Origin: Phaeodactylum tricornutum CCAP 1055/1 | Lineage: Eukaryota > Bacillariophyta > Bacillariophyceae > Surirellales > Neidiaceae | NCBI RefSeq assembly: GCF_000150955.2 | Contig: NC_011680.1 | Location: forward strand, 599,926 to 663,925 | Direction: 5' to 3' | DNA length: 64,000 bases | Shown here: positions 1 through 64,000 of the stretch, in pieces | How the letters are laid out: each line of letters starts with the position of its first letter | How positions within the stretch are numbered: position 1 is the stretch's first letter | Position numbers and translations under genes: made by a program | Notes under the pieces: generated by a model | Seen by the model: only the letters and a program-made list of their open reading frames with translations | Databases searched by the model: none | What the model was told of the DNA's origin: nothing

Positions 1-28
1 CACAGGAAAAAATCTTAACGGAACACAA

Positions 29-3000
29 TTACGCTTTCTTGGGCTTCATGATGACGAACGCAAGTACTCCCACTAAAGTTAGGGCAATACCAGCACCCGC
101 CATCACTTTTGAATTAGGCCCACTGGACTTGGGCTCGATTGAGACCGCATTCAATTTAGCGACTTTTTGGTTAGCTTTGCGAGCAAAGGACCACGATTCC
201 GTGACATCGTGATCAGTCGTTATTACGACCGTGTCCCCTTCGTCGTCGACATACTGGATCTGCAAACGGCTTCGGGGAATATCGACCTTCTCCGCAACCG
301 CCTCTAGAAGCTCCGTGACCAAAGTTTCGCATCGAATGCGATGGGTCCTTCCGTTTGGTTCGGTGACTTTAAAAACACCGACAACCGCGGCAAGACTTCC
401 TTCGTCGGGACTAAGCAGCTTGGACACGCCCCTTTCGTCACCGATTGTACTCCCATTGAAGGAAGCGTGGTCATCAGGCTCTTCGAATTCCAAAGTCGCC
501 GGAATATTTCCAGGAAGCTTTGTTACGTAAGGGGTCTCTGGTGGAGCTTTAATATGAGATGGTGATCCAAGTCTTCGACCTGATACGCGTGATTTTGAGA
601 GAGAATGCACGTCAGAGATATCGTCCAATTCCATTACATTGCTAAAGATGGACTTCCAGCCTTCAGCTCCACCACAACCATGTATGACGTCCATTACATC
701 AACCAGACCAACGACCCGACCATCGCTCTCACAAACCGGAAGAGTCAAAAACTTATTGTCGTGCATCGATTGTAAGGCCTCCAAGACAGTCATATCCGGC
801 GACACAAACTCCGGACTGGGAGTCATCACCTGTGACACCGGAGTCACGTCGAGATCTAGCTCCTTAGCCACGGCTCGCGACATCATATCCTTGAAAGTAA
901 ACACACCCACAAGTTCGCCGTCGTCGACTACCAGAGCCGCTTTGCGACTATCTGCCATCCGTAGACCGCAGTTACGAATGCTCGTAGATGGATCAACAAG
1001 TGTCCCTGGCTTTCCTGCCAAGAGACTACGAAGCGTCGGCATCTGCTTCCCTCCGAACGCCTGCGACATGAGATTGCCGAGGAGTGCCTTCAGTGCAGCA
1101 GCTTGGGCTCCACCGGCTCCTTGCTGCGCCACCATCTGCTTCACCGCGTCCTCCGCAGCACTATTCGTCTTTTCACTGGTGCGCTCCAACTTGCTGATTG
1201 CATCGTTTAAGCATTTCGCTATATCCAACAGGCCAACCACTGACCCTTGATCGTCTACAACAGGGAGATGCCTGAAATGATTCTCGACCATCGTAGTCAA
1301 TGCGTCCATTGCCGAATCGCTCATGGCAACACACGTTGGATTTGGAGTCATAACTTCGCTCACAGAGGTTGCTGACGTATCAATATGCTTTGCAACCACT
1401 CTGCGTGTGATGTCGGTATCAGTCATAATACCGGCCAGGCTTCCGTCCGTAGACACTACGAGCGACGCGGCCCCCCTCTTGCTCGACAACGTTTGACTTA
1501 CCCGTAATATGGTATCATCAATTCGAGAAGTGATTGGCTTGGACGGTCTGAGTTTTGAGACAGGACGCTCATTGGTAGACTCCTCCAATGCCTGCAAAGT
1601 AGACCGATCTTGCCGTCCTGCAATCAGAGTACTTTTTCCTGCACTGTTGATAGAAGTCACATCAGAAAAATCATCGTCCACATCCATTGCGCTGTCAAAC
1701 ATAGATCGCCATCCTTCTGGCCCACCGCATCCATAAATAACATCGAGAACTTCAACTAGCCCGACGATTGTCCCGTCGCTTTCACACACGGGCAGCGTCA
1801 GAAACCTGTTATCGTGCATTGTTTGGAGAGCCTCGAGGGCATTCATATCTGGAGAAACAGATTCCGGCTCTGGTGTCATGACATCAGCAACGGAGGTAGC
1901 ATCGAGATCAAGACCTTTCGCGACTGCACGCGACAGCATATCTTTAAACGTAAAGACACCAACAAGTACATCATTGTCGACAACCAACGCTGCTTTCCGT
2001 GTTTCAGCCATTAAGATTCCTGCTTCACGAATGCTAGCAGACGGATGAACGATGGTACCGGGCTTTCCTCCTAACAAAGCTCGTAAGGTCGGAACGGTCT
2101 TATCACCAAAAGCCTTGGCCATCAGATTTCCAAGTAGCGCCTGCAGAGCCACCGCTTGAGAATCAATAGACCCAGATTTATTCACCAAGATATTTTTTAC
2201 TGCATCTTCCCCGGCTCGACTGGATTGCTTGTTAGTCTTCTCCAGCTTGCCGATAGCATCGTCCAGGCACTTAGCAATATCAAGCAGACCCACTACGATA
2301 CCACGGTCGTCAACAACCGGAAGATGTCTGAAGTGATTTTCCAGCATGATGGTTAGGGCGTCCATTGCTGAATCCTCCATGGCTACGCAAGTGGGGAATG
2401 GAGTCATTACTTCGTCTACCGTAGAAAGTGCGGTGTCGACGAATTTGGCAACTACACGACGAGTAATATCCGTATCGGTGAGAATGCCCGACAGACTTCC
2501 GTCAGAAGAAACCACAACAGTTGCATTCGCACGCTTCATTGCCAGAAGCTGAGCAACAGAATCGATACTCGACGAGGGTTCCACAGTTACAGGCTTGGCA
2601 GGACGAAGTTTCGACACAGGCTTCGAAACCGTTTTGGCAACGACCGCAGCTGGCTTGCTCGGTGTTTTCCAAACCGGAGCTGTTGCGTTGGACCTGACGC
2701 TCTTGTTAGTAGGAACATTTGCAACGGCTGGGGCTGTTTTGACCGAGGCGTCACCTTTATCCTTCGCTTTCACGGATAAGTGTGGTCCGCCTGGCTTTAA
2801 GGGAGCCAGGCTTTTTTCCTTCTTGAGAGTGGTCTCAATCTCATCGATAGCTACGTTGATTTCGTCCGCGTCGGCAAACCTCTTCTCGGAGATAGCGGCT
2901 TCCATTTCTTCCTTCTTCGCAAGAAGCTGCATTTGTAGTTCCGCAACAGAGGGGAGGAGATCTCGAAGCTTAGCAAGGGCATCTGCGTCTGCCTGTATCA

Positions 3001-6000
3001 TGTTAGCCTTTTTAAAGTCTTTGGCCTTCACTGCCTTTGAAACCAAATCTGACAATTTCGTGATTTCACTTTCTAGATCCATTCGAGATTGGAAGACTCT
3101 CACCTGACCGTCGTGTAGTGTAGTTGCGGCTTTCGAAGTTTCTTCAGGAATTTGCAATTCGGCCATTTTTTCCTTTTCTTTCTCGAGCTGTTTTTCCAGC
3201 TCAGAAATCTTATTTGTGATCTTTTCGGCCCGCGCAAACGCCTTTTTAGAAACCGCTTCATCAAGATCAGCTTTTCCAGCTTTCAATGCGGCTTGTAAAT
3301 CCCGAACAGACGGGAAGAATTGTCGAAGACTCTCTCTCTCGTCCATCGCTACTTGTAATAAGGAGGCTTTTTTAAAATCCTTGCTGTCAATAGCCACTTT
3401 CACTTGAACTGATATTTCAGTAATGTCAAACTCTAACTGTGCTCGTGACTCAAATCCAAGAGCCTTGTTTTCCTTCCCTTCACCATCTTCGCTATCCTCA
3501 TCTTCATTCTGAGCAGCGAGGACATCCGCGAGTCGACCTCTAGCTTCATCAATGTGTGCTTGACCAGCAGCAGCTCCTGCAAAGTCACGATTTTTCACAG
3601 CCAATGCCATTGCCGCTTCAGCGGATCGGACTTCTTCCCGTAATTCGTCGACAGTGGGGAGTTCAGCTCGCTTTGCCAAGAGCTCGTCGAGCCTATCTTG
3701 GAGTGGGCCACATTCAGCAAAGGCCTTCCTACTTAACGAGTCATCAAGTTCTTTCTGCACCTGTACAATCCGAGCCTCAACAATCTGTCTTGTCAGGGGT
3801 CGTTTTCGGTCCACAGCATCCTGGATTGCGGCACTGTTGAAAATGTGACAATGAGGAGACAAACAAAGCAGAGATGGGACGATCCATGAACCCGAGACAA
3901 ACTTACATCTTCTCTTCCAGCTTTGCTGCGGCACGAAAGTCCTTCAGTATGACAGCCTCATCTAATCGGACCTGTTCAGCACCGAGAAGCTTTTTGCACT
4001 CACGAAATTCCATGTCACAAAATGGGTCTCTGAACTTACGAACACGCTGCATGGCAAGTAGTCGGCGTTGTTGGGATTGGATAAGAACCACTCCTCGCTT
4101 TATCAAGCGAAATTGGTGTACTTGCCGGTATCGTCGGACTACGGCTGCTAGTTTGCTCGCTGCTCGGGTTTCACGGTATCTGGTCAACATAGTCAGGCGA
4201 AACCGTACCCATGCAACAAGGAATGCAGATAGACGACGATAAGTCACGCGGCGGCCAAATCGACCGAGAGTGCGAGCTGCGGCATGTACTCGCAGCTTCG
4301 CAAGACGTTCAAGTTTGTCTGAAAGCTCTCGGCGGAGGAAGATCTTGGAATGGCCGATTTGCCAGTCAGCTTCGGTGACGTTGAGTCTCTTCGACAAAAC
4401 CTTTACGAGCTGCTCGATACCAGTCTCATCGGTATCGACCTCGTCCTGGTTCAGTAGGACACTGAATCGACTGAAGAAACTTTCGTGCTCTTCGCGAAGT
4501 GCGTAGCCTTCCCGTCGAATGCGAATTGCCTCCATCATTCCAGAATAGCGTAACTGCTTTAGAACCTCTCCGGCAAGGAAACTTCCGGGCGCTTTGGAAA
4601 GATTCGGTTTGATGCAGCGAATATAGTGCGGTTGGGTGCGATCTAAATCAGTCACTAAGCTTTGAAGTGACGAGCGAAACTGAGATCCCACGCTAATTCC
4701 TCGAATTGAAGACCTGAGAGGGTCTTTCCCGCTTATGTCCGACTGTCCACACGAATAAACTTTCTGGGAAAGATCCAAAGAAGACTGCTCGCCGAGTTCG
4801 CGAATTTCGTTACTCATGGTTTCCATATTCTTTTCGACAAATCCTTCAGCAGTATAGCGAACCTAGCAACATACCGAGAAAAAAATGTCAGGCCGACACG
4901 CCACACCTGCGAACTACGAGAGCAGCAAGTGACGTACCTCTCCGGCATAGTGTAGAACAATGAATTGACGGTCATTGCCAAACTTTGGTGTAACAAAGTT
5001 TGGGTGACCACTTTCTGTATCGCCCTTTTTACTGTCACCGGAACCCGTCCCAAACAGTTTGTGTAGATGGGTCACGAATTTGCCGTCTTTTTCAGAAGCG
5101 GTTCCCATTCCCCCCCAGGCATCATCCAATGTGTTGAGAATACCAACAATACCGCTACCACCCTCAATCAATTCCAAGCAAGGACGATTGTCGTTGAAGG
5201 TAATGTACGACCAATCTACGCCCTCGTTGGCGTATAACTCTTGCTCCACTTCAAACAAGTGTCGGTTGAAGTGACGCTGAAGCTTTTCATTACAGTAATT
5301 GATCAACAACTGTTCAAGGCCGTTTTGTTCGAAGCATTCGAAGCCATAGATATCAAGGACACCAATAAATCCGAGCTTATCGGAATTAAATGCCTTACTG
5401 GTAGACTTCTGCTGGAGTGTTTCATTGATGCACTGAACGAGCCACAAGAACAAACAAGAGTAGGTCATTTTGGCAAGAGCATCGCGCTTGTCCTCGGCCA
5501 ACGCCACATTCTGAGGCTTCTTTATTGTCTTGCCGTTAACTACCAAAACTTTGGTCAATATCGCCTCCGACAATTTGGCTTCATCAAGGCCCAAAAGCTC
5601 GCAGGCTTTCCGCAGCGACGGCAATGTAGCCGCCGAAATGATGGCTTCACAGTTTTCTTCCTGGTCCGTCGCTTCGAACTGGATATTTCCCAAATGCAAA
5701 ACTGCCGCCGTCATTCCGAAAACTGCCCTTTGGTCTTCCGTGTCTAGGCCGATACGTTCCAAACATACAATTGTCTCTCGAAAAGCTTCCGCATCTGCTT
5801 CGGACTTTTCGGCGCTGCGATTTCCGAGGTACGCAAATCCTTGCACCCCCTCTTGGAGTCCTAGGTCCTCCATCAGGGTCGAGTCTACCCCGGACAATAG
5901 TTGGTAGAAAATGTGATAATTGCGCTCGCCGTCTACCTGCGTCGTGATGCGCGTCTTTTCCAACAAATAATTCGAAATGGATGCTCCGGTAATACCTCCC

Positions 6001-7270
6001 TTAATCGTATCAAAGTAAATGTGAATGAATTTACCGAAACGTGAAGAATTGTCGTTCCGTAGAGTTTGGGCGTTTCCGAACGTTTCGAGCAACGGATTTG
6101 AAGACAGAACTCTATCTTCTAGTGCGGCAATGCGTTTGCCGTTAGGACTGAGCAAAGCGGTTCCTTCCGTGGCCGAAGGCTTTTCCGATTTGCGTGTGAT
6201 CCGCGCCAAATACTTCATGATGATTTTGGTTGCTTCCGTTTTGCCGGCGCCGCTTTCTCCACTAATAATAATGGACTGATTACGAACCATTCCGGGAGGC
6301 TGGTGATGGTCCCGCAACATGACGGCGTCTTCGTCTTCGAGGTGATCTGCGGCCGCGCTGGGGTGCACCGAATCCATGAGGGCGGTATAGGCCCGATCGG
6401 CAATCTGGAACAAGTGCGGCGTCTTGTCATCCACTGCCAAGGTCGACGAGCGGTAAACGAGCATTTGCTCTTCGGAATAGATCGATTCGCCACCCGGTAG
6501 ACAGACACTCTGATAAGGATTAATCGAGATGAGAATTGGTCCGGCGAGCGTGTAAATATCGTCCCGTCGGTAGCGTAAACGCAGCGTGTGCAGTAAGCTG
6601 GCTTCGGTAATTTGTGGCAGATGCAAGACATCATCCATGCCGATGTAATCGTCCGGTGCCTGTAAGGAAGTCAAACACGAACTGTCCTTGATTTTATGCA
6701 AGGTACCGTCGGAGGTTTTCACCAGAGTCGGTCCAGCGAAAGGTTGCGTATTCAGTTTTCCCGCGTTTTGACTGTTTTCGTCGTTAAGTGGTTTGATGAT
6801 TGTGCAGGGCATAAAGAGATGCTTGGAGGTGAAAAAGAGCGGGTCCTGAGAATCTTTTGCCGTTTTAAAGGGCGTTTCGCTGCCGCTGGTACCGTTGATG
6901 AGCAAGGTTGGATCAAAAAAATATTCGACCGTCGTCTTCCCAGTGACCTACCGTGAAAGTATATCAGATTGAAAACGCAAGCGGTGAGATCAGCCGTACT
7001 GCAACACACACAAGGCTCAATGGTGGGTGACCGTTGGCGCGCAGTCGCCACCGCCACACGGTAATATCCAAAACCAGACTGTTATTGCCAACGACAGTTC
7101 CAGTTGTCCGTACTCCGAGGCAGACGTACCATATCGACCGCCTTGGACTTTGTGTTCTTTCCCGGTGATCCGCTCTTCTTCTTATTGGTGTGGCCTTTTT
7201 TCTTATTCTTTCGCGTCGTCGGCGAAAACTGATGACCCTGTGGATCGACCGTAGCGGGCGTGGTCGTCAT
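29..7270 (-). CDS. Unconventional myosin with UVR-like repeats, CBS pairs, PB1 and tail anchor (4 exons)
   Basis: Exons are 7270-7130, 6947-4938, 4862-3907 and 3833-29, giving about 2303 residues. Seen: the motor has the P-loop GESGAGKT (~277-284), switch I NDNSSRFGK, switch II DIYGFE and the actin-binding segment PHYIRCIKPN (~795). A basic IQ-type neck (~914-997) follows. The tail has seven UVR-like segments of the kDFkkA...iDel type, then eight CBS motifs from ~1448, made of a ~320-residue unit repeated twice. A PB1 domain and a hydrophobic C-terminus (~2280-2299) ending KPKKA complete it. The last two introns (75 and 73 bp) restore conserved myosin text (HYAGE|VRY; LEEK-I-AAIQ). The first (182 bp) is less certain but yields a lysine-rich, ATG-started leader. 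Known: P. tricornutum myosins with CBS pairs and a PB1 domain have been described, and plant CBSCBSPB proteins share the CBS-PB1-membrane order. Inferred: an actin motor whose tail senses adenylate ligands, multimerises through PB1 and is anchored in a membrane. Confidence 0.9.
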
Positions 7271-8035
7271 GGTCCAGCCGATCAACCAGCTTTCCAAAGC
7301 AAACTTGGTAGATCAACCGAACTGGATCCCGTTAAATCCTGGATTGGAACCACGTCTCTCTCTCGTATTCGCCTTGTTGGTGTGTTGGTGGGTGGTGACT
7401 GTGAGTTGCCGCACACGATCACAAGACTCGCACAAGTTCCGATCCCTCCTTGTTGTGCCGTGTGGCCTCTAGTCGATCCGCACCCCCCGAACGATGTATT
7501 TTTACGGCTACCGAATGACATGAATAGCGAGAGCGTGTCCCAATGTGATTCCTAACGGTGTTGTTCGTCTCGTTTCCAACTGTCATCTAATAAGTATATT
7601 TTAAGATTTCGAACGGAACGGAAAAGTGTTTGTCCCTCGACTCGTTTTCATAGGCAGCGACATCCTTCTACCTCTTTGGTTGGCTTATGTCACGATGTCC
7701 GTTTAGATCCTAGCGAGCAGCCCAAATTTTGGCCTTCCGCATGACGATGTGATGACGTAAGCAGCTTTGCGTTGCCACGGTCGACGGGTAGGAACCCACA
7801 TTCGGGACTCGTTTCCGGAAGCGGACTGATGTGACCGTGTGACGCCATCGTTGCCTTTCGACACGTGGTACAGAACGGTCGGTACTTTCCGGTCATCTTT
7901 GGTTTTTGGACTCGCGAGCTTTCGTCTCACTGTCACTGCTCTCCACAACGAACCGTCACATATACCGCGCTGCCCAAGGAGAAAAGGCTCCCTTTCTTTG
8001 GTACACACAACACCAACAAAAAACAGCCCCTACGC
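7271..8035. other. Intergenic, divergent promoter region
   Basis: This stretch lies between the starts of the myosin (leftward) and the glycine-zipper protein (rightward), so it should hold both promoters. Open frames here are short, overlap on both strands and show no family resemblance. I see no repeat or RNA gene. Confidence 0.5.
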
Positions 8036-9084
8036 ATGGATTCGTGGGAACCCGAGACGAACGCGTACGTGAGCACCATGGTAGACGCAGCGGCCCGCAT
8101 ACACCAACCGCGGGGGTTCCCACTCGTCCCACGCGCTTTCCTCCTTTCACTGCTCGTGTGTTCAACGGCACGATTCCATCCACTGGTTTCAGGATTCGTG
8201 CCGTCCCATGCCACAACCCGGCGTACATTGCTCCCGTCCGCATCCAGACCCGTGGTGCAACTGCGAGAAAAACCACGAGACGTGGACAAGTGGGACCGCC
8301 AAATTGCGGAAAACAGTGCCCGTAAAGCCCAAGAAAGCCGAGGCAGCAACGTGGGGGGAACCGCGGCGGGTGCGATTCTGGGCGGACTCTTGCTCGGGCC
8401 CTTTGGTACGTACACACGTGGTCCAACACTAGTCGGACGTAGTGGAAGCGAGCTACGTCCGCTCGGGGACGCCGCGTGTTGGTAGAAACGAACGGAACGG
8501 ATGCCGACTCGTACCAAGCTCTCATCACACCACCCCGGTATGCATACACAGGTACCTTGTTTGGCGCTTCGGTCGGTTCCAGCTGGGGTGCCCGCCAGGC
8601 CCTGGACCGGGCGCGCCAAGAAGAAATGGAGCGACTGGGCGTCACTCCGGAAATGCTAGAGGCGGCCCGCGAAATCGGACTCACGTTGGAACAATCCATG
8701 GACGGATTGCGGGCGACACAGGAGAGTTTGGGTACTTTGCAGCGAATTGCTCGCCGACTGGATGCGGAAAACACGGAACTGTACGCCAAGGCGACACAAG
8801 CCGTCACGGACGGAGACGACACAATGGCACGCAAATATTTGTTGGAGCGTACGGCGATTGAGGAAAAATTGAAAAAGACGTTGACGGAATGTGCGGACGA
8901 AAAAAAGCGATTCTCACGAATGGAACGGAACGTGGAAGCACTCGAGGAGCGGGCACGAGAAATTGAGCGATTGCTTTCGAGATCGGTGGGGGCCAAGGCC
9001 ATGCAAAATTCGAGCGAACTCGGACTAGCTTTGTCCAGCGAAGACCCGCTCTTGAAAAAATTTCGGGATGCTGGCCTCGAGTGA
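8036..9084 (+). CDS. Plastid-type glycine-zipper/coiled-coil protein (2 exons)
   Basis: Exons 8036-8405 and 8552-9084 encode about 300 residues. The 146 bp intron (GTACGT...ACACAG) is phase 1 and joins the hydrophobic glycine-rich segment cleanly (GPF-G-TLFGASVG). Seen: an N-terminal hydrophobic stretch (AFLLSLLVCS) is followed by VSGFVPS and a basic Ser/Arg/Pro-rich stretch, which resembles a diatom bipartite plastid presequence (signal peptide, ASAF-like site, transit peptide). Then come a glycine-zipper-like hydrophobic region (~120-150) and a charged coiled coil to the end. A second in-frame ATG at 8078 in a good context could be the real start, placing the signal peptide nearer the N-terminus. 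No family is recognised. The protein may be membrane-associated in the plastid; that is inference. Confidence 0.8.
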
Positions 9085-9638
9085 GAACAGCAGCAAGTCA
9101 AATGCTCAACAGTCAGCTGACAGTTTCGGTTCGACTCGCCTCGCACACCGAACGAGCCGAAACAAGATAGATGAATCACATAGGAGCAGGCGCAACCGTA
9201 CCTTTTCGATCTCCCTCGAGCCTGCTTCGTATTTCCTCATATTAGACATTCGAGATAGATTCCGGAGTCGTAGCAATAGAAAAGGAATAGCGATGAACTG
9301 TTTGTATGGCATACCATCCCAATAAGCGTCGGCTATCTGTCCTTTGGTCGTAACAATAAATTGTAAGAATAATCATGGTACAGTTCGTGTTTTTTTGACT
9401 GTCTGTGAGGCACTCTAAATTGTCGAATTCTTGGAAAATTCTAGTTAATTACACATGCGGTTTTGTGACATGAACGGACGATTCGAATGTGTTTCATAGT
9501 CAATCAGGGCATAAGCTACCCGAACCTCCATGCTTTCCTTCATCCACCGGAGCACCCGACCTTGAAACTGCTGACGCAAGGAGATATCAATTCCATAATA
9601 CTGCCACTCTATCACTGTGGGGTAGAAAGTTTATCCTA
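9085..9638. other. Intergenic
   Basis: This is the 3' flank of the glycine-zipper gene and the presumed 5' region of the sulfotransferase-like gene. It is AT-richer than its neighbours. The frame of the downstream gene is open back to 9489 but has no ATG before 9639, so no extra exon is claimed. Confidence 0.5.
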
Positions 9639-11156
9639 ATGGTTCAACCATCCAACGCCACGGTCAGAAAGCTGCTGACGAAATCACAAACAACGCCACA
9701 ACGAAGACCACGCCAGTCGCCCTCTCCCATCTCAATTGTTATCAAAATTGTCACAGCGACTGTTATCATCCTTGCCATAGTGCACCCGATTTATCTCTAT
9801 CGCCACATATCCCAATCGAACGCAATCCCTGGGGACTGGTTCCAGAACAAATCAATGTCATCGCTGTCGGCGGAGTCAACCAACCGCAAGCCAAAGACGC
9901 CAACCGAAGGCCAAGCAACAGGGCTTACACGAGCGCAAGAAAATAACGCTCACCGACTACACCTTCGCACGACTCCTGGCGAACGACCGTATCTGCGACA
10001 AGACAGTCCGGGTTGTTTGACGGATGCTTGTGTACAGCAACTGGCGTCCACGATTGCTCGCGCCTTTCCGGACCGCGTTAACCAGAGTTGGTGTTTTCGG
10101 GAGGAACCTCCACTGGGTCATGAAGACAACGCCAACGCGCCCGCGTCAGTACACAGCAAAGACGGAAATGGGGTGTGGCGGGGCATAATCCTGGTCAAAG
10201 TTCCCAAAGGCGCGTCTTCCACCTCGGCCGGCGTTGCCATTCGCATCGGTCGCCGTGTCGGGTGTCAGGCAGTCCAGTGGAAACACCGCGTCGCTTCCAA
10301 GTACCAACGGCTCCACCATCCCGACACCTTTTTGTTTACGACCGTTCGGGACCCGGCAGCACGTGCGATCAGCACTATTTTCTTCCATACCATAAGTCGA
10401 AGCCCAAAAGCCAAACCGACGGACGATCTCATCAAAACTTATTTACAACAGAGCAAGGATATACACTTTGGATCCATTTCGGAGGGACAGGGAGGTTTTC
10501 AATTGCGTTACACATCCCTAGACGAGATTGCTAAGGGCTCGGCCTGGTCCGCGACCAACAGAACGCGCGTTTTGCATCCGGAGCAGGTCGTCGCCAACGT
10601 GCGGAGCGTAATTGACTCTTACGGATTCTTGCTTGTAACGGAGCGTATGGAGGAATCTCTCGTCGCCATGGCACTTGTCCTGGGCATTGACGTGGCTGAC
10701 GTTCTAGTCACGTCGTCCAAGGTCGCCGGTGGTAGTCGGTATCACTTTGCCCGTATGCCTAAACAAGAGTACAAATGCTTACCTACCGTCAAAAGCTTTG
10801 TTTCTCCCGGAGTCGCTCAATACATAGATTCGGACGAGTGGCGGGCAATTAACTATGGAGATTACTTGCTGCAAGCCACCGCCAACCAGAGTTTAGATTT
10901 GACCATTGCACGTTTGGGGAGAACGCGGTTTGAGGCGGCTCTGTCCGAATTCCGTACATTGCGCGCCAAGGAACAAGCTCTTTGCGCCCCTAATGTGTCA
11001 TTCCCGTGTTCGAACGAGGGCGTTCCACAACCACAGCTTGCCACAGAATCCTGTTACCTACCATTTTTTGATTTCGGCTGTGGACACAAATGCATTGATC
11101 AAATGATCAAAATTGATCGGGAAATGCGGGGAGTTAGTGGATGGCAGTACCAATAG
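9639..11156 (+). CDS. Type II membrane sulfotransferase-like protein
   Basis: Single exon of 505 residues from the first in-frame ATG. Seen: a short basic cytosolic N-terminus, one hydrophobic segment (~31-54, ISIVIKIV...IYLY) and a stem. A lumenal domain follows with KVPKGASSTS (~185-195), which fits the 5'-phosphosulfate-binding loop of PAPS-dependent sulfotransferases, and VRDPAARAIS (~238), which fits the 3'-phosphate-binding motif. The C-terminal part has several cysteines, as expected for a Golgi lumenal enzyme. Known: this architecture is typical of Golgi carbohydrate sulfotransferases (Sulfotransfer_2 / Gal3ST-like). Inferred: it sulfates a cell-surface or secreted polysaccharide or glycoprotein. 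The acceptor cannot be deduced. Confidence 0.75.
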   Translation: MVQPSNATVRKLLTKSQTTPQRRPRQSPSPISIVIKIVTATVIILAIVHPIYLYRHISQSNAIPGDWFQNKSMSSLSAESTNRKPKTPTEGQATGLTRAQENNAHRLHLRTTPGERPYLRQDSPGCLTDACVQQLASTIARAFPDRVNQSWCFREEPPLGHEDNANAPASVHSKDGNGVWRGIILVKVPKGASSTSAGVAIRIGRRVGCQAVQWKHRVASKYQRLHHPDTFLFTTVRDPAARAISTIFFHTISRSPKAKPTDDLIKTYLQQSKDIHFGSISEGQGGFQLRYTSLDEIAKGSAWSATNRTRVLHPEQVVANVRSVIDSYGFLLVTERMEESLVAMALVLGIDVADVLVTSSKVAGGSRYHFARMPKQEYKCLPTVKSFVSPGVAQYIDSDEWRAINYGDYLLQATANQSLDLTIARLGRTRFEAALSEFRTLRAKEQALCAPNVSFPCSNEGVPQPQLATESCYLPFFDFGCGHKCIDQMIKIDREMRGVSGWQYQ

Positions 11157-11401
11157 GTCAATTGCTTGTTGCTCTACGAATGGTCGCATAGGTACGAGCG
11201 AACAACGTCGTTCCGCATTCCCGTTGCGTTCAGTATCATTGATTTTGTTTATATTTCCCCTCAACGCCCAGCACCAGACGAACGCAACCAATACACGCGA
11301 CATCGTCCTAAGCACCGCGAGCTGTTCGAGTTGGTCCGTTCGGTGTAGTTCACATCCGCGCTCTTTCGGTTTCAGCCTAAAATAAAAAATTTTTAACTTT
11401 T

Positions 11402-12988
11402 TTATTGGGTGGCTGCAGTGTGGTCGCCGCTTTGTTCGTATTGCGCTTGTTCTCGTAGCAATTTCTGCAAGGCTCGCAGAGCCAAATTGACGTGCAACTC
11501 GACGCCCTGCGGCAGAACCGATTCGTCCAAGGCAAAATGGGGATGATGCAACCCGTAATCAGTAGGCGGATCCGTGCCACTGCCTTGCCCGAGCAAGAAA
11601 AATGCGCTTGGAATGCTTTCGGCCACGAAAGAAAAGTCTTCGGCGCCCATGGTGGGTTCCGTATCCCGTATGACTCCTTCCGATGATACCATAGCACCCA
11701 CGTGTTTGGCAAATGTCTCGTACAAGTCCGGATCGTTCACGGTCGGTGGATAATAATCCGGAGAATAGGAAATCGTCACGTTACATCCGTGCGTGGCCGC
11801 CGTACTTTCCACAATATGCTCGACCTTGTCCCGCAGACTCAGCAACGTTTCCGTACGAAGCGCTCGAATCGTCCCCCGCAACAGTACCGAATGCGGAATA
11901 ACGTTAAAGGCATCCCCACCTTCGATTTTGGTAATGCTACAAACTCCGGATTCGAGCGGACTAATGGTCCGCGACACGATGGTTTGTAAGTTCATGACAA
12001 TCGCGCTCGCGGTGACGATTGGATCGATCGTCAAGTGTGGCATGGCGGCGTGTCCTCCAACCCCGGCCAAGAGTATTTCGAAGCGTTCGCAGGCAGCCAA
12101 GAGCGGTCCGGGTCGGGTCGCTACAACCCCCGAAGGCAAAGTCGGCCACACGTGCATCCCAAAGGCGTAAGATGGCTGGGGAGCTTGCTTCAGAACGCCT
12201 TCTTCCCGCATGCGCTTGGCCCCGGCTCCACCTTCTTCGGCCGGCTGGAACATGATCCGGACTGTCCCAGGCAGTGACGCCTCCATGCCTTTGAGGATCG
12301 CCGCCGCACCGAGTAACATGGTGGTGTGTCCGTCGTGCCCGCAGGCATGCATTTGGTGGTCTGTCTGCGATCGAAAGGCGTCCACGTTCGTGGTCTGTTC
12401 GAGAATGGGCAAGGCGTCCATGTCCGCACGGAGGAGGACGCAGGGAGCCTGTCCCGTCCCAATGTCGACCACAATTCCGTAGCCTCCCGGACCGGGAATG
12501 ACATCGGGATGCGTATTGACGGCCCAGCCGGTGGTGAAATTGGAAATACCCATTTCGGTCAAGGCTTTCTGGACAATGGCCGAGGTTTGGGATTCCTGAT
12601 ACATGAGTTCGGGACGTTGGTGTAGCGTCCGGCGGGTATGTATCAGAGCGTCCGTCAATGTGCGGGCCTGTACACGAATTTCGTCGAGCAAGTGTTGGGA
12701 TGCGGGGCTTGTGGTTTCGTGCGTGCTACTGTTGTTGAAGAAATGGTCCACGATCGTGTTGCGCGATTGCCGCATCGTGGGGACGTCAAAGACTCGTCCG
12801 TCGGTGTCAACGGAGACGGCCGCATGCAACGAAACCGTGTGGGCCTCCTCCTCTGCTTCTTCGGTAGGTGTATCTTGGCTGTTTCCGCTCGCTCCGCGTG
12901 TCCAGGGAAGTCCATGGGTGGTGCTTTTCGTTGACAAGGAAGAAACGCAGAGCGCCCAAAAGCCGATCACGAGGGGACGTTGGCGCAT
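11402..12988 (-). CDS. M20 family amidohydrolase (ILR1/HipO-like), secreted or organellar
   Basis: From the ATG at 12988 the protein has 528 residues. An upstream in-frame ATG at 13114 would give 570. Seen: a signal-like N-terminus (MRQRPLVIGFWALCVSSLS), an acidic linker, then the M20D core with HACGHDGH (~214-221), QPAEEGGAGAKRM (~248-260), MHVWP (~278), GGHAAMPH in the lid domain and GAEDF (~480). These are the metal ligands and catalytic glutamate of aminoacylase/IAA-amino-acid hydrolases. Known: the family splits N-acyl amino acids, including indole-3-acetyl conjugates in plants and hippurate in bacteria. Inferred: the diatom enzyme releases amino acids from N-acyl conjugates in the secretory path or an organelle. 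The start at 12988 is preferred because it puts the hydrophobic segment at the N-terminus. Confidence 0.88.
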   Translation of the reverse strand: MRQRPLVIGFWALCVSSLSTKSTTHGLPWTRGASGNSQDTPTEEAEEEAHTVSLHAAVSVDTDGRVFDVPTMRQSRNTIVDHFFNNSSTHETTSPASQHLLDEIRVQARTLTDALIHTRRTLHQRPELMYQESQTSAIVQKALTEMGISNFTTGWAVNTHPDVIPGPGGYGIVVDIGTGQAPCVLLRADMDALPILEQTTNVDAFRSQTDHQMHACGHDGHTTMLLGAAAILKGMEASLPGTVRIMFQPAEEGGAGAKRMREEGVLKQAPQPSYAFGMHVWPTLPSGVVATRPGPLLAACERFEILLAGVGGHAAMPHLTIDPIVTASAIVMNLQTIVSRTISPLESGVCSITKIEGGDAFNVIPHSVLLRGTIRALRTETLLSLRDKVEHIVESTAATHGCNVTISYSPDYYPPTVNDPDLYETFAKHVGAMVSSEGVIRDTEPTMGAEDFSFVAESIPSAFFLLGQGSGTDPPTDYGLHHPHFALDESVLPQGVELHVNLALRALQKLLREQAQYEQSGDHTAATQ

Positions 12989-14157
12989 GGCGTCACGATG
13001 GTTTCGGAACGTTACCGCGTTCGTGAACAATAGAGACTTGGTCGGGAATTTCCGAGAGTGTGGGAAACGGGCTGAAAGGAAGGATGTTTTAGGAAGCCGA
13101 AGGATTGTATTCATGGAATCCCAAACGATTGTGCCCCCCTCGTGTGTACCCGTCCCCGAGCGTCTGGAACCAACACACTTACGCAAAGAGCACCTTCGTT
13201 GTGCTATCGTTACCCGTGAATTATCCGAATGGGAGGGAGACCGGTCTGCTTCCCAGACAATTGGCTTTGTGTGGTTCGCGTGGTGCCCCTTTTAGTTATC
13301 TTGTTGGCTACGTCCGGGATCCTTGGACCGGATACGGCGCTGGAGAGGGAAACCGGATTTTTTCCAGCCGAGCAATGGGAATTCGTTCATTTTGCCGAGA
13401 ACTGTAGTGATAATCCCGAAGTTCTCTACCCACCATGTTCCATACTTTGGTGGCCGCACTTCAAACTCGAAAGCGGTTCCGGAACCGCGCACCGAACCAT
13501 CGATCGAGAGGGGAGGGACGGTACCTACCGTATAATGACAGGGCCCTCCCCACCTAATTATCAGAAAATACTTTCGAATCCCTGTCCGTTTTCGTTGGCT
13601 ATTTATACATGGTTATTTCAAACGACACAGACATAGCTACGAATGGAACCGTTAGAATTGTTGGCCCAGGAGCGTCTTCCAAGACGTGACTTCAACCGGA
13701 AACGGGTCCCGTACCGGGACGCGTACGTGTTGGTAGGTTGGTCGGTCACGGATGCGTACGGGCACTGAGGCAAAACGGCCAAACAGGGTTGGACACTGCG
13801 AATGTCGGCGATTTCCGCCGGATCTTTTGGTCATTTCGAACCGCCTCTCGCGCAATTGCACACTTTTGTATTTCCGGCACACGACCAACGAAACAGACCC
13901 CCAAAAAAAAAGAACCGAACGGGTATCTCTACCGGATTTGTGCTACCCAACCGTACCTCGTGGTGATTGTCTCCACTCCAGCACCACCACTACCACCCAT
14001 TTCCTCGTAAGACCAAAGAGAACACGGATATCGAAGGCACCTTTATTTCAACAAGCCGAACGAGAATAGTCGAACGTCGAGTACAGCCTTCATCCACAGT
14101 CCCATACATTCCCACCTACATCCTTGGATTAACCCACCCACACGTCCACCGACCAGC
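12989..14157. other. Intergenic, divergent promoter region
   Basis: This lies between the diverging M20 hydrolase and ATP-grasp genes. The first ~200 bases may be coding if the upstream ATG of the hydrolase (13114) is used. An open frame at 13229-13636 (+) has a hydrophobic start but no recognisable domain and no ATG-supported context. I treat it as chance. Confidence 0.5.
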
Positions 14158-17109
14158 ATGCCACCGTCCATTCTATCGGACGCCTCGGGCGATGCCTTTA
14201 ATTCACCCGAACAATTCGTCGTGGTGGTCAATCCCTACTCGACGGGCTGTTTGATTGCCAAAGAAATGCACAAGCGCGGATACGTACTCATTGTCGTCTG
14301 GACCAAAGGCTTCTCCGCGGATATGAAGACGCACATTCCCATGAGTGCCGGGCCGATGGAGTACTACGCCGAAATTGACGAACAAGACAATCTCGACGAC
14401 ACCGCCGCGCTCGTCCGCAAAACGGCCAACGAACAGGGAATCGCGGCATGCCTCGCTGGAGGCGAAGCCGGAGTAGACCTCGCCGACGCACTTTCCGAAC
14501 ATCTCAACCTACTCACCAACGGAACCACTATTCCCAATCGACGTGACAAAAAGATTCAACAAGAACTCATTCGACAAGTAGGTCTGCGCTCCGTTCGACA
14601 AGCCGGGGGTGACCAGTTCTCGGACGTCGAGGACTTTCTCCGGACGGAACCGTATCCCCTCGTCCTCAAGCCCATCGAATCCGCCGGATCGGACGGAGTC
14701 AAGCTCTGCGAGAACTTTCCGCAAGCCAAGGATCACTTTGAGTTATTGATGAAGTCACAAATGGTCAACGGAGGGTCCTGTCCCGCCGTACTCTGCCAAG
14801 AATTTCTCCGCGGCAAAGAATACGTCGTAGATCATGTTTCTCGCAACGGCGTCCACAAAACTGTCATGGTATGGGTCTACGACAAGCGTCCCGCCAACGG
14901 ATCCGCCTTTGTTTACTTTGGCTGTGTCCCGGTCGACTCCAATTCCCCGGAAGCGCTTATCGTCATTCCCTATATTCGCGGCGTCCTCGACGCCATGGGG
15001 GTACAGAACGGACCATCGCACGGGGAAGTCATGATGACCGAAGACGGTCCTTGCTTGATCGAAATGAATTGTCGCGCCCACGGTGGAGATGGTAACTGGA
15101 GACCCCTCTGCCGGGCCCTCACTGGAGGCTACTCCCAAGTCGAAGCAACCGCCGACGCCTATCTAGACGCTTTCCAATTCAATCGACTCCCCGATAAACC
15201 TCCCAGTCCCTTCAAAGCGTCCGGACAAGAAATTATTCTCGTCAGTTATTCCCAAGGGACGGTCCAGAGTTGTCCAGGATACGACGTGATCAAAAGTTTA
15301 CCCTCGTTCGTCTGTTTGGAAACGGGCGTTAAACCGGGATCCGAGATAGACTACACCGTCGACCTCTTCACCGGCATCGGGAGTGTCATTCTCATGCACA
15401 AGGACCCGGCTGTGTTGGACCGCGACATTGACTTTGTCCGGTATATGGAGACCATCAACGGCCTTTTTGTGTACGAAACCAAGTTGGAAAATCTCAAACG
15501 CCCCCGTGGCGAGGCCGTTACCGAAAAGGGCCACCGTCGCGTTTTTTCTGCGGAAGGCCCTGGTCTCATTCGCCACATGTCCAACGATCGTCCCGAATTG
15601 CGCAATCCGCTGGTGAAACGTATGACCACGGTCGATGCCTCGCGGGAAGTGGTCGTTATAATCGACCCTTACTCGACTGGATGCTGCATAGCGGAAGAGA
15701 TTATCAAACGGGGCTTCAACGTGATTGCACTCTGGACCGAGGGATTTTCTGAAGAAATGAAAAAGCATGTACCCCTCAGTGTGGGAAATGTGACATACTT
15801 CAAAGAAGTGAATCAGGCCGAGACGTTGGAAAAGACGGAAGCGGTAGTTCGCAAAGCGGCGGAACTGTTCCGTATTGTTGCCTGTATCGCCGGCGGGGAA
15901 GCCGGAGTCGACCTTGCCGACGCTCTTTCCGAACAGCTCAAGGTTCGGACCAATGGTACCGGCATTCCCAACAAGCGCGACAAGAAACTCCAACAAGAGC
16001 TTGTCAAAAAGGTGGGACTGCGGTCAGTACGCCAAGCGGGAAGCGATAAATTTGCCGATGTCGAGCCTTTCTTGCGCCGAGAACCGTACCCGGTGGTCCT
16101 GAAGCCAGTTGAATCGGCCGGGTCAGATGGTGTCAAACTGTGCCACAATTACGACGAAGCAAAGCAGCATTTCGGGGTACTCATGAAATCGCAAATGGTC
16201 AATGGGGGGGATTGTCCAGCGGTACTCTGTCAAGAATTTTTGCGCGGGAAGGAGTACGTCGTCGACCACGTGTCTCGCGACGGTAAGCACAAAACCGTCA
16301 TGGTTTGGGTGTATGACAAGCGCCCGGCAAACGGATCAGCCTTTGTCTACTTTGGTTGCGTCCCAGTAGATTCCGATTCACCCGAAGCTCGTCTATTGAT
16401 TCCGTACGTACGCCGAGTACTAGACGCCTTGCAAATCAAGAACGGTCCATCGCACGGCGAAGTCATGATGACGAACAACGGTCCCTGTTTGGTAGAAATG
16501 AATTGTCGCGCACACGGTGGTGACGGGAACTGGCGTCCCCTCTGCCGCGCACTCAATGGTGGCTACTCCCAGGTCGAATCCACGGTCGATTCGTACTTGG
16601 ACAGTCGTCAATTCATGATTACCCCCGAAAAACCACCTAGTCCCTTTAAAGCTCACGGCCAGGAAGCAATTTTGGTTTCATTTTCACGCGGTGTAGTCAA
16701 GGCCACTCCCGGTACGTTGGATTGCTTATCTGTGTTGAGTTGATTCCGGCGTTTTCTATCTTAAAATGTTTTACAGTCAGAGACTCACTCAATCCCTTCT
16801 TTACTATGGGCATCCCCAGGTTTTGAGGAAATTCAAAAGCTCGAGTCATTCGTCTATTTGGAGACGGGTGTTCGCGTCGGCACCTTTGTTGACTACACGG
16901 TCGACCTCTTTACCGGAATAGGTAGTGTCATCGTCATGCACCAGGACGAAGACGTATTGGAACGCGACGTTCGTCGCATTCGGCAGTTGGAATCGGAAAA
17001 TTTGCTGTTTGAATACGAAACTGGCAAGGTAGTCTTTTCCTCGCCGAGCAACATTCACGACACTGGAAGCGTGACGGTGGCCTCCGCGAACCGTCCCGAC
17101 TTGTATTAG
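14158..17109 (+). CDS. Tandem-duplicated ATP-grasp ligase (2 exons)
   Basis: Exons 14158-16711 and 16820-17109 give about 947 residues. The 108 bp intron (GTACGT...CCCCAG) lies near the end of the second module. Seen: two homologous modules of ~470 residues. Each has an N-terminal fold starting VV(V/I)I(N/D)PYSTGC, AGGEAGVDLADALSE, an ATP-grasp core with YP(L/V)VLKP(I/V)ESAGSDGVKLC and CQEFLRGKEYVVDHVS, and the metal/nucleotide motif MNCRAHGGDGNW. Each ends with YTVDLFTGIGSV. After the splice, module 2 recovers the text that follows in module 1. Known: ATP-grasp enzymes of the carboxylate-amine ligase type (such as L-amino-acid ligases and carnosine synthase) form acyl phosphates and join them to an amine or thiol. 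Inferred: a peptide or amide bond-forming ligase with two active sites. Substrates are unknown. Confidence 0.88.
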
Positions 17110-17299
17110 ATGATTTTGTGTGGTCCAACCCAATCTGTATACGCACTATGCCGAATTCTATATATATACAAACACACGGAGCGAGCCGCCATCACGGACT
17201 CGCACAAGGACGACGTTTACAGTTTAGATTATAACGTAGGCCCATTTTTTAAAAAGAATACAAAACGCTTTTTCTACAGTACTGCGGTCGCATCACCGC

Positions 17300-19627
17300 C
17301 TAGGAGGACGTTGCTCGCAACAGCCCATCGAGCGACGGATTCTTACGGGGCGGAATGAAACGCGCAGGTACCGGTGTCCCTTGGGAAGTAATGACGGTAC
17401 CAACCCCTGGCAGTACCGGATCACTGCGATATAGTTTCTTGATCAGGGTGCGTTTGACGTGTTTGTGCGCCTTGCCTCCCCGTTGACTCAGCGATGGCCC
17501 GGCGCGCATCGAGCCTTGCTTGTAGAGGACGGGAGCGCTGCCGTATTTGAGATAGGCCTGATGGCGTCGGGTGCGGAGCAGTGCACTCTCTTCGTTTTCA
17601 GCTTCGTCTAGGGTGCGTTCCCTTATCGGCGGTCGCGACGGAGTCTTGGGCGTCTTGATCATATCGGTCGCCTTTTCTTCAATCGCTTCCACAAATTCGC
17701 GCACCGCTGGCAATAGATTGATGCCGATACCGACGACGGCAATGGCCAGGAGCAACCAAAAGTAGTACTCCACGTGCGCACTGGCGTAATCTTCCAACCG
17801 CGTGATACTGGTTGTCCCCCGGTTGTTGCGAAACCACGGTCGACACGCGTTGTACAACAGTATGCAAAAGACGTTGGGCAAGCCCCCGATGCAAAAGAGA
17901 TTGACGGCGGACGCCAGGACTTTCTTTTCGGGCGGGGCGGCGGTAAAGGCGACTTCGTAGGCGGCCGAGACGGCAAAGATCTCGCCCGCACCAATTAACA
18001 CGTACGATACGGTTTGCCAGAGGACGCTGACGCGCTTTCCGGTGGACTCGAACCGGTCGTGAATCAGGACTTCTACCAATAGGGCCCACGCAATGGCCAG
18101 TGCCCCGAGACCGGAACCAATCGCAAACTTGTACGTGGTGGGTATTCGGATACCGCGATTCGCGAGAGCGGGATAGAACTGCGAACCGATCAGGTAGCCA
18201 AAGAGCAGGACACTGACGGCGTCGGCATTGTTCATACAGGCGGCGTCGATCCAGCCAAAGGCTTTTTCCATAACAGTGCCTTGGACAATAAAGGTGGTGG
18301 CCATTTGGGAGTAGGCAATGTTGAAGGGTATGATGAGTAAGCTGATGCGAAAGATCATGTCCAGTCCGATGGAATCCGTGTTGGGAGGGGTGTAGGCGGG
18401 ACGCTTGGGGGGTCGACGACGGCAGATATTGGCCGCCAGTGTGGCACTGGGGTCTTTAGGTTGGTCGCAGACGTAGCGTTTGGATCCCACGGCAAAGAGA
18501 CCGACTCCCAAGGACAGCATGCCGACTGGTACGAAATAGGCGAGGGTTACGTTGTGTTGTGCCAGCAAGGGTACCAGTACACCCCCGACCAAGGCTCCAA
18601 TATTGATGCACATGTAGAATTTGACGTAGTAGGATTCAATCATGGAGGCCTGGAGAAGTGGATGAAACTGCTTCGCGCCGAATACGTTGACGACGCTCTT
18701 GACGATTCCCGTGCCCACGGGCCACAAGACGAGGAGACCAATTGAAAGGGCGCGACGGTTAAAAGTATCTCCCAAAACGCCCGGTATGGTTGTGAGGGCA
18801 ATGAGAGTGAGTCCGGGCAGATAAAAGCAGAGAGATCCGACAAAGAGGGATCCGTAGTCGCCGAGAATGGCGTCGGCTAGATAGGCCCCGAGAAAGGGAG
18901 AGGTGTAGGCAACGGCAACCGAAATGGAAACGTAGGTGGAAGCGTCGACGGCTTCCATGTCGGCGTTCCAATCGCGATTGTAGGAGCCGGTCAGGTAGGA
19001 CGTTTGTGTGTAATTAATGCCGTAAAAGGAAAATCGCTCGAGCAGTTCCACAAGCAGGATAAAAATGACGGAATAGAACATGGGACGCAGGTGGTAGAAA
19101 CTTTCGTTGCCTTCTTCATCGACGTGGCGTAGCGGACGCACATGGTGGCCACTCAAACATTCTTCGGGCAGCAACAAGAGTTGTTCTTCGGTACACACGT
19201 TGTTGGGCAATTCGTCGGAAGCGTCCGAGCCAATGGGTGACGGTGCGCGTGAGGAAGCCCGCGAGGGGGGCACACTCGGGACGACGGCAGCCGCACGCTT
19301 GGTTTGCGGTGCGGGAGACGCCGAAGGGGAATGTCGCGTCCGGGTCGGTGGAGTGCCAATGGCAAGCAGCGGCGAGGGAGTAGCGGTGTTTGTTGTTGCG
19401 TCGTTTGTTGTGGTAGCTATTGTTGTTGGTGTTGTTGTTGTCGTTGCTGGCAGTGTCGTGTTCGTGGTCACGTTGGTCGAAGCAGTGGTGGAAGGGGGAG
19501 GAGGCATGGGTAGTTTCGTTGGTGCTCCCAAAGGCGACGTTGCCACCGATACCGAGCCAGTCCCCAAGAGCGGTGCGTGTTCCGAACTCAAAGGCGGACT
19601 CGTCGCACTCTCACTGGGAGTCGTCAT
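17300..19627 (-). CDS. POT/PTR family proton-coupled peptide (or nitrate) transporter
   Basis: Single exon of 775 residues from the ATG at 19627. Seen: a long Ser/Thr/Pro/Ala-rich cytosolic N-terminus with a Thr-rich run (~50-90), then about twelve membrane helices. The first contains ELLERFSFYGINYTQTSYL, which matches the E-x-x-E-R-F-x-Y-Y motif region of proton-coupled oligopeptide transporters. LGAYLADAILGDYG follows, typical of helices 2-3. The C-terminal tail (~130 residues) is basic and hydrophilic. Known: POT/NRT1 proteins use a proton gradient to import di- and tripeptides, and in plants also nitrate. Inferred: peptide import at the plasma membrane or an organelle. The gene converges with the ATP-grasp gene across only ~190 bp. 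Confidence 0.88.
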   Translation of the reverse strand: MTTPSESATSPPLSSEHAPLLGTGSVSVATSPLGAPTKLPMPPPPSTTASTNVTTNTTLPATTTTTPTTIATTTNDATTNTATPSPLLAIGTPPTRTRHSPSASPAPQTKRAAAVVPSVPPSRASSRAPSPIGSDASDELPNNVCTEEQLLLLPEECLSGHHVRPLRHVDEEGNESFYHLRPMFYSVIFILLVELLERFSFYGINYTQTSYLTGSYNRDWNADMEAVDASTYVSISVAVAYTSPFLGAYLADAILGDYGSLFVGSLCFYLPGLTLIALTTIPGVLGDTFNRRALSIGLLVLWPVGTGIVKSVVNVFGAKQFHPLLQASMIESYYVKFYMCINIGALVGGVLVPLLAQHNVTLAYFVPVGMLSLGVGLFAVGSKRYVCDQPKDPSATLAANICRRRPPKRPAYTPPNTDSIGLDMIFRISLLIIPFNIAYSQMATTFIVQGTVMEKAFGWIDAACMNNADAVSVLLFGYLIGSQFYPALANRGIRIPTTYKFAIGSGLGALAIAWALLVEVLIHDRFESTGKRVSVLWQTVSYVLIGAGEIFAVSAAYEVAFTAAPPEKKVLASAVNLFCIGGLPNVFCILLYNACRPWFRNNRGTTSITRLEDYASAHVEYYFWLLLAIAVVGIGINLLPAVREFVEAIEEKATDMIKTPKTPSRPPIRERTLDEAENEESALLRTRRHQAYLKYGSAPVLYKQGSMRAGPSLSQRGGKAHKHVKRTLIKKLYRSDPVLPGVGTVITSQGTPVPARFIPPRKNPSLDGLLRATSS

Positions 19628-20431
19628 GATGAGGTCCAACAGCAATCACGATAGCAGCAATGAATGACAACAATTGTGATATTATTAACTATACTTGCAA
19701 CGACCACTCTACTTGCATCAACAACAAGAACAACAGCAACCACTACAACAGTCGTATCCGCAAAGGGACTCAGTAGCTATCACAGTCCGTAAGTTCGATG
19801 CGTCTCCTTGTCGGGATCCGCGAGCTCGACACTCCTCGGAAAATGCGCCCGATTCATTGCATAAATGTATATAATTGGGAAGGAGAGAGAGGACAACGTA
19901 CAGGACAGACATACACACTGACATACGGACTCACGGACAGCCATACAGACGCTATATTCCAGCAAACCCGAGAGACCCCACCCTGCTCTTGCGAGGGGCC
20001 ATCTCGTACCGTTTGCAAGGTTGCGGGCAGGCGGGCAGGCAGGCGGGCAAACCAGTCCGTGTTTGTTGCGTTTCCACATCTGTTAATCTCACCGTAGTGG
20101 ATACGTAGGTCCATATTTACAGTACATTCCATACAGGACGTGATGATACGCAACAAAAGATTAAATTATAGGGCTGTGACATACTACCTATGTCACATCA
20201 CCAGATCCACTACCACTGGATTTGCTCACACAAACCTAACGTAACGGAATCGAGAGACGCCATTTTGGACAACGCATACTGTACATCACTCATACAAGCA
20301 CTGACCGTGTGAACGAAGGCGTACCTACCTGCGGGTTGCCCTGTCTTGCCTGTCTCGAACCAGGAAAAACTTGCTCGAACCAGGAACTACACGTACGGTC
20401 CAATATATATATATATATACGTATACAGAGT
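19628..20431. other. Intergenic with GGCAGGCGGGC-like and (AT)n simple repeats
   Basis: Shared upstream region of the diverging transporter and MED7 genes. It holds a G-rich imperfect repeat (gcgggcaggcaggcgggc, about 20028-20050) and an alternating AT tract (20404-20418) just before the MED7 start. No coding signal is seen. Confidence 0.6.
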
Positions 20432-21219
20432 ATGAGTCGTCCCCCGTCGGGAGCCGCCTCCGCCAACGCCACCGCTGCGGGCGAAGCAACGCTCCTGGTC
20501 GCGGAATTCCCACCCCCACCCTTTTACTACCGAACCATGGCTGCCACGGCGGCTTGGACGCCACCGCCGATTCCGCAGGCGGCCTTGGAGCGCGGGACTG
20601 CGCGGGCGGCCCGCGCCGCGGCGCAGGCGATCGCGGCCTCGGAACGGTTGCGTCAACACGGCGACGAGCGGACCGAAGACTTTCTCCGGGGCAACACAGA
20701 TGTCGATATGGAGGAAGAGGAGGAGGATGGGGATGTCGTGGCTGTCTTTGGCGAGATTGTGGAAGATCCCTGGCTGGTGCAGCCCACAGATGATTGTCAA
20801 GATCCGATCGTGGTACGCGACGAACTCAAGCGACTCAATCAGCAAGTTCTAGAGACCTTCGTCAAGCTTGTGCAAGATTTGGTACACCGACCGACGGAAA
20901 ATAAGTAAGTGTCGTGAATGACAGATGAGTCAATCGGACTCCTACTCGTGCATGGGGGGACTGGTGTCTCACCAACCCGTTCATCTCTCTGTCCTTGATC
21001 CGTTGCCGTTGTAGAACTACACGGGACGAACTCTCGCACCGGGTATTTCTCATGTTGCAGCAATGCAACAAGTTTCGAGAGCATCAGGCCCGCGAACTCT
21101 TGATTGAACTGTTGGAGAAACAGCTCACGCGACGAAAAGGATTGTTACACGAACTGGAAACGACCGTTGCCCAAGCCAACGCCATTTTGGAACCTACCTT
21201 CCCACAGCCGGCCGTGTAA
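20432..21219 (+). CDS. MED7: Mediator complex subunit 7 (2 exons)
   Basis: Exons 20432-20904 and 21015-21219 encode 225 residues, close to the usual MED7 length. The 110 bp intron (GTAAGT...TTGTAG) splits a lysine codon and restores the continuous helix ENK-TTRDELSHR. Seen: an N-terminal FPPPPFYYR motif near residue 30 and a downstream PPPIPQ. Then an acidic linker (EEEEEDGD) and the conserved helical block ELKRLNQQVLETFVKLVQDL, followed by FREHQARELLIELLEKQL. These match the MED7 signature, in which a proline-rich N-terminus binds the middle module and the C-terminal coiled coil pairs with MED21. Known: MED7 is part of the Mediator middle module that links activators to RNA polymerase II. 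Confidence 0.92.
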
Positions 21220-22216
21220 CAATGTGCAAAAGCTCTCTGCGACGTGTTGCTTTAATCACGAAAAAGTATGTGTAGCAAGCTGGAAAAGGACGTTCCACAA
21301 CGACAATATTGCAAAGATATTGAAAAGAACTTCGTCAAGGCCGAGGAGCTTCGGAAGCAAGAGGAGGATTGGGTGCAGATCTGGTGAAGCCGTGGGAAAA
21401 AAAAAGAGAATGATCTTGTGGCAAGGTTGATGTTGACCGCTACGATTACTATATTCAAACTGTCAGAGACACCTCTCCGGATGGAAAATTCTTGTGAACC
21501 AGTTTCGAGAGCCCAAGGTGCAATCTGTTGATGCAGTCTCCTGCTCCTGGATGTACTGCTGCTGCTATGTATGCGTGCGAGAAGTGGTGGGGCTTCAGAC
21601 AATATGTCGTTTTGCGTAGATTATGGTGAGGCTGTTTATTCTTTTTGTGTAAACGTTCCGGTCCACAGTATGATAGCATACTCAGTTACAGGATTGCGGG
21701 ATGGAGATGCCCCAATTGGAAAAACTGTGTGATATCCAGGGATGTAACAGCAGGCCAAACAGAGATGTTGCTATTTTGGAAGATGTGCAACCGTGCTCTC
21801 GACCTGCTGGATTCCTTGTTTGAAATCAGCTCCTTCCGGCCCGGTCTCTGGATATATGGGCATTGTGTGGAATACAAATGCTGCAACCACGCACTTGATC
21901 CGAAAGGGGCGGGCTTTGACTTTCTGGTCGCGTCAAGTGGAAGTCTGCTTCAGATGTGGTGCGGCGACTGCAATGGCTTGGCTTGCTGGATGAATTGTAT
22001 AAGGTCTGTGGTGATCGAGTCTACTGCACACCGTGTGGCAAATTTTTTTGCGTTTAGTCTAAACCCAGTTTGAATACTTAAATGCCAGGCTCTTCAAGCT
22101 GCTGACGGAATGCTGTCATGGTTGTGTTGAGTACGGCAAACTGTATTCTTTCATAGGAATGTCAAACAGAGAATTTAATATGCTTTTGACTTACTGTTAA
22201 CATGTTCAAACAATGC
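21220..22216 (+). pseudogene. Non-genic stretch with decayed coding-like fragments
   Basis: No intact gene is seen. Several short stretches on the + strand read like protein but change frame and are cut by stops. Examples are QYCKDIEKNFVKAEELRKQE (from ~21301), VDRYDYYIQTVRDTSPDG (from ~21433), and a cysteine-containing piece near 22010-22050 reading VYCTPCGKFFC. The pieces are not assigned to a family. This could be an old gene or transposase relic, or chance. It separates the 3' ends of MED7 and the SH3-like repeat gene. Confidence 0.3.
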
Positions 22217-25200
22217 CTACCGGTGACCTCTGGATCCTTTCAAATTCCTGGGCGGACGATAGCTGTCTCCGGGAACGTCGCTGTGAAATAATCGCGCCAC
22301 AATTGTGTTGTAGGCTATTTCATCGCGTTGTCCCGCTTGTCGTACCCGAGCGGACGTTCGCGATCGGTGCCGCAAAGAGTGCGCCAGCATTACCTGTTCG
22401 CCGACCTCGTTCACGTCATGGACCCAGCCCGGAACATCCTTCAGTCGCAGCCAGACAGTCTCATCACCGGCGGGCGACACGCGTTCCGTCACGACCACAC
22501 TCTCACCACCGAGCAGTACAGTACGGGTCGTCTCGGCCGCAAATGACGGTCCCTTGCGAACCGCCACTCCCGCGTCGGGCACAACATTGTACCGCCACCC
22601 CTGCGCATGTCGCTCGATCCGAGGTTCGGCCGCACACTCGTCAAGAAACAGATCTTCCGGACCAAAGACCTGTACCCATTCTGCTTGCGTCGTCAGACTT
22701 GGAAGTTGCCGGAAACTATCATGACCCGTATGCCACCGGACGTGGCGATTGCGGTACAATTTGGCGAAGCACTCAATTGGATCGCCAGCCTGCGAAAATA
22801 CGGTTAATATTTCGGAGGCCCTCAGAAATTCACCGCATTCGAAACGAAAGTACTCGCTGCCGTCGCCGGATTTGATGGGTGGAGCCCGCTGACACGGACC
22901 CCAGCGAACCTTGACACCGCGGGCGGTTTGTACGCGGAACCAGAACGATCCCCACCGAACGTCGGGTTTGCACACTACCTCGTAGGTGGCCTTGCCTGCA
23001 ATGGAGAGCGGCAACCAACCCTGGCCGCCGCGCAGGCGGGCATACTCGACTCCGGTACGATCCGGGGACCGATCCGTCCACTTTTCAACTTCCAAACAAA
23101 CACCGCATGCAATTGTTGTTGATAATTGCATCTTGTCGAAATTACTGGATTTGGCGGCCAGCTCCACTGGTATTTCCGGGGCGGACTTTTTGGGGGTACG
23201 AAACACAGCGTCCAGAAAGGCGCTGCCAACGGACGACGCCACGTCGGAATCCAGATTGCTCAGTGGTCCATAGTTTGAGCCGTGGTTAGATCCGGTAATG
23301 GCAGAAGACTCGCGCGATGAAGTGGGGGATGTATTGTCATCATCCAAGGGGAGCACTGGGGGTGGACATGTGACTGCAAGTCCGGCCCGGGTCCGGACGC
23401 GAATCCACACGGTTGACGACAATCGCTCGGCAACGGACGCTTCCACAGCATGCGATTCCAAGACAGCGTTGCCCACTTCTTGGTAGGCACGGGATGCTTC
23501 GCCTTGCTTAATCGTTGCCACACCTCCAGAATAGTGACGGTACTGGTGATCAAGTTCGTCCTGACGAGGAACAATAGCCCATCCGCTGTTATCCGACAAT
23601 TTAATCAACCCGGCGCCTTGACTAAAGGCTCCGGTATTTTCCATTCGCTTAGATGCCTCGAAAAAGGCTCCCCGAGGTAGTACGCGAGTTTTCGAGCTTG
23701 AGTCAAAGACAGCAGGATTGCCGGATTTGCTCGTGGCAGTGGTCGCCGAGCGTCCTGCCATGGTATGAAAAATGGACTGGTGGGTCGTGGACCCGTGCGG
23801 TTCCGGTGGAGGCATCTTTTGCGGGGAGGCGACGCTGTGCGACGCGGATTTTCTATGAATGAGGGTATTGACTTGGAATTGCGGGGCGTCGAGAATTTTA
23901 AGACCCCGTGGAGCGGTGACCCGCAGGAGATAAAATTTCTGTGTCACCGGAGACACGGAAACGATACTCTTGGACGTAGCGTGCGATACGTCCGTCGAGG
24001 ATGGCATTCCGTGTCGGAGCGCGGTGGTTGGTAGTTGATCGAAGGACGACTCGTCGGACAAGATGGAGACATTTGAAGAAAGGCCATCGTTGTGTTTGGA
24101 CGCTTTGGCCATTAAATTGGTCGCGTGTAGGGATCGACTCCCACCAATGTGTCGGGGCAAGGACTTGTCCATCAACGCTTCGTTCGCGTCGGCATCTTTG
24201 CGGCGACGGGGTGGCCGATGCCTACGTCGAGCGGCATTTGAGGGAGCGGCAATCGAAAAAGTAGAAAGAACGGACAAGGCCGATACACTGATGCTGCCAT
24301 CGTCCGAAACGTCCGTCATGACCGGTGATATCAATTCCTGGACAACAGGGATTGATTGCGGTTGACCGTCGCGAGTAGTAACAATTTTCCGATCGGCCAT
24401 CCACCCCCGACGGTGACTGAGTTTGAGAAAAATTACGCCGTCATTATCAACAGTGATGCGCAGGGATACTTCGTGAACCGTTCCGGGTAGCATCACGGCT
24501 TTGGTCTTGGGCGCATTCCGGGATGGACCCGTCAATACAGGTAGTGGCGTAGTCGACACAATCTTGTAACGAAAGAGTCCTTCCTCGGCGTGCGGTACGG
24601 TATGGAGAGGTTCGACAATCGTCTCACCATTGGTGTGCGCCAATAGATATCCGATAGGTGCGTTGGTACGATGCCCATCCTGCCGTGTCGGATGGGACAG
24701 CGACGGCGCTGAATAGGGAATGGCGGCGCCTCCCGTGTTGGAATGTTTGGGAGTGTCGTCCGCCAGCGTCTGGGGTGCGGCGTCGACAGCGTAGCCTCCT
24801 GTCAAGAGAGAATCAACACGAATGGCCGAATTCGCCCTGGTGGTATCGTCATCAATCGGGACGGTGGACCTTGAGGCGAAAATTTCTCCGTATCCCACGT
24901 ATTGCGTACTCTTGGGTGCGGAAAGGACCGGTTCGGAGAGCAGCGCGACGACCCCACGGTAGACGACTCTGTAATAGTGTAGATTGCTGTCGGCTGCGGA
25001 AGGCAGCAAATGTTGCGGCACGGAAGGAATTTCCGGTGCTAGTCGTCGACGTTCTCCACCTCCAATAGTCGTCAAGTTGTCGATCGAACGTCGTACCCGT
25101 CCACGTTCGGGGCGATCGAATAAAAGTGCGGCTGGTCGTCGCCGCAGCTCCAATGCTTCGCTCGGTGCCCATGACTGTCGTGGAGTCCCAACGGCGGGTG

Positions 25201-25333
25201 GTCCCCAGCGACGCCGACGCTCCGCTACCGTTCCGCCATCACCGAAGGGTGGCTCGACGAGGGCTCCACGGAACGAGGACGATGCATCGTCGGACGCGTA
25301 TAGCGGGTCCGGAGGAGGCGGAGGAGAGTCCAT
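22217..25333 (-). CDS. Large SH3-like (SH3b) repeat protein of unknown function
   Basis: Single exon of 1038 residues from an ATG. Seen: a proline/arginine-rich N-terminus, then at least five diverged modules of ~70-90 residues separated by low-complexity Ser/Thr/Arg linkers. Each module looks like a bacterial-type SH3 unit: an opening strand (FRYKIV, YLLRVTA, RVRTRAGL, FRVQTARGVKV, WRYNVVPDAGVAV), a mid segment of variable length, then G-x-x-x-L or W-x-x-x and a closing G-W. Examples are RRGWMAD, NSGWAIV, GQGWLPL and VPGWVHD. The last module (RKGPSFAAETTRTVLLGGE) fits the SH3b pattern best. No catalytic domain, signal peptide or membrane segment is visible. A scaffold or binding role is inferred from the repeats only. 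Confidence 0.75.
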   Translation of the reverse strand: MDSPPPPPDPLYASDDASSSFRGALVEPPFGDGGTVAERRRRWGPPAVGTPRQSWAPSEALELRRRPAALLFDRPERGRVRRSIDNLTTIGGGERRRLAPEIPSVPQHLLPSAADSNLHYYRVVYRGVVALLSEPVLSAPKSTQYVGYGEIFASRSTVPIDDDTTRANSAIRVDSLLTGGYAVDAAPQTLADDTPKHSNTGGAAIPYSAPSLSHPTRQDGHRTNAPIGYLLAHTNGETIVEPLHTVPHAEEGLFRYKIVSTTPLPVLTGPSRNAPKTKAVMLPGTVHEVSLRITVDNDGVIFLKLSHRRGWMADRKIVTTRDGQPQSIPVVQELISPVMTDVSDDGSISVSALSVLSTFSIAAPSNAARRRHRPPRRRKDADANEALMDKSLPRHIGGSRSLHATNLMAKASKHNDGLSSNVSILSDESSFDQLPTTALRHGMPSSTDVSHATSKSIVSVSPVTQKFYLLRVTAPRGLKILDAPQFQVNTLIHRKSASHSVASPQKMPPPEPHGSTTHQSIFHTMAGRSATTATSKSGNPAVFDSSSKTRVLPRGAFFEASKRMENTGAFSQGAGLIKLSDNSGWAIVPRQDELDHQYRHYSGGVATIKQGEASRAYQEVGNAVLESHAVEASVAERLSSTVWIRVRTRAGLAVTCPPPVLPLDDDNTSPTSSRESSAITGSNHGSNYGPLSNLDSDVASSVGSAFLDAVFRTPKKSAPEIPVELAAKSSNFDKMQLSTTIACGVCLEVEKWTDRSPDRTGVEYARLRGGQGWLPLSIAGKATYEVVCKPDVRWGSFWFRVQTARGVKVRWGPCQRAPPIKSGDGSEYFRFECGEFLRASEILTVFSQAGDPIECFAKLYRNRHVRWHTGHDSFRQLPSLTTQAEWVQVFGPEDLFLDECAAEPRIERHAQGWRYNVVPDAGVAVRKGPSFAAETTRTVLLGGESVVVTERVSPAGDETVWLRLKDVPGWVHDVNEVGEQVMLAHSLRHRSRTSARVRQAGQRDEIAYNTIVARLFHSDVPGDSYRPPRNLKGSRGHR

Positions 25334-26203
25334 GCCTCGCTTGTCCTGACGGTGGAACCCTTTTTCTCACGGACCCCCGGAAGCGGAATGAAACCGGAAT
25401 CAGTGGGGCTGTTTCTCCCAGTCTCACGATTATTGGGTCCACCGTGTCCCCACCCGTTCCTTGCCTGGGGTGGCAGGATGCGGACGCGACTACTTTTGCA
25501 ATCCAACGGTGCGACACCAGTTCAATGTTGGCAGGTCGTTGGGACAAACGAGGCAAGTACTCATCAAACGAACAAACAAATTAAAACACAATCACGCTGC
25601 CGTGGGAAAAGGAGTTGGTCGGACTTCCCACACACCATCCATAGTTATACGACACAGCACCGCACCATGCACGCGACGTCCTCGAGCCGGAAAAAAGAAC
25701 CCACACTGTTCGAACAGGTACTGTTCCAGAGCCGTGAATGGGAGAGATGCGCCAGCCCTCCTGCGTCGCCCGTTATGATTGGTCCGATAGGAACGAACGG
25801 AATGTAAGCATTGGAATAGACATTATATAGTTTGTCGCCGGACGACCGTGGCGACAATTCGGAACGAAGCGACCCTACCGACTGTGGCAGAAACAAGCCT
25901 CGTTCCCAAGACTCACACACTCTCTGAACATTCCTCAACCTATTCATGTAATTGCTGTTGGGTAGGTAGGTATCCAACGTAACTGCAAACTACCTACTAT
26001 GCGTGGTCTACTCGATAGAGCTAGGTATTTACGGCAAGTGAAAAACGAAAACTAAGATATCCGACACTCAAAGAAATCGAGGACCCATCCCCGACCAGAT
26101 CCTACTGGGACCATCCACGTCGAACGACACATCGCGTCCCTCTAAAGTGACTGATCGCACGAATACAAAGGAACAACGACAACATCAAAAATCATCAGAC
26201 CTT
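25334..26203. other. Intergenic
   Basis: This is the promoter side of the SH3-like repeat gene and the 3' side of MRE11, both on the minus strand. Open frames are short and shared between strands. I see no repeats, RNA genes or conserved motifs. Confidence 0.5.
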
Positions 26204-28799
26204 TTATAGTTGACTACGGGTGGCCGCGGTACCCCAATCGTCGTCCAAGTCCTCCGTATTACGTAGACGGTATTCGTCATCCGCGCTGTCCTCGTCACTC
26301 CCGTCGGAGCCAAAACTACTCCGCATCGCTCGGCGTCCTCGGCCCGCCGTGGACCGCAACGTCGTCGACGCCTGCCGACCGGACGCCACCCGTTGCGTCG
26401 TTTTCACAGGATTTCCCGCCCTCGGCATATCCTCCACGCCCGAATCCGAGTCTTCGTCGTCTGGGTCCTCTTGGTGATACCGGACCACACGCGTCCGGCT
26501 CTGGCGCGGCGGACGACTCGGCGCACTGGCTCGCGGCGCGGGTCGATCGTTCTCCTGCTCGTCCAAGTCGTCCTCGTCTTCCAGTTGCTGACGTCGTGTG
26601 GCCTTGCGCCGGGAACTATCGGTACTCCGAGAAGTTGCGGTTCGTTTTGGGGGCACAGAATCCGGACGCGTCGGAGGAACCTCCTCCAAGGCGTCGTCGT
26701 CGCTTTCGCCGTGCCTATCAGCCTCCAGTCGTCCTTTTCTATGATTTTCTTTCCCGTTACGCGTCAATTGTCGCACCGGACTCTTCTCTACGCTGTCCTC
26801 GTCACTGCTCTCTGCTGCGCGTGCCGCAGCCGCAGTTCGTCGACGTTTCTTGGCGGTCACTTCCGTCGCTGCTGCCGTCGTTGAGGCCACGTTTGATTGA
26901 CGAGCGAGCGTAGAACCGCGGGATTTCGATTTTGATGCCGCTTCCGGTTCGACATTGGGTTCGGTATCGATATCCGTGGAGGCCGTATGGGTGGTGTGCA
27001 GCTTTTTTTGTCGCTGCTTGAGTTGTGCAAAGGCCATTTCGTTGATGGATCCCGTCAACGACTTGTCGACGAACTCTTCCATGGCCTCACTCAATCGCGT
27101 TTCGTTCAGTAGCTTGAGTTTCTGTTCCGGTAAAGTCAAAAACTCCTTGACAATATCTTCCATGTGGGTTTGCTCCAATTCCTCCGGAGCGATCGGTGTT
27201 TGCATCATTTTCTGGGCCGCCCTGGTCTGCTGAGTAGCTTGTTTGATATCCTTGCGGCGGTGGAACAGCAAAATGTCGGAAGGATTGGCCACGTCTCCAA
27301 CAAAACGGGCTCCAAAGCGTTGGTTATTGAGAGACAGAAATCCGTTGGAGTGGTCTACTTTGATGCGGACCAGGACTTCGTCGGGATTCTTGAGCGTGTA
27401 CCGCAGTGGGGAGATCATACCCTTTGGGTCGTCGTCCCGTCCCCCCGCGTTACTGCCCGCCGCACGGGCGTCCCGCAAAATTTCGCGGCGTTTCTCTCGG
27501 GCGTTCAAGACCAACACCCGGACCTGTTCTTCCAGAATGTTGGTCACCTTGTCGTCAATTTTGGGATCGTCCGGATCCAGGTTGGCCCGGTGTTCCTGCA
27601 ATGAGAGTTCCGCCGTGACGAAGGATCGGACCTGGGTCAACGGCACGGTATGCATCCGAAAATTCTTGCCCTGAACGTCCACGACGCCGACTTTTTTGCG
27701 CACAGCTTCGCCGGCCACCAGACTGGTCGCTACGGACGATCCCGGTTGCGTAATGCGAAAGGTGCCGACGACGGATTCGGAAAATTCAATGAGGCACTCG
27801 TGTTCGTGTCCCCAGACGACTAGATCCATCCATTCGGGAATCATGGATTCTTGTACGCAGTTTTTGGAGCCGCGTCCCAAATCGCGATTCTGGTGCAGGG
27901 TAAAGAGATTGAAAAAGCCGGTATCGTGTTCGTTGTCCTCATCATCTTCGGCGGGTCGCAGAAACCGTACTTTCTTTCCCTGCCACATGCGATTGAGTCG
28001 TTCGTCGCGCATACTGCCCATTCCGTAGAGTGCCAGTTGCGTGGCACCTTTCTGTATGAGCACGGGAGATATTTCCACCTGGTCCACTTGTTCCTGTCGT
28101 CCAAAGTAGTTGACGAGGTTGCTGACGGCCAGCAAGTCGAGCGCGGCCAGCAGTTCGCCGTGACTGTCCCGCGTCGGATCGTCGTGATTGCCGTGAATGC
28201 TGAAAATGGGCAAGTCGACGGAGTAGTTGTCGTCTTGGTAATTGACGGTTCCCGATACGTTGCGAAAGTTCTGTGCCTGATCGGAAACGATTTGTATACG
28301 GACCGGGTCCGGACCCATACAATAGCGGCGAATGATTTCCATAGTGATGTAAAGCGTCCGACGACTGGGACGATTATCGTGGAAGAGATCACCCGCAATC
28401 AACACCATGTCGCAACGAAACTGTTTGGCCAGGTAGAGCACTTCTTCAAAGGCGGCGAACGAGTCCATTCCTACAATAATTCGTGACAGTGCGTCAGAAT
28501 GGCGGTGTGCCGGTATCGTGGATCGTATGCGATGCGTAGCGAGAGATATGACACGTACGCGCTGTACAAGATTGGACACACGACAAACAATACACACGAT
28601 ACATACGCTATAACAGCTACAACCACAACATAAGTAGGCACTTACCTCGGACCGGATCTTTCTCCGCGTATCCCAAATGATTGTCGGTGGAGAGCATCAT
28701 GCGCAACGTGTGTTCGTCGGGATCTTCGAGTACATCACTGGGAGCGACGCTCTGTGCGGTTTCCTCGCCGCGTGCATCATTCGGCGCCAAATCCGACAT
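26204..28799 (-). CDS. MRE11: Double-strand break repair nuclease MRE11 (2 exons)
   Basis: Exons 28799-28646 and 28470-26204 encode 806 residues. The 175 bp intron (GTAAGT...TTGTAG) joins EKDPVR-G-MDSFAAFEE, the conserved phosphoesterase start. Seen: metallophosphatase motifs TDNHLGY, GDLFHDNRPS, HGNHDDP and WGHEHE in order, then the MRE11 DNA-binding region with RITQPGSSVATSL. A long charged C-terminal tail (~550-806) is rich in Arg, Ser, Asp and Glu. Known: MRE11 is the Mn-dependent 3'-5' exo/endonuclease of the MRE11-RAD50-NBS1 complex, which senses and trims DNA breaks in the nucleus. The start ATG lies in a short exon preceded by the shared upstream region of a diverging sugar dehydratase gene. 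Confidence 0.96.
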
Positions 28800-29540
28800 G
28801 TCGTATGTGTGAATGCGAGACGACTAAGTGTGTCAAGTCGTTACTGTGGTATCGTGTGACGCGTCGTATTCATCTAGCTAGTGACCGAGAACCTTGTGTT
28901 TCGACCAATGCGTGTACAACAAGATCCACATTTCGAAAAAGGTACGGATCCTGTCCATACAGCATCAGCGCTCTGGTGGATGGAGAAAGGGAATGCTCAA
29001 TTGTCACCGTCTGCTCCCGTGGTTTCCCGAGCAAGACCGATCGATCCAGCGAAGAGTTGTTCCCACTCACTACTCTAGAGAGTGAAGCGTGGCCACTACT
29101 ACTACGGTCGTTACCTCTGGTTGTTGGCGGTGGGACCGTTTCCAAAACTCCCGTCGGAATCGTGTTGTCCGAGGTCGTTGGTTGTGCTACTCAAAACCCC
29201 GGAAAGTTAGAAACAATGTCCCGCACACGTCTAGCTAAACTATTAATTAGTACGGAGGGTTTTTCGTCGTTCGAATTACTCGCATAAATGTATTCATTCA
29301 AACCATGTCGTCCGTTTGGGGTGTCGATCTTCCTGGCGGTGCGCGGCTCCGTCCGAGTCAGCCCCACTACGCGCAGGAAACGGAGAAGGCGCGGCGGCGT
29401 GACCGGTACGGTACACGTGCCGGTGTTCGTTTGCGCCAACGGCTATAAAAAAAAGACATTCACTCGGCACCACACCGCTGGCCGTCCACAATCCCGCAGA
29501 CCAACGTGTTTCCACACATCCCTTGCGCAAGTTTTGTACC
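28800..29540. other. Intergenic, divergent promoter region
   Basis: About 740 bp separate the starts of MRE11 and the nucleotide-sugar dehydratase, which diverge. No coding signal or repeat is recognised. Confidence 0.5.
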
Positions 29541-30868
29541 ATGGTCGAAACGAACGGAACAAAGCCCACGGCGCCGGTGGAAGATTACACGCCGGAGAAT
29601 ATCCTTGTAACGGGAGGAGCAGGTGAGTAACGGGCGGGTATCAATCAGCTTACTGCAATGCAAAACGAACGAACCCAGCAACGCCCCCGTATGACCAGTA
29701 AGGCGACGACACGGGTACGGAGTGTATCCCTCGACTGTATTCCTGGCACCACGGTTTCGCACACATTTCTCCCTTTTCACGCGCCTCACGTCACTGTACG
29801 AACCTCTTCTTCTCTTGTTTAGGTTTCATTGCCTCGCACGTGGCGATTCTCCTTTGCAAAAAGTACCCGCAATACAAGATTGTCGTCTATGATTGCCTGG
29901 ACTACTGCGCCTGTCTCGCCAACTTGCAAGAGCTCTTCGACTTGCCCAACTTCAAATTCGTCAAGGGAGACATTGCCTCGCCTGATCTCGTCAGTTACGT
30001 CCTCCGCGAAGAAAAGATCGACACCATTCTGCACTTTGCGGCGCAGACGCACGTCGACAACTCCTTCGGAAATTCCTTCGCCTTTACGCAGACCAACATT
30101 TACGGAACGCACGTCCTGCTCGAGTCCGCCAAGTGCTGTGACACCCTCCGTCGCTTCGTGCACGTCTCCACCGACGAGGTCTACGGAGAAGGAGAAGACT
30201 TTGAAACGGACCCCATGTCGGAAGAGCACGTCCTCGAACCGACCAATCCCTACGCCGCCACCAAGGCCGGCGCCGAATTCCTCGTCAAGAGCTACTTTCG
30301 TTCCTTCCAATTGCCCTGCTTGATCACCCGCGGTAACAACGTTTACGGACCTCACCAGTTCCCCGAAAAACTCATTCCCAAGTTCACCAACCAGTTGCTC
30401 AAGAATCTGCCCCTCACCATTCACGGTGACGGGTCCAACACACGCAACTTTTTGTACGTGACGGATGTCGCCAACGCGTTCGACATCATCATGCACAAGG
30501 GAACACCGGGGCACGTATACAACATTGGGGGGAAGAATGAAGTGCCCAACCTGGAAGTGGCCCGTGCCTTGCTCAAGCTCTTTGACAAAGAAAAGGAGGA
30601 AGATACGCTCATTAAGTTCGTCCCGGACCGACGATTCAACGATCTACGGTACACCATTAATTCCAACAAGTTGCACGAGCTCGGGTGGACGGAGCTCATG
30701 AGTTGGGAAGAAGGCCTCGCCACTACGGTCGATTGGTACAAAAAGTATACCTCCCGTTACGGCAACATTGACGCGGCCCTCGTGGCGCATCCGCGCATGC
30801 TCAACACCAACAAGGAGGACTTGGACGAATCTACCCAAAAGGTCATTATGAAGCAGCACAAGAACTAA
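29541..30868 (+). CDS. UDP/dTDP-glucose 4,6-dehydratase (2 exons)
   Basis: Exons 29541-29622 and 29823-30868 give 375 residues. The 200 bp intron (GTGAGT...TTTAG) splits the glycine-rich NAD loop exactly, restoring VTGGAG-FIASH. Seen: the Rossmann motif, VSTDEVYGE with the catalytic Thr-Asp-Glu set, the YAATK motif (Tyr and Lys of the short-chain dehydrogenase type), TRGNNVYGPHQFPEKLIP, and YNIGGKNE near the end. Known: this family turns UDP- or dTDP-glucose into the 4-keto-6-deoxy sugar, the first step of rhamnose formation. Compared with plant RHM enzymes it lacks the fused epimerase/reductase half, which must be encoded elsewhere. UDP-glucose is the likelier substrate in a diatom, but that is inference. 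Confidence 0.93.
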
Positions 30869-31352
30869 CTGTAACCGTACGTAAACAAACACAACCACGT
30901 TAATGTATCCACCTTGGATTTCTGATTGCCAAGGAACAGTCGTAGAGAAGTAGGTAGGTAGCTTTGGTTCCACTTCCCTATATATACTACCTACCAGTTA
31001 GTACGATAGTCGGAGCGATGCGAGACGATTGACTGGGCACTGCACGTCGTCCGACAATTCCAAACCCTCGGCACAACAACAATTATCCAGGGGTCGACGC
31101 CTTGCCAGTTATGCACACACACAAAATTCATGCCAACAGTATTCCCGACAACGAATCCGCCCGGGGGGACCTGGAACAAAGAGACACACAACCGTCTCGA
31201 GCGGAATTTGTGCAAGGTCACACCTCTACTGACGGTAGACCCATTCACGAAAACGTCGTGGACTTTCGGCTTCGGCTCGCCTCTGCAGTGACGGTGCGTA
31301 CGGACACGCGCACCAGAGTCCCGTAGTGTACCGGGGCCCGTGGACGTCGACC
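30869..31352. other. Intergenic
   Basis: This lies between the tail-to-head dehydratase and FIGNL1 genes. It contains a TAGGTAGGTAG run and TATATATACTACC near 30950-30990. Otherwise nothing is recognised. Confidence 0.5.
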
Positions 31353-33642
31353 ATGACGACTCGGGAACAAATCGCGCTTTACGAAGACGCGTTGTTGCGA
31401 TTCTCACAGCACTCCCGTACGGAGACGGAAGCCAACGCACCGGCAGACCTTGACGAAACGAATTCGTCGATTGCGCTCGCCCGGTCCTTGGCGAATCGAG
31501 TGGCTCGCTTGGGTACCGTCCAATACGCGTTGTCCCAAGCTTCGGTTGAGGAAGTACCCGTTACCGAGACCTGGTTGTGTCACGAACGGGAAGAACTGGA
31601 TCGGCAGGCACAGGGGGAGATGAAGCAGTGGGAATCGTTGGCGTTTACCGATTGGCACAAGGACCGACCAAAACAATCGCGGTCGTCCTGTATGGTCGAC
31701 GTCGACGCGTTTTTCGATGCGTACCCCGAATGTGCCCGAGCCGAACCGTTCGAGGAGGAAAGTGAAAGCTCATCCGACGAAGAAGTAGACGCGGAAGAAT
31801 CGATGCAGTCTCGAAACAAGAAGCAAGTGCGTTGTGAAGTGAAGGTGCCGCGGGAAGCTGGTGGAATGACTCCGACACTACCAACTCCTCCCATTGAAAG
31901 TCAGCCCGGCAAAGGAATGAATCCGTACGCGCGACCCAAAGCGAACACTGTCGCGCCTAACAATGGCAGTGATGGTGCAGGCGCTTTCCATCCACCGCCA
32001 AACGGTGTCGCACACACGCAGACGTTTCCTCCTCCAAATACAATGCACGTTCCTGCACCGCAATCTCAACCACCAGAAAGCTGGCAACCACGGCAGTACA
32101 AAAAGAATCACCCAGATCAACAGTCACATACGGCAGCACCGGCACATCCGCCTTTGCAAGGCTTCGCGCCGCCTCAAAATCCCCCTGTCGCTAGCGGTAC
32201 GTCTTGGGATGAACACTGCAATCAGAATCCGTTCCAAACGGCTCGTGAATATGCTCAAGTGGGCACTCAAGGTGAGGACTATCGGAGCCGAAACCCAGAT
32301 GCAACGGCACCCTATCCCCCGCAAGCCTTGACGGAAAATCAAACGCGACCGTACGGTTTCAATCCATATCTACAACAGCATCCGCCGGAAAATGCTGCAC
32401 CTCCCCCTGAAAAACCCCTCATTCGCGATTCACTCCGCCGCAAGTTTCAACCACCGAAACGGGATGCCATTGAGGTAAAGTCTTGCTACCGGACCCAGTG
32501 TACGACCAAATTGCACAATATCACGTGGACAACTCACGTTACTTTCTTTTAAATTCGCAAAGAGAAAGGGTTCCAATGCGACAAGTGGCCCTGCCAATCG
32601 ACGGTCGGAAACGTCTCGTGGTAGTGGTGGTATTGCCCAGCGTCCTTCATCATCAAACAATCAAAAGAACAACGAGGACGAAGAAGATGAATTGCCGGAG
32701 GAACTGAAACGTTTCGGTAAGGATTTGGTGGAAAAGATTGAAAACGAGATCATGGATGCCGGAGATCCGGTGACATTTGACGATATAGCTGGCTTGCTGG
32801 ACGCCAAACAGACCATTCAGGAGGTAATTTGCTGGCCCATGAAGCGACCGGACCTTTTTACCGGACTTCGACGAGCGCCCAACGGTTTGCTACTCTACGG
32901 ACCACCAGGAACAGGAAAGACTCTGATAGGAAAAGCTATCGCGCACGAAAGTGGGGCTACCTTCTTTTCTATCTCTAGTTCATCATTGACGAGCAAATGG
33001 ATTGGCGAAGGTGAAAAGCTCGTCCGTACCATGTTTGCGGTTGCCGCTTACCGAGAACCTGCGGTTGTTTTCATCGACGAAATTGACTCGCTTTTGACGC
33101 AACGCAAAGCGGACGAAAACGAAGCAAGTCGCCGCATCAAGACTGAGTTCCTTGTACAGCTGGACGGAACTGGCACTAGTGGCCAAGGGAGGGTGCTGGT
33201 GATTGGCGCTACCAATCGTCCGCAAGAATTGGACGAAGCTGCGCGACGACGATTTGTCAAACGGTTGTATATTCCGTTACCCGAAGAGAGCGATCGCGAA
33301 TGTCTAATACGTGTCTTGCTAGGCAAAAATAGTCACGGTTTGACGGACGCTGACATCAAAAAGCTAGCCAAGGAAACGGCAGGTTACAGTGGAGCTGATC
33401 TCAAGGCCTTGTCTGCGGATGCTGCGATGGGACCAATTCGTCAGCTTGGAACAAAAGCGTTGGAAGTTGATGTAAACGACGTCCCACCCATATCGTACAA
33501 GCACTTTCGCCAAGCCCGACGCAGTATGAAGCCGAGTGTGGCACCATCCGACTTGGTACAGTATGAGGAGTGGGACAATATCTACGGAAGCAAACGGGCT
33601 GAAGCGGAAACATTTGATGAATCCAGTGAGGAAGAACCGTAA
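31353..33642 (+). CDS. FIGNL1: Fidgetin-like 1 AAA ATPase (2 exons)
   Basis: Exons 31353-32474 and 32563-33642 give 733 residues. The 88 bp intron (GTAAAG...GCAAAG) is phase 0; its acceptor was chosen because it keeps the frame into the Ser/Asn-rich linker. Seen: a helical N-terminus, a long Pro/Gln/Asn-rich linker with NPFQTAREYAQ, then the meiotic-clade AAA module. That module has DIAGL, Walker A GPPGTGKT, Walker B VVFIDEID, GATNRPQELDEA and ARRRFVKRLYIPLP, and the C-terminal YEEWDNIYGS typical of the family. Known: FIGNL1 removes RAD51 from DNA and limits crossovers; animal FIGNL1 binds RAD51 through an FxxA motif. Inferred: the FQTA in the linker may be the same contact. Confidence 0.92.
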
Positions 33643-34202
33643 ATAGAGTTTCCACAGGCGTGAATGCGGTCATACTGCTGTAAAATATCAAGAGTTCGTA
33701 ATGCACGTAGTGTTTCTAGCCCTTGTAAAATGTGAGTGTTTTGACTGTGAGTTACTTTTCAGGGCTTAAAAGTCCCACAGCGTCTACAAGATACCCGTTC
33801 TAGCTAAACCAGTCTTCTAAAGCTACACTGGAAATACGAAAACAAAGTGGGGAGGTTGCGATGGACAAGAACGAACTGTTGCTCCCGTTTCGTTCATTGC
33901 GCCATAGAACCCAACACCCTTTCCATTCTACTGAAATGTGTCTGCCTATCTGTCTGTCTGTCTGTCAAGCAATTTTTGAGCTCTCTTTATCACTAATGTA
34001 ACGCACAGGTATACAACATGCCGAACTCCATATTCCCCCATGCACACCCCCGAGCAATCACTACAACTTGCACGGCCTACTATGATGTCGGCAACGAACT
34101 ATCTCCAAACATTACATCACCTTGAGTTGCCCTCAAAACCGGAGAGAGAGAGAGATCTACTTCGCATGGGTGAACCATCCTGTATTGGCGTTAGCGTCCA
34201 AT
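33643..34202. other. Intergenic with TGTC microsatellite
   Basis: This stretch contains a (TGTC)n-like run near 33950-33965 and a GAGAGAGA run near 34143-34152. The other frame is open from an ATG at 34040 across the start of the next gene, so a 5' exon in another frame cannot be excluded. I found no convincing intron to join it. Confidence 0.5.
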
Positions 34203-36122
34203 ATGGAACCCCAAATTCGTCGGCGGCAAACGAAAAGCCGACGGAATCGCGATGGCCTGATTCGGTTCGCCCGTGACAGAACGAGCCAAAATGGCGAAGA
34301 TGGGATTATCGAACGATTATTTCAACTACTACCAACCGAAAGCGAGCGTTGGTGCGTCGACTTGGGCGCCTGGGACGGAGTTCATTTGAGCAACACTAAT
34401 TCGCTGCTGGTTGCCACAGCTGATGAGCATGTGTCTGCCGCAAACAGCACTCTATGGCATGGTGTGCTAGTGGAAGCCGACACAGACCGCTTTCAACACT
34501 TGCAACAGCTTTACGTCAATAGAGGCAATGTTTGTTTGAACGTATCAGTTTCCGGCATGTCTGATTCGCCGCACACACTGGAAAATATTTTGAAGACACA
34601 CGGTGACCGAATTAGCTTACCCAGTGACTTTGATTTTCTATGCATCGATATTGACGGTGCCGACTACTGGGTGTGGCACGATCTATTGAAGTCGGAATCC
34701 TACCGCCCTAGGGTTGTCTGCGTGGAGTTCAATCCGACCATACCGGATGATTTAATTTACATTCCAGAAAGAAGTGACGTGATACGACAAGGGTGCAGTC
34801 TAGCGGCGTTGGTAGAGCTTGCCAACGAATACGACTACGTCCTGGTCGAAACGACCTTGTACAATGCTTTTTTCGTCCCGATATCACTCTACGACTCCTA
34901 TCTGGCTGACGAAATTCCGGATACTTCGATTGAAGTCCTACACGAGACTACAATGGGTACAGCCCTTTATCAGCTTTATGACGGTTCCATCAAGTTGTGG
35001 GGTTGCAAAAAACTCCTCTGGCATCGACTACCGATGGACGAGTCCAAGGTGCAGATGCTACCGAGAGGGCAGCGTCAGTTTCCATTTGCCCCCCGCGAGA
35101 CCAAAAATTCATTGGCAATGAGCCACGCTGTTGACTTGCGCGTTTGCTACAGCGAAACATCTTCCGCCGACCAACGTGCAATATGCTCCGCCAATCTCGT
35201 TCGTCAGTTACAGAAGGACGGCTTTTGCTACGTGCGTGGGACAGGAATTGCTCGACAAACGTGCCAAAGAGCACTGGAGGCGACGCACTCGCTGCTTCAA
35301 GATGCGGACGAATGTGTGCGTCGGTCGTGTTTGACCACAGACCGTGCTCGGCGCGGGTACAGTCCCATGTGTACCGAGAATTTCAGTTCGCTGTTGGGAG
35401 AAACGGGACCGAACGATTTGGTGCGCAAGTTTCGGGTAGGACCCGTCGATGGACACGAGGGGGGCGGTGCGCTGCTGCAGCCGAATGTCTGGCCAGTCGA
35501 AGGGACGTGGGACGCGCCGACGGCGGCCGCTTTTCGCGCACACGTCGAAGCGTACTACGGTTCCATTTGTGCGGCAGCCACGACGATGGTGACGACCATT
35601 TGCCAAGGTATCTTGGCGATGTATCCGGATCTCGAGGCCGCATTGGCTCCACTGATGAAGGAATCACTGGCACACTCATCGATTCTAACGCTTCTGGGAT
35701 ACCGCGTTGGCTCTCGTCACAAGGGTCGATCGAAAGGTCCGTTGGTGGCGGCGCATACGGACGTGGGCGTGATTACCGTGCTCGTCTTCGATGACGGTGA
35801 TTGCGCAACCTTGCAACGCCGTACCGGACAGGGAGACTGGGAGGACGTTGTTTTGCCCGCGTCGGTGCCGGACGATCCCATTTTTGTCGTGAACGTGGCG
35901 GACTGTTTTTCCGAATTGAGTGGTGGACGTTTGCCTTCGACGATTCATCGAGTAGTCGCGCGACCGGGAAAGACGCAACCGCGCAACGGCTGTGCCTTAT
36001 TTGTGGGACTGGATCCTCACGAAATGCTATGTATCCAGGACGAAGCGATGACGTACGAATGCTGGCGCAAACGACGGATCGCACGAGCGCAAACGGTACA
36101 CCGAGAGTCGTCGTCGTCATAG
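34203..36122 (+). CDS. FkbM-like methyltransferase / 2-oxoglutarate Fe(II) oxygenase fusion
   Basis: Single exon of 639 residues from the first in-frame ATG; the frame is open a little further upstream without an ATG. Seen: the N-terminal half (~20-290) has TSQNGEDGIIERLF, CVDLGAWDGVHLSNT, GVLVEADTDRF and FLCIDIDGADYWVW. This resembles FkbM-type SAM-dependent methyltransferases with a glycine-poor SAM loop. The C-terminal half (~320-620) resembles isopenicillin-N-synthase-like oxygenases: LVRQLQKDGFCYV, the HxD pair AAHTDVGVITVL, and the distal STIHRVVARPG with its His and Arg for iron and 2-oxoglutarate. Both halves look complete. Known: such oxygenases hydroxylate or cyclise small molecules. 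Inferred: the two activities act in one pathway on a shared product. Substrates are unknown. Confidence 0.8.
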   Translation: MEPQIRRRQTKSRRNRDGLIRFARDRTSQNGEDGIIERLFQLLPTESERWCVDLGAWDGVHLSNTNSLLVATADEHVSAANSTLWHGVLVEADTDRFQHLQQLYVNRGNVCLNVSVSGMSDSPHTLENILKTHGDRISLPSDFDFLCIDIDGADYWVWHDLLKSESYRPRVVCVEFNPTIPDDLIYIPERSDVIRQGCSLAALVELANEYDYVLVETTLYNAFFVPISLYDSYLADEIPDTSIEVLHETTMGTALYQLYDGSIKLWGCKKLLWHRLPMDESKVQMLPRGQRQFPFAPRETKNSLAMSHAVDLRVCYSETSSADQRAICSANLVRQLQKDGFCYVRGTGIARQTCQRALEATHSLLQDADECVRRSCLTTDRARRGYSPMCTENFSSLLGETGPNDLVRKFRVGPVDGHEGGGALLQPNVWPVEGTWDAPTAAAFRAHVEAYYGSICAAATTMVTTICQGILAMYPDLEAALAPLMKESLAHSSILTLLGYRVGSRHKGRSKGPLVAAHTDVGVITVLVFDDGDCATLQRRTGQGDWEDVVLPASVPDDPIFVVNVADCFSELSGGRLPSTIHRVVARPGKTQPRNGCALFVGLDPHEMLCIQDEAMTYECWRKRRIARAQTVHRESSSS

Positions 36123-36277
36123 TGGTCCACATCGGCCGAGTCTTGCTCTAGCGCAAGAACGCCTGTGTAAATCGGCGTAAACGACAGTCGACTATAGTGT
36201 TGACCGGAGGTGTACGACAATTGCGTCGCGTGTCTTTGAAAGGGTATATAGTTTATACTATAATACATACTTTGTAA

Positions 36278-37024
36278 TTACGGAATTTCCCGCGGCCGGG
36301 CACACTTGCGTGGTTCGGTAGTGCCGGTTTCGGGACAGGCCATTTCTTTCCAACTGGTGGGTCGCATGGGTTTCCCACTTTTCCGTGAGAGTGCGTGCAA
36401 GACGCCCAACTCTGGTTCCGCCGTAGTCAAATAGTAGCGGCGACTGTCGCCAAGCGAGAGTACTCGTGCGAGTACCAAGTCTCCAGGCAAGAAGGAATCT
36501 TGCATGCGAATTGGTTCCGACGGTCCGTCACGCACGTCTTCCCGATGAATCGCCCCTTCCGGTCGATGCAGCAGCGTTGCGGTGGCCGTCGTCACGCCGT
36601 CGGCGGCGAGTATTTCTAAAACGGCTTGTTGCCGGGTAATCCGTACCACACGGGCCAGTACGACGCGACCTACCGTAAGCACCGTGGTGGATGCCGGACC
36701 CTGAGAAGAACGAGCTTGTACGATTGCCCATACGAGAGCGTCCTCTGGAGCACTTGTCGTGGTGGTGGTGGTGGTTGGTTTGGCTGATGAGGTTGCTGTG
36801 GCTGTCGCTGCTACTGCTGCTTCTGACGATGACACCGAGAGTGTCCCTGTCGTGCTGGCGTAGACGTGACCGGCCCGGACGTAGGTTCCCGGTCCGGGTT
36901 GGATTTGTCGGATGGTCCCGAGTCGATCGCCGGGAACGACGGTGCTACCGAGTACGTATCGAAGGGTTGGTGCAACGGAGGTTCTTGCAACAGGCGGACC
37001 CAATCCCTCTGCTGGTGTCACCAT
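36278..37024 (-). CDS. CSL4: Exosome cap subunit CSL4
   Basis: Single exon of 248 residues from the ATG at 37024. Seen: an N-terminal domain with VVPGDRLGTIRQ and GPGTYVRAGHVYAS; an S1 RNA-binding domain with VGRVVLARVVRI and GAIHREDVRDG; then PGDLVLARVLSLGDSRRYYLTTAEPELGV; and a C-terminal zinc-ribbon-like piece, SWKEMACPETGTTEPRKCARP. These match EXOSC1/CSL4 in order. An Ala/Thr/Ser-rich insertion (~75-95, with a run of threonines) sits between the first domain and the S1 fold. Known: CSL4 caps the nine-subunit RNA exosome and takes part in 3'-5' RNA decay in nucleus and cytoplasm. It converges with the oxygenase fusion gene across ~150 bp. Confidence 0.94.
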   Translation of the reverse strand: MVTPAEGLGPPVARTSVAPTLRYVLGSTVVPGDRLGTIRQIQPGPGTYVRAGHVYASTTGTLSVSSSEAAVAATATATSSAKPTTTTTTTSAPEDALVWAIVQARSSQGPASTTVLTVGRVVLARVVRITRQQAVLEILAADGVTTATATLLHRPEGAIHREDVRDGPSEPIRMQDSFLPGDLVLARVLSLGDSRRYYLTTAEPELGVLHALSRKSGKPMRPTSWKEMACPETGTTEPRKCARPREIP

Positions 37025-38024
37025 TGTGGCGTCTGTCAATGATCCAAACCAGAAAAACGTGTGGGGCCGTGCCGAGCGTCGTCGTCATGGTGGAGCCCAA
37101 GGAATGTATGCTAGAGCCTGTCTCTCTAGTAAGTAGGCTAGAGCTCTACTAGGAGAGCCTCTCTAGCTAGCTAGTAGCGTTGGGTTCACTGTCAGTCGTT
37201 GGTCTGGAGTGATTCCCGTATGGTGACGATTAGGCCGGACGGGGAGCGAATGATCGGCTGCGCTACGAGCGACCCACGGACGGATTGGTGGGTCCAGTAC
37301 CCTACCCTGCTGTAGTCGTCACGGTGGATTGGTGGGAAGGGAGAAAACGTTAGGTCCGGGTATCTTTGGAGGAAACGCACAGTCACAGAAACAGTCAACC
37401 CAATCGCAACACACCCTCCTCCGGTTCCCGAAACCGGTTTCCCCCTCGAGCCGTCCACGCCACGCGATCCCATTCCGGCTACCACCCGCCCGCGTACCGT
37501 CCGCGCTCGTAGGCCGACGCGCTACGACTGGTCTACGGAAGAGCGACCGACCAACCGAAGAGGTACCCATCGAACTGTAAGTAACAGTAACTATCCATCC
37601 ATCCATCCATTGCTAACTAGCTAGTTAGCTAGCTAGGGACTCGTTCGATCGTGCGAATTTGACTCTGCACAGTGCTGCTGGTCTGATAATATACACTCTC
37701 GATACTTTTTGGGATAGCGATTGCCAGTGCCAAAAAACGTCGCTGGATATTCGGACACTTTGGGTACGACGAGCAATCGACCGTTCCACGCACGTGTGCC
37801 GTGCCAAATCGTAGTCTCTCTCTCTGTGCGAGACTGGTATTGCGAGTGTGTGTGATTGTTATTGCGTGTGCGTAGGGAGAAGTCCGGATCGGGGGACGAC
37901 ATGAGACAGTGATCCTTGACACTCCTTTCGTTCGACAAAAGACTTGTTTGGGTATATCTATCTACCTACCTACCCACATACCTACCCCACTGTGGACGTG
38001 CCTTGTACAGTCGCCTACCGCAGC
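37025..38024. other. Intergenic with CTAGCTAG and CATC simple repeats
   Basis: This is the divergent upstream region of CSL4 and PPP4R2. It contains CTAGCTAG runs (37162-37173 and 37612-37637), a (CCAT)n run (37596-37610) and CTACCTACC runs near 37965-37986. A stretch at ~37330-37580 is open on both strands and ends at a GTAAGT donor-like site, so it could be a non-coding 5' exon of PPP4R2. That is not supported further. Confidence 0.5.
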
Positions 38025-40589
38025 ATGTTTACGGCAGTGGCTTCCAACGCCACGACAATGCAACAACAACAACAACAACAACAGCAATTCGTCAACGGTA
38101 CCGATTCGCGGAATGACGACGTGCACCGCAACGTCGAGACTCACGGCCAAACGGGAGAGACCCAAGAAACGACAACACCGGAACGGACGATTGTACCCGA
38201 AGGCAAATACGAGGCGAGCGGAACTGCGGCTTTGGCTGATGCCAAAGAGCCGTATCAACAGCCACAAACCCGGATAGGCGCATCCTCCGAGACGGATACC
38301 ACTCTGCCCAGCGACTTGCGGAAAATTCTGGAACAAGTCGCGGAGACCGGTTCGTGCCACTGGTTGTCGTGGAACCATAGTAGCCATCAAAGCAATATCG
38401 GTGTGGGTCTCGATACCGGTACTACGAACGGCAATCCCATGCCCCACACCACCCCGGACGGGAACTCTTCCACTGCACCCGACACCACACGCACGACTCG
38501 CCCCCACCCGAGCACGTCCGCATCTCTGTACACCGCCCCGCCCCTCTTACGCCCACCAACGGCATCGATGCCCGCATCAACCGCACACCTAACAGCGGGA
38601 CACGTACGTCCCACGCCGCTCTATCCGTCGGCTTCCTCATCACAACCAGCCCGCAAAAAACCTCGCAACGGCCTGCAAGCATCGAGACCACCGCCACCCC
38701 AACGACGGTTCGATGGGACCGTGGCGGCGAGTAAAACGACCACCTCGACCGCGGGCGCGCGCAAGCGTCCACTCTTTCTGATCCGCACCAGCAGTTCCGC
38801 TTCGGCGACCAGCAGTATCTTCTCACCCGGATCCGTCGGGAGTGGACGGACCTCCGGAAGTGAACCGGAAGACACATCGCAGTACGAGTGCGATTCCGAA
38901 GGAACGTCGGCCACATCCAATAGCGAGATTTCCATGGAACGGAGGGAACGGAATCGACGAAAGACGGCAGCACTAGCCGCAAACCAATTGGCGACAACAC
39001 GAATTAATGCCCCTCCGGCTGAAGCACCGCCCAATCTCAACTACAAGAGTCTGCGGGAAGCGATGCGAACGGCCTTGGGATTGGTATTGGATCGCTGGTA
39101 TAAATCGCGCGGTGGGTACAAGCTTTCGTTTGCCGAGCAAAAACGAAGCCGAGTGTCCGGCAATCATACTTCGTCATCCATGGAAAAGGCTGATTCAAAC
39201 ACAGTGCCGACTACAAGTGGTGACAATGGGAAGGAAGGGCGATCCGCAGAAGTCATTTTTCAGCAACGAAAGCATCGGCTAATGAATATGCTGGGTCCGA
39301 GACTGGACAGCAAGGATACCGAATCGTCCAAAACGCCAGCAGAAAACGTCCCGGACGACGACGGTCCCCCGTTTACTATACAACGAATTGCGGAAGTCCT
39401 ACTTGCTCCGGAACGTTGTTATACTCAGACTCATAAACTTTGCAACTGTTTGGAAAAGTTGCTTTTGGTAGCAGCTTCCACGAGGGCATTTGGGGGTAGT
39501 ACGGGTGGTGTTACATTTCAAAGCCAACGGGAAGAACGAGAGCTCGCCGCTCTGGGCCAAGAGAAAAATCGACTGCTATCCAGTTTTCGACAAAAAAGAA
39601 TTCGAAGGAGGGCGTCGTCCTCGTCGGACGATGTGCATGTAGAGCGCGGCGAAGCCGCCCATGGTGATCGACAAGGCGATGCCGACAACAGTAAAGTTCA
39701 GAAGGCACAAATGCTCGGAAGCGTTGCTGATCGTATGAACGGCAACGCTGGGGATTTGGAAGATTTGTCGGGAGCGGTAGATTGTTCTGAAGAATCGGTT
39801 CGGGAAATGTTAGAAGCGGCAGCTCGAGCATCCTTGCGGACGAAGTTTGACCATGTTGGGATCGATCCTCATTCATCGGCACTGGCAAACCGGGATCCGA
39901 GGTCGATTGCGGAAAACCGTGGAATGACCAATTCTCCCCCTCCCCCAAATGTAAGCATGGCCACCCTGCCTGGCCATTCCACATTACTAAGGAACCATAC
40001 GCATTCTGATCAAGATCTCGCCCATGTCGCGCGAGCGCCTTCTCCGATCCGTTTCAGTTCTCTTAGCGAGACCTCGTCTCCACCATCGATGCGAACACTA
40101 CACACAAATCCGAATATGCATCTTTTGCAGATTAACCATGCTGCAGCTTTGGCTGGTGTTTCGCCATTTGATCTCGTGGCGTTGAACGGAGGTACCGATG
40201 GTTCGGGAACAATATCCGTGGGGGCTACCGCCCATGTAGCTGCCAGCGCTTTGAAGGAGGCTGATTTGGAAAGTCGATCGTCCGCGTCTTCTGACGTCGA
40301 CTCGGAATCGGACGATATTTCGTTGGACGATTCGGCGTCCGACCGCAGTGACGGATCAGATTCTGGTCACAACGAACATTTGTCAGCTGCTAGAGCAATG
40401 GCGTTAAGCCGCATGCAACAGCAACAACGATTGCAGAGCCGTATGCAAATTTCGCTGGGGAACTATCATCAGAGTGAAGGTGTTCGGCCTCCAGCGGATT
40501 CTGAATATCAGAGCGGCGACAGTATCGATTCGATGAGAGCCGAAGATTCGGGCGGGAGTGATTCATCCTCATCCGACGTGGCAGACTGA
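38025..40589 (+). CDS. PPP4R2: Protein phosphatase 4 regulatory subunit 2-like
   Basis: Single exon of 854 residues from the ATG at 38025. Seen: a glutamine tract near the start (nine Q), long Ser/Thr/Pro-rich disordered regions, and a conserved helical core split into two parts. One is LREAMRTALGLVLDRWYKS (~345-365). The other is PPFTIQRIAEVLLAPERCYTQTHK with LEKLLLVAAS (~445-485), which matches the PPP4R2 family signature. The C-terminus is acidic and serine-rich (SDVDSESDDISLDD). Known: R2 recruits R3 and the PP4 catalytic subunit, which dephosphorylates H2AX and other DNA-damage and splicing factors. The protein is about twice the length of animal R2 because of low-complexity insertions. 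Confidence 0.85.
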   Translation: MFTAVASNATTMQQQQQQQQQFVNGTDSRNDDVHRNVETHGQTGETQETTTPERTIVPEGKYEASGTAALADAKEPYQQPQTRIGASSETDTTLPSDLRKILEQVAETGSCHWLSWNHSSHQSNIGVGLDTGTTNGNPMPHTTPDGNSSTAPDTTRTTRPHPSTSASLYTAPPLLRPPTASMPASTAHLTAGHVRPTPLYPSASSSQPARKKPRNGLQASRPPPPQRRFDGTVAASKTTTSTAGARKRPLFLIRTSSSASATSSIFSPGSVGSGRTSGSEPEDTSQYECDSEGTSATSNSEISMERRERNRRKTAALAANQLATTRINAPPAEAPPNLNYKSLREAMRTALGLVLDRWYKSRGGYKLSFAEQKRSRVSGNHTSSSMEKADSNTVPTTSGDNGKEGRSAEVIFQQRKHRLMNMLGPRLDSKDTESSKTPAENVPDDDGPPFTIQRIAEVLLAPERCYTQTHKLCNCLEKLLLVAASTRAFGGSTGGVTFQSQREERELAALGQEKNRLLSSFRQKRIRRRASSSSDDVHVERGEAAHGDRQGDADNSKVQKAQMLGSVADRMNGNAGDLEDLSGAVDCSEESVREMLEAAARASLRTKFDHVGIDPHSSALANRDPRSIAENRGMTNSPPPPNVSMATLPGHSTLLRNHTHSDQDLAHVARAPSPIRFSSLSETSSPPSMRTLHTNPNMHLLQINHAAALAGVSPFDLVALNGGTDGSGTISVGATAHVAASALKEADLESRSSASSDVDSESDDISLDDSASDRSDGSDSGHNEHLSAARAMALSRMQQQQRLQSRMQISLGNYHQSEGVRPPADSEYQSGDSIDSMRAEDSGGSDSSSSDVAD

Positions 40590-40736
40590 AAATTTGTGAC
40601 GGTTTCTATCTTCATCTCTCGTCTCCCACGTGTTGAGATGAAGCGTATTTTAAACATTACTATTAGTACGGCTGTAATAATAAAGGCGGAGATTTGGCGG
40701 TGAAGGATGAAGCATATAGCAATATTGATATTTCAA

Positions 40737-42182
40737 TTAGAACCATCCCTGGAAGGAAGAGTCTTGACCCCGCTTATACCATTTGAACGCGTTGAGCATG
40801 CTGGGAATGAGAATGACAGCGAATCCAAGGTATGCATTGGCCTGGAATGGAAAGTCAAGGAAGGGTTCTCCGTATTTGATAACATACGACACCGCTGCAC
40901 ATCCAGCAAAGAGCTTGACGAGAAAGCTATAGTCGTTGTCGCGGGCCAAGGCGTCTCCGAGATCTTCAAAGCCCATCAGAGACTTCTTTTGGCGAGATAC
41001 AATAGCTTGTGTACCGTTCACTTTCTCTTGCGGCAACGCGCGTAGAAATGTAGACACAATGGGACTGTCTGGTATCTGGTAACCGTTCGAACGAGCGATT
41101 CGATAGGCTGCATACGCCGCTGTCGTGTTGCCGACACACGTCAACAGCGCTTGGAACGGTACCAGAATGGAGATTTGATTGTAAAATAAGTGGTAGGTAC
41201 AAGCTGTAATACCCGAGGAATGCAGAGGCAGTAAACCCCAAGTCAGTCCTTTCCAGCGAGGATTGCACATTGCATCACTCCATCGCCAACAAAATCCCAT
41301 GGCTACCAAGAATTCCACCAAAGAGGATATGTGGATAATCCATGTGGCGATGGTCAAGGCGTTTTCGGGTTCCGGGTGAGAGGCCCCCCATTCTTCTATG
41401 GACACGGGGAGGTCCATAACTCCCCCGAGGTATGGTGTATGTACGGACGGATCCGCCATTGCTGGAATGGCGACCGAGACGGTGGCCAAGGCTGTCAATC
41501 CAACGACCAACCACGTCATTGGTAAGTAGCTGGTAGCGCTGATGGGCATCGTATCAAGCTGCTGCTCTTTCGCATTGAGAGCTTGACGAAATGCTACCAC
41601 CGTTATAAGATTTGTAACTGTCAGAAGCGATTCCGCACCTCCATGCAACCAATCACTGTCCGCCAAAGAAACTCCATATAGTAGCTTCGCAGCAATGGCG
41701 GCCGGAATTGTCAGAAAGACAAACAACAGGCATGTGGCGAAACCAACCGTCACACCTTTTGGTGTCTCGTTTTCTGGTCGATTCAAAAAATATAAGAACG
41801 CGAGGTATGGGAAAAGGGAAGCTCCAAAGAAGGGTCCGGCGAGAGCTTCGGCCGTATCCTGATCCATGTTGAGTATGTCATTAATACTATTACCAAGAAA
41901 AGAAAAGCTAAAATCGGAAAATATTGTCGATGGCGACGAAATGATTGTGGCAATGGACGCGGCCGATCCGGCGACTGCTTCCGGATTCATTGACATGACA
42001 CCTCGAAATCTCAGCTTGTGAGGTGTTTGAACACGAGTTTTATGGCACCCATCATTGATGCTGGGAAGGAGATTGCGAACTGCCTTCCTTTGCGGCAGCA
42101 ACTCCGTGAACGCCATTGCTACTGGATGTGCCGCAACGGCCAATCCCAATACAGAGGTCTTTAACCACCGTACCACGATCAT
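40737..42182 (-). CDS. Ycf49-like plastid membrane protein (DUF3593 + DUF2499)
   Basis: Single exon of 481 residues from the ATG at 42182. Seen: an N-terminal signal-like stretch (VLGLAVAAHPVAMAFTELLP) whose MA-FTE site resembles the diatom ASAF plastid cleavage motif, followed by a basic transit-like region. The mature part has several hydrophobic helices. GPFFGASLFPYLAFLYFLNRP fits DUF3593. ALTIATWIIHISSLVEFLVAM with a later PLHSSGITACTYHLFYN fits Ycf49/DUF2499. Known: Ycf49-like proteins are conserved in cyanobacteria and plastids but have no proven function. Here both domains sit in one chain, apparently in a plastid membrane. The two-domain fusion also occurs in other algae and plants as far as I recall. 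Confidence 0.82.
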   Translation of the reverse strand: MIVVRWLKTSVLGLAVAAHPVAMAFTELLPQRKAVRNLLPSINDGCHKTRVQTPHKLRFRGVMSMNPEAVAGSAASIATIISSPSTIFSDFSFSFLGNSINDILNMDQDTAEALAGPFFGASLFPYLAFLYFLNRPENETPKGVTVGFATCLLFVFLTIPAAIAAKLLYGVSLADSDWLHGGAESLLTVTNLITVVAFRQALNAKEQQLDTMPISATSYLPMTWLVVGLTALATVSVAIPAMADPSVHTPYLGGVMDLPVSIEEWGASHPEPENALTIATWIIHISSLVEFLVAMGFCWRWSDAMCNPRWKGLTWGLLPLHSSGITACTYHLFYNQISILVPFQALLTCVGNTTAAYAAYRIARSNGYQIPDSPIVSTFLRALPQEKVNGTQAIVSRQKKSLMGFEDLGDALARDNDYSFLVKLFAGCAAVSYVIKYGEPFLDFPFQANAYLGFAVILIPSMLNAFKWYKRGQDSSFQGWF

Positions 42183-42610
42183 GGTGGTTGTCTTGTGCAC
42201 CGGATAACAAGGAAAATCAACAATCTCATGCAAAAGCCCAAGCACAAGGACGCGCTTGGATACGAATCCAATGACTGCCTAATATATAAATCTTCAATCA
42301 GGAATGCATCAGAAAATGACTGAGAATTGACTTGCAACACAAACGAAAAGATATGGGGTATGGTCACTGACATTGACAGTGATTTGACTGGAAACCTGAC
42401 CCTTGCTACAGGAAATCTATGAACCTACCCTAATTAGTAGGAGCGCTATGAAAACATCACCTCATGAACAGACGTGATGAATCATCCAACATACACCGAC
42501 TCACAGTCAAAAGCTTCAGATTCACCTTGTCAGAATCCGACGTCCATCATGTCTCGTCATCACATCTCGGTCATCTCATCGGTATCATAGCCTTCTGCTA
42601 CGAAACTTCC
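42183..42610. other. Intergenic, divergent promoter region
   Basis: Short shared region between two diverging plastid-targeted genes (Ycf49-like and lumenal DUF1499). The + strand frame is open from an ATG at 42464, but the signal peptide is terminal only when the ATG at 42611 is used. No other feature is seen. Confidence 0.5.
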
Positions 42611-43573
42611 ATGACAATGAAAATGGGAATGCGCTGTTTGACGTTCATCTTGTTTACATGTGACGCGTCTTGGTCGCTCGTACCGTCCGTTTCGTATAAT
42701 GCGCAGCGGCTTGCCTGTAGAGCTCCAACGAATGATGTTGTGAATACTGGACAACGGGAGGAAGTCGACGATGTTGGTTTTGGGCGCCGACAGGCTCTGG
42801 CGGCTGCATTTGGCCTGGCTACGACTTCCTTTTCTTTTGCATCAACTCTTTCATCGTCACCACCGTCTGCCAACGCTTTCGACAACAAAATTTCTAGCAA
42901 ATACGACGATCGCCCCAAACGAAGAGGACCTCAGGTACAATTCTATCGTCCGCATAGTCACACTGACACAAAGCGTTTCCTGACACTCATCCAAGGCCCT
43001 GTTTCTCACCTCATGACAACTGTCTTTGTTTTCTTATTGCGCTGTATCTTATTCGTATAGCCCAAGGATCTGGGCGTAGCCATCCGCACCAATTTCGAAG
43101 GTGACGAATTCGCTGGTCTCAAAAACTGTGGCGCAGCGCCTAACTGTTTCTGCTCCACCATGGTGGACGACCCCGATCACGCAATTCCGGCTTTTGTGTG
43201 GCCAGGTTCTTTGGACCAAAAGCAAGCCTTTGCTCAGCTACAAGAAACACTACAGGCGTATCCTCCCGGTCAAAACGGTGTCGACGGTGGCGGATTTCTC
43301 ATGAAAACTTTTGACGACAACAAAGGATACGCATTTGTACAGTTTGAGGCTTTAAAGAATGGGTACATTGACGACGTTGAGTTTGCTTATATTGAGGGAT
43401 ACGGTGAGCGGGCGGTGCAGGTGCGTTCAAGCAGCCGTGTTGGGTACTTGGACTATGGAGTGAACGCCAAACGGGTCAACTGGATAGCCAAAGAGTTGCG
43501 GGGGAAAGGATGGGATGCCGTCGGCATAGACTTTACGACTCATCGTGGATATGCGCTGGAAAACCAGATTTGA
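42611..43573 (+). CDS. Thylakoid-lumen DUF1499 protein with Tat-type presequence (2 exons)
   Basis: Exons 42611-42934 and 43061-43573 give 278 residues. The 126 bp phase-0 intron (GTACAA...GTATAG) joins RGPQ-PKDLGV, where the DUF1499 domain begins. Seen: an ER-type signal ([15 protein letters not shown]), a plastid transit-like stretch, then a twin-arginine segment [14 protein letters not shown] with hydrophobic core and an SANA-FD cleavage site. The mature domain has [15 protein letters not shown] (the conserved CPxSPNCVS-like motif), [16 protein letters not shown] and [17 protein letters not shown], all typical of DUF1499. Known: DUF1499 proteins occur in cyanobacteria and plastid lumens; function is unproven. 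Inferred: the triple presequence directs it to the thylakoid lumen by the Tat path. Confidence 0.88.
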
Positions 43574-43886
43574 ACGATTTACCGTACAGTAATCATAGTT
43601 GGGTCACAACTTTGGGTATCAAATGGTACTTGTAGCATGTGGCTCTCAAAATTCAGAGATAAATATTTGTCGTAGTGAACGTCTGAACGTTAATCGTTAC
43701 TATATATTTTCATGAATAAGTAGAACATTATGCCACTTTCGGGTCTCTTGTGTTTCAAATTCGAAGCACTTCCAAAGTCTTCCTGGTCGTTCCCTGCGAT
43801 GTTACCGACAACAGAAATGGAACCAACTCGTCGTGCTTCCTCGTTCATTTCAATTTTCTCATCGTCGTCAACGGATCGAAGTGACT
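43574..43886. other. Intergenic
   Basis: Short region between the DUF1499 and Josephin genes, AT-rich at 43600-43720. No feature recognised. Confidence 0.5.
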
Positions 43887-45014
43887 ATGACAACGACAAA
43901 GCTCGATCCCGAAAACGTGTGGATCTACCACGAGCGTCAGGAAGCTTCGTTATGCGGGCAGCACGCGTTGAACAACCTTGCCCAGAAACCCGTGTTTACT
44001 GCTTATCAGCTGGCACAAATTGCCCATCAACTCGACGAGCTGGAACTCTCGTACATGGCGCAAAACGACGAGGGCGGGACCCGCTCCACCGATTACCAAC
44101 GCCGTTTGGCTGAAGGCAGCGGAAATGTGGACGCGCAAGGGAATTTTAGCATTCAGGTTTTGAAAGCAGCACTGCAGCAAGAGTACAATCTGCCGTTACC
44201 GCACTTATCGCAGGATGTGTTACAGCAACAAAAGTTAACGGCGCGTTCGGATATCACAGATTTTCAAGGATTTCTCTGCCACAAGTCGGATCACTGGTTT
44301 GCGATTCGGAAAGTTGGCGGTCGCTTTTGGAATCTCAATTCGACGTTAAAAGTTCCCGTCGTGGTTAGTCACTTCCAGCTCGCGACCGAAATGGAAACAT
44401 GGCGGGGACAGGGCTACACCATATTTTGCGTGCCCTCCGGCTTGCCCACGGAAGGACAGAAGCAAAAAATTGCAGGAGGGTTAAAGGCCGAGGTTCATCG
44501 CATGTCGGACCTCGTACGAGGAAAGCCAACGGAAAAGAATCCCTGGGATAGCTTGTCTGGACGCGGAATGCGCTTGGATGGTGGTGGCACCGGCAATGCT
44601 TTAAGTCGCAAGAACGAAGGAGGAAACCCGATCAGCAATGGAATGGTAGTGGACGAATTGACCGAAGAGGAGCAGCTGCAAATGGCCTTGCAAGCCAGCT
44701 TGGAACCTATTAGTGATGCGAATGTCCCTAACGCCGTGGCATCGGCAACACTACCCGTCCCGTCCGAGCCAGATACTTCGGCCGTCGGTGCCGTACGGAT
44801 TCAATTTCGCTTGCCGGACGGTTCGCGGCGTGTCCGAAGATTTCTGGATACAGATCCAATGGGAGTTGTTTTTTCTTACGTCAGGGAACAGTCAGATGGA
44901 CGTGCCATCGATCTTCGTTACGGTTTTCCTCCCAGAGATTTGGTCCTGGTACATGATCAAACAATTGCCGAAGCGAATCTTGCCAACGAAAGCATTCAAG
45001 GTCGATTTGTGTAG
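43887..45014 (+). CDS. Josephin-domain deubiquitinase with UIM and UBX (ataxin-3-like)
   Basis: Single exon of 375 residues from the ATG at 43887; the frame is open upstream but without ATG. Seen: the Josephin domain starts IYHERQEASLCGQHALNNL with the catalytic Cys (~23). DITDFQGFLCHKSDHWFAIRKV follows with the catalytic His (~131), then RFWNLNS with the third residue Asn. A ubiquitin-interacting motif, LTEEEQLQMALQASL, lies at ~256-270. The C-terminus (~300-372) is a UBX fold (VRIQFRLPDGSRRVRRFLDTD). Known: ataxin-3 trims ubiquitin chains and works with p97/CDC48; UBX domains bind p97 directly. Inferred: a p97-tethered deubiquitinase in protein quality control. Animal ataxin-3 lacks the UBX part and has a polyglutamine tail instead. 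Confidence 0.92.
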   Translation: MTTTKLDPENVWIYHERQEASLCGQHALNNLAQKPVFTAYQLAQIAHQLDELELSYMAQNDEGGTRSTDYQRRLAEGSGNVDAQGNFSIQVLKAALQQEYNLPLPHLSQDVLQQQKLTARSDITDFQGFLCHKSDHWFAIRKVGGRFWNLNSTLKVPVVVSHFQLATEMETWRGQGYTIFCVPSGLPTEGQKQKIAGGLKAEVHRMSDLVRGKPTEKNPWDSLSGRGMRLDGGGTGNALSRKNEGGNPISNGMVVDELTEEEQLQMALQASLEPISDANVPNAVASATLPVPSEPDTSAVGAVRIQFRLPDGSRRVRRFLDTDPMGVVFSYVREQSDGRAIDLRYGFPPRDLVLVHDQTIAEANLANESIQGRFV

Positions 45015-45112
45015 AAAGGCATGCACAAGTGGATGATTCGATATGGGCAGAATTTTTTTCAGTAATGCCTCTTGAGAGCTGATGTTAACTAATCAGGTTG
45101 CTAATACTAATT

Positions 45113-48100
45113 CTAATCAAACGAAATAGACTCTTCCACCGAAGCGGCATCGAATTCGTCACGCGAAAGCAATCGAGCTGTCGCATTCTTGCGAAAATTG
45201 GTAAAATCAAAGCCGCCCTTCCTGTCTGTAGAAGCACCTGCTGGATTGCTCTCTTTGTTACCAAAGCGAGCAAACGGATTACGTTTTATCAACGGAACAC
45301 TAGCCTTGCTGCTCGAGTCGTCGGTGGCTGTGGTATTGGCGGTCTTTGTTCCAGAGGCACCTGTCGTTTCAGCCGTGTTGTCAGATGTACTAGGCGCGTG
45401 ACCCATTCCTACGCCGGCGAATGGATTTTTGAAAGCGGACGTCGTTTGCTCGGCTGCCTCAAAAGCTCCGTTATCGATGGGAGCCGGAGCCTCGGGTGCA
45501 GGTGCTGAATCGTCCGGCGATCTAGTCCAATCCAAGGCTCTACCTACGCCTTTAAATGGGTTCTTAAAGGCCAGTTTCTTTTCATCCGCGATTGACTGTG
45601 AATCCGCTGGTTGCAACTCATTCGTGGCTTCGTTCGCATTTTCGGCTACTTGCTTGCTTTTGAAAAATTGCAGCCCTACGTTCTTCCGACCTTCTCGAGA
45701 GTCCCGTTCGTTGGCGAGTTTTTCGAATTGCTGGGCCCGACGCGTCATGGACACCAGTGACTTTTCCAGCAAGTTTTGCATTTTCCGTTGTGCCTTTTCG
45801 GCTGCTGAAGCATTGTGGAGCGTCTCCATTTGACCAAACAATGACATTTCCGAATTGTAGTCCACGAGAACCGCAGCAGCTTTCAGGTGACACGACGGAC
45901 CTTCGCGAACGAGCCACGAGTGCGCTGCGGCGAATCCTCCGTCCAAAACGGAAACAAAGGGAAAGCCCTTCTTGACAAAGAATAGAGCGCAAATGTCGGT
46001 ACGCGACTCGTCTTGCTGCATCAGCTCCTCGAGTTTGGGAGATAGCTTTTGTCCGTACAGTTTGGGTATGGCCGAAAAGCCTTCTCCCATAATGACAATG
46101 TGTACCGCGCCACGTAGCGATTCGAACGTTTCTTCGTTCAGTTGAATTCGTTCCGGATCTAGCATTGCTTCGGGGCTGAGACTCACAGCGGTCGGAAACC
46201 GGCCTTGCTCTAAAGCAGCTTCTTCGGCGCGACTGTCTACAAGATAAAACTTCAAATGCTTGCGACCTTCCGTTCGATTGCGGCGGAGTTCTCCGCGGTG
46301 AACTGCGGCTTCTTTACTCCAACAGAGATCGGATAAGACTTCGTCAGCCGTCACCAACACCGAAACTTTGTCGGCATGGCGACCGGCGGCGACTCCCGAA
46401 ACATCTTCCAAAGCAACTTGTGGCCGTCGGCCGAGTCCTTGGTTCATGGTTTGCATGAGAAGGTTGGCAGCAATCTTGTTCACCGGTTTGGGTTGTTTCG
46501 GTTTCAAGGCAGGGTTGAACGATTCACCGTACTTTTTCAATAACTTCCCGTCCAAAACATCCAGTCGACCCGCGTAAACTTTTAGAATCTGATCAATGTT
46601 GTCTTCCTTGTCCGGAGCGTGTTTGCGGTAGTAAGCCACCAAGCGGGCCCGTGTCAAGCGTGCCCGGGCTTCCTCCGCCTTGCGTTCCTGCGTTTCCAGA
46701 TGCGCGATTGCTTCCGCTTCCATCCGCGCCTTGATCGCGGCCTCGGCGCGTTCTTGTCGTCGACGAATTGACGCTTGGACGGTCTCGTCTTCGGCTCGAC
46801 GTAACGTTTGCAGGACAGATTCTGGCGTCGAGCGCTGCAAGCTGTGAACTCGCATGCGCCACTCATCCATCCAATCGTCCGTACTGCGCTTGTCTTCCAA
46901 CTGAAAGATTTTGTCCAAGGCGGCCAACAGCTCCTCGCCCGTCAGGAGCAAGAGTTGATCGGCCGCTTGTTCAAAGACGGCCACCGTCCAGAAAAAAGGA
47001 GTTGCCTGATGTTGCTGTGAAGCGTCCATCAAGATTCCGTCCCACAATTGCAAGATCCATCCCGTCGGCAAGATTGAAGCCACGTGTTCGCATTCTCCCG
47101 CCGCCAAACTGAGTGTCCAGGAAGGCGGAATCCGTCCGTGCCGGGTCAAATTTCGAGCCAGATGGGTGCTGGTCTCCCCGGCGTCCTGTTTTTGGCGAAC
47201 CGAGGCCGGGAGCTTGGGCCAGTGCCATCCGGGTGCGTACTGATCCAAATGATAGACCAGCAGTGGCAGGTGGTAACAGACCAGTAGGTAAAGTTCGGAG
47301 TGTAGAGAAAGCGCAGCCTCCCACCGCTCCGGCGGTTCCAGGGCGAGTACGGGTGTAAAGGCTGGCAGGAGCTGGGCCAGAACAACACTCGCGGCGGCCA
47401 CGGGCATGTTGGTGGATAGGATTACCGCCGCCACGGCGGGCACGAGTAAATCGGCTTCCGACGGCGCGGCGGTGCTGTTTTGTTGCCAATGATAGGCCAG
47501 GAGTTTGGTCAAATCGTCTTGACAGTCCAACACCTCGCGGTGCGTTTCGGTGGCGACGCGCAATGCCAAAGTGGGCAGTTCCGGCAAGGCTTGGAGCATC
47601 GTGTCGGGTGCGTTGGACGCGCCCGGTTCCGGCAATGGCCAGTGTTGGAAGGAATCGGCCAAACTGCTGGACTGTGTCTCGGCGAGCGATTTGCCACAGA
47701 CCATACGACAGTACAAGTCGGCGCGCAGATCGGCGTCGACGACCGGATGGGCAGTGGCGTACAAGTGACGTAATTGCCCAACGGTTGCTTGGGGACTTTC
47801 CAGGGCTTCCCGAAGCGTCGCAAAGACCGGTGGCAAGGCGACGACCGTTGGTTCCGCGGTCTTCACCGGAGTGACGGTCAAGGATGATTCGTTGGACGGG
47901 GTTTTAGACAACGAAGCGTCGATCGACGTCGGTGTTTCGGTCGTGGGGAGACCCGCCAGGATACTCGCGGCTGTGGGATCGCTTCCGCTGGCACTACTGG
48001 TGTTTTGGTTAATATTGAGTGTGTTGTTGTCATCGTCGGGGACCGCATTGACGTCGTCTTCGTCGAGCCAGTCGAGAATATTTTGGGTTTCCACGTCGTG

Positions 48101-48370
48101 GTCCCCCAAATCCCCATTTAGGCGTCCCAGGGCACCGGCGGTGGTTGCGTTGGTGGTCCCTTCCGTAGCACTCTCCAGGAGTGCAAGGAAGGAATCACTG
48201 GACGCTTTGCGCGGACGTTCGGTGTCCGTCGCCGTGTCGGCAGCGCCAATACCGGTCTCAACAATGTCGTGGGGGGACGCCAAGGGCACGTCGGACGAAT
48301 CGAAGGAAAAGAGATCCGCCATGTCATCGTCGTCATTGTCGTTCGTGTTCGAATCGAATTCCGTTGTCAT
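45113..48370 (-). CDS. TBC1D23-like protein: TBC domain plus rhodanese domain
   Basis: Single exon of 1085 residues from an ATG. Seen: an acidic N-terminus, a helical region with the TBC-like block (~300-510), including LSLAAGECEHVASILPTGW and ILQLWDGILMD, an Arg/Glu/Ala-rich coiled coil (~540-610), and a rhodanese-like domain (~700-830) with FYLVDSRAEE, GRFPTAVSLSPEAML and PFVSVLDGGFAAAHSWL. The C-terminus repeats the motif KNPF(K/A)GVG plus RNPFARFG. The classic TBC Arg/Gln finger residues and the rhodanese catalytic Cys are not obvious. Known: animal TBC1D23 has the same order, is catalytically inactive and bridges endosomal vesicles to golgins at the trans-Golgi. Inferred: a trafficking tether. 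The NPF motifs may bind EH-domain proteins. Confidence 0.78.
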   Translation of the reverse strand: MTTEFDSNTNDNDDDDMADLFSFDSSDVPLASPHDIVETGIGAADTATDTERPRKASSDSFLALLESATEGTTNATTAGALGRLNGDLGDHDVETQNILDWLDEDDVNAVPDDDNNTLNINQNTSSASGSDPTAASILAGLPTTETPTSIDASLSKTPSNESSLTVTPVKTAEPTVVALPPVFATLREALESPQATVGQLRHLYATAHPVVDADLRADLYCRMVCGKSLAETQSSSLADSFQHWPLPEPGASNAPDTMLQALPELPTLALRVATETHREVLDCQDDLTKLLAYHWQQNSTAAPSEADLLVPAVAAVILSTNMPVAAASVVLAQLLPAFTPVLALEPPERWEAALSLHSELYLLVCYHLPLLVYHLDQYAPGWHWPKLPASVRQKQDAGETSTHLARNLTRHGRIPPSWTLSLAAGECEHVASILPTGWILQLWDGILMDASQQHQATPFFWTVAVFEQAADQLLLLTGEELLAALDKIFQLEDKRSTDDWMDEWRMRVHSLQRSTPESVLQTLRRAEDETVQASIRRRQERAEAAIKARMEAEAIAHLETQERKAEEARARLTRARLVAYYRKHAPDKEDNIDQILKVYAGRLDVLDGKLLKKYGESFNPALKPKQPKPVNKIAANLLMQTMNQGLGRRPQVALEDVSGVAAGRHADKVSVLVTADEVLSDLCWSKEAAVHRGELRRNRTEGRKHLKFYLVDSRAEEAALEQGRFPTAVSLSPEAMLDPERIQLNEETFESLRGAVHIVIMGEGFSAIPKLYGQKLSPKLEELMQQDESRTDICALFFVKKGFPFVSVLDGGFAAAHSWLVREGPSCHLKAAAVLVDYNSEMSLFGQMETLHNASAAEKAQRKMQNLLEKSLVSMTRRAQQFEKLANERDSREGRKNVGLQFFKSKQVAENANEATNELQPADSQSIADEKKLAFKNPFKGVGRALDWTRSPDDSAPAPEAPAPIDNGAFEAAEQTTSAFKNPFAGVGMGHAPSTSDNTAETTGASGTKTANTTATDDSSSKASVPLIKRNPFARFGNKESNPAGASTDRKGGFDFTNFRKNATARLLSRDEFDAASVEESISFD

Positions 48371-49373
48371 TTTTTGGATATGAAAGTGTTGGCCAAAAAG
48401 TCGGTACCTCGGTCGGTCGGTCGGAAGAGGACTGCGGCTCCGTCAAAGTAGACGCAAGTTTACTGCCGGGAAGACTTTTCACGGACTGTGGGACGGTACG
48501 ACGCGATACGACAAGGGTGCTCTACCAAAGGCTTTTTTCTTTGTATCGCACACTACCGTACACGTCGACTCACGCTCCGCTCTTGGAGACCGAAAAAGCC
48601 TACACTAGCTCTTTCACTCGACAATTGTCTCGGTGTGTGTGTGAGAGAGAGTGTGTGTGTGTATGAGTAGTCTGTACTGTCCGCAATGCGGGGATGTCTG
48701 CACGGATCCGGAGTTCCCGAAAGTGGTCCGACGGGACGGAGTTTCCCAAACCAAAACCCCCCAAAACTCAACTGCCAAACTGGTAACAATGAGAATACGA
48801 AGAGTCACACTGACTGTGAATGTACCATAAATACCGGAATCCGTCGATTGTCGCGTGTGCTGCGGATTCGTGTCGTGCGTTTCCAGGCACGGTGGACGGT
48901 AGTGCACGGTAGAACCCTGTACTATATAGGGTGACTCGCGACAGATTCTACGTTCCAGCGTTGAGCAACAGAAATCGTACGCATCGATCGGCACTCACAG
49001 GGAAGGGACTTGGCACGTCCACGGCCCGAAGCAGACACAATCCTCCCGTCCATGGTACTCTTACGAACACTACGCACCCAACTAGATCCATCCATTTCTA
49101 GCGAGCGATGGATGGTCGAAGCGGACGGGCAAGCCCTCGTCAGCCCCAGGGGCGGGACCGTGGCGTGGTAGCGTCCATCACAAACAAACACCGGCGACGT
49201 CTGCACAACGGATCGTTGACAGTGACTGTTACGCCTTGCGCTTTGGTCACAGTGTCTAATTCACTGGAAACCAGTCGCGGGACTATTGTAGCAAACATCC
49301 AAGGAAAATCGGACTGTGACGAATTGCAAAGGCTCTAGCTAGTTACTCACAGTCTACTGTTACCGAGCGCCAT
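48371..49373. other. Intergenic with GT/GA microsatellite
   Basis: This is the upstream region of the TBC1D23-like gene and the 3' side of the cysteine-rich gene. It carries a (GT)n-(GA)n-(GT)n run near 48632-48665. A minus-strand open frame at 48922-49206 has no ATG-supported family similarity and is not called. Confidence 0.5.
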
Positions 49374-50754
49374 CTACATTTCTAGATAGCTATGGACCAA
49401 AAGTCCCAGCGCTGTCACAAAGGAAACCGAACGGACCACTCCGTTGGAAGCCGGGGATCCGAAGGAAATGGGAGCCGTCGCGGGAGTGTCAATGGGGGAA
49501 GTCTCGCCGACTGGAGCCGGAGTGGACACCGGAGTCGGGGTAACGGGCGCATCTGTCTCGGGACGGGGCGAGGGAGCGTCCGTCAACACCAATGGTGACG
49601 GAGGCAATGTTGCGTCTACCGCAGACACGAGCTCCGCTGCGTTGCAGCAAAAATCCACCACGTTCAGTCCCGTCAAGTAGTCCATCAACAAGGGCTCACA
49701 AAAGACAGTAACCGGAAACAGCACCTGAAGTTCCTGAAACGTCGTCGCAAGTTGCCCGCACGTGAGAGAATCTTCTTCGTTTAGGATCACGACAGCGGGG
49801 TCGTAGGTAGTGCTACCGGGACACATAATGCAAGGTTCCGGGGAGCCGGGGCATTGGCATTGATTTGCCAGGCCGGATTTGTACGCCCCACAACTATCCA
49901 CGCCAGACACAACATTGAGGTCACCACACGTGGTGCCACCGGACAGCGTCCCGGCAGGAAGATCCGGGTCTGGCACATCTTCGCCTCCAGGGCACAGCGG
50001 ACAAGTCACTTCGTTCACTGGCTGGCATCCACACACCACAGAACCGACGATTTGCTGACTAATGCAAATTTCTGATCCCTCGACGAGTTCAAAATACTCG
50101 CCCATGTCGTTACAGCGCACGTTTTCTTCGATATCAAAGACGGCAGACGGATCCGCGACTCCGCCGTTGGGGCAAGCAGAACACCAAGTATTACCGGTAG
50201 GTCTCTCGCAAGTACCGTCCGCTTGCTGCGAATGAAAAGAACCGTGAATGAAATTGGCTCAAAAGCGATACAAAGTATGATGTGAAAAGTCTGCTTACCG
50301 TGATGTTGAAGGTAAAAGACCCAAACTCTTGCGGAAAAAGTCCACGAACAAAGAAGTGATAGGTCGTCTGGGCCTCGACATTGATATTCAATTGGCTTAC
50401 GTCTACCCGAAAGATGCTAATGTCATCGTTCATTGCTGCACAAGATAATGCGTCGCAACCATCTACGTAGGCTGTGAGAATGGTATCGAAAAAAGGTTGG
50501 CTTGTGGACTCGACGGTGGCAGTGAGACAGCCATCGCTTTCGGCCGTGAATGTATACCAATTACCAGGAACAGGGCCGGTGGAAGCTATAGCACAGCTGT
50601 CGGTTCTCAAATGCGTGATCGGTGGCGCAATGGCGAGGTCGCCATCGAGAGTAGCCGGAAGTGACGTAATGGTAGTCGCCATGGCGCATTCCGTGTTTTG
50701 AGCCGCAACGTGCGCCGTCGAGGCCATCATGGCGAAACACAGGAAACGAAGCAT
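49374..50754 (-). CDS. Secreted cysteine-rich protein with GPI-like C-terminus (2 exons)
   Basis: Exons 50754-50299 and 50225-49374 encode 435 residues. The 73 bp phase-0 intron (GTAAGC...TTCGCAG) joins FNIT-QADGTCERP. Seen: an N-terminal signal peptide (LRFLCFAMMASTAHVAA); a domain of ~140 residues, beta-rich in look, that resembles bacterial pre-peptidase C-terminal-like modules (GNWYTFTAESDGCLTATVES, YHFFVRGLF); then a cysteine-rich part with many CP and CxxC pairs (CGCQPVNEVTCPLCPGG). A Pro/Thr/Ser-rich stalk (PVTPTPVSTPAPVG) and a terminal hydrophobic stretch follow, as in GPI-anchored proteins. No enzyme family is recognised. Inferred: a cell-surface or frustule-associated protein. Confidence 0.8.
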
Positions 50755-51230
50755 CGTACAAGGGGCTTACGTCGAATTTACCCTGGCAGGTTGTTACTTC
50801 GTGCTTGCTTTTATGTAATATGGATTGGACCGGCCTCCGAAGCATTCCCTTGCGAGTACGCAAAACATTCCAGGTGCGGAATCCCTCTATGTAATTTGAA
50901 TATAAAACTGTCAACGGTTTTGCTATGAAATGACTTGGCTAGGACATGTACCGCTGAAGTGTGACGCATCAATCATGGTAGTACGAACGTCTGGGGGTTA
51001 CAGGTGAACACTTATTAGACGACCTCGACGGTACATGATAAATGTGTGTCATCCGGTCCGACATTACTTACAGCAGGCCGTCCTCCTGCAAGAACGTACG
51101 GTGGCGATGTTGCCACCAGCTCCAGCCGAGTTGACAGTTGCGAACAGCATAAAGGGAATAGATTTTCCCGTAATAACGGTATCTTTATGTCCACTGATTG
51201 TACTGTTGAAAAGCTTGCTGAGGTTTTTCA
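50755..51230. other. Intergenic, edge of the repeat region
   Basis: This is the upstream flank of the cysteine-rich gene, passing into the transposon-rich block. Short open frames near 51035-51304 on both strands resemble nothing known to me. Base composition becomes AT-richer to the right. Confidence 0.4.
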
Positions 51231-52598
51231 GGGGCGTGCCGTGCCGCAAAGCCTTGAACGTGAGTCCTATTAATGTAAACAACGACCAATCATTAAGATT
51301 ATGATCGTATCCGGCTGGCGTTTTAAATATTTAAAGTCGTTTTCAAAATCCGACTCTAAATCAAAATCCGACTCTAAATTGGGGACGTTTTCAAAATCCG
51401 ACTCTAAATCGAAATCTGACTTACATGAACACTGAAAATCCTTACCAAGCGGAAGACTTTGTTTGTTTTCTTGCTGGGTGATTAGGGTGGCCGGTTCTGC
51501 AGATACATACCGGTAGGTGGCATGGTGACTCGACCACACTGATCCGTTAGGTTGCCCACAACCAGTTGCTGTGACATCATCGTTGATTGCCTATCAGTCT
51601 TTTGTACGTAAGAATATGGGCCGGGCCGGCTAGGAGACGGATCGCGCTTTGCTGCTTCCTAATTGGTCAATGGCGTCATCGGTGGGTTGAGACGAAGTGG
51701 ACCCATGAAGGAGATGACTCGAAAATCCTGTTTTTAAAAGTGGAGCAACTGGTACAATGTCGTCCCAGTTGTTGTTTTCTTTGCGTTTACAGTTAGATGC
51801 TTGTGAAGCTTGAAATGTCAAATTTAAAAGAACGAAGCGTTTTCAGCCTCTCTATTGTCCTCTGCCTGTTGCCCTTCAATTGGATCGAGAACTGCCTGCT
51901 CTTCGGAAAATACTTCACTACGTTTGCTGCCGTTGCGCTTCCAACGAGAAAGTCCGCGGCGGAACAGTGACAAGGACGCGTTCGAAGAGTCTCCAAATTG
52001 GCCTCGTCCAACGTAGAGCCACCTACGTTTTTTTTGTTTGGGACGACTTGCTTTCAACAGGCAAACTGGAGCCGGGGATCAACAGACGAGAAAAGCTCTT
52101 GTTCTGCTATATCAAGTCTGAGGAGGATATAGGCTGTGTGAATGAGCAGTCAATTCACGCTCCAGCTTGTGGATTTTGCGTGGCGGTATCAAAATGTAGA
52201 AAGACCTACAAGCAACCAAGACGAAGTCAACATGGACCAGAAATGAATATGATCAGAGAAAGGAAAACGGATCTATAAGTGTAGATCAGTCTGATGAAAA
52301 CCTGTGAGTGTAAGTTTCTCTCCAAAATTAGAGTCGGATTTGAAATCCCACCCTAAATACGACTCTATAATTAGTGTCGTTTTCAAAATCCGACTCTCAA
52401 TCAGAGTCGTTTTCAAAATCTGATTCTAAATTTAGAGTCGTTTTAGAAATCCGACTCTAATTTTATTAGCAAAAATGACTGTAACGGGCATCCAGAACGC
52501 CAGCTTGGTTGCTGACATTTTAAATGTTTAACGGAAACATTGAGAATGACCAAAAATTTTTTACTAGGGACTGACATTTTGCTTTTGCGGCACGCCCC
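51231..52598. mobile_element. Non-autonomous inverted-repeat element with AAAATCCGACTCTAAAT clusters
   Basis: The ends are inverted copies of GGGGCGTGCCGCAAA. The left one (51231-51253) holds an extra GTGCC. The right one runs 52581-52598 on the minus strand. The likeness continues imperfectly inward, with GCTGGCGTT shared by both sides. Each end then has a cluster of the 17-base motif AAAATCCGACTCTAAAT and variants: 51344-51420 on the left, 52325-52460 on the right, in both orientations. The interior (51590-52290) has weak open frames, such as a + strand one ending at 52278, with no recognised domain. No clear target duplication is seen. Known: long inverted ends with subterminal repeats are typical of DNA transposons. 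The family is unknown. Confidence 0.55.
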
Positions 52599-52599
52599 A

Positions 52600-53279
52600 G
52601 GAAAACGCTGTGTCAACAAAGTCTGGTAAACAAAGGTTGGGCGATATGACAAATGACCTGCAGTGTCACGGTATACACCAAGGCGACATGTCCCTACGAC
52701 AAGTGACACCTAACATGGGTAATGGAAGTGTGAATCAGAGTGGAGAGCATGGTGGAACCGTGGCATTTATGTTGGCCTGATTACACGACACAATGTATTC
52801 ATGCCGTGATCAAGGACATCCTTTAATGGAAGATGCAGGAGCAGGATACAAGAATGAGGATTAGGATACAGTCCCACAAATTTCAAGGCAAGTTAAAGGC
52901 AGGTTTGGATACTTGTTGAGTGATTCTATGTGGGATTTATACTTAGAAGGGATATACTCTATGTGGGAGTAAGATTATCTGGCACATGGTAAGAGGTCTT
53001 CTATCTGAATAGAAGGGCCAATTCTCATGAACTAGTGGTAGAATAATCTTCCTCTCATTGTTTAAGAAATTCAATGATCCAAATATTGCATTAGCATAGG
53101 TCCTCGTATCTGCTGTCTAACCCGTGGGGAGCGTTGTAAGCAAGCTCAGTTTTACAGTCCCTAAGTCCGCTTAGGTGTATTGCAGGTTGTTTGTAATAAC
53201 GCCCACTTGCGTTTACCAGGTATTGTCAACATCACATTATTCCTGTCTTTTGTACGTACATTGGTTGTACTACGTAACA
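52600..53279 (+). repeat. Interspersed repeat R, copy 1
   Basis: First of four related copies. Landmarks in order are TGGTAAACAAAGG-like start, CGACATGTCCC, CTAACATGGG, TCATTGTTT, ATAGGTCC, CTGTCTAACCCGTGGGGAG, TTAGGTGTATTGCAGGTTGTTTG and TACATTGGTTGTACTACG. The start of the copy, read in reverse, resembles its end around CCTGCA...GTTTACCA, suggesting terminal inverted repeats of ~60 bp. It has no intact coding frame. Confidence 0.65.
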
Positions 53280-53800
53280 TACAGACTGTAAAACTCAACT
53301 TGCTTACAACGCTTCCCACGGGTTAGACAGCGGATACAAAGACCTATGCTAATGCAATATTTGGATCAAAGAATTTCTAAAACAATGAGAGGAAGATCAT
53401 TCTACTACTAGTCCATCAGGCTTGAGAGGTCCAGTTTGCCGGACTCCATTACCATGTTCCAGATAATCTTACTCACATATGAGTCTTCTTCTTCTAAGTA
53501 TAAATTCCACACAGAGTCTTGCAGTGAGTAATTGTTCCTGCCTGATTACTTTCTCACAACTTGTGGGACTGGATCCTATCATTCACTTGTATAATCCTTT
53601 CCTGTATCCTCTTCAATGGCATTACCACTATTGTCCCGCAAATATATTGTGTTGTAAAATAAGGCCAACACAAATCCAACGGTTCCATTGCTATCCTTTA
53701 CATGGTTACCATTCACGTCATCATTGTACCTGTTGGGCAGCCATGTCGCGATGGTGTATACTGTAACACATTGTCAGGGCTCCAGAATAGGTGAACTTGT
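53280..53800 (-). repeat. Interspersed repeat R, copy 2 (inverted, lacks its 3' end)
   Basis: Reverse-oriented copy directly beside copy 1. GACTGTAAAACTCAACTTGC at 53287 mirrors the GCAAGCTCAGTTTTACAGTC of copy 1 at 53132-53151. The mirror match continues outward for about 500 bp to ATGTCGCGATGGTGTATAC near 53745-53762. Together with copy 1 it makes an imperfect palindrome of ~1.1 kb with a ~135 bp centre. Confidence 0.7.
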
Positions 53801-53939
53801 AGTAACCCAAGTGGAAAGTAGTTTTTGCCGCTCCCTCAACACAACAGTGAGTCAAGTTACCAAGAAGAGCGGCAATGTACAGCAATGCATACCAGGCTAC
53901 AAATCTTGGTAGAGCAGAATGAAGAAAACCGGTGTTTTG

Positions 53940-54605
53940 CACTTATTGTGATGGTAAACTTGCTGTCACAGTACACTACCTTGCGACGTGTCCCTCGGAT
54001 GTATGCCACTTAGTATGGAAAACGCAAGTGTGACCCAATCCAATGGGCGCGGCGTTTTCGTGTCACGTGTGGAGTTTGTGTCGGCCTTATTGCGCAAATC
54101 CCCCGTATTCGCGTTACATACGGAAGTCATTCGTATCCTGGAGTCATGAATACAGGATACATACAAACAGCAGTTAGAAAAAGATACAAAACCAGTCTCA
54201 CAAATCACATGACAAGTAAGGAGCAAGATTCATTACTCACCATGGGATTCTGTATGGGATTTATATTTACATGTTTATGCACATGTGGGAAGATTCAAGA
54301 TTAGCTATGTTTTTGGGTAAGACTGTTCACTGGATTGAACAGACTTTGCAAGATCAACTAGTTTATAGAATGTAATGTTCTTCTCATTGTTTTAGAAATT
54401 CTTTGATCCAAATATTGCGTAATAGCATAGGTCCTTGTATCCGCTGTCTAACCCGTGGGGAGTGTTGTCAGCAAGTGAGTTTAACAGTCCCTAGGTTTGC
54501 TTAGGTGTATTGCAGGTTGTTTGTCGTAACGCCCAACCTGTGTTTACCACGCACTGTCAAACAGTGTTACTGTCCTATGTACATACATTGGTTGTACTAT
54601 GTGAG
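53940..54605 (+). repeat. Interspersed repeat R, copy 3
   Basis: Shares the same landmarks in the same order: GACGTGTCCC, ATTGTTTTAGAAATTCTTTG, ATAGGTCCTTGTATCCGCTG, AACCCGTGGGGAG, TTAGGTGTATTGCAGG and ACATTGGTTGTACTATG. The sequence just left (53850-53990) can be read as a short cysteine-containing peptide (FCTYCDGKLAVTVHYLATC), possibly the decayed end of a transposase. Confidence 0.65.
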
Positions 54606-54759
54606 ACTTGCGGAGTTGTGACATCTAGCTGACTAAAAGAGAAATTTCATAGGCATTGTTGAGACTGGAAACTTGCTATTATTTTAAGAGTCCAAACAAA
54701 AAGAGTGGAAACAAACCTTTACAGAGTACAAAACAACAAAAAAGCTGGGCAGAGATCTC

Positions 54760-55530
54760 AGCAGACAATCATGCATCTCAAGAGACAGAGCAATTGTTAC
54801 TGTATGCCTCCTTACAACATGTCTCATGGACATAATTTGCCTAACATGTATGTCGCAAGTGTGAATCAAAACTATGCACATGGAGTTAAGGAGGCGCACA
54901 CAGAAATGTTGTCAGCCTTATTTTGTGGCCACATGGACTCACAATAAAGGGAGCATTTGTACAATTGCTATGTTTCTAGAGGCACATGTGTTTAGTCCTT
55001 ACTTGTCAGTTTACAAGACCAAGGTACAGTGGAATACAATTGGAACATTGGAGATACAATTGCGGGAACATAAGGAGTACCACAAACCACATGGTGGGAT
55101 TGAACAAGATCCTATACTCACCATATTGTGCAAGGAACTTATAGTTCCGAAAGTATATATATATGTGAAAGAAAGGTTGCCTATTGAGATTATGGCAGCT
55201 GTGGAAGATTGAAGATTTGATGGCATTTTGTGGGATTGGTCACTGGACTGAACAACAGATTGACTAGTTTGTATAATGTAATCACCCACTCATTGTTTTA
55301 TGAGTTCATTGATCCAAATTGCATTCTACACATAGGTCCTTGTATCCACTGTCTAACCCATGGGGAGCATTGTCAACAAGTTGAGTTTTACAGTCCCTAA
55401 GTCTCTTAGGTGTATTGCAGGTTGTTTGTCTCAATGCCCACCTTTGTTTACCACTCACTGTCCTAATAGCAAACTGTCCTACGGTTGTGCTTTGGTAGTA
55501 CTGCGTAACAACAATCATCACAAAACAAGC
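54760..55530 (+). repeat. Interspersed repeat R, copy 4
   Basis: Same landmarks again: GTCTCATGGACA near the start, CTAACATGTATG, a TCATTGTTTTATGAG block, ATAGGTCCTTGTATCCACTG, AACCCATGGGGAGC and TTAGGTGTATTGCAGG. An open frame at 54874-55212 lies wholly inside it but has no counterpart in the other copies, so it is not called a gene. Just left (54770-54850) a + strand reading CDRA-like/IVTVCLLTTC echoes the peptide beside copy 3. Confidence 0.6.
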
Positions 55531-55756
55531 AATGCTGTCGTGTGTTTGCATAGGGTCATTTTAGATGATTAAGGAAGTTTCATTGTGAAGAGTCGAACCA
55601 AATGAGAATTCGGTATGCAAATGGTCACGGGTAACCTTTTTCGATCCGCTTGCAGGCTCGACAGAGCATTGGTTTGAATTGCAAACGGACAAAAGCAAAT
55701 GTTTCTGTAGATGACATGAATCAGTCGTGTGGATGGTTTTCATAACCGCGAGACTA
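55531..55756. other. Unassigned spacer between repeat R copy 4 and the older piggyBac-like copy
   Basis: About 225 bp with no gene. It ends GACTAG just before the sequence that matches the piggyBac-like transposase. I cannot tell whether it is part of another insertion. Confidence 0.4.
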
Positions 55757-56000
55757 GGTGATTGGATTGTGTGTGCTGATTCTTATTTTGCCTCCGTTGT
55801 GACAGCTGTCAAGCTTAAGAGGATTGGCTTGAGATTCATTGGGGTTGTGAAGTTGGCAACGAGAAGATATCCAATGGCCTACCTTTCACAGTGATAAATT
55901 ATAGCCACACAATGCTACAATTTGATACTACGCTGTAGATAGAATTGTTTAGCTTTAGCATTGTTTGTTGGAACATCAATCTAGGATTCACTAGCTCTAG

Positions 56001-59000
56001 TGTCTATTCTACCGGCCCTTGTCCTCAGCTGAGGCAGGCATTTGTCCTCAGCTGAGGACGCAAAAATAAAGAAACAAATGGGCCAAATCCTGTAGACACG
56101 GTACAAAACTATACAGGTAAACGGGATTTTGCTATGATGGTTAAGAAACACATTTTTACCATAAATACTAGGAGTTACTTGTATCCACTTAGTACTACAA
56201 AGTCTTTAACTACCATAAAAGGTAGTCAGGTGTTGGTCAAAGCATAGCTGCCCTCCCGTTGTGTAGCAAATCCATGGTTCTTTGCTTTCAATTGACACAA
56301 CAAACATTAAATGGGCCAAAGCCTGTAGACAATCCTGTAGACACGGTACAAAACTATACAGATAATAGGGATTTAGCTATGATGGTTAAGAAACACATTT
56401 TTACCATGACTACTAGGAGTTACTTGTATCCAATTAGTACTATAAAGTCTTTAACTACCATGCAAGGCAGTCAAGTGCTGGGCAAAGCATAGCTGCCCTC
56501 CCGTTGTGTAGCAAATCCAAGGTTCTTTGCTTTCAATTGTCTCAACATCTTTGCATACAGAGCAAACATATGTGGTCTTCTTGGAACACACCAAACACCT
56601 TCCCTGCTGTCTTTGGTTTTTAATAGTACCATCTTTGTTCTTTCTTTTTCTTTTGGTGGGTGTTAGATGTGCGGAGAGACCACATCGCGGCTCTCCAGTT
56701 CTGGAGATGGTTGGGCTATCCTTGTCCAACTCACCCCTCCCAACTTTCCGACTTCCAACACTATCGTACTGGTTGTCCACCAGCTCCTCGGCTAAGGCAC
56801 TGTAGAAATCCTTCTGCTTTTCTTCTCGTCCAGCAGACTTTCCTATTCCTGTACATTGGCTGTAGGCTAACCATGTGCCCACAACAATGATACCAAAAAT
56901 TGATAAGTTGACTCGTGTCGACCAATCCCATGTGCCAAGTTTTCTTTCAAGCATCAGTGTATCCTGCCGACTCCGGTTGTGTCTGTCAATCATTGCACAG
57001 CAAGAATAATACACTTCTGCTGCAACTGGTTGCGCAATATTGATCTCCACCCTCTCAGGGTCTGCATCAGGTGATGTATCCACCTGTCTCCACCGGTAGC
57101 AAACTGGACTCCAGCCTCTATTCAGATTGGATGCTGTTGATATAAAATATCGACGGTCTCGGTCCACCCATACAAAAGCCATCAGGTCACAACTTCCATC
57201 CGAGATTCTGTCTGTCACCAATCCTTTCCATTCTCCTCTACTTGTCATTTCCAACTGTGAAAGGTAGGCCATTGGATATCTTCTCGTTGCCGACTTCACA
57301 ACCCCAATGAATCTCAAGCCAATCCTCTTAAGCTTGACAGCTGTCACAACGGAGGCAAAATAAGAATCAGCACACACAATCCGATCACTCCCCCACCAAG
57401 GACAAACAAGTTCTTTGATAATTTTTGCACCATGCGGTAGATACTCATCCTCCTCGTCACCCTCTTCGTCGTCAGTTATCGTCTTTCCCTTTACAAGTTT
57501 CAATCGAAGCATAATACCGGATTGTCCACACAAAACCATTTTGAATCTTGCACCCATTCTCAGGCTTTCAATCAATTGCAATATAATTTGGTAGACCATG
57601 GTTTATCCAATCCCACCCTGCCCATACCATCTTGAGATAGATTCATCCACACAAATCAGATGGGAAGGTACAAAGTTTTCGCTACGATGCTCATTGAACC
57701 TTGTGACAAAGTTGTCAACAAGTTGCCATCGGTGAACATGAGTGCTCATACCATCGGGTCGGACTGGACATTGTTCACTCCAACGGATATATTTCCAGAT
57801 ATTGTCAAACCGTTGCCGGGACATTCCTGTGCGTCCAAATGAAGGGGCAGGAATGTACTTGGAGGGTGCAGTGGTGGACCATAGTTGGGCCCGGCTACTG
57901 AACTCAAACTTTGTAGTGAGTATGAGCATTCCAAAGAACCGAAGAAGTTCTCCGGTTGTGATTGGATTCTTGTTTTGCTGTGCAAGCATAGTATTTGTAA
58001 GCCGACACATAGTAGTCAGCTGGGTCGGCGGAAACATGAGCAGAAAATATTCGAGGCGCGAAAATCTCACCCCATTGTCAGAGTCTTGACCAATAAGGTC
58101 ACCAACTGAAGTACGGATATGGAAGTGCCTAACATAGACATGGCCATTCACATCCAGCCGGGTTTTTCTTTCATTCACATACCACTCTGTTTGGTGCACT
58201 GTGGCTACCGGGTTTTCGGACTCTGTGTCAACCGAGGTATCAGTGTCAACCGGGGTCTCGACAATTTCGGCTACCGGGCTATCGGGCTCTGTGTCAACCG
58301 GGGTATTGGGCTCTGTGTCGACCAAGGTATCGGGCTCTATGTCAGCCGGGGTTTCAACCATTTCGGCTACCGGGGCTTCGACACTTTCTTCCATCAAGTT
58401 TCCGGCTTCCATGTCTGCTTCTGCTGCCTGCAAAGCCTCTGCTGCTAATTCCTCAATTAAGGACATTCCTTCATCTTCTGGCGGTACAAATGCCTTTACA
58501 CTCCGAATGTTCAGTGTTTTTTCCTTGAACAAACTCTCTCCAAAATCATAAACTGCTGTTATCAAAGTAGAGGTACGCCCGGTTGTAATGGATACAGGGG
58601 TGGTCGTGACGTCTAGAACCGTTCCAACAAGCCGCTTGGAGTGCTTGTTGACGCCATATCTCCGTGCGCACTCGCTCAGATGCACAACATGACAAGCCTT
58701 TGCCGTCACCTTCCCTCCAATTCTAAGTCTAGGATCCCTCACTGGCATGTCTGACAATGCACCAAGCCTAATTTATATGACTCAAACCAAGTATCGGAGA
58801 TGTAATGGCCATTTCATTGACGTCCAGACAAGCCATTTTACCCGACAAAAAATTTTGAAAAAAAAATCGATGAACTTTCCGTTGACGGTCATTTCTCTGT
58901 CACTTTTGGATATTAAAGCTTGCTACTTTACCCCAAGACGTGTTAGAGCATGCTGAAGACAACGGTAGCGGTAACTTTCTTTAATAATGATTTCTTTGTT

Positions 59001-59072
59001 TATTACCATAGGTCTGAAAAGTGGCCTCACCTGAGGACTGGTCCTCAGGTGAGCACAGAAGTAGAATAGACA
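56001..59072 (-). mobile_element. Younger, nearly complete piggyBac-like transposon (copy 1)
   Basis: A 3072 bp element bounded by 12-base inverted ends TGTCTATTCTAC / GTAGAATAGACA, with CTAG on both sides (55997-56000 and 59073-59076). The left end has two GTCCTCAGCTGAGG-type palindromes (56021-56058). The right end has a different hairpin, CACCTGAGGAC...GTCCTCAGGTG (~59022-59052). Inside lies a transposase on the minus strand (58748-56451). Between the transposase and the left end a ~210 bp segment is duplicated with a 245 bp period (from 56089 and 56334), including the last codons of the transposase frame. Known: piggyBac elements use TTAA; here the flanks read CTAG. Confidence 0.88.
56451..58748 (-). 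pseudogene. piggyBac-like DDE transposase (DDE_Tnp_1_7), frame broken in the middle
   Basis: The frame from the ATG at 58748 runs to a stop at 57605-57603, then continues in the same register to 56451. Between ~57615 and ~57530 the neighbouring frame reads DWINHGLPNYIAID and KPENGCKIQN, which fits the family better, so a small deletion and a compensating shift lie there, with a TGA in that frame. Seen: an N-terminal domain, an acidic repeat of the TEP(D/N)xPVD type, the DDE_Tnp_1_7 block ITTGELLRFFGMLILTTKFE, first aspartate ICVDESISRWYG, second VCADSYFASVV, a later MIDRHNRSRQDTL (third Asp region), and a C-terminal zinc ribbon CLVCSKKTTYVCSVCK...CFAQH. Probably inactive, but decay is slight. 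Confidence 0.85.
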
Positions 59073-59076
59073 CTAG

Positions 59077-59665
59077 ATCTTGGCCTCGTTGCCATTTCCT
59101 TTTTCCTGGCTCTGTCGTAGGACAGACGCAGTGGCCAGACAACTGTCCTCGTCCGGTTCATTACCCGTGTGTGGCATGCCGGAGGAAAATACGTAGCGTC
59201 TCATAGGAAACCAAATATTTGCGTTATGCATCCAAATGTTTGCAACATACACAACTCTGGTTTCCGTTGCATGAGGCGTATAAAGACGACTCGTCTTATC
59301 AAACCTGATATGCTAGGAACGAAATATTCCTGATTAACTTACGGTTTCCCTAGATGAAAGTTGTCAAAAGATGCTGGTGACACCATCCAAACTCGATGGT
59401 TTGGCGATCACATAGGTGATCCAATTGTCTCGACAAAAACTATGTCAATGGTTTGATAGCCAGTACATTGGCTACGGGGTTTCTACGTTCGTACGTTCTG
59501 TTTCCAACACAAAAGGTTTCATTTTGGAATCTATATTTTAGTCTCGCAATCACAATCGAAAAACCTACCGATTAAACCAATCGAAGCCTCTACAAGGCTT
59601 TCCCCCAACTTCTACTCTTTCGTCGTACTCTACAAATACATTTGTAAGCAGGTAGAAGTCTCTCA
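59077..59665. other. Right-hand remainder of the solo-LTR-like insertion
   Basis: About 590 bp between the younger piggyBac-like copy and the resumed older copy. It holds no gene. It ends TCTCTCA before ACAG. It is listed separately so this stretch is not read as unannotated. Confidence 0.5.
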
Positions 59666-60473
59666 ACAGTTGGAAATGACAAGTAGAGGAGAATGGAAAG
59701 GATTGGTAACAGACAGAATCTCGGATGGAAGTTGTGACCTGATGGCATTTGTATGGGTGGACCAAGACCGTCAATATTTTATATCAACAGCATCCAATCT
59801 GAATAGAGGCTGGAGTCCAGTTTGCTACCGGTGGAGTCAGGTGGATACATCACCTGATGCAGACCCTGAGAGGGTGGAGATCAATATTGCGCAACCAGTT
59901 GCAGCAGAAGTGTATTATTCTTGCTGTGCAATGATTGACAGACATAACCGGAGTTGGCAGGATACACTGATGCTTGAGAGAAAACTTGGCACATGGGATT
60001 GGTCAACATGAGTCAACTTATCAATTTTTGGTATCATTGTTGTGGGCACATGGTTAGCCTACAGCCAATGTATAGGAATAGGAAAATCTGCTGGATGGGA
60101 AGAAAAGCAGAAGGATTTCTACAGTGCCTTAGCCAAGGAGCTGGTGGACAACCAGTACAATAGTGTTGGAAGTTGCAAAGTTGGGAGGGATGAGTTGGAC
60201 AAGGATAGCCTAACCATCTCAAGAACTGGAGAGCCGCAATGTGGTCTCTCCGCACATCTACCACTTACCAAAAGAAAAAGAAAGAACAAAGATGGTACTA
60301 TTAAAAACCAAAGACAGCAGGGAAGGTGTTTGGTGTGTTCCAAGAAGACCACATATGTTTGCTCTGTATGCAAAGATGTTGAGACAATTGAAAGCAAAGA
60401 ACCATGGATTTGCTACACAACGGGAGGGCAGCTATGCTTTGCCCAACACCTGACTGCCTTGCATGGTAGTTAA
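59666..60473 (+). pseudogene. 3' half of piggyBac-like transposase, older copy
   Basis: Encodes the counterpart of residues LEMTSRGEWKG to FAQHLTALHGS of copy 1, about 90% alike by eye. It keeps the third-aspartate region MIDRHNRS and the CLVC...CSVCK zinc ribbon. A TGA at 60009-60011 interrupts it where copy 1 has Arg. The same duplicated 3' segment as in copy 1 follows it (to ~60850), so both descend from an element that already had that duplication. Confidence 0.8.
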
Positions 60474-60923
60474 AGACTTTATGGTACTAATTGGATACAA
60501 GTCACTCCTAGTATTTATGGTAAAAATGTGTTTCTTAACCATCATAGCTAAATCCCGTTTACCTGTATAGTTTTGTACCGTGTCTACAGGATTGTCTACA
60601 GGCTTTGGCCCATTTAATGTTTTTTGTGTCAATTGAAAGCAAAGAACCATGGATTTGCTACACAACGGGAGGGCAGCTATGCTTTGACCAACACCTGACT
60701 ACCTTTTATGGTAGTTAAAGACTTTGTAGTACTAAGTGGATACAAGTAACTCCTAGTATTTATGGTAAAAATGTGTTTCTTAACCATCATAGCAAAATCC
60801 CGTTTACCTGTATAGTTTTGTACCGTGTCTACAGGATTTGGCCCATTTGTTTCTTTATTTTTGCGTCCTCAGCTGAGGACAAATGCCTACCTCAGCTGAG
60901 GACAAGGGTCGGTAGAATAGACA

Positions 60924-61179
60924 CTAGCTAGCTGACAATAAAAGTCAAAACTGTATTTGGATTCTTACCTCCGGCTTTTGTAAACGGAATAACAATGCTA
61001 CAACTGTAAATAAGAAAAAAAACTGCTTATTTACCTTGCGCCACCAGGCTGTCAATCGAAAGCTCTCAATATGGCTAGCCGGCTGCGCTAGTGACTTCTA
61101 TGCACCTTTGTACGTGGCAGAACTATGCAACCCTCAGCTCAATAGCAACATAGGCAAGTAATAAAGAAATGGATTCTCA
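60924..61179. other. Flank between transposon nest and pyruvyl transferase-like gene
   Basis: Starts CTAGCTAGCTGAC beside the transposon end, then ordinary non-coding sequence forming the 3' flank of the next gene. Confidence 0.5.
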
Positions 61180-62352
61180 TCAGCTTGTAGCATCCGAGCC
61201 GGCTACTGTAAACAGGGCATACGGAAAGGTTTGTAGGATTCTAGAGACCTGCTCCTGACGGACTGCTTCTGTAAGAACTGCTGGCGGTCCCATAGCAACA
61301 CCTTCTTCAACGGTGCTCACTGATCCAATTTCAGTTGCATTGCGATATCCAAAGCTTTCGAAGTAGTCGTGAAATTTGAAAGGAGCCACACGGTTGTTTC
61401 TCGAAAGCCAACGAACCGGAATTCCGAAGGATTCCGACAGTATAACCCCGTGCAACGATGATGAGATGATGAATTTACAACGAAGCATTTTTTTGATCAT
61501 ACTTTGCCAGCTTTGTTGGACACTGAGTATCTGTTCTTTGGGAACACTTTTCAGGTCGTTAATCTTACGATTGAAGTAGTGTGGAATCACGCAGTAGTCT
61601 AATGGAGCCGCAGCCGAATCATATTTGAACTCATTTTCGAACAAATGCGCAACCAAAAACCCAGGATCACCCGTTGTGCCAAAACCAAGTTCCTGTGAGA
61701 TGCCTGAAATACCTCTGAAGGGAGTATGTAGCTTGTCGCGACACCAGCGCTTTACTAAATTTGCTGTCTTGGGCCCTCGGACACTGTAGACGGTCAAATT
61801 CTTGGCCTCATTCTGACAAATTTGACGTTGCCCATCAATTGATCCTGTACCCCACAAGTGGTCATTATCACGTACCAAAAAGAAGACGCTCCCCACGGTG
61901 AAGAGACAAATCTCGGGTAAAAAATGGTTGTATTTCTCTCGCTTGCTAAGGTCCAAAACGGGAAGGTCATCCACACCACCGCAGTTTGGGTATTTTTTAC
62001 GTAGCACCTCTTTGGTTACAGCTGGTCCGAGTTCGTCGCCGAAATTCGCTCCCCATGGAATGATATGGCAGAGATACATCTGAGGATTATGGAATCGGAC
62101 ATGACAGGAATTTGTTGCTATCGCGCTTTCGTTGCTGACATTAAAGTTGTCGACGAAGTCGCGGAGCACCGTGTCGGTTAGCGAATCCATTTGAGGCTCA
62201 TATTCAAACTTGACTAGAAGAAGGGCGAAGCTAACTCCAAAAGCAACTAAGGTCAAGCTCACGAGCGCTCGACGGAGTGGCTGCAGGTACCATTCCTCTG
62301 TGCCTTTAAGTTTCGTTCGTTGTTTTCGCGCATTGCGACGTCGATAGAGCAT
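61180..62352 (-). CDS. Type II membrane polysaccharide pyruvyl transferase-like protein
   Basis: Single exon of 390 residues from an ATG. Seen: a basic N-terminus (MLYRRRNARKQR), one hydrophobic segment (~30-48), then a domain with GANFGDELGPAVTKEVL, LWGTGSIDG, VYSVRGPKTANLVKRW, TGDPGFLVAHLF, CVIPHYFNRK and FIISSSLHGVILSESFGIPVRWL. These are the core motifs of the PS_pyruv_trans family (WcaK/CsaB/ExoV and yeast Pvg1). Known: members add pyruvate ketals from phosphoenolpyruvate to sugars of surface polysaccharides. Inferred: a Golgi enzyme decorating glycans with acidic pyruvyl groups. It is the only clear host gene right of 51 kb. Confidence 0.87.
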   Translation of the reverse strand: MLYRRRNARKQRTKLKGTEEWYLQPLRRALVSLTLVAFGVSFALLLVKFEYEPQMDSLTDTVLRDFVDNFNVSNESAIATNSCHVRFHNPQMYLCHIIPWGANFGDELGPAVTKEVLRKKYPNCGGVDDLPVLDLSKREKYNHFLPEICLFTVGSVFFLVRDNDHLWGTGSIDGQRQICQNEAKNLTVYSVRGPKTANLVKRWCRDKLHTPFRGISGISQELGFGTTGDPGFLVAHLFENEFKYDSAAAPLDYCVIPHYFNRKINDLKSVPKEQILSVQQSWQSMIKKMLRCKFIISSSLHGVILSESFGIPVRWLSRNNRVAPFKFHDYFESFGYRNATEIGSVSTVEEGVAMGPPAVLTEAVRQEQVSRILQTFPYALFTVAGSDATS

Positions 62353-62783
62353 ATTGAAACGATATGACCGAGCGTATAGGGTACAATACCATGCGTGAGC
62401 TTAACGTAAGCAATGTATAGATTTGCAATAAGTTGTTGTTCGCTCTCGCATGACTGACTTATTGTATACTGTAAAATTCTACCTTTTAATGGATGTATTT
62501 CATAGAATACAATTCAAGGGCAGAGCCAGGGTGAGGGGGGGGGAAGTCTGCATGACCTGTGAGTCGTTCTAACGACTGACGCGGCAAAACCACTTACGAA
62601 GTCAAACGACATTTTAGTAAAAGTGATTTTCAAAACATATCTGTTTGTCAAAATTAACGTGCCATGGAATTGAACCACGGAGCGCTATCCCCAAATCACG
62701 TCTTTTGACCACGTCACATTTAAGGTATATTAAGCATATTCACTTATATCTTGACATCTGTTGACTTTAGGGGATGGCTCTAG
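62353..62783. other. Intergenic with G-run and tRNA-like motif
   Basis: This is the upstream flank of the pyruvyl transferase-like gene. It contains a GGGGGGGG run near 62536 and the tRNA-like block described separately. It ends at a CTAG beside the third piggyBac-like end. Confidence 0.5.
62656..62722 (-). pseudogene. tRNA-like degenerate sequence (possible tRNA relic or tRNA-derived SINE head)
   Basis: On the minus strand GGTTCAATTCC resembles the Pol III B box, and CGTGG-TTCAATT-CCATG folds as a T arm. An upstream TGGTCAAAAG resembles an A box, and AATGTGA could pair at six of seven positions with GCACGTT. The total (~66 bases) is too short for a full cloverleaf and I find no good anticodon arm, so it is not called as a working tRNA. 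Confidence 0.3.
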
Positions 62784-63264
62784 TGTCTGGGCGACTGGCG
62801 CTTGTCCTCTTAAGAGGACACGAAAAAAGCGAAAACTATAAGATAATTGTGTAGCTCTAGTACAATATTCCACGCAAAACTGGAATTTGACCATGGTGGT
62901 CAAGAATGGCACTATGTTTTCGAGACTTTAGTCGAATGCATAGAAAGTAAAATAAAATATATATTTAATCACTATGGGAGGTGGCCATATGCTCAGAATA
63001 GCACAGCTTTCCATTTTTGGTGCAGCAAATCCATGGTTCTCTACTACCGGGTTTTTCCTCATCTTTGTCAAGGAACCAACTCACGATGGTTAAGTTACAC
63101 AGCCAATCTCTCCTCACAGTCATTGTCTCCATACAATGACCGGTCTTCCTCAATTTAGCGTAATCAACTAACCTTATAATTTTAGGATCTACACAAACCA
63201 AAAGGTCTGTTTCTCTAGGATAGTTGGTCCCGATACAATCTATCGCTTGACACGACCAACTCAC
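62784..63264 (-). mobile_element. Third, diverged piggyBac-like element: left end and transposase C-terminus remnant
   Basis: Preceded by CTAG (62780-62783), the end reads TGTCTGGGCGACTGG then CTTGTCCTCTTAAGAGGAC, the same layout as the left end of copy 1 with a different palindrome centre. To its right the minus strand (63264-62965) encodes a piece ending SREPWICCTKNGKLCYSEHM, matching SKEPWICYTTGGQLCFAQHL of copy 1. The rest of the transposase is not visible. The right end was not found, so the extent to the right is uncertain. Confidence 0.65.
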
Positions 63265-64000
63265 TCCCTTGAGGAGTTCTTCCCCTCCCTTAACGCAAGG
63301 CTCCGCCTAAGTCTTTTACGGCAGGCGCGGACGCTTTCGCGACAAGTTATGAGCCCAACACGTCCCCACTGTTTCACGTATACATCATTCCAATACGAAT
63401 AGTCATTTAGCTACAAGTGACTTCAGTTGAAGACTTTTCTAATACTGCCCTGTTCTTATACAAGATCCCCAAAGATCTTTACACACCAGTAAAATTACCT
63501 TCACAAAACTCTCTCGTTTCCCCTCTCGAAACAACCTTGCCTTCCAACACCGCTTTTACCGCCTTCACCGCCTTAACGCCTTCGTCAAGTCACCTCAAAC
63601 GCCTCACCGTTTTCATCTCCTTTACCCTACACTTGACACCACACATCAAGTCTTCGAGTAAAGTAACCGTTGCCTTCTTTCCGCACCGATTCCTTTTGAA
63701 ACGCCGCATTTGACTCACTGATTCCAATCGCTATCGCAACCACAACTACCAACCGCAACTATCGTCGCAAACCTCTCTCAACAAGCAATCAGTTAACACT
63801 TTTCTCAAGCAACAACCACATCAAATACACCCACAAACTCATCTATTTGTCTGTTCAACTCGCAAAGACAAATCTCTGTTTTGGCCCCAAATTTGATAAA
63901 CTTCATCCATCCAAAACGTAATCCCGACAACTGCTCTGCTCCAACGACAACACAAGTTCAACAAATACGCCGAAGAAGTCCATACACAACACTCCTTCAG
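63265..64000. other. Unassigned G-poor, CA/CT-rich stretch at the window edge
   Basis: From about 63420 the + strand is strikingly poor in G and rich in C, A and T (ACAACCACAACTACCAACCG-like text). An open frame at 63417-63713 has no ATG and no known domain, and its composition reflects the skew. Such strand-biased sequence can occur in untranslated leaders and next to LTR elements, but no LTR, primer site or other part is recognised. It continues past the window. Confidence 0.35.

Follow-up and report, generated by a model that had tools for sequence, protein, structure and literature searches.

A probable class-XXIX-type myosin gene of Phaeodactylum tricornutum with a doubled CBS block and seven predicted UVR-like hairpins in its tail

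Introduction

Class-XXIX myosins of stramenopiles were described in 2007. They comprise a motor, an IQ neck, helical segments, up to 18 CBS domains, a PB1 domain and a C-terminal transmembrane segment (PMC2375034). In the available parts of the sources, CBS domains are also joined to PB1 in plant CBSCBSPB proteins, defined by two CBS domains and PB1 (PMC2694836), in fungal Mug70 and in a Chromista family with C-terminal PB1 (PMC2694836, PMC7051960). According to the available part of a 2024 study, no diatom myosin has been functionally characterised to date (PMC11420354), and the literature matches listed for the class-XXIX tail, likewise available in part, name no known ligand or cargo.

Here we analyse a myosin gene within a 64,000-nucleotide stretch of the P. 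tricornutum CCAP 1055/1 genome (NC_011680.1, positions 599,926 to 663,925), referred to as the window. By domain content rather than motor phylogeny, it appears to encode a class-XXIX-type myosin, predicted to be anchored in a membrane. Its long tail combines CBS modules, which in other proteins sense small molecules, with PB1, a module for self-association. The architecture is of a known type. Because it is published, the gene itself is not surprising, and its duplicated CBS block and anchor are already described. The less familiar detail is a repeated helical hairpin.

Results

A predicted single gene of four exons

Four minus-strand exons join in frame to give a single protein of 2303 residues, with the sole stop codon at the very end (Table 1). 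The introns measure 182, 75 and 73 nt, and all three follow the GT...AG rule. Exon 1 and the exon joins are predictions supported by the sequence alone. An earlier note on this DNA had proposed three splice joins within one chain, and the four-exon model bears this out. The span it assigned, 29-4862, takes in exons 3 and 4 only; the gene runs from 7270 to 29. From its N-terminus onwards the chain carries a myosin motor, a neck of degenerate IQ-like segments, seven repeats of 30 residues each, two CBS units with eight motifs between them, PB1 and a C-terminal hydrophobic segment.

Table 1 Features of the myosin gene, in window positions. For the repeats, the basis is the number of shuffled regions that reached the observed score.
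Feature	Residues	Position (nt)	Strand	Basis
Whole gene, 4 exons	2303 aa	29..7270	-	Exons joined in frame; GT..AG introns; one stop, at the end
Exons 1 / 2 / 3 / 4		7270-7130 / 6947-4938 / 4862-3907 / 3833-29	-	Spliced reading frame
Myosin motor region, split by intron 4937-4863	~118-894	4332..6737	-	Pfam Myosin_head, solved-myosin match
P-loop (presumed) GESGAGKT	277-284	6237..6260	-	Sequence motif
Switch II (presumed) DIYGFE	579-584	5337..5354	-	Sequence motif
Neck, degenerate IQ-like segments, strongly basic	~905-1000	4014..4301	-	Residue composition
UVR-like repeat 1, spans intron 3906-3834	1013-1042	3815..3977	-	3/300 shuffles
UVR-like repeat 2	1061-1090	3671..3760	-	Weak alone, 27/300 shuffles
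UVR-like repeat 3	1107-1136	3533..3622	-	Weak alone, 30/300 shuffles
UVR-like repeat 4	1176-1205	3326..3415	-	0/300 shuffles; predicted helix hairpin
UVR-like repeat 5	1222-1251	3188..3277	-	0/300 shuffles; predicted helix hairpin
UVR-like repeat 6	1296-1325	2966..3055	-	0/300 shuffles
UVR-like repeat 7	1342-1371	2828..2917	-	0/300 shuffles
CBS unit A, four CBS motifs	1440-1755	1676..2623	-	Pfam CBS; T-x-x-D in GILTDTD (1485), GVFTFKD (1661)
CBS unit B, four CBS motifs	1792-2107	620..1567	-	Pfam CBS, model; T-x-x-D in GIMTDTD (1837), GVFTFKD (2012)
PB1 domain, K2191 in predicted strand 1, acidic core YVDDEGD (2230-2236)	2185-2262	155..388	-	Pfam PB1, model
C-terminal hydrophobic segment, probable tail anchor, then basic KPKKA	2279-2298	47..106	-	Hydropathy
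Stop codon		29-31	-	End of exon 4

Motor and neck

The full myosin head claimed earlier is present, with a Pfam Myosin_head match in two stretches (E 1.5e-197). The best solved relative is myosin-X (5i0i, E 5.7e-130). The motifs GESGAGKT and DIYGFE, which we take to be the P-loop and switch II, lie within it, and alignment with solved myosins indicates that the P-loop and switches are intact. The following region is rich in basic residues, with 37 K/R against 10 D/E in residues 869-1010. Of the proposed IQ neck, degenerate IQ-like segments can be seen, while the Pfam search of the protein gave no IQ match, so that this part of the claim stays weak.

The residue at what is presumably the TEDS-rule site, where an acidic or phosphorylatable side chain is expected, is K520. 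It counts against our best explanation of the gene, set out in the Discussion, as do the degenerate neck, the low model confidence of PB1 and anchor, and the CBS motifs that lack T-x-x-D, both described below.

Repeats, CBS units, PB1 and anchor

The seven repeats constitute a supported family of predicted helix hairpins. In a leave-one-out test each of them outscores all positions outside the family; the segments had been picked by eye beforehand, a choice that favours the test. Taken individually, repeats 2 and 3 have weak support, since 27 and 30 of the 300 shuffled regions reach their scores. Structural prediction of the tail was one of the checks put forward in the earlier note. An AlphaFold2 model renders the repeats as helix hairpins (mean pLDDT 89.6), with the turn immediately before a conserved F. 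A further model, which includes CBS unit B, PB1 and the anchor, gives a CBS unit similar to MJ1225 and AMPK chains and a low-confidence PB1 and anchor.

Pfam detects CBS in eight stretches (E 4.5e-70). Its two units share 222 of 338 residues (66%), the mark of a duplicated block. The earlier description, eight motifs in all and a unit present twice, is upheld, with a unit length nearer 338 than the ~320 residues then given. Comparable fourfold sites are identical at 30/123 positions, which is the chance level, while 67% of the residues are kept; the duplication is therefore old, and a recent or artefactual origin was rejected on the same counts. According to the model and Foldseek, both predictions, two Bateman modules form one unit. 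T-x-x-D, the ribose signature of adenylate-binding CBS, occurs in four of the eight motifs, one per module. A genome contig search returned 55 loci, prokaryotic CBS proteins with 23–39% identity. Viral contigs yielded no relatives for any of four queries, namely the motor portion encoded by exon 2, the repeat alignment, the CBS unit and a two-row CBS alignment.

PB1 was confirmed by Pfam (E 3.2e-9, residues 2191-2262), at 37.1 bits against a cut-off of 23.6. In the available part of PMC7051960, type-1/2 PB1 domains are characterised by a lysine in strand 1 and an OPCA core of the form D-x-D/E-x-D/E. Here, K2191 falls in a predicted strand (2188-2193) and DDEGD lies within 2230-2236, where the model confidence is 52–64. 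PB1 is thus predicted to carry both interaction faces, basic and acidic. Model confidence is low in these parts, with block means of 52–64 for most of PB1, 32–36 for its last ~20 residues and ~30 for the anchor. The terminal membrane segment of the earlier note coincides with the highest 19-residue mean hydropathy of the protein (2.48); on this sole basis, hydropathy, it is probably a tail anchor.

Alternative readings

Exons 1-3 could encode a short-tailed myosin and exon 4 a CBS-PB1-anchor protein of its own, in which case two genes have been wrongly fused. Retention of intron 3 would indeed stop the frame immediately where exon 3 ends (ATG TAA) and leave a tail-less myosin. However, UVR-like repeat 1 straddles the exon 3/4 join, which makes two genes unlikely, and on this ground the reading was rejected. 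Intron 3906-3834 is also a 73-nt GT..AG intron much like the 75-nt one within the motor, the first Met of exon 4 falls inside repeat 3, and published class-XXIX myosins hold motor, CBS, PB1 and transmembrane segment on one chain. We regard the fusion error as highly improbable. Within the single chain, it is somewhat unlikely that the repeats are an ordinary coiled coil, unrelated to the UVR fold, a helix hairpin, or to ClpC. Several results favour such a coil. Pfam UVR (PF02151) is not listed up to E 10, a negative limited by HMMER filters, which discard the majority of matches with E above about 0.1. Taken one at a time, the repeats do no better than chance against a UVR model of 11 bacterial sequences (best 10.7 bits, reached by 1/30 shuffled regions), and RD, present in 10/11 of these sequences, is found in 0/7 repeats. 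Foldseek with the repeat model gave 0/199 hits at E<=0.001, with designed proteins and bacterioferritins outranking ClpC. The 30-residue repeat profile found 10 hits in the PDB, none of them a UVR protein, and two weak matches in five prokaryotic genomes, both away from UVR places. Against a plain coiled coil, profile-profile comparison (hhalign) matches the repeats to bacterial UVR in register with a probability of 94%, a score reached by 0/200 column shuffles; a circular-rotation control (best 28.6 versus 29.2 for the real profile) was uninformative because a shift of few columns simply realigned. The predicted helix turn right before the conserved F, and ClpC as the sole hit of one search (E 5.3) and 7/13 hits of another (best E 0.084), none significant, point the same way. 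A resemblance to bacterial UVR and ClpC middle domains is thus supported at the profile level, with weaker support from the fold. The seven 'UVR-like' segments of the earlier note stand in this sense; full UVR membership was rejected, as the repeats fail the Pfam UVR model.

The ligand of the CBS units allows another reading, in which the same protein binds NAD(H), S-adenosylmethionine, a non-adenylate or nothing, serves mainly as an assembly scaffold and has a motor that is not energy-gated. CBS modules also bind ligands other than adenylates. Four of the eight motifs lack T-x-x-D, close single-module matches among solved structures are the bacterial CBS pairs 4fry (1.6 A, 29% identity) and 2rc3 (1.5 A, 31% identity), and NCBIfam returns 28 families of many different CBS proteins, with all of the 25 shown below their cut-offs. 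On the other side, the best whole-unit Foldseek matches to the predicted unit include MJ1225, AMP-bound SSO3205 and many AMPK chains, presumably gamma. The MJ1225 match has TM-scores of 0.71 and 0.73 by target length, and the listed whole-unit matches share a sequence identity of only 12–18%. Moreover, every module in both copies keeps one canonical site despite randomised fourfold sites. We consider the scaffold reading possible but less likely than not. Adenylate gating of the motor by the CBS units, the reading of the earlier note, is plausible, because the predicted fold matches MJ1225 and AMPK chains and T-x-x-D is kept in half of the motifs.

Discussion

Our preferred explanation, which we consider probable, is a single gene for a class-XXIX-type myosin. 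Judging from its intact motifs, the motor would walk on actin. Behind the neck, the helical hairpins may lengthen the arm and make protein contacts. Two CBS units, each built from two CBS-pair (Bateman) modules, could take up small ligands, among which adenine nucleotides are the most likely, and binding would change the state of the tail. As PB1 has a basic and an acidic face, neighbouring molecules might chain head to tail. The single C-terminal hydrophobic segment is predicted to fix the tail to a membrane and to leave motor and sensors on the cytosolic side. The most likely role would be membrane or organelle transport by motor clusters, with clustering or autoinhibition dependent on whether the CBS units have a ligand bound. 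The analysis itself shows the open spliced frame, which domains are present and in which order, the repeat family and how old the duplication is; motor activity, ligand, clustering, membrane and cargo are inferred.

A more specific version is quite unlikely in its entirety: a PB1-polymerising, membrane-anchored myosin in which two AMPK-gamma-like CBS units let adenylates switch the motor and ClpC/UVR-type hairpins form a docking or dimerising arm. If true, an actin motor would sense the energy state of the cell directly, by means of its tail. The anatomy offers a direct test of motor regulation by nucleotide binding in the tail, and the UVR/ClpC-type hairpin provides a named repeat that can be searched for in other class-XXIX tails.

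Among known systems, plant CBSCBSPB proteins, Mug70 and the Chromista family share CBS domains together with PB1. In contrast to these, for which the available parts of the sources mention no motor, the CBS block is here doubled and fused to a myosin, with eight CBS motifs; the plant family is defined by two CBS domains. The likeness to CBSCBSPB drawn in the earlier note holds for CBS with one PB1, set against the definition of that family only; 'transmembrane' is not a word found in the available part of PMC2694836. Literature on tail-anchored CBS-PB1 proteins gave nothing relevant among the matches listed, and the main texts of viral-myosin and single-helix myosin papers contain neither 'CBS' nor 'XXIX'. 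With AMPK gamma and archaeal MJ1225, the predicted fold and two Bateman modules per unit are shared, whereas sequence identity to them is low, as given above, and two units lie in tandem here. The repeats share with the UVR domain (PF02151) and the ClpC middle domain a predicted hairpin with its turn just before the conserved F, but occur in seven copies, all without the bacterial RD. For class XXIX, the main text of PMC2375034 does not contain 'UVR'. CBS (8 stretches), PB1 (37.1 bits) and a putative C-terminal transmembrane segment (hydropathy only) are found here as in that class; short coiled-coil regions are described for the class, and helical hairpins are predicted here. As in class XXIX, one chain combines a motor, a neck, here with degenerate IQ-like segments, a helical part, multiple CBS domains, PB1 and a predicted C-terminal membrane segment; unlike the class as described, with up to 18 CBS, this myosin has eight, and seven UVR-like hairpins can be distinguished in its helical part.

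Gene model and domain content

The three splice joins that the earlier note had proposed are borne out by an in-frame model of four exons, which gives a 2303-residue protein with its sole stop at the end. The introns measure 182, 75 and 73 nt, and all three are bounded by GT..AG. This confirms the earlier observation and extends it on the 5' side: the gene is real, but the span 29-4862 originally assigned to it contains exons 3 and 4 only, and the gene reaches 5' to 7270.

The sequence provides good evidence that exons 1-4 encode one chain, since UVR-like repeat 1 (1013-1042) crosses the boundary of exons 3 and 4, which falls at residue 1035/1036, retention of intron 3 brings an immediate in-frame stop (ATG TAA), and the first methionine of exon 4 sits within repeat 3. 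Exon 1 encodes 47 residues (11 K/R vs 2 D/E) and is the least certain portion of the model.

Within this chain Pfam matches the myosin head (E 1.5e-197, two stretches), CBS (E 4.5e-70, eight stretches) and PB1 (E 3.2e-9, residues 2191-2262). Neither IQ nor UVR is among the matches for the whole protein. Both were again absent when the neck and repeat regions were searched alone at E up to 10, where HMMER's filters discard most matches above about 0.1.

Features of the myosin gene and of neighbouring frames
Feature	Position	Strand	Basis or remark
Myosin gene exons	7270-7130, 6947-4938, 4862-3907, 3833-29	(-)	in-frame join
Lysine 520	5529-5531	(-)	derived from exon coordinates
Seven 30-residue UVR-like repeats	start aa 1013, 1061, 1107, 1176, 1222, 1296, 1342	(-)	leave-one-out score matrix
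Small frame, head to head with myosin gene (-)	8443-9084	(+)	weak spectrin-like repeat match, 24.0 bits vs cut-off 24.4
Galactose-3-O-sulfotransferase match	9474-11153	(+)	under cut-off
1049-aa open frame	22220-25366	(-)	no Pfam match at E<=0.001
DUF3593 + DUF2499	40740-42278	(-)	single open frame
Josephin + UBX domains	43716-45011	(+)	single open frame
1109-aa open frame	45116-48442	(-)	no Pfam match at E<=0.001
DDE_Tnp_1_7, two adjoining frames	56454-58772	(-)	different portions of the profile
Polysaccharide pyruvyl transferase match	61183-62400	(-)	

Pfam searches covered 19 of 21 further long frames, together with the small frame upstream of the myosin, and turned up nothing with a bearing on the myosin. 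Apart from a split transposase, the matches are with enzymes, transporters and regulatory proteins of diverse families. The transposase, presumably piggyBac-type, looks broken, as its two frames cover different portions of the profile.

Motor and neck

Residues 48-997 can be aligned to solved myosins, the best being myosin-X (5i0i, E 5.7e-130, among the best 60 of 151 matches); these 151 distinct PDB sequences match the motor region at E 0.001. The motifs that we take to be the P-loop, switch I and switch II are intact. Lysine 520, 16 residues before DALAK and a glutamate in myosin-X, presumably occupies the TEDS site, which by the TEDS rule is expected to be acidic or phosphorylatable. The proposed IQ neck is a strongly basic region (37 K/R vs 10 D/E in 869-1010); its degenerate IQ-like segments, chosen by eye, begin at 915, 931, 954 and 977, and Pfam lists no IQ match there.

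UVR-like repeats

A score matrix built from six repeats ranks the seventh above all non-family positions, in a test favoured by the segments having been picked by eye beforehand. Shuffled regions matched the observed scores of repeats 1-7 in 3, 27, 30, 0, 0, 0 and 0 of 300 cases each, so repeats 2 and 3 are weak taken singly.

The repeat profile was compared by hhalign with a bacterial UVR profile of 11 sequences (PF02151 matches from 4 of 5 genomes), giving a probability of 94%, and the phenylalanines of the two profiles line up in register. Against a score of 29.2, the best of 200 column shuffles scored 15.8 and the reversed repeats 10.9; a rotation control was uninformative. Individual repeats match the UVR model at chance level (best 10.7 bits, equalled in 1 of 30 shuffled regions). 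Searched against the PDB at E up to 10, the repeat profile returned ten matches with no UVR protein among them, and against five genomes two weak matches, neither coinciding with the PF02151 UVR sites there. RD occupies one position in 10 of 11 bacterial UVR sequences versus none of the seven repeats. By the Pfam search, the repeats fall outside the UVR family.

UVR is a portion of the ClpC middle domain, which accords with two of the PF02151 matches lying in frames that are 831 and 827 residues long. One sequence search returned a single match, a ClpC chain (E 5.3); in a second, ClpC made up 7 of 13 matches (best E 0.084), namely six named ClpC and 6emw_C, named class III stress-response ATPase.

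The earlier note had suggested structural prediction of the tail, and AlphaFold2 was run on repeats 4-5 with aligned rows 6-7 and 2-3, omitting repeat 1 because it spans the exon 3/4 join. In the model (mean pLDDT 89.6) four helices form two hairpins, each with its turn immediately ahead of the conserved F. All 199 Foldseek matches lie above E 0.001; among the best 50, designed proteins and bacterioferritins rank top and nine matches are to ClpC or ClpL entries. The geometrically closest of these nine is a 53-residue chain of 9goq (MecA with ClpC; 0.9 A, 26% identity, E 4.0), probably the ClpC middle domain. No ClpC match is significant individually in the sequence searches or Foldseek. Pooled, these matches point to a UVR/ClpC-type hairpin. 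The UVR-like label holds for the repeat profile, and the fold matches give it weaker support.

CBS block

The claimed doubling of the CBS block is upheld: unit A (from 1440) and unit B (from 1792) are identical at 222 of 338 residues. Across the 332 codons that align, residue identity is 67% and base identity 63%, whereas identity at comparable fourfold sites (30 of 123) is at chance level; dN is 0.26 and dS is not computable. This makes the duplication an old one, with constraint acting on both copies. T-x-x-D, the signature sought in CBS motifs, occurs in four of the eight, one per Bateman module, at positions matching between A and B.

Residues 1792-2303 were modelled from two window rows and segments from 7 of 55 prokaryotic CBS loci (overall mean pLDDT 67.8). 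Block means are 84-96 for the two modules and 49-77 for the helical linker between them. Foldseek returned 397 matches at E<=0.001, led by a ribosome-bound archaeal CBS protein, MJ1225 (ranks 2-3) and SSO3205 with AMP (rank 4). AMPK chains make up many of the others among the best 50, where whole-unit identity is 12-18%. The model supports an adenylate-sensor-like fold, a statement on fold and not on ligand.

PB1 and probable C-terminal anchor

The PB1 lysine, K2191, lies in predicted strand 1, and an acidic OPCA core is present within YVDDEGD (2230-2236). By the definition in passages of PMC7051960, where these two features mark a type 1/2 PB1 capable of head-to-tail chaining, the tail PB1 is of type 1/2 and is predicted to chain in this manner. 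Block-mean pLDDT is 52-64 across most of the domain and 32-36 at its end. A sequence search recovered NBR1 alone among solved PB1 proteins (three weak matches, best E 0.79).

Hydropathy agrees with the proposed terminal membrane segment: within the protein it peaks at 2279-2297 (mean 2.48; next best elsewhere 1.27), a segment followed by a basic end, KPKKA. The pLDDT of this segment is about 30. With it as the sole anchor, the remainder of the protein would be cytosolic.

Relation to known myosins

Adenylate binding by the CBS units with a regulatory effect is possible, if somewhat doubtful; energy gating of the motor is a testable proposition. The full assembly, a membrane-anchored, PB1-polymerising myosin switched by adenylates through its CBS units and carrying a UVR/ClpC-type hairpin arm, we regard as unlikely in its entirety.

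PMC2375034 (2007), which described class-XXIX myosins of stramenopiles with motor, CBS domains, PB1 and a C-terminal transmembrane segment in one chain, is the one paper found to combine CBS domain and PB1 with myosin and Phaeodactylum tricornutum; 'CBS' and 'PB1' are absent from the main texts of PMC5583752 and PMC3942036. Passages of PMC11420354 count class 29 among five diatom myosin classes and cite a survey, published in 2010, on the myosins of P. tricornutum. 'UVR' is absent from the main text of PMC2375034, and 'myosin' and 'UVR domain' occurred together in no paper found by a search mostly outside subscription journals, so the UVR/ClpC-type naming of class-XXIX-type tail hairpins may be new. 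To an architecture that had been described before, the analysis adds a family of hairpins, the age of the CBS duplication, the regular occurrence of a single canonical CBS site in each module, and a PB1 that carries both interaction faces.
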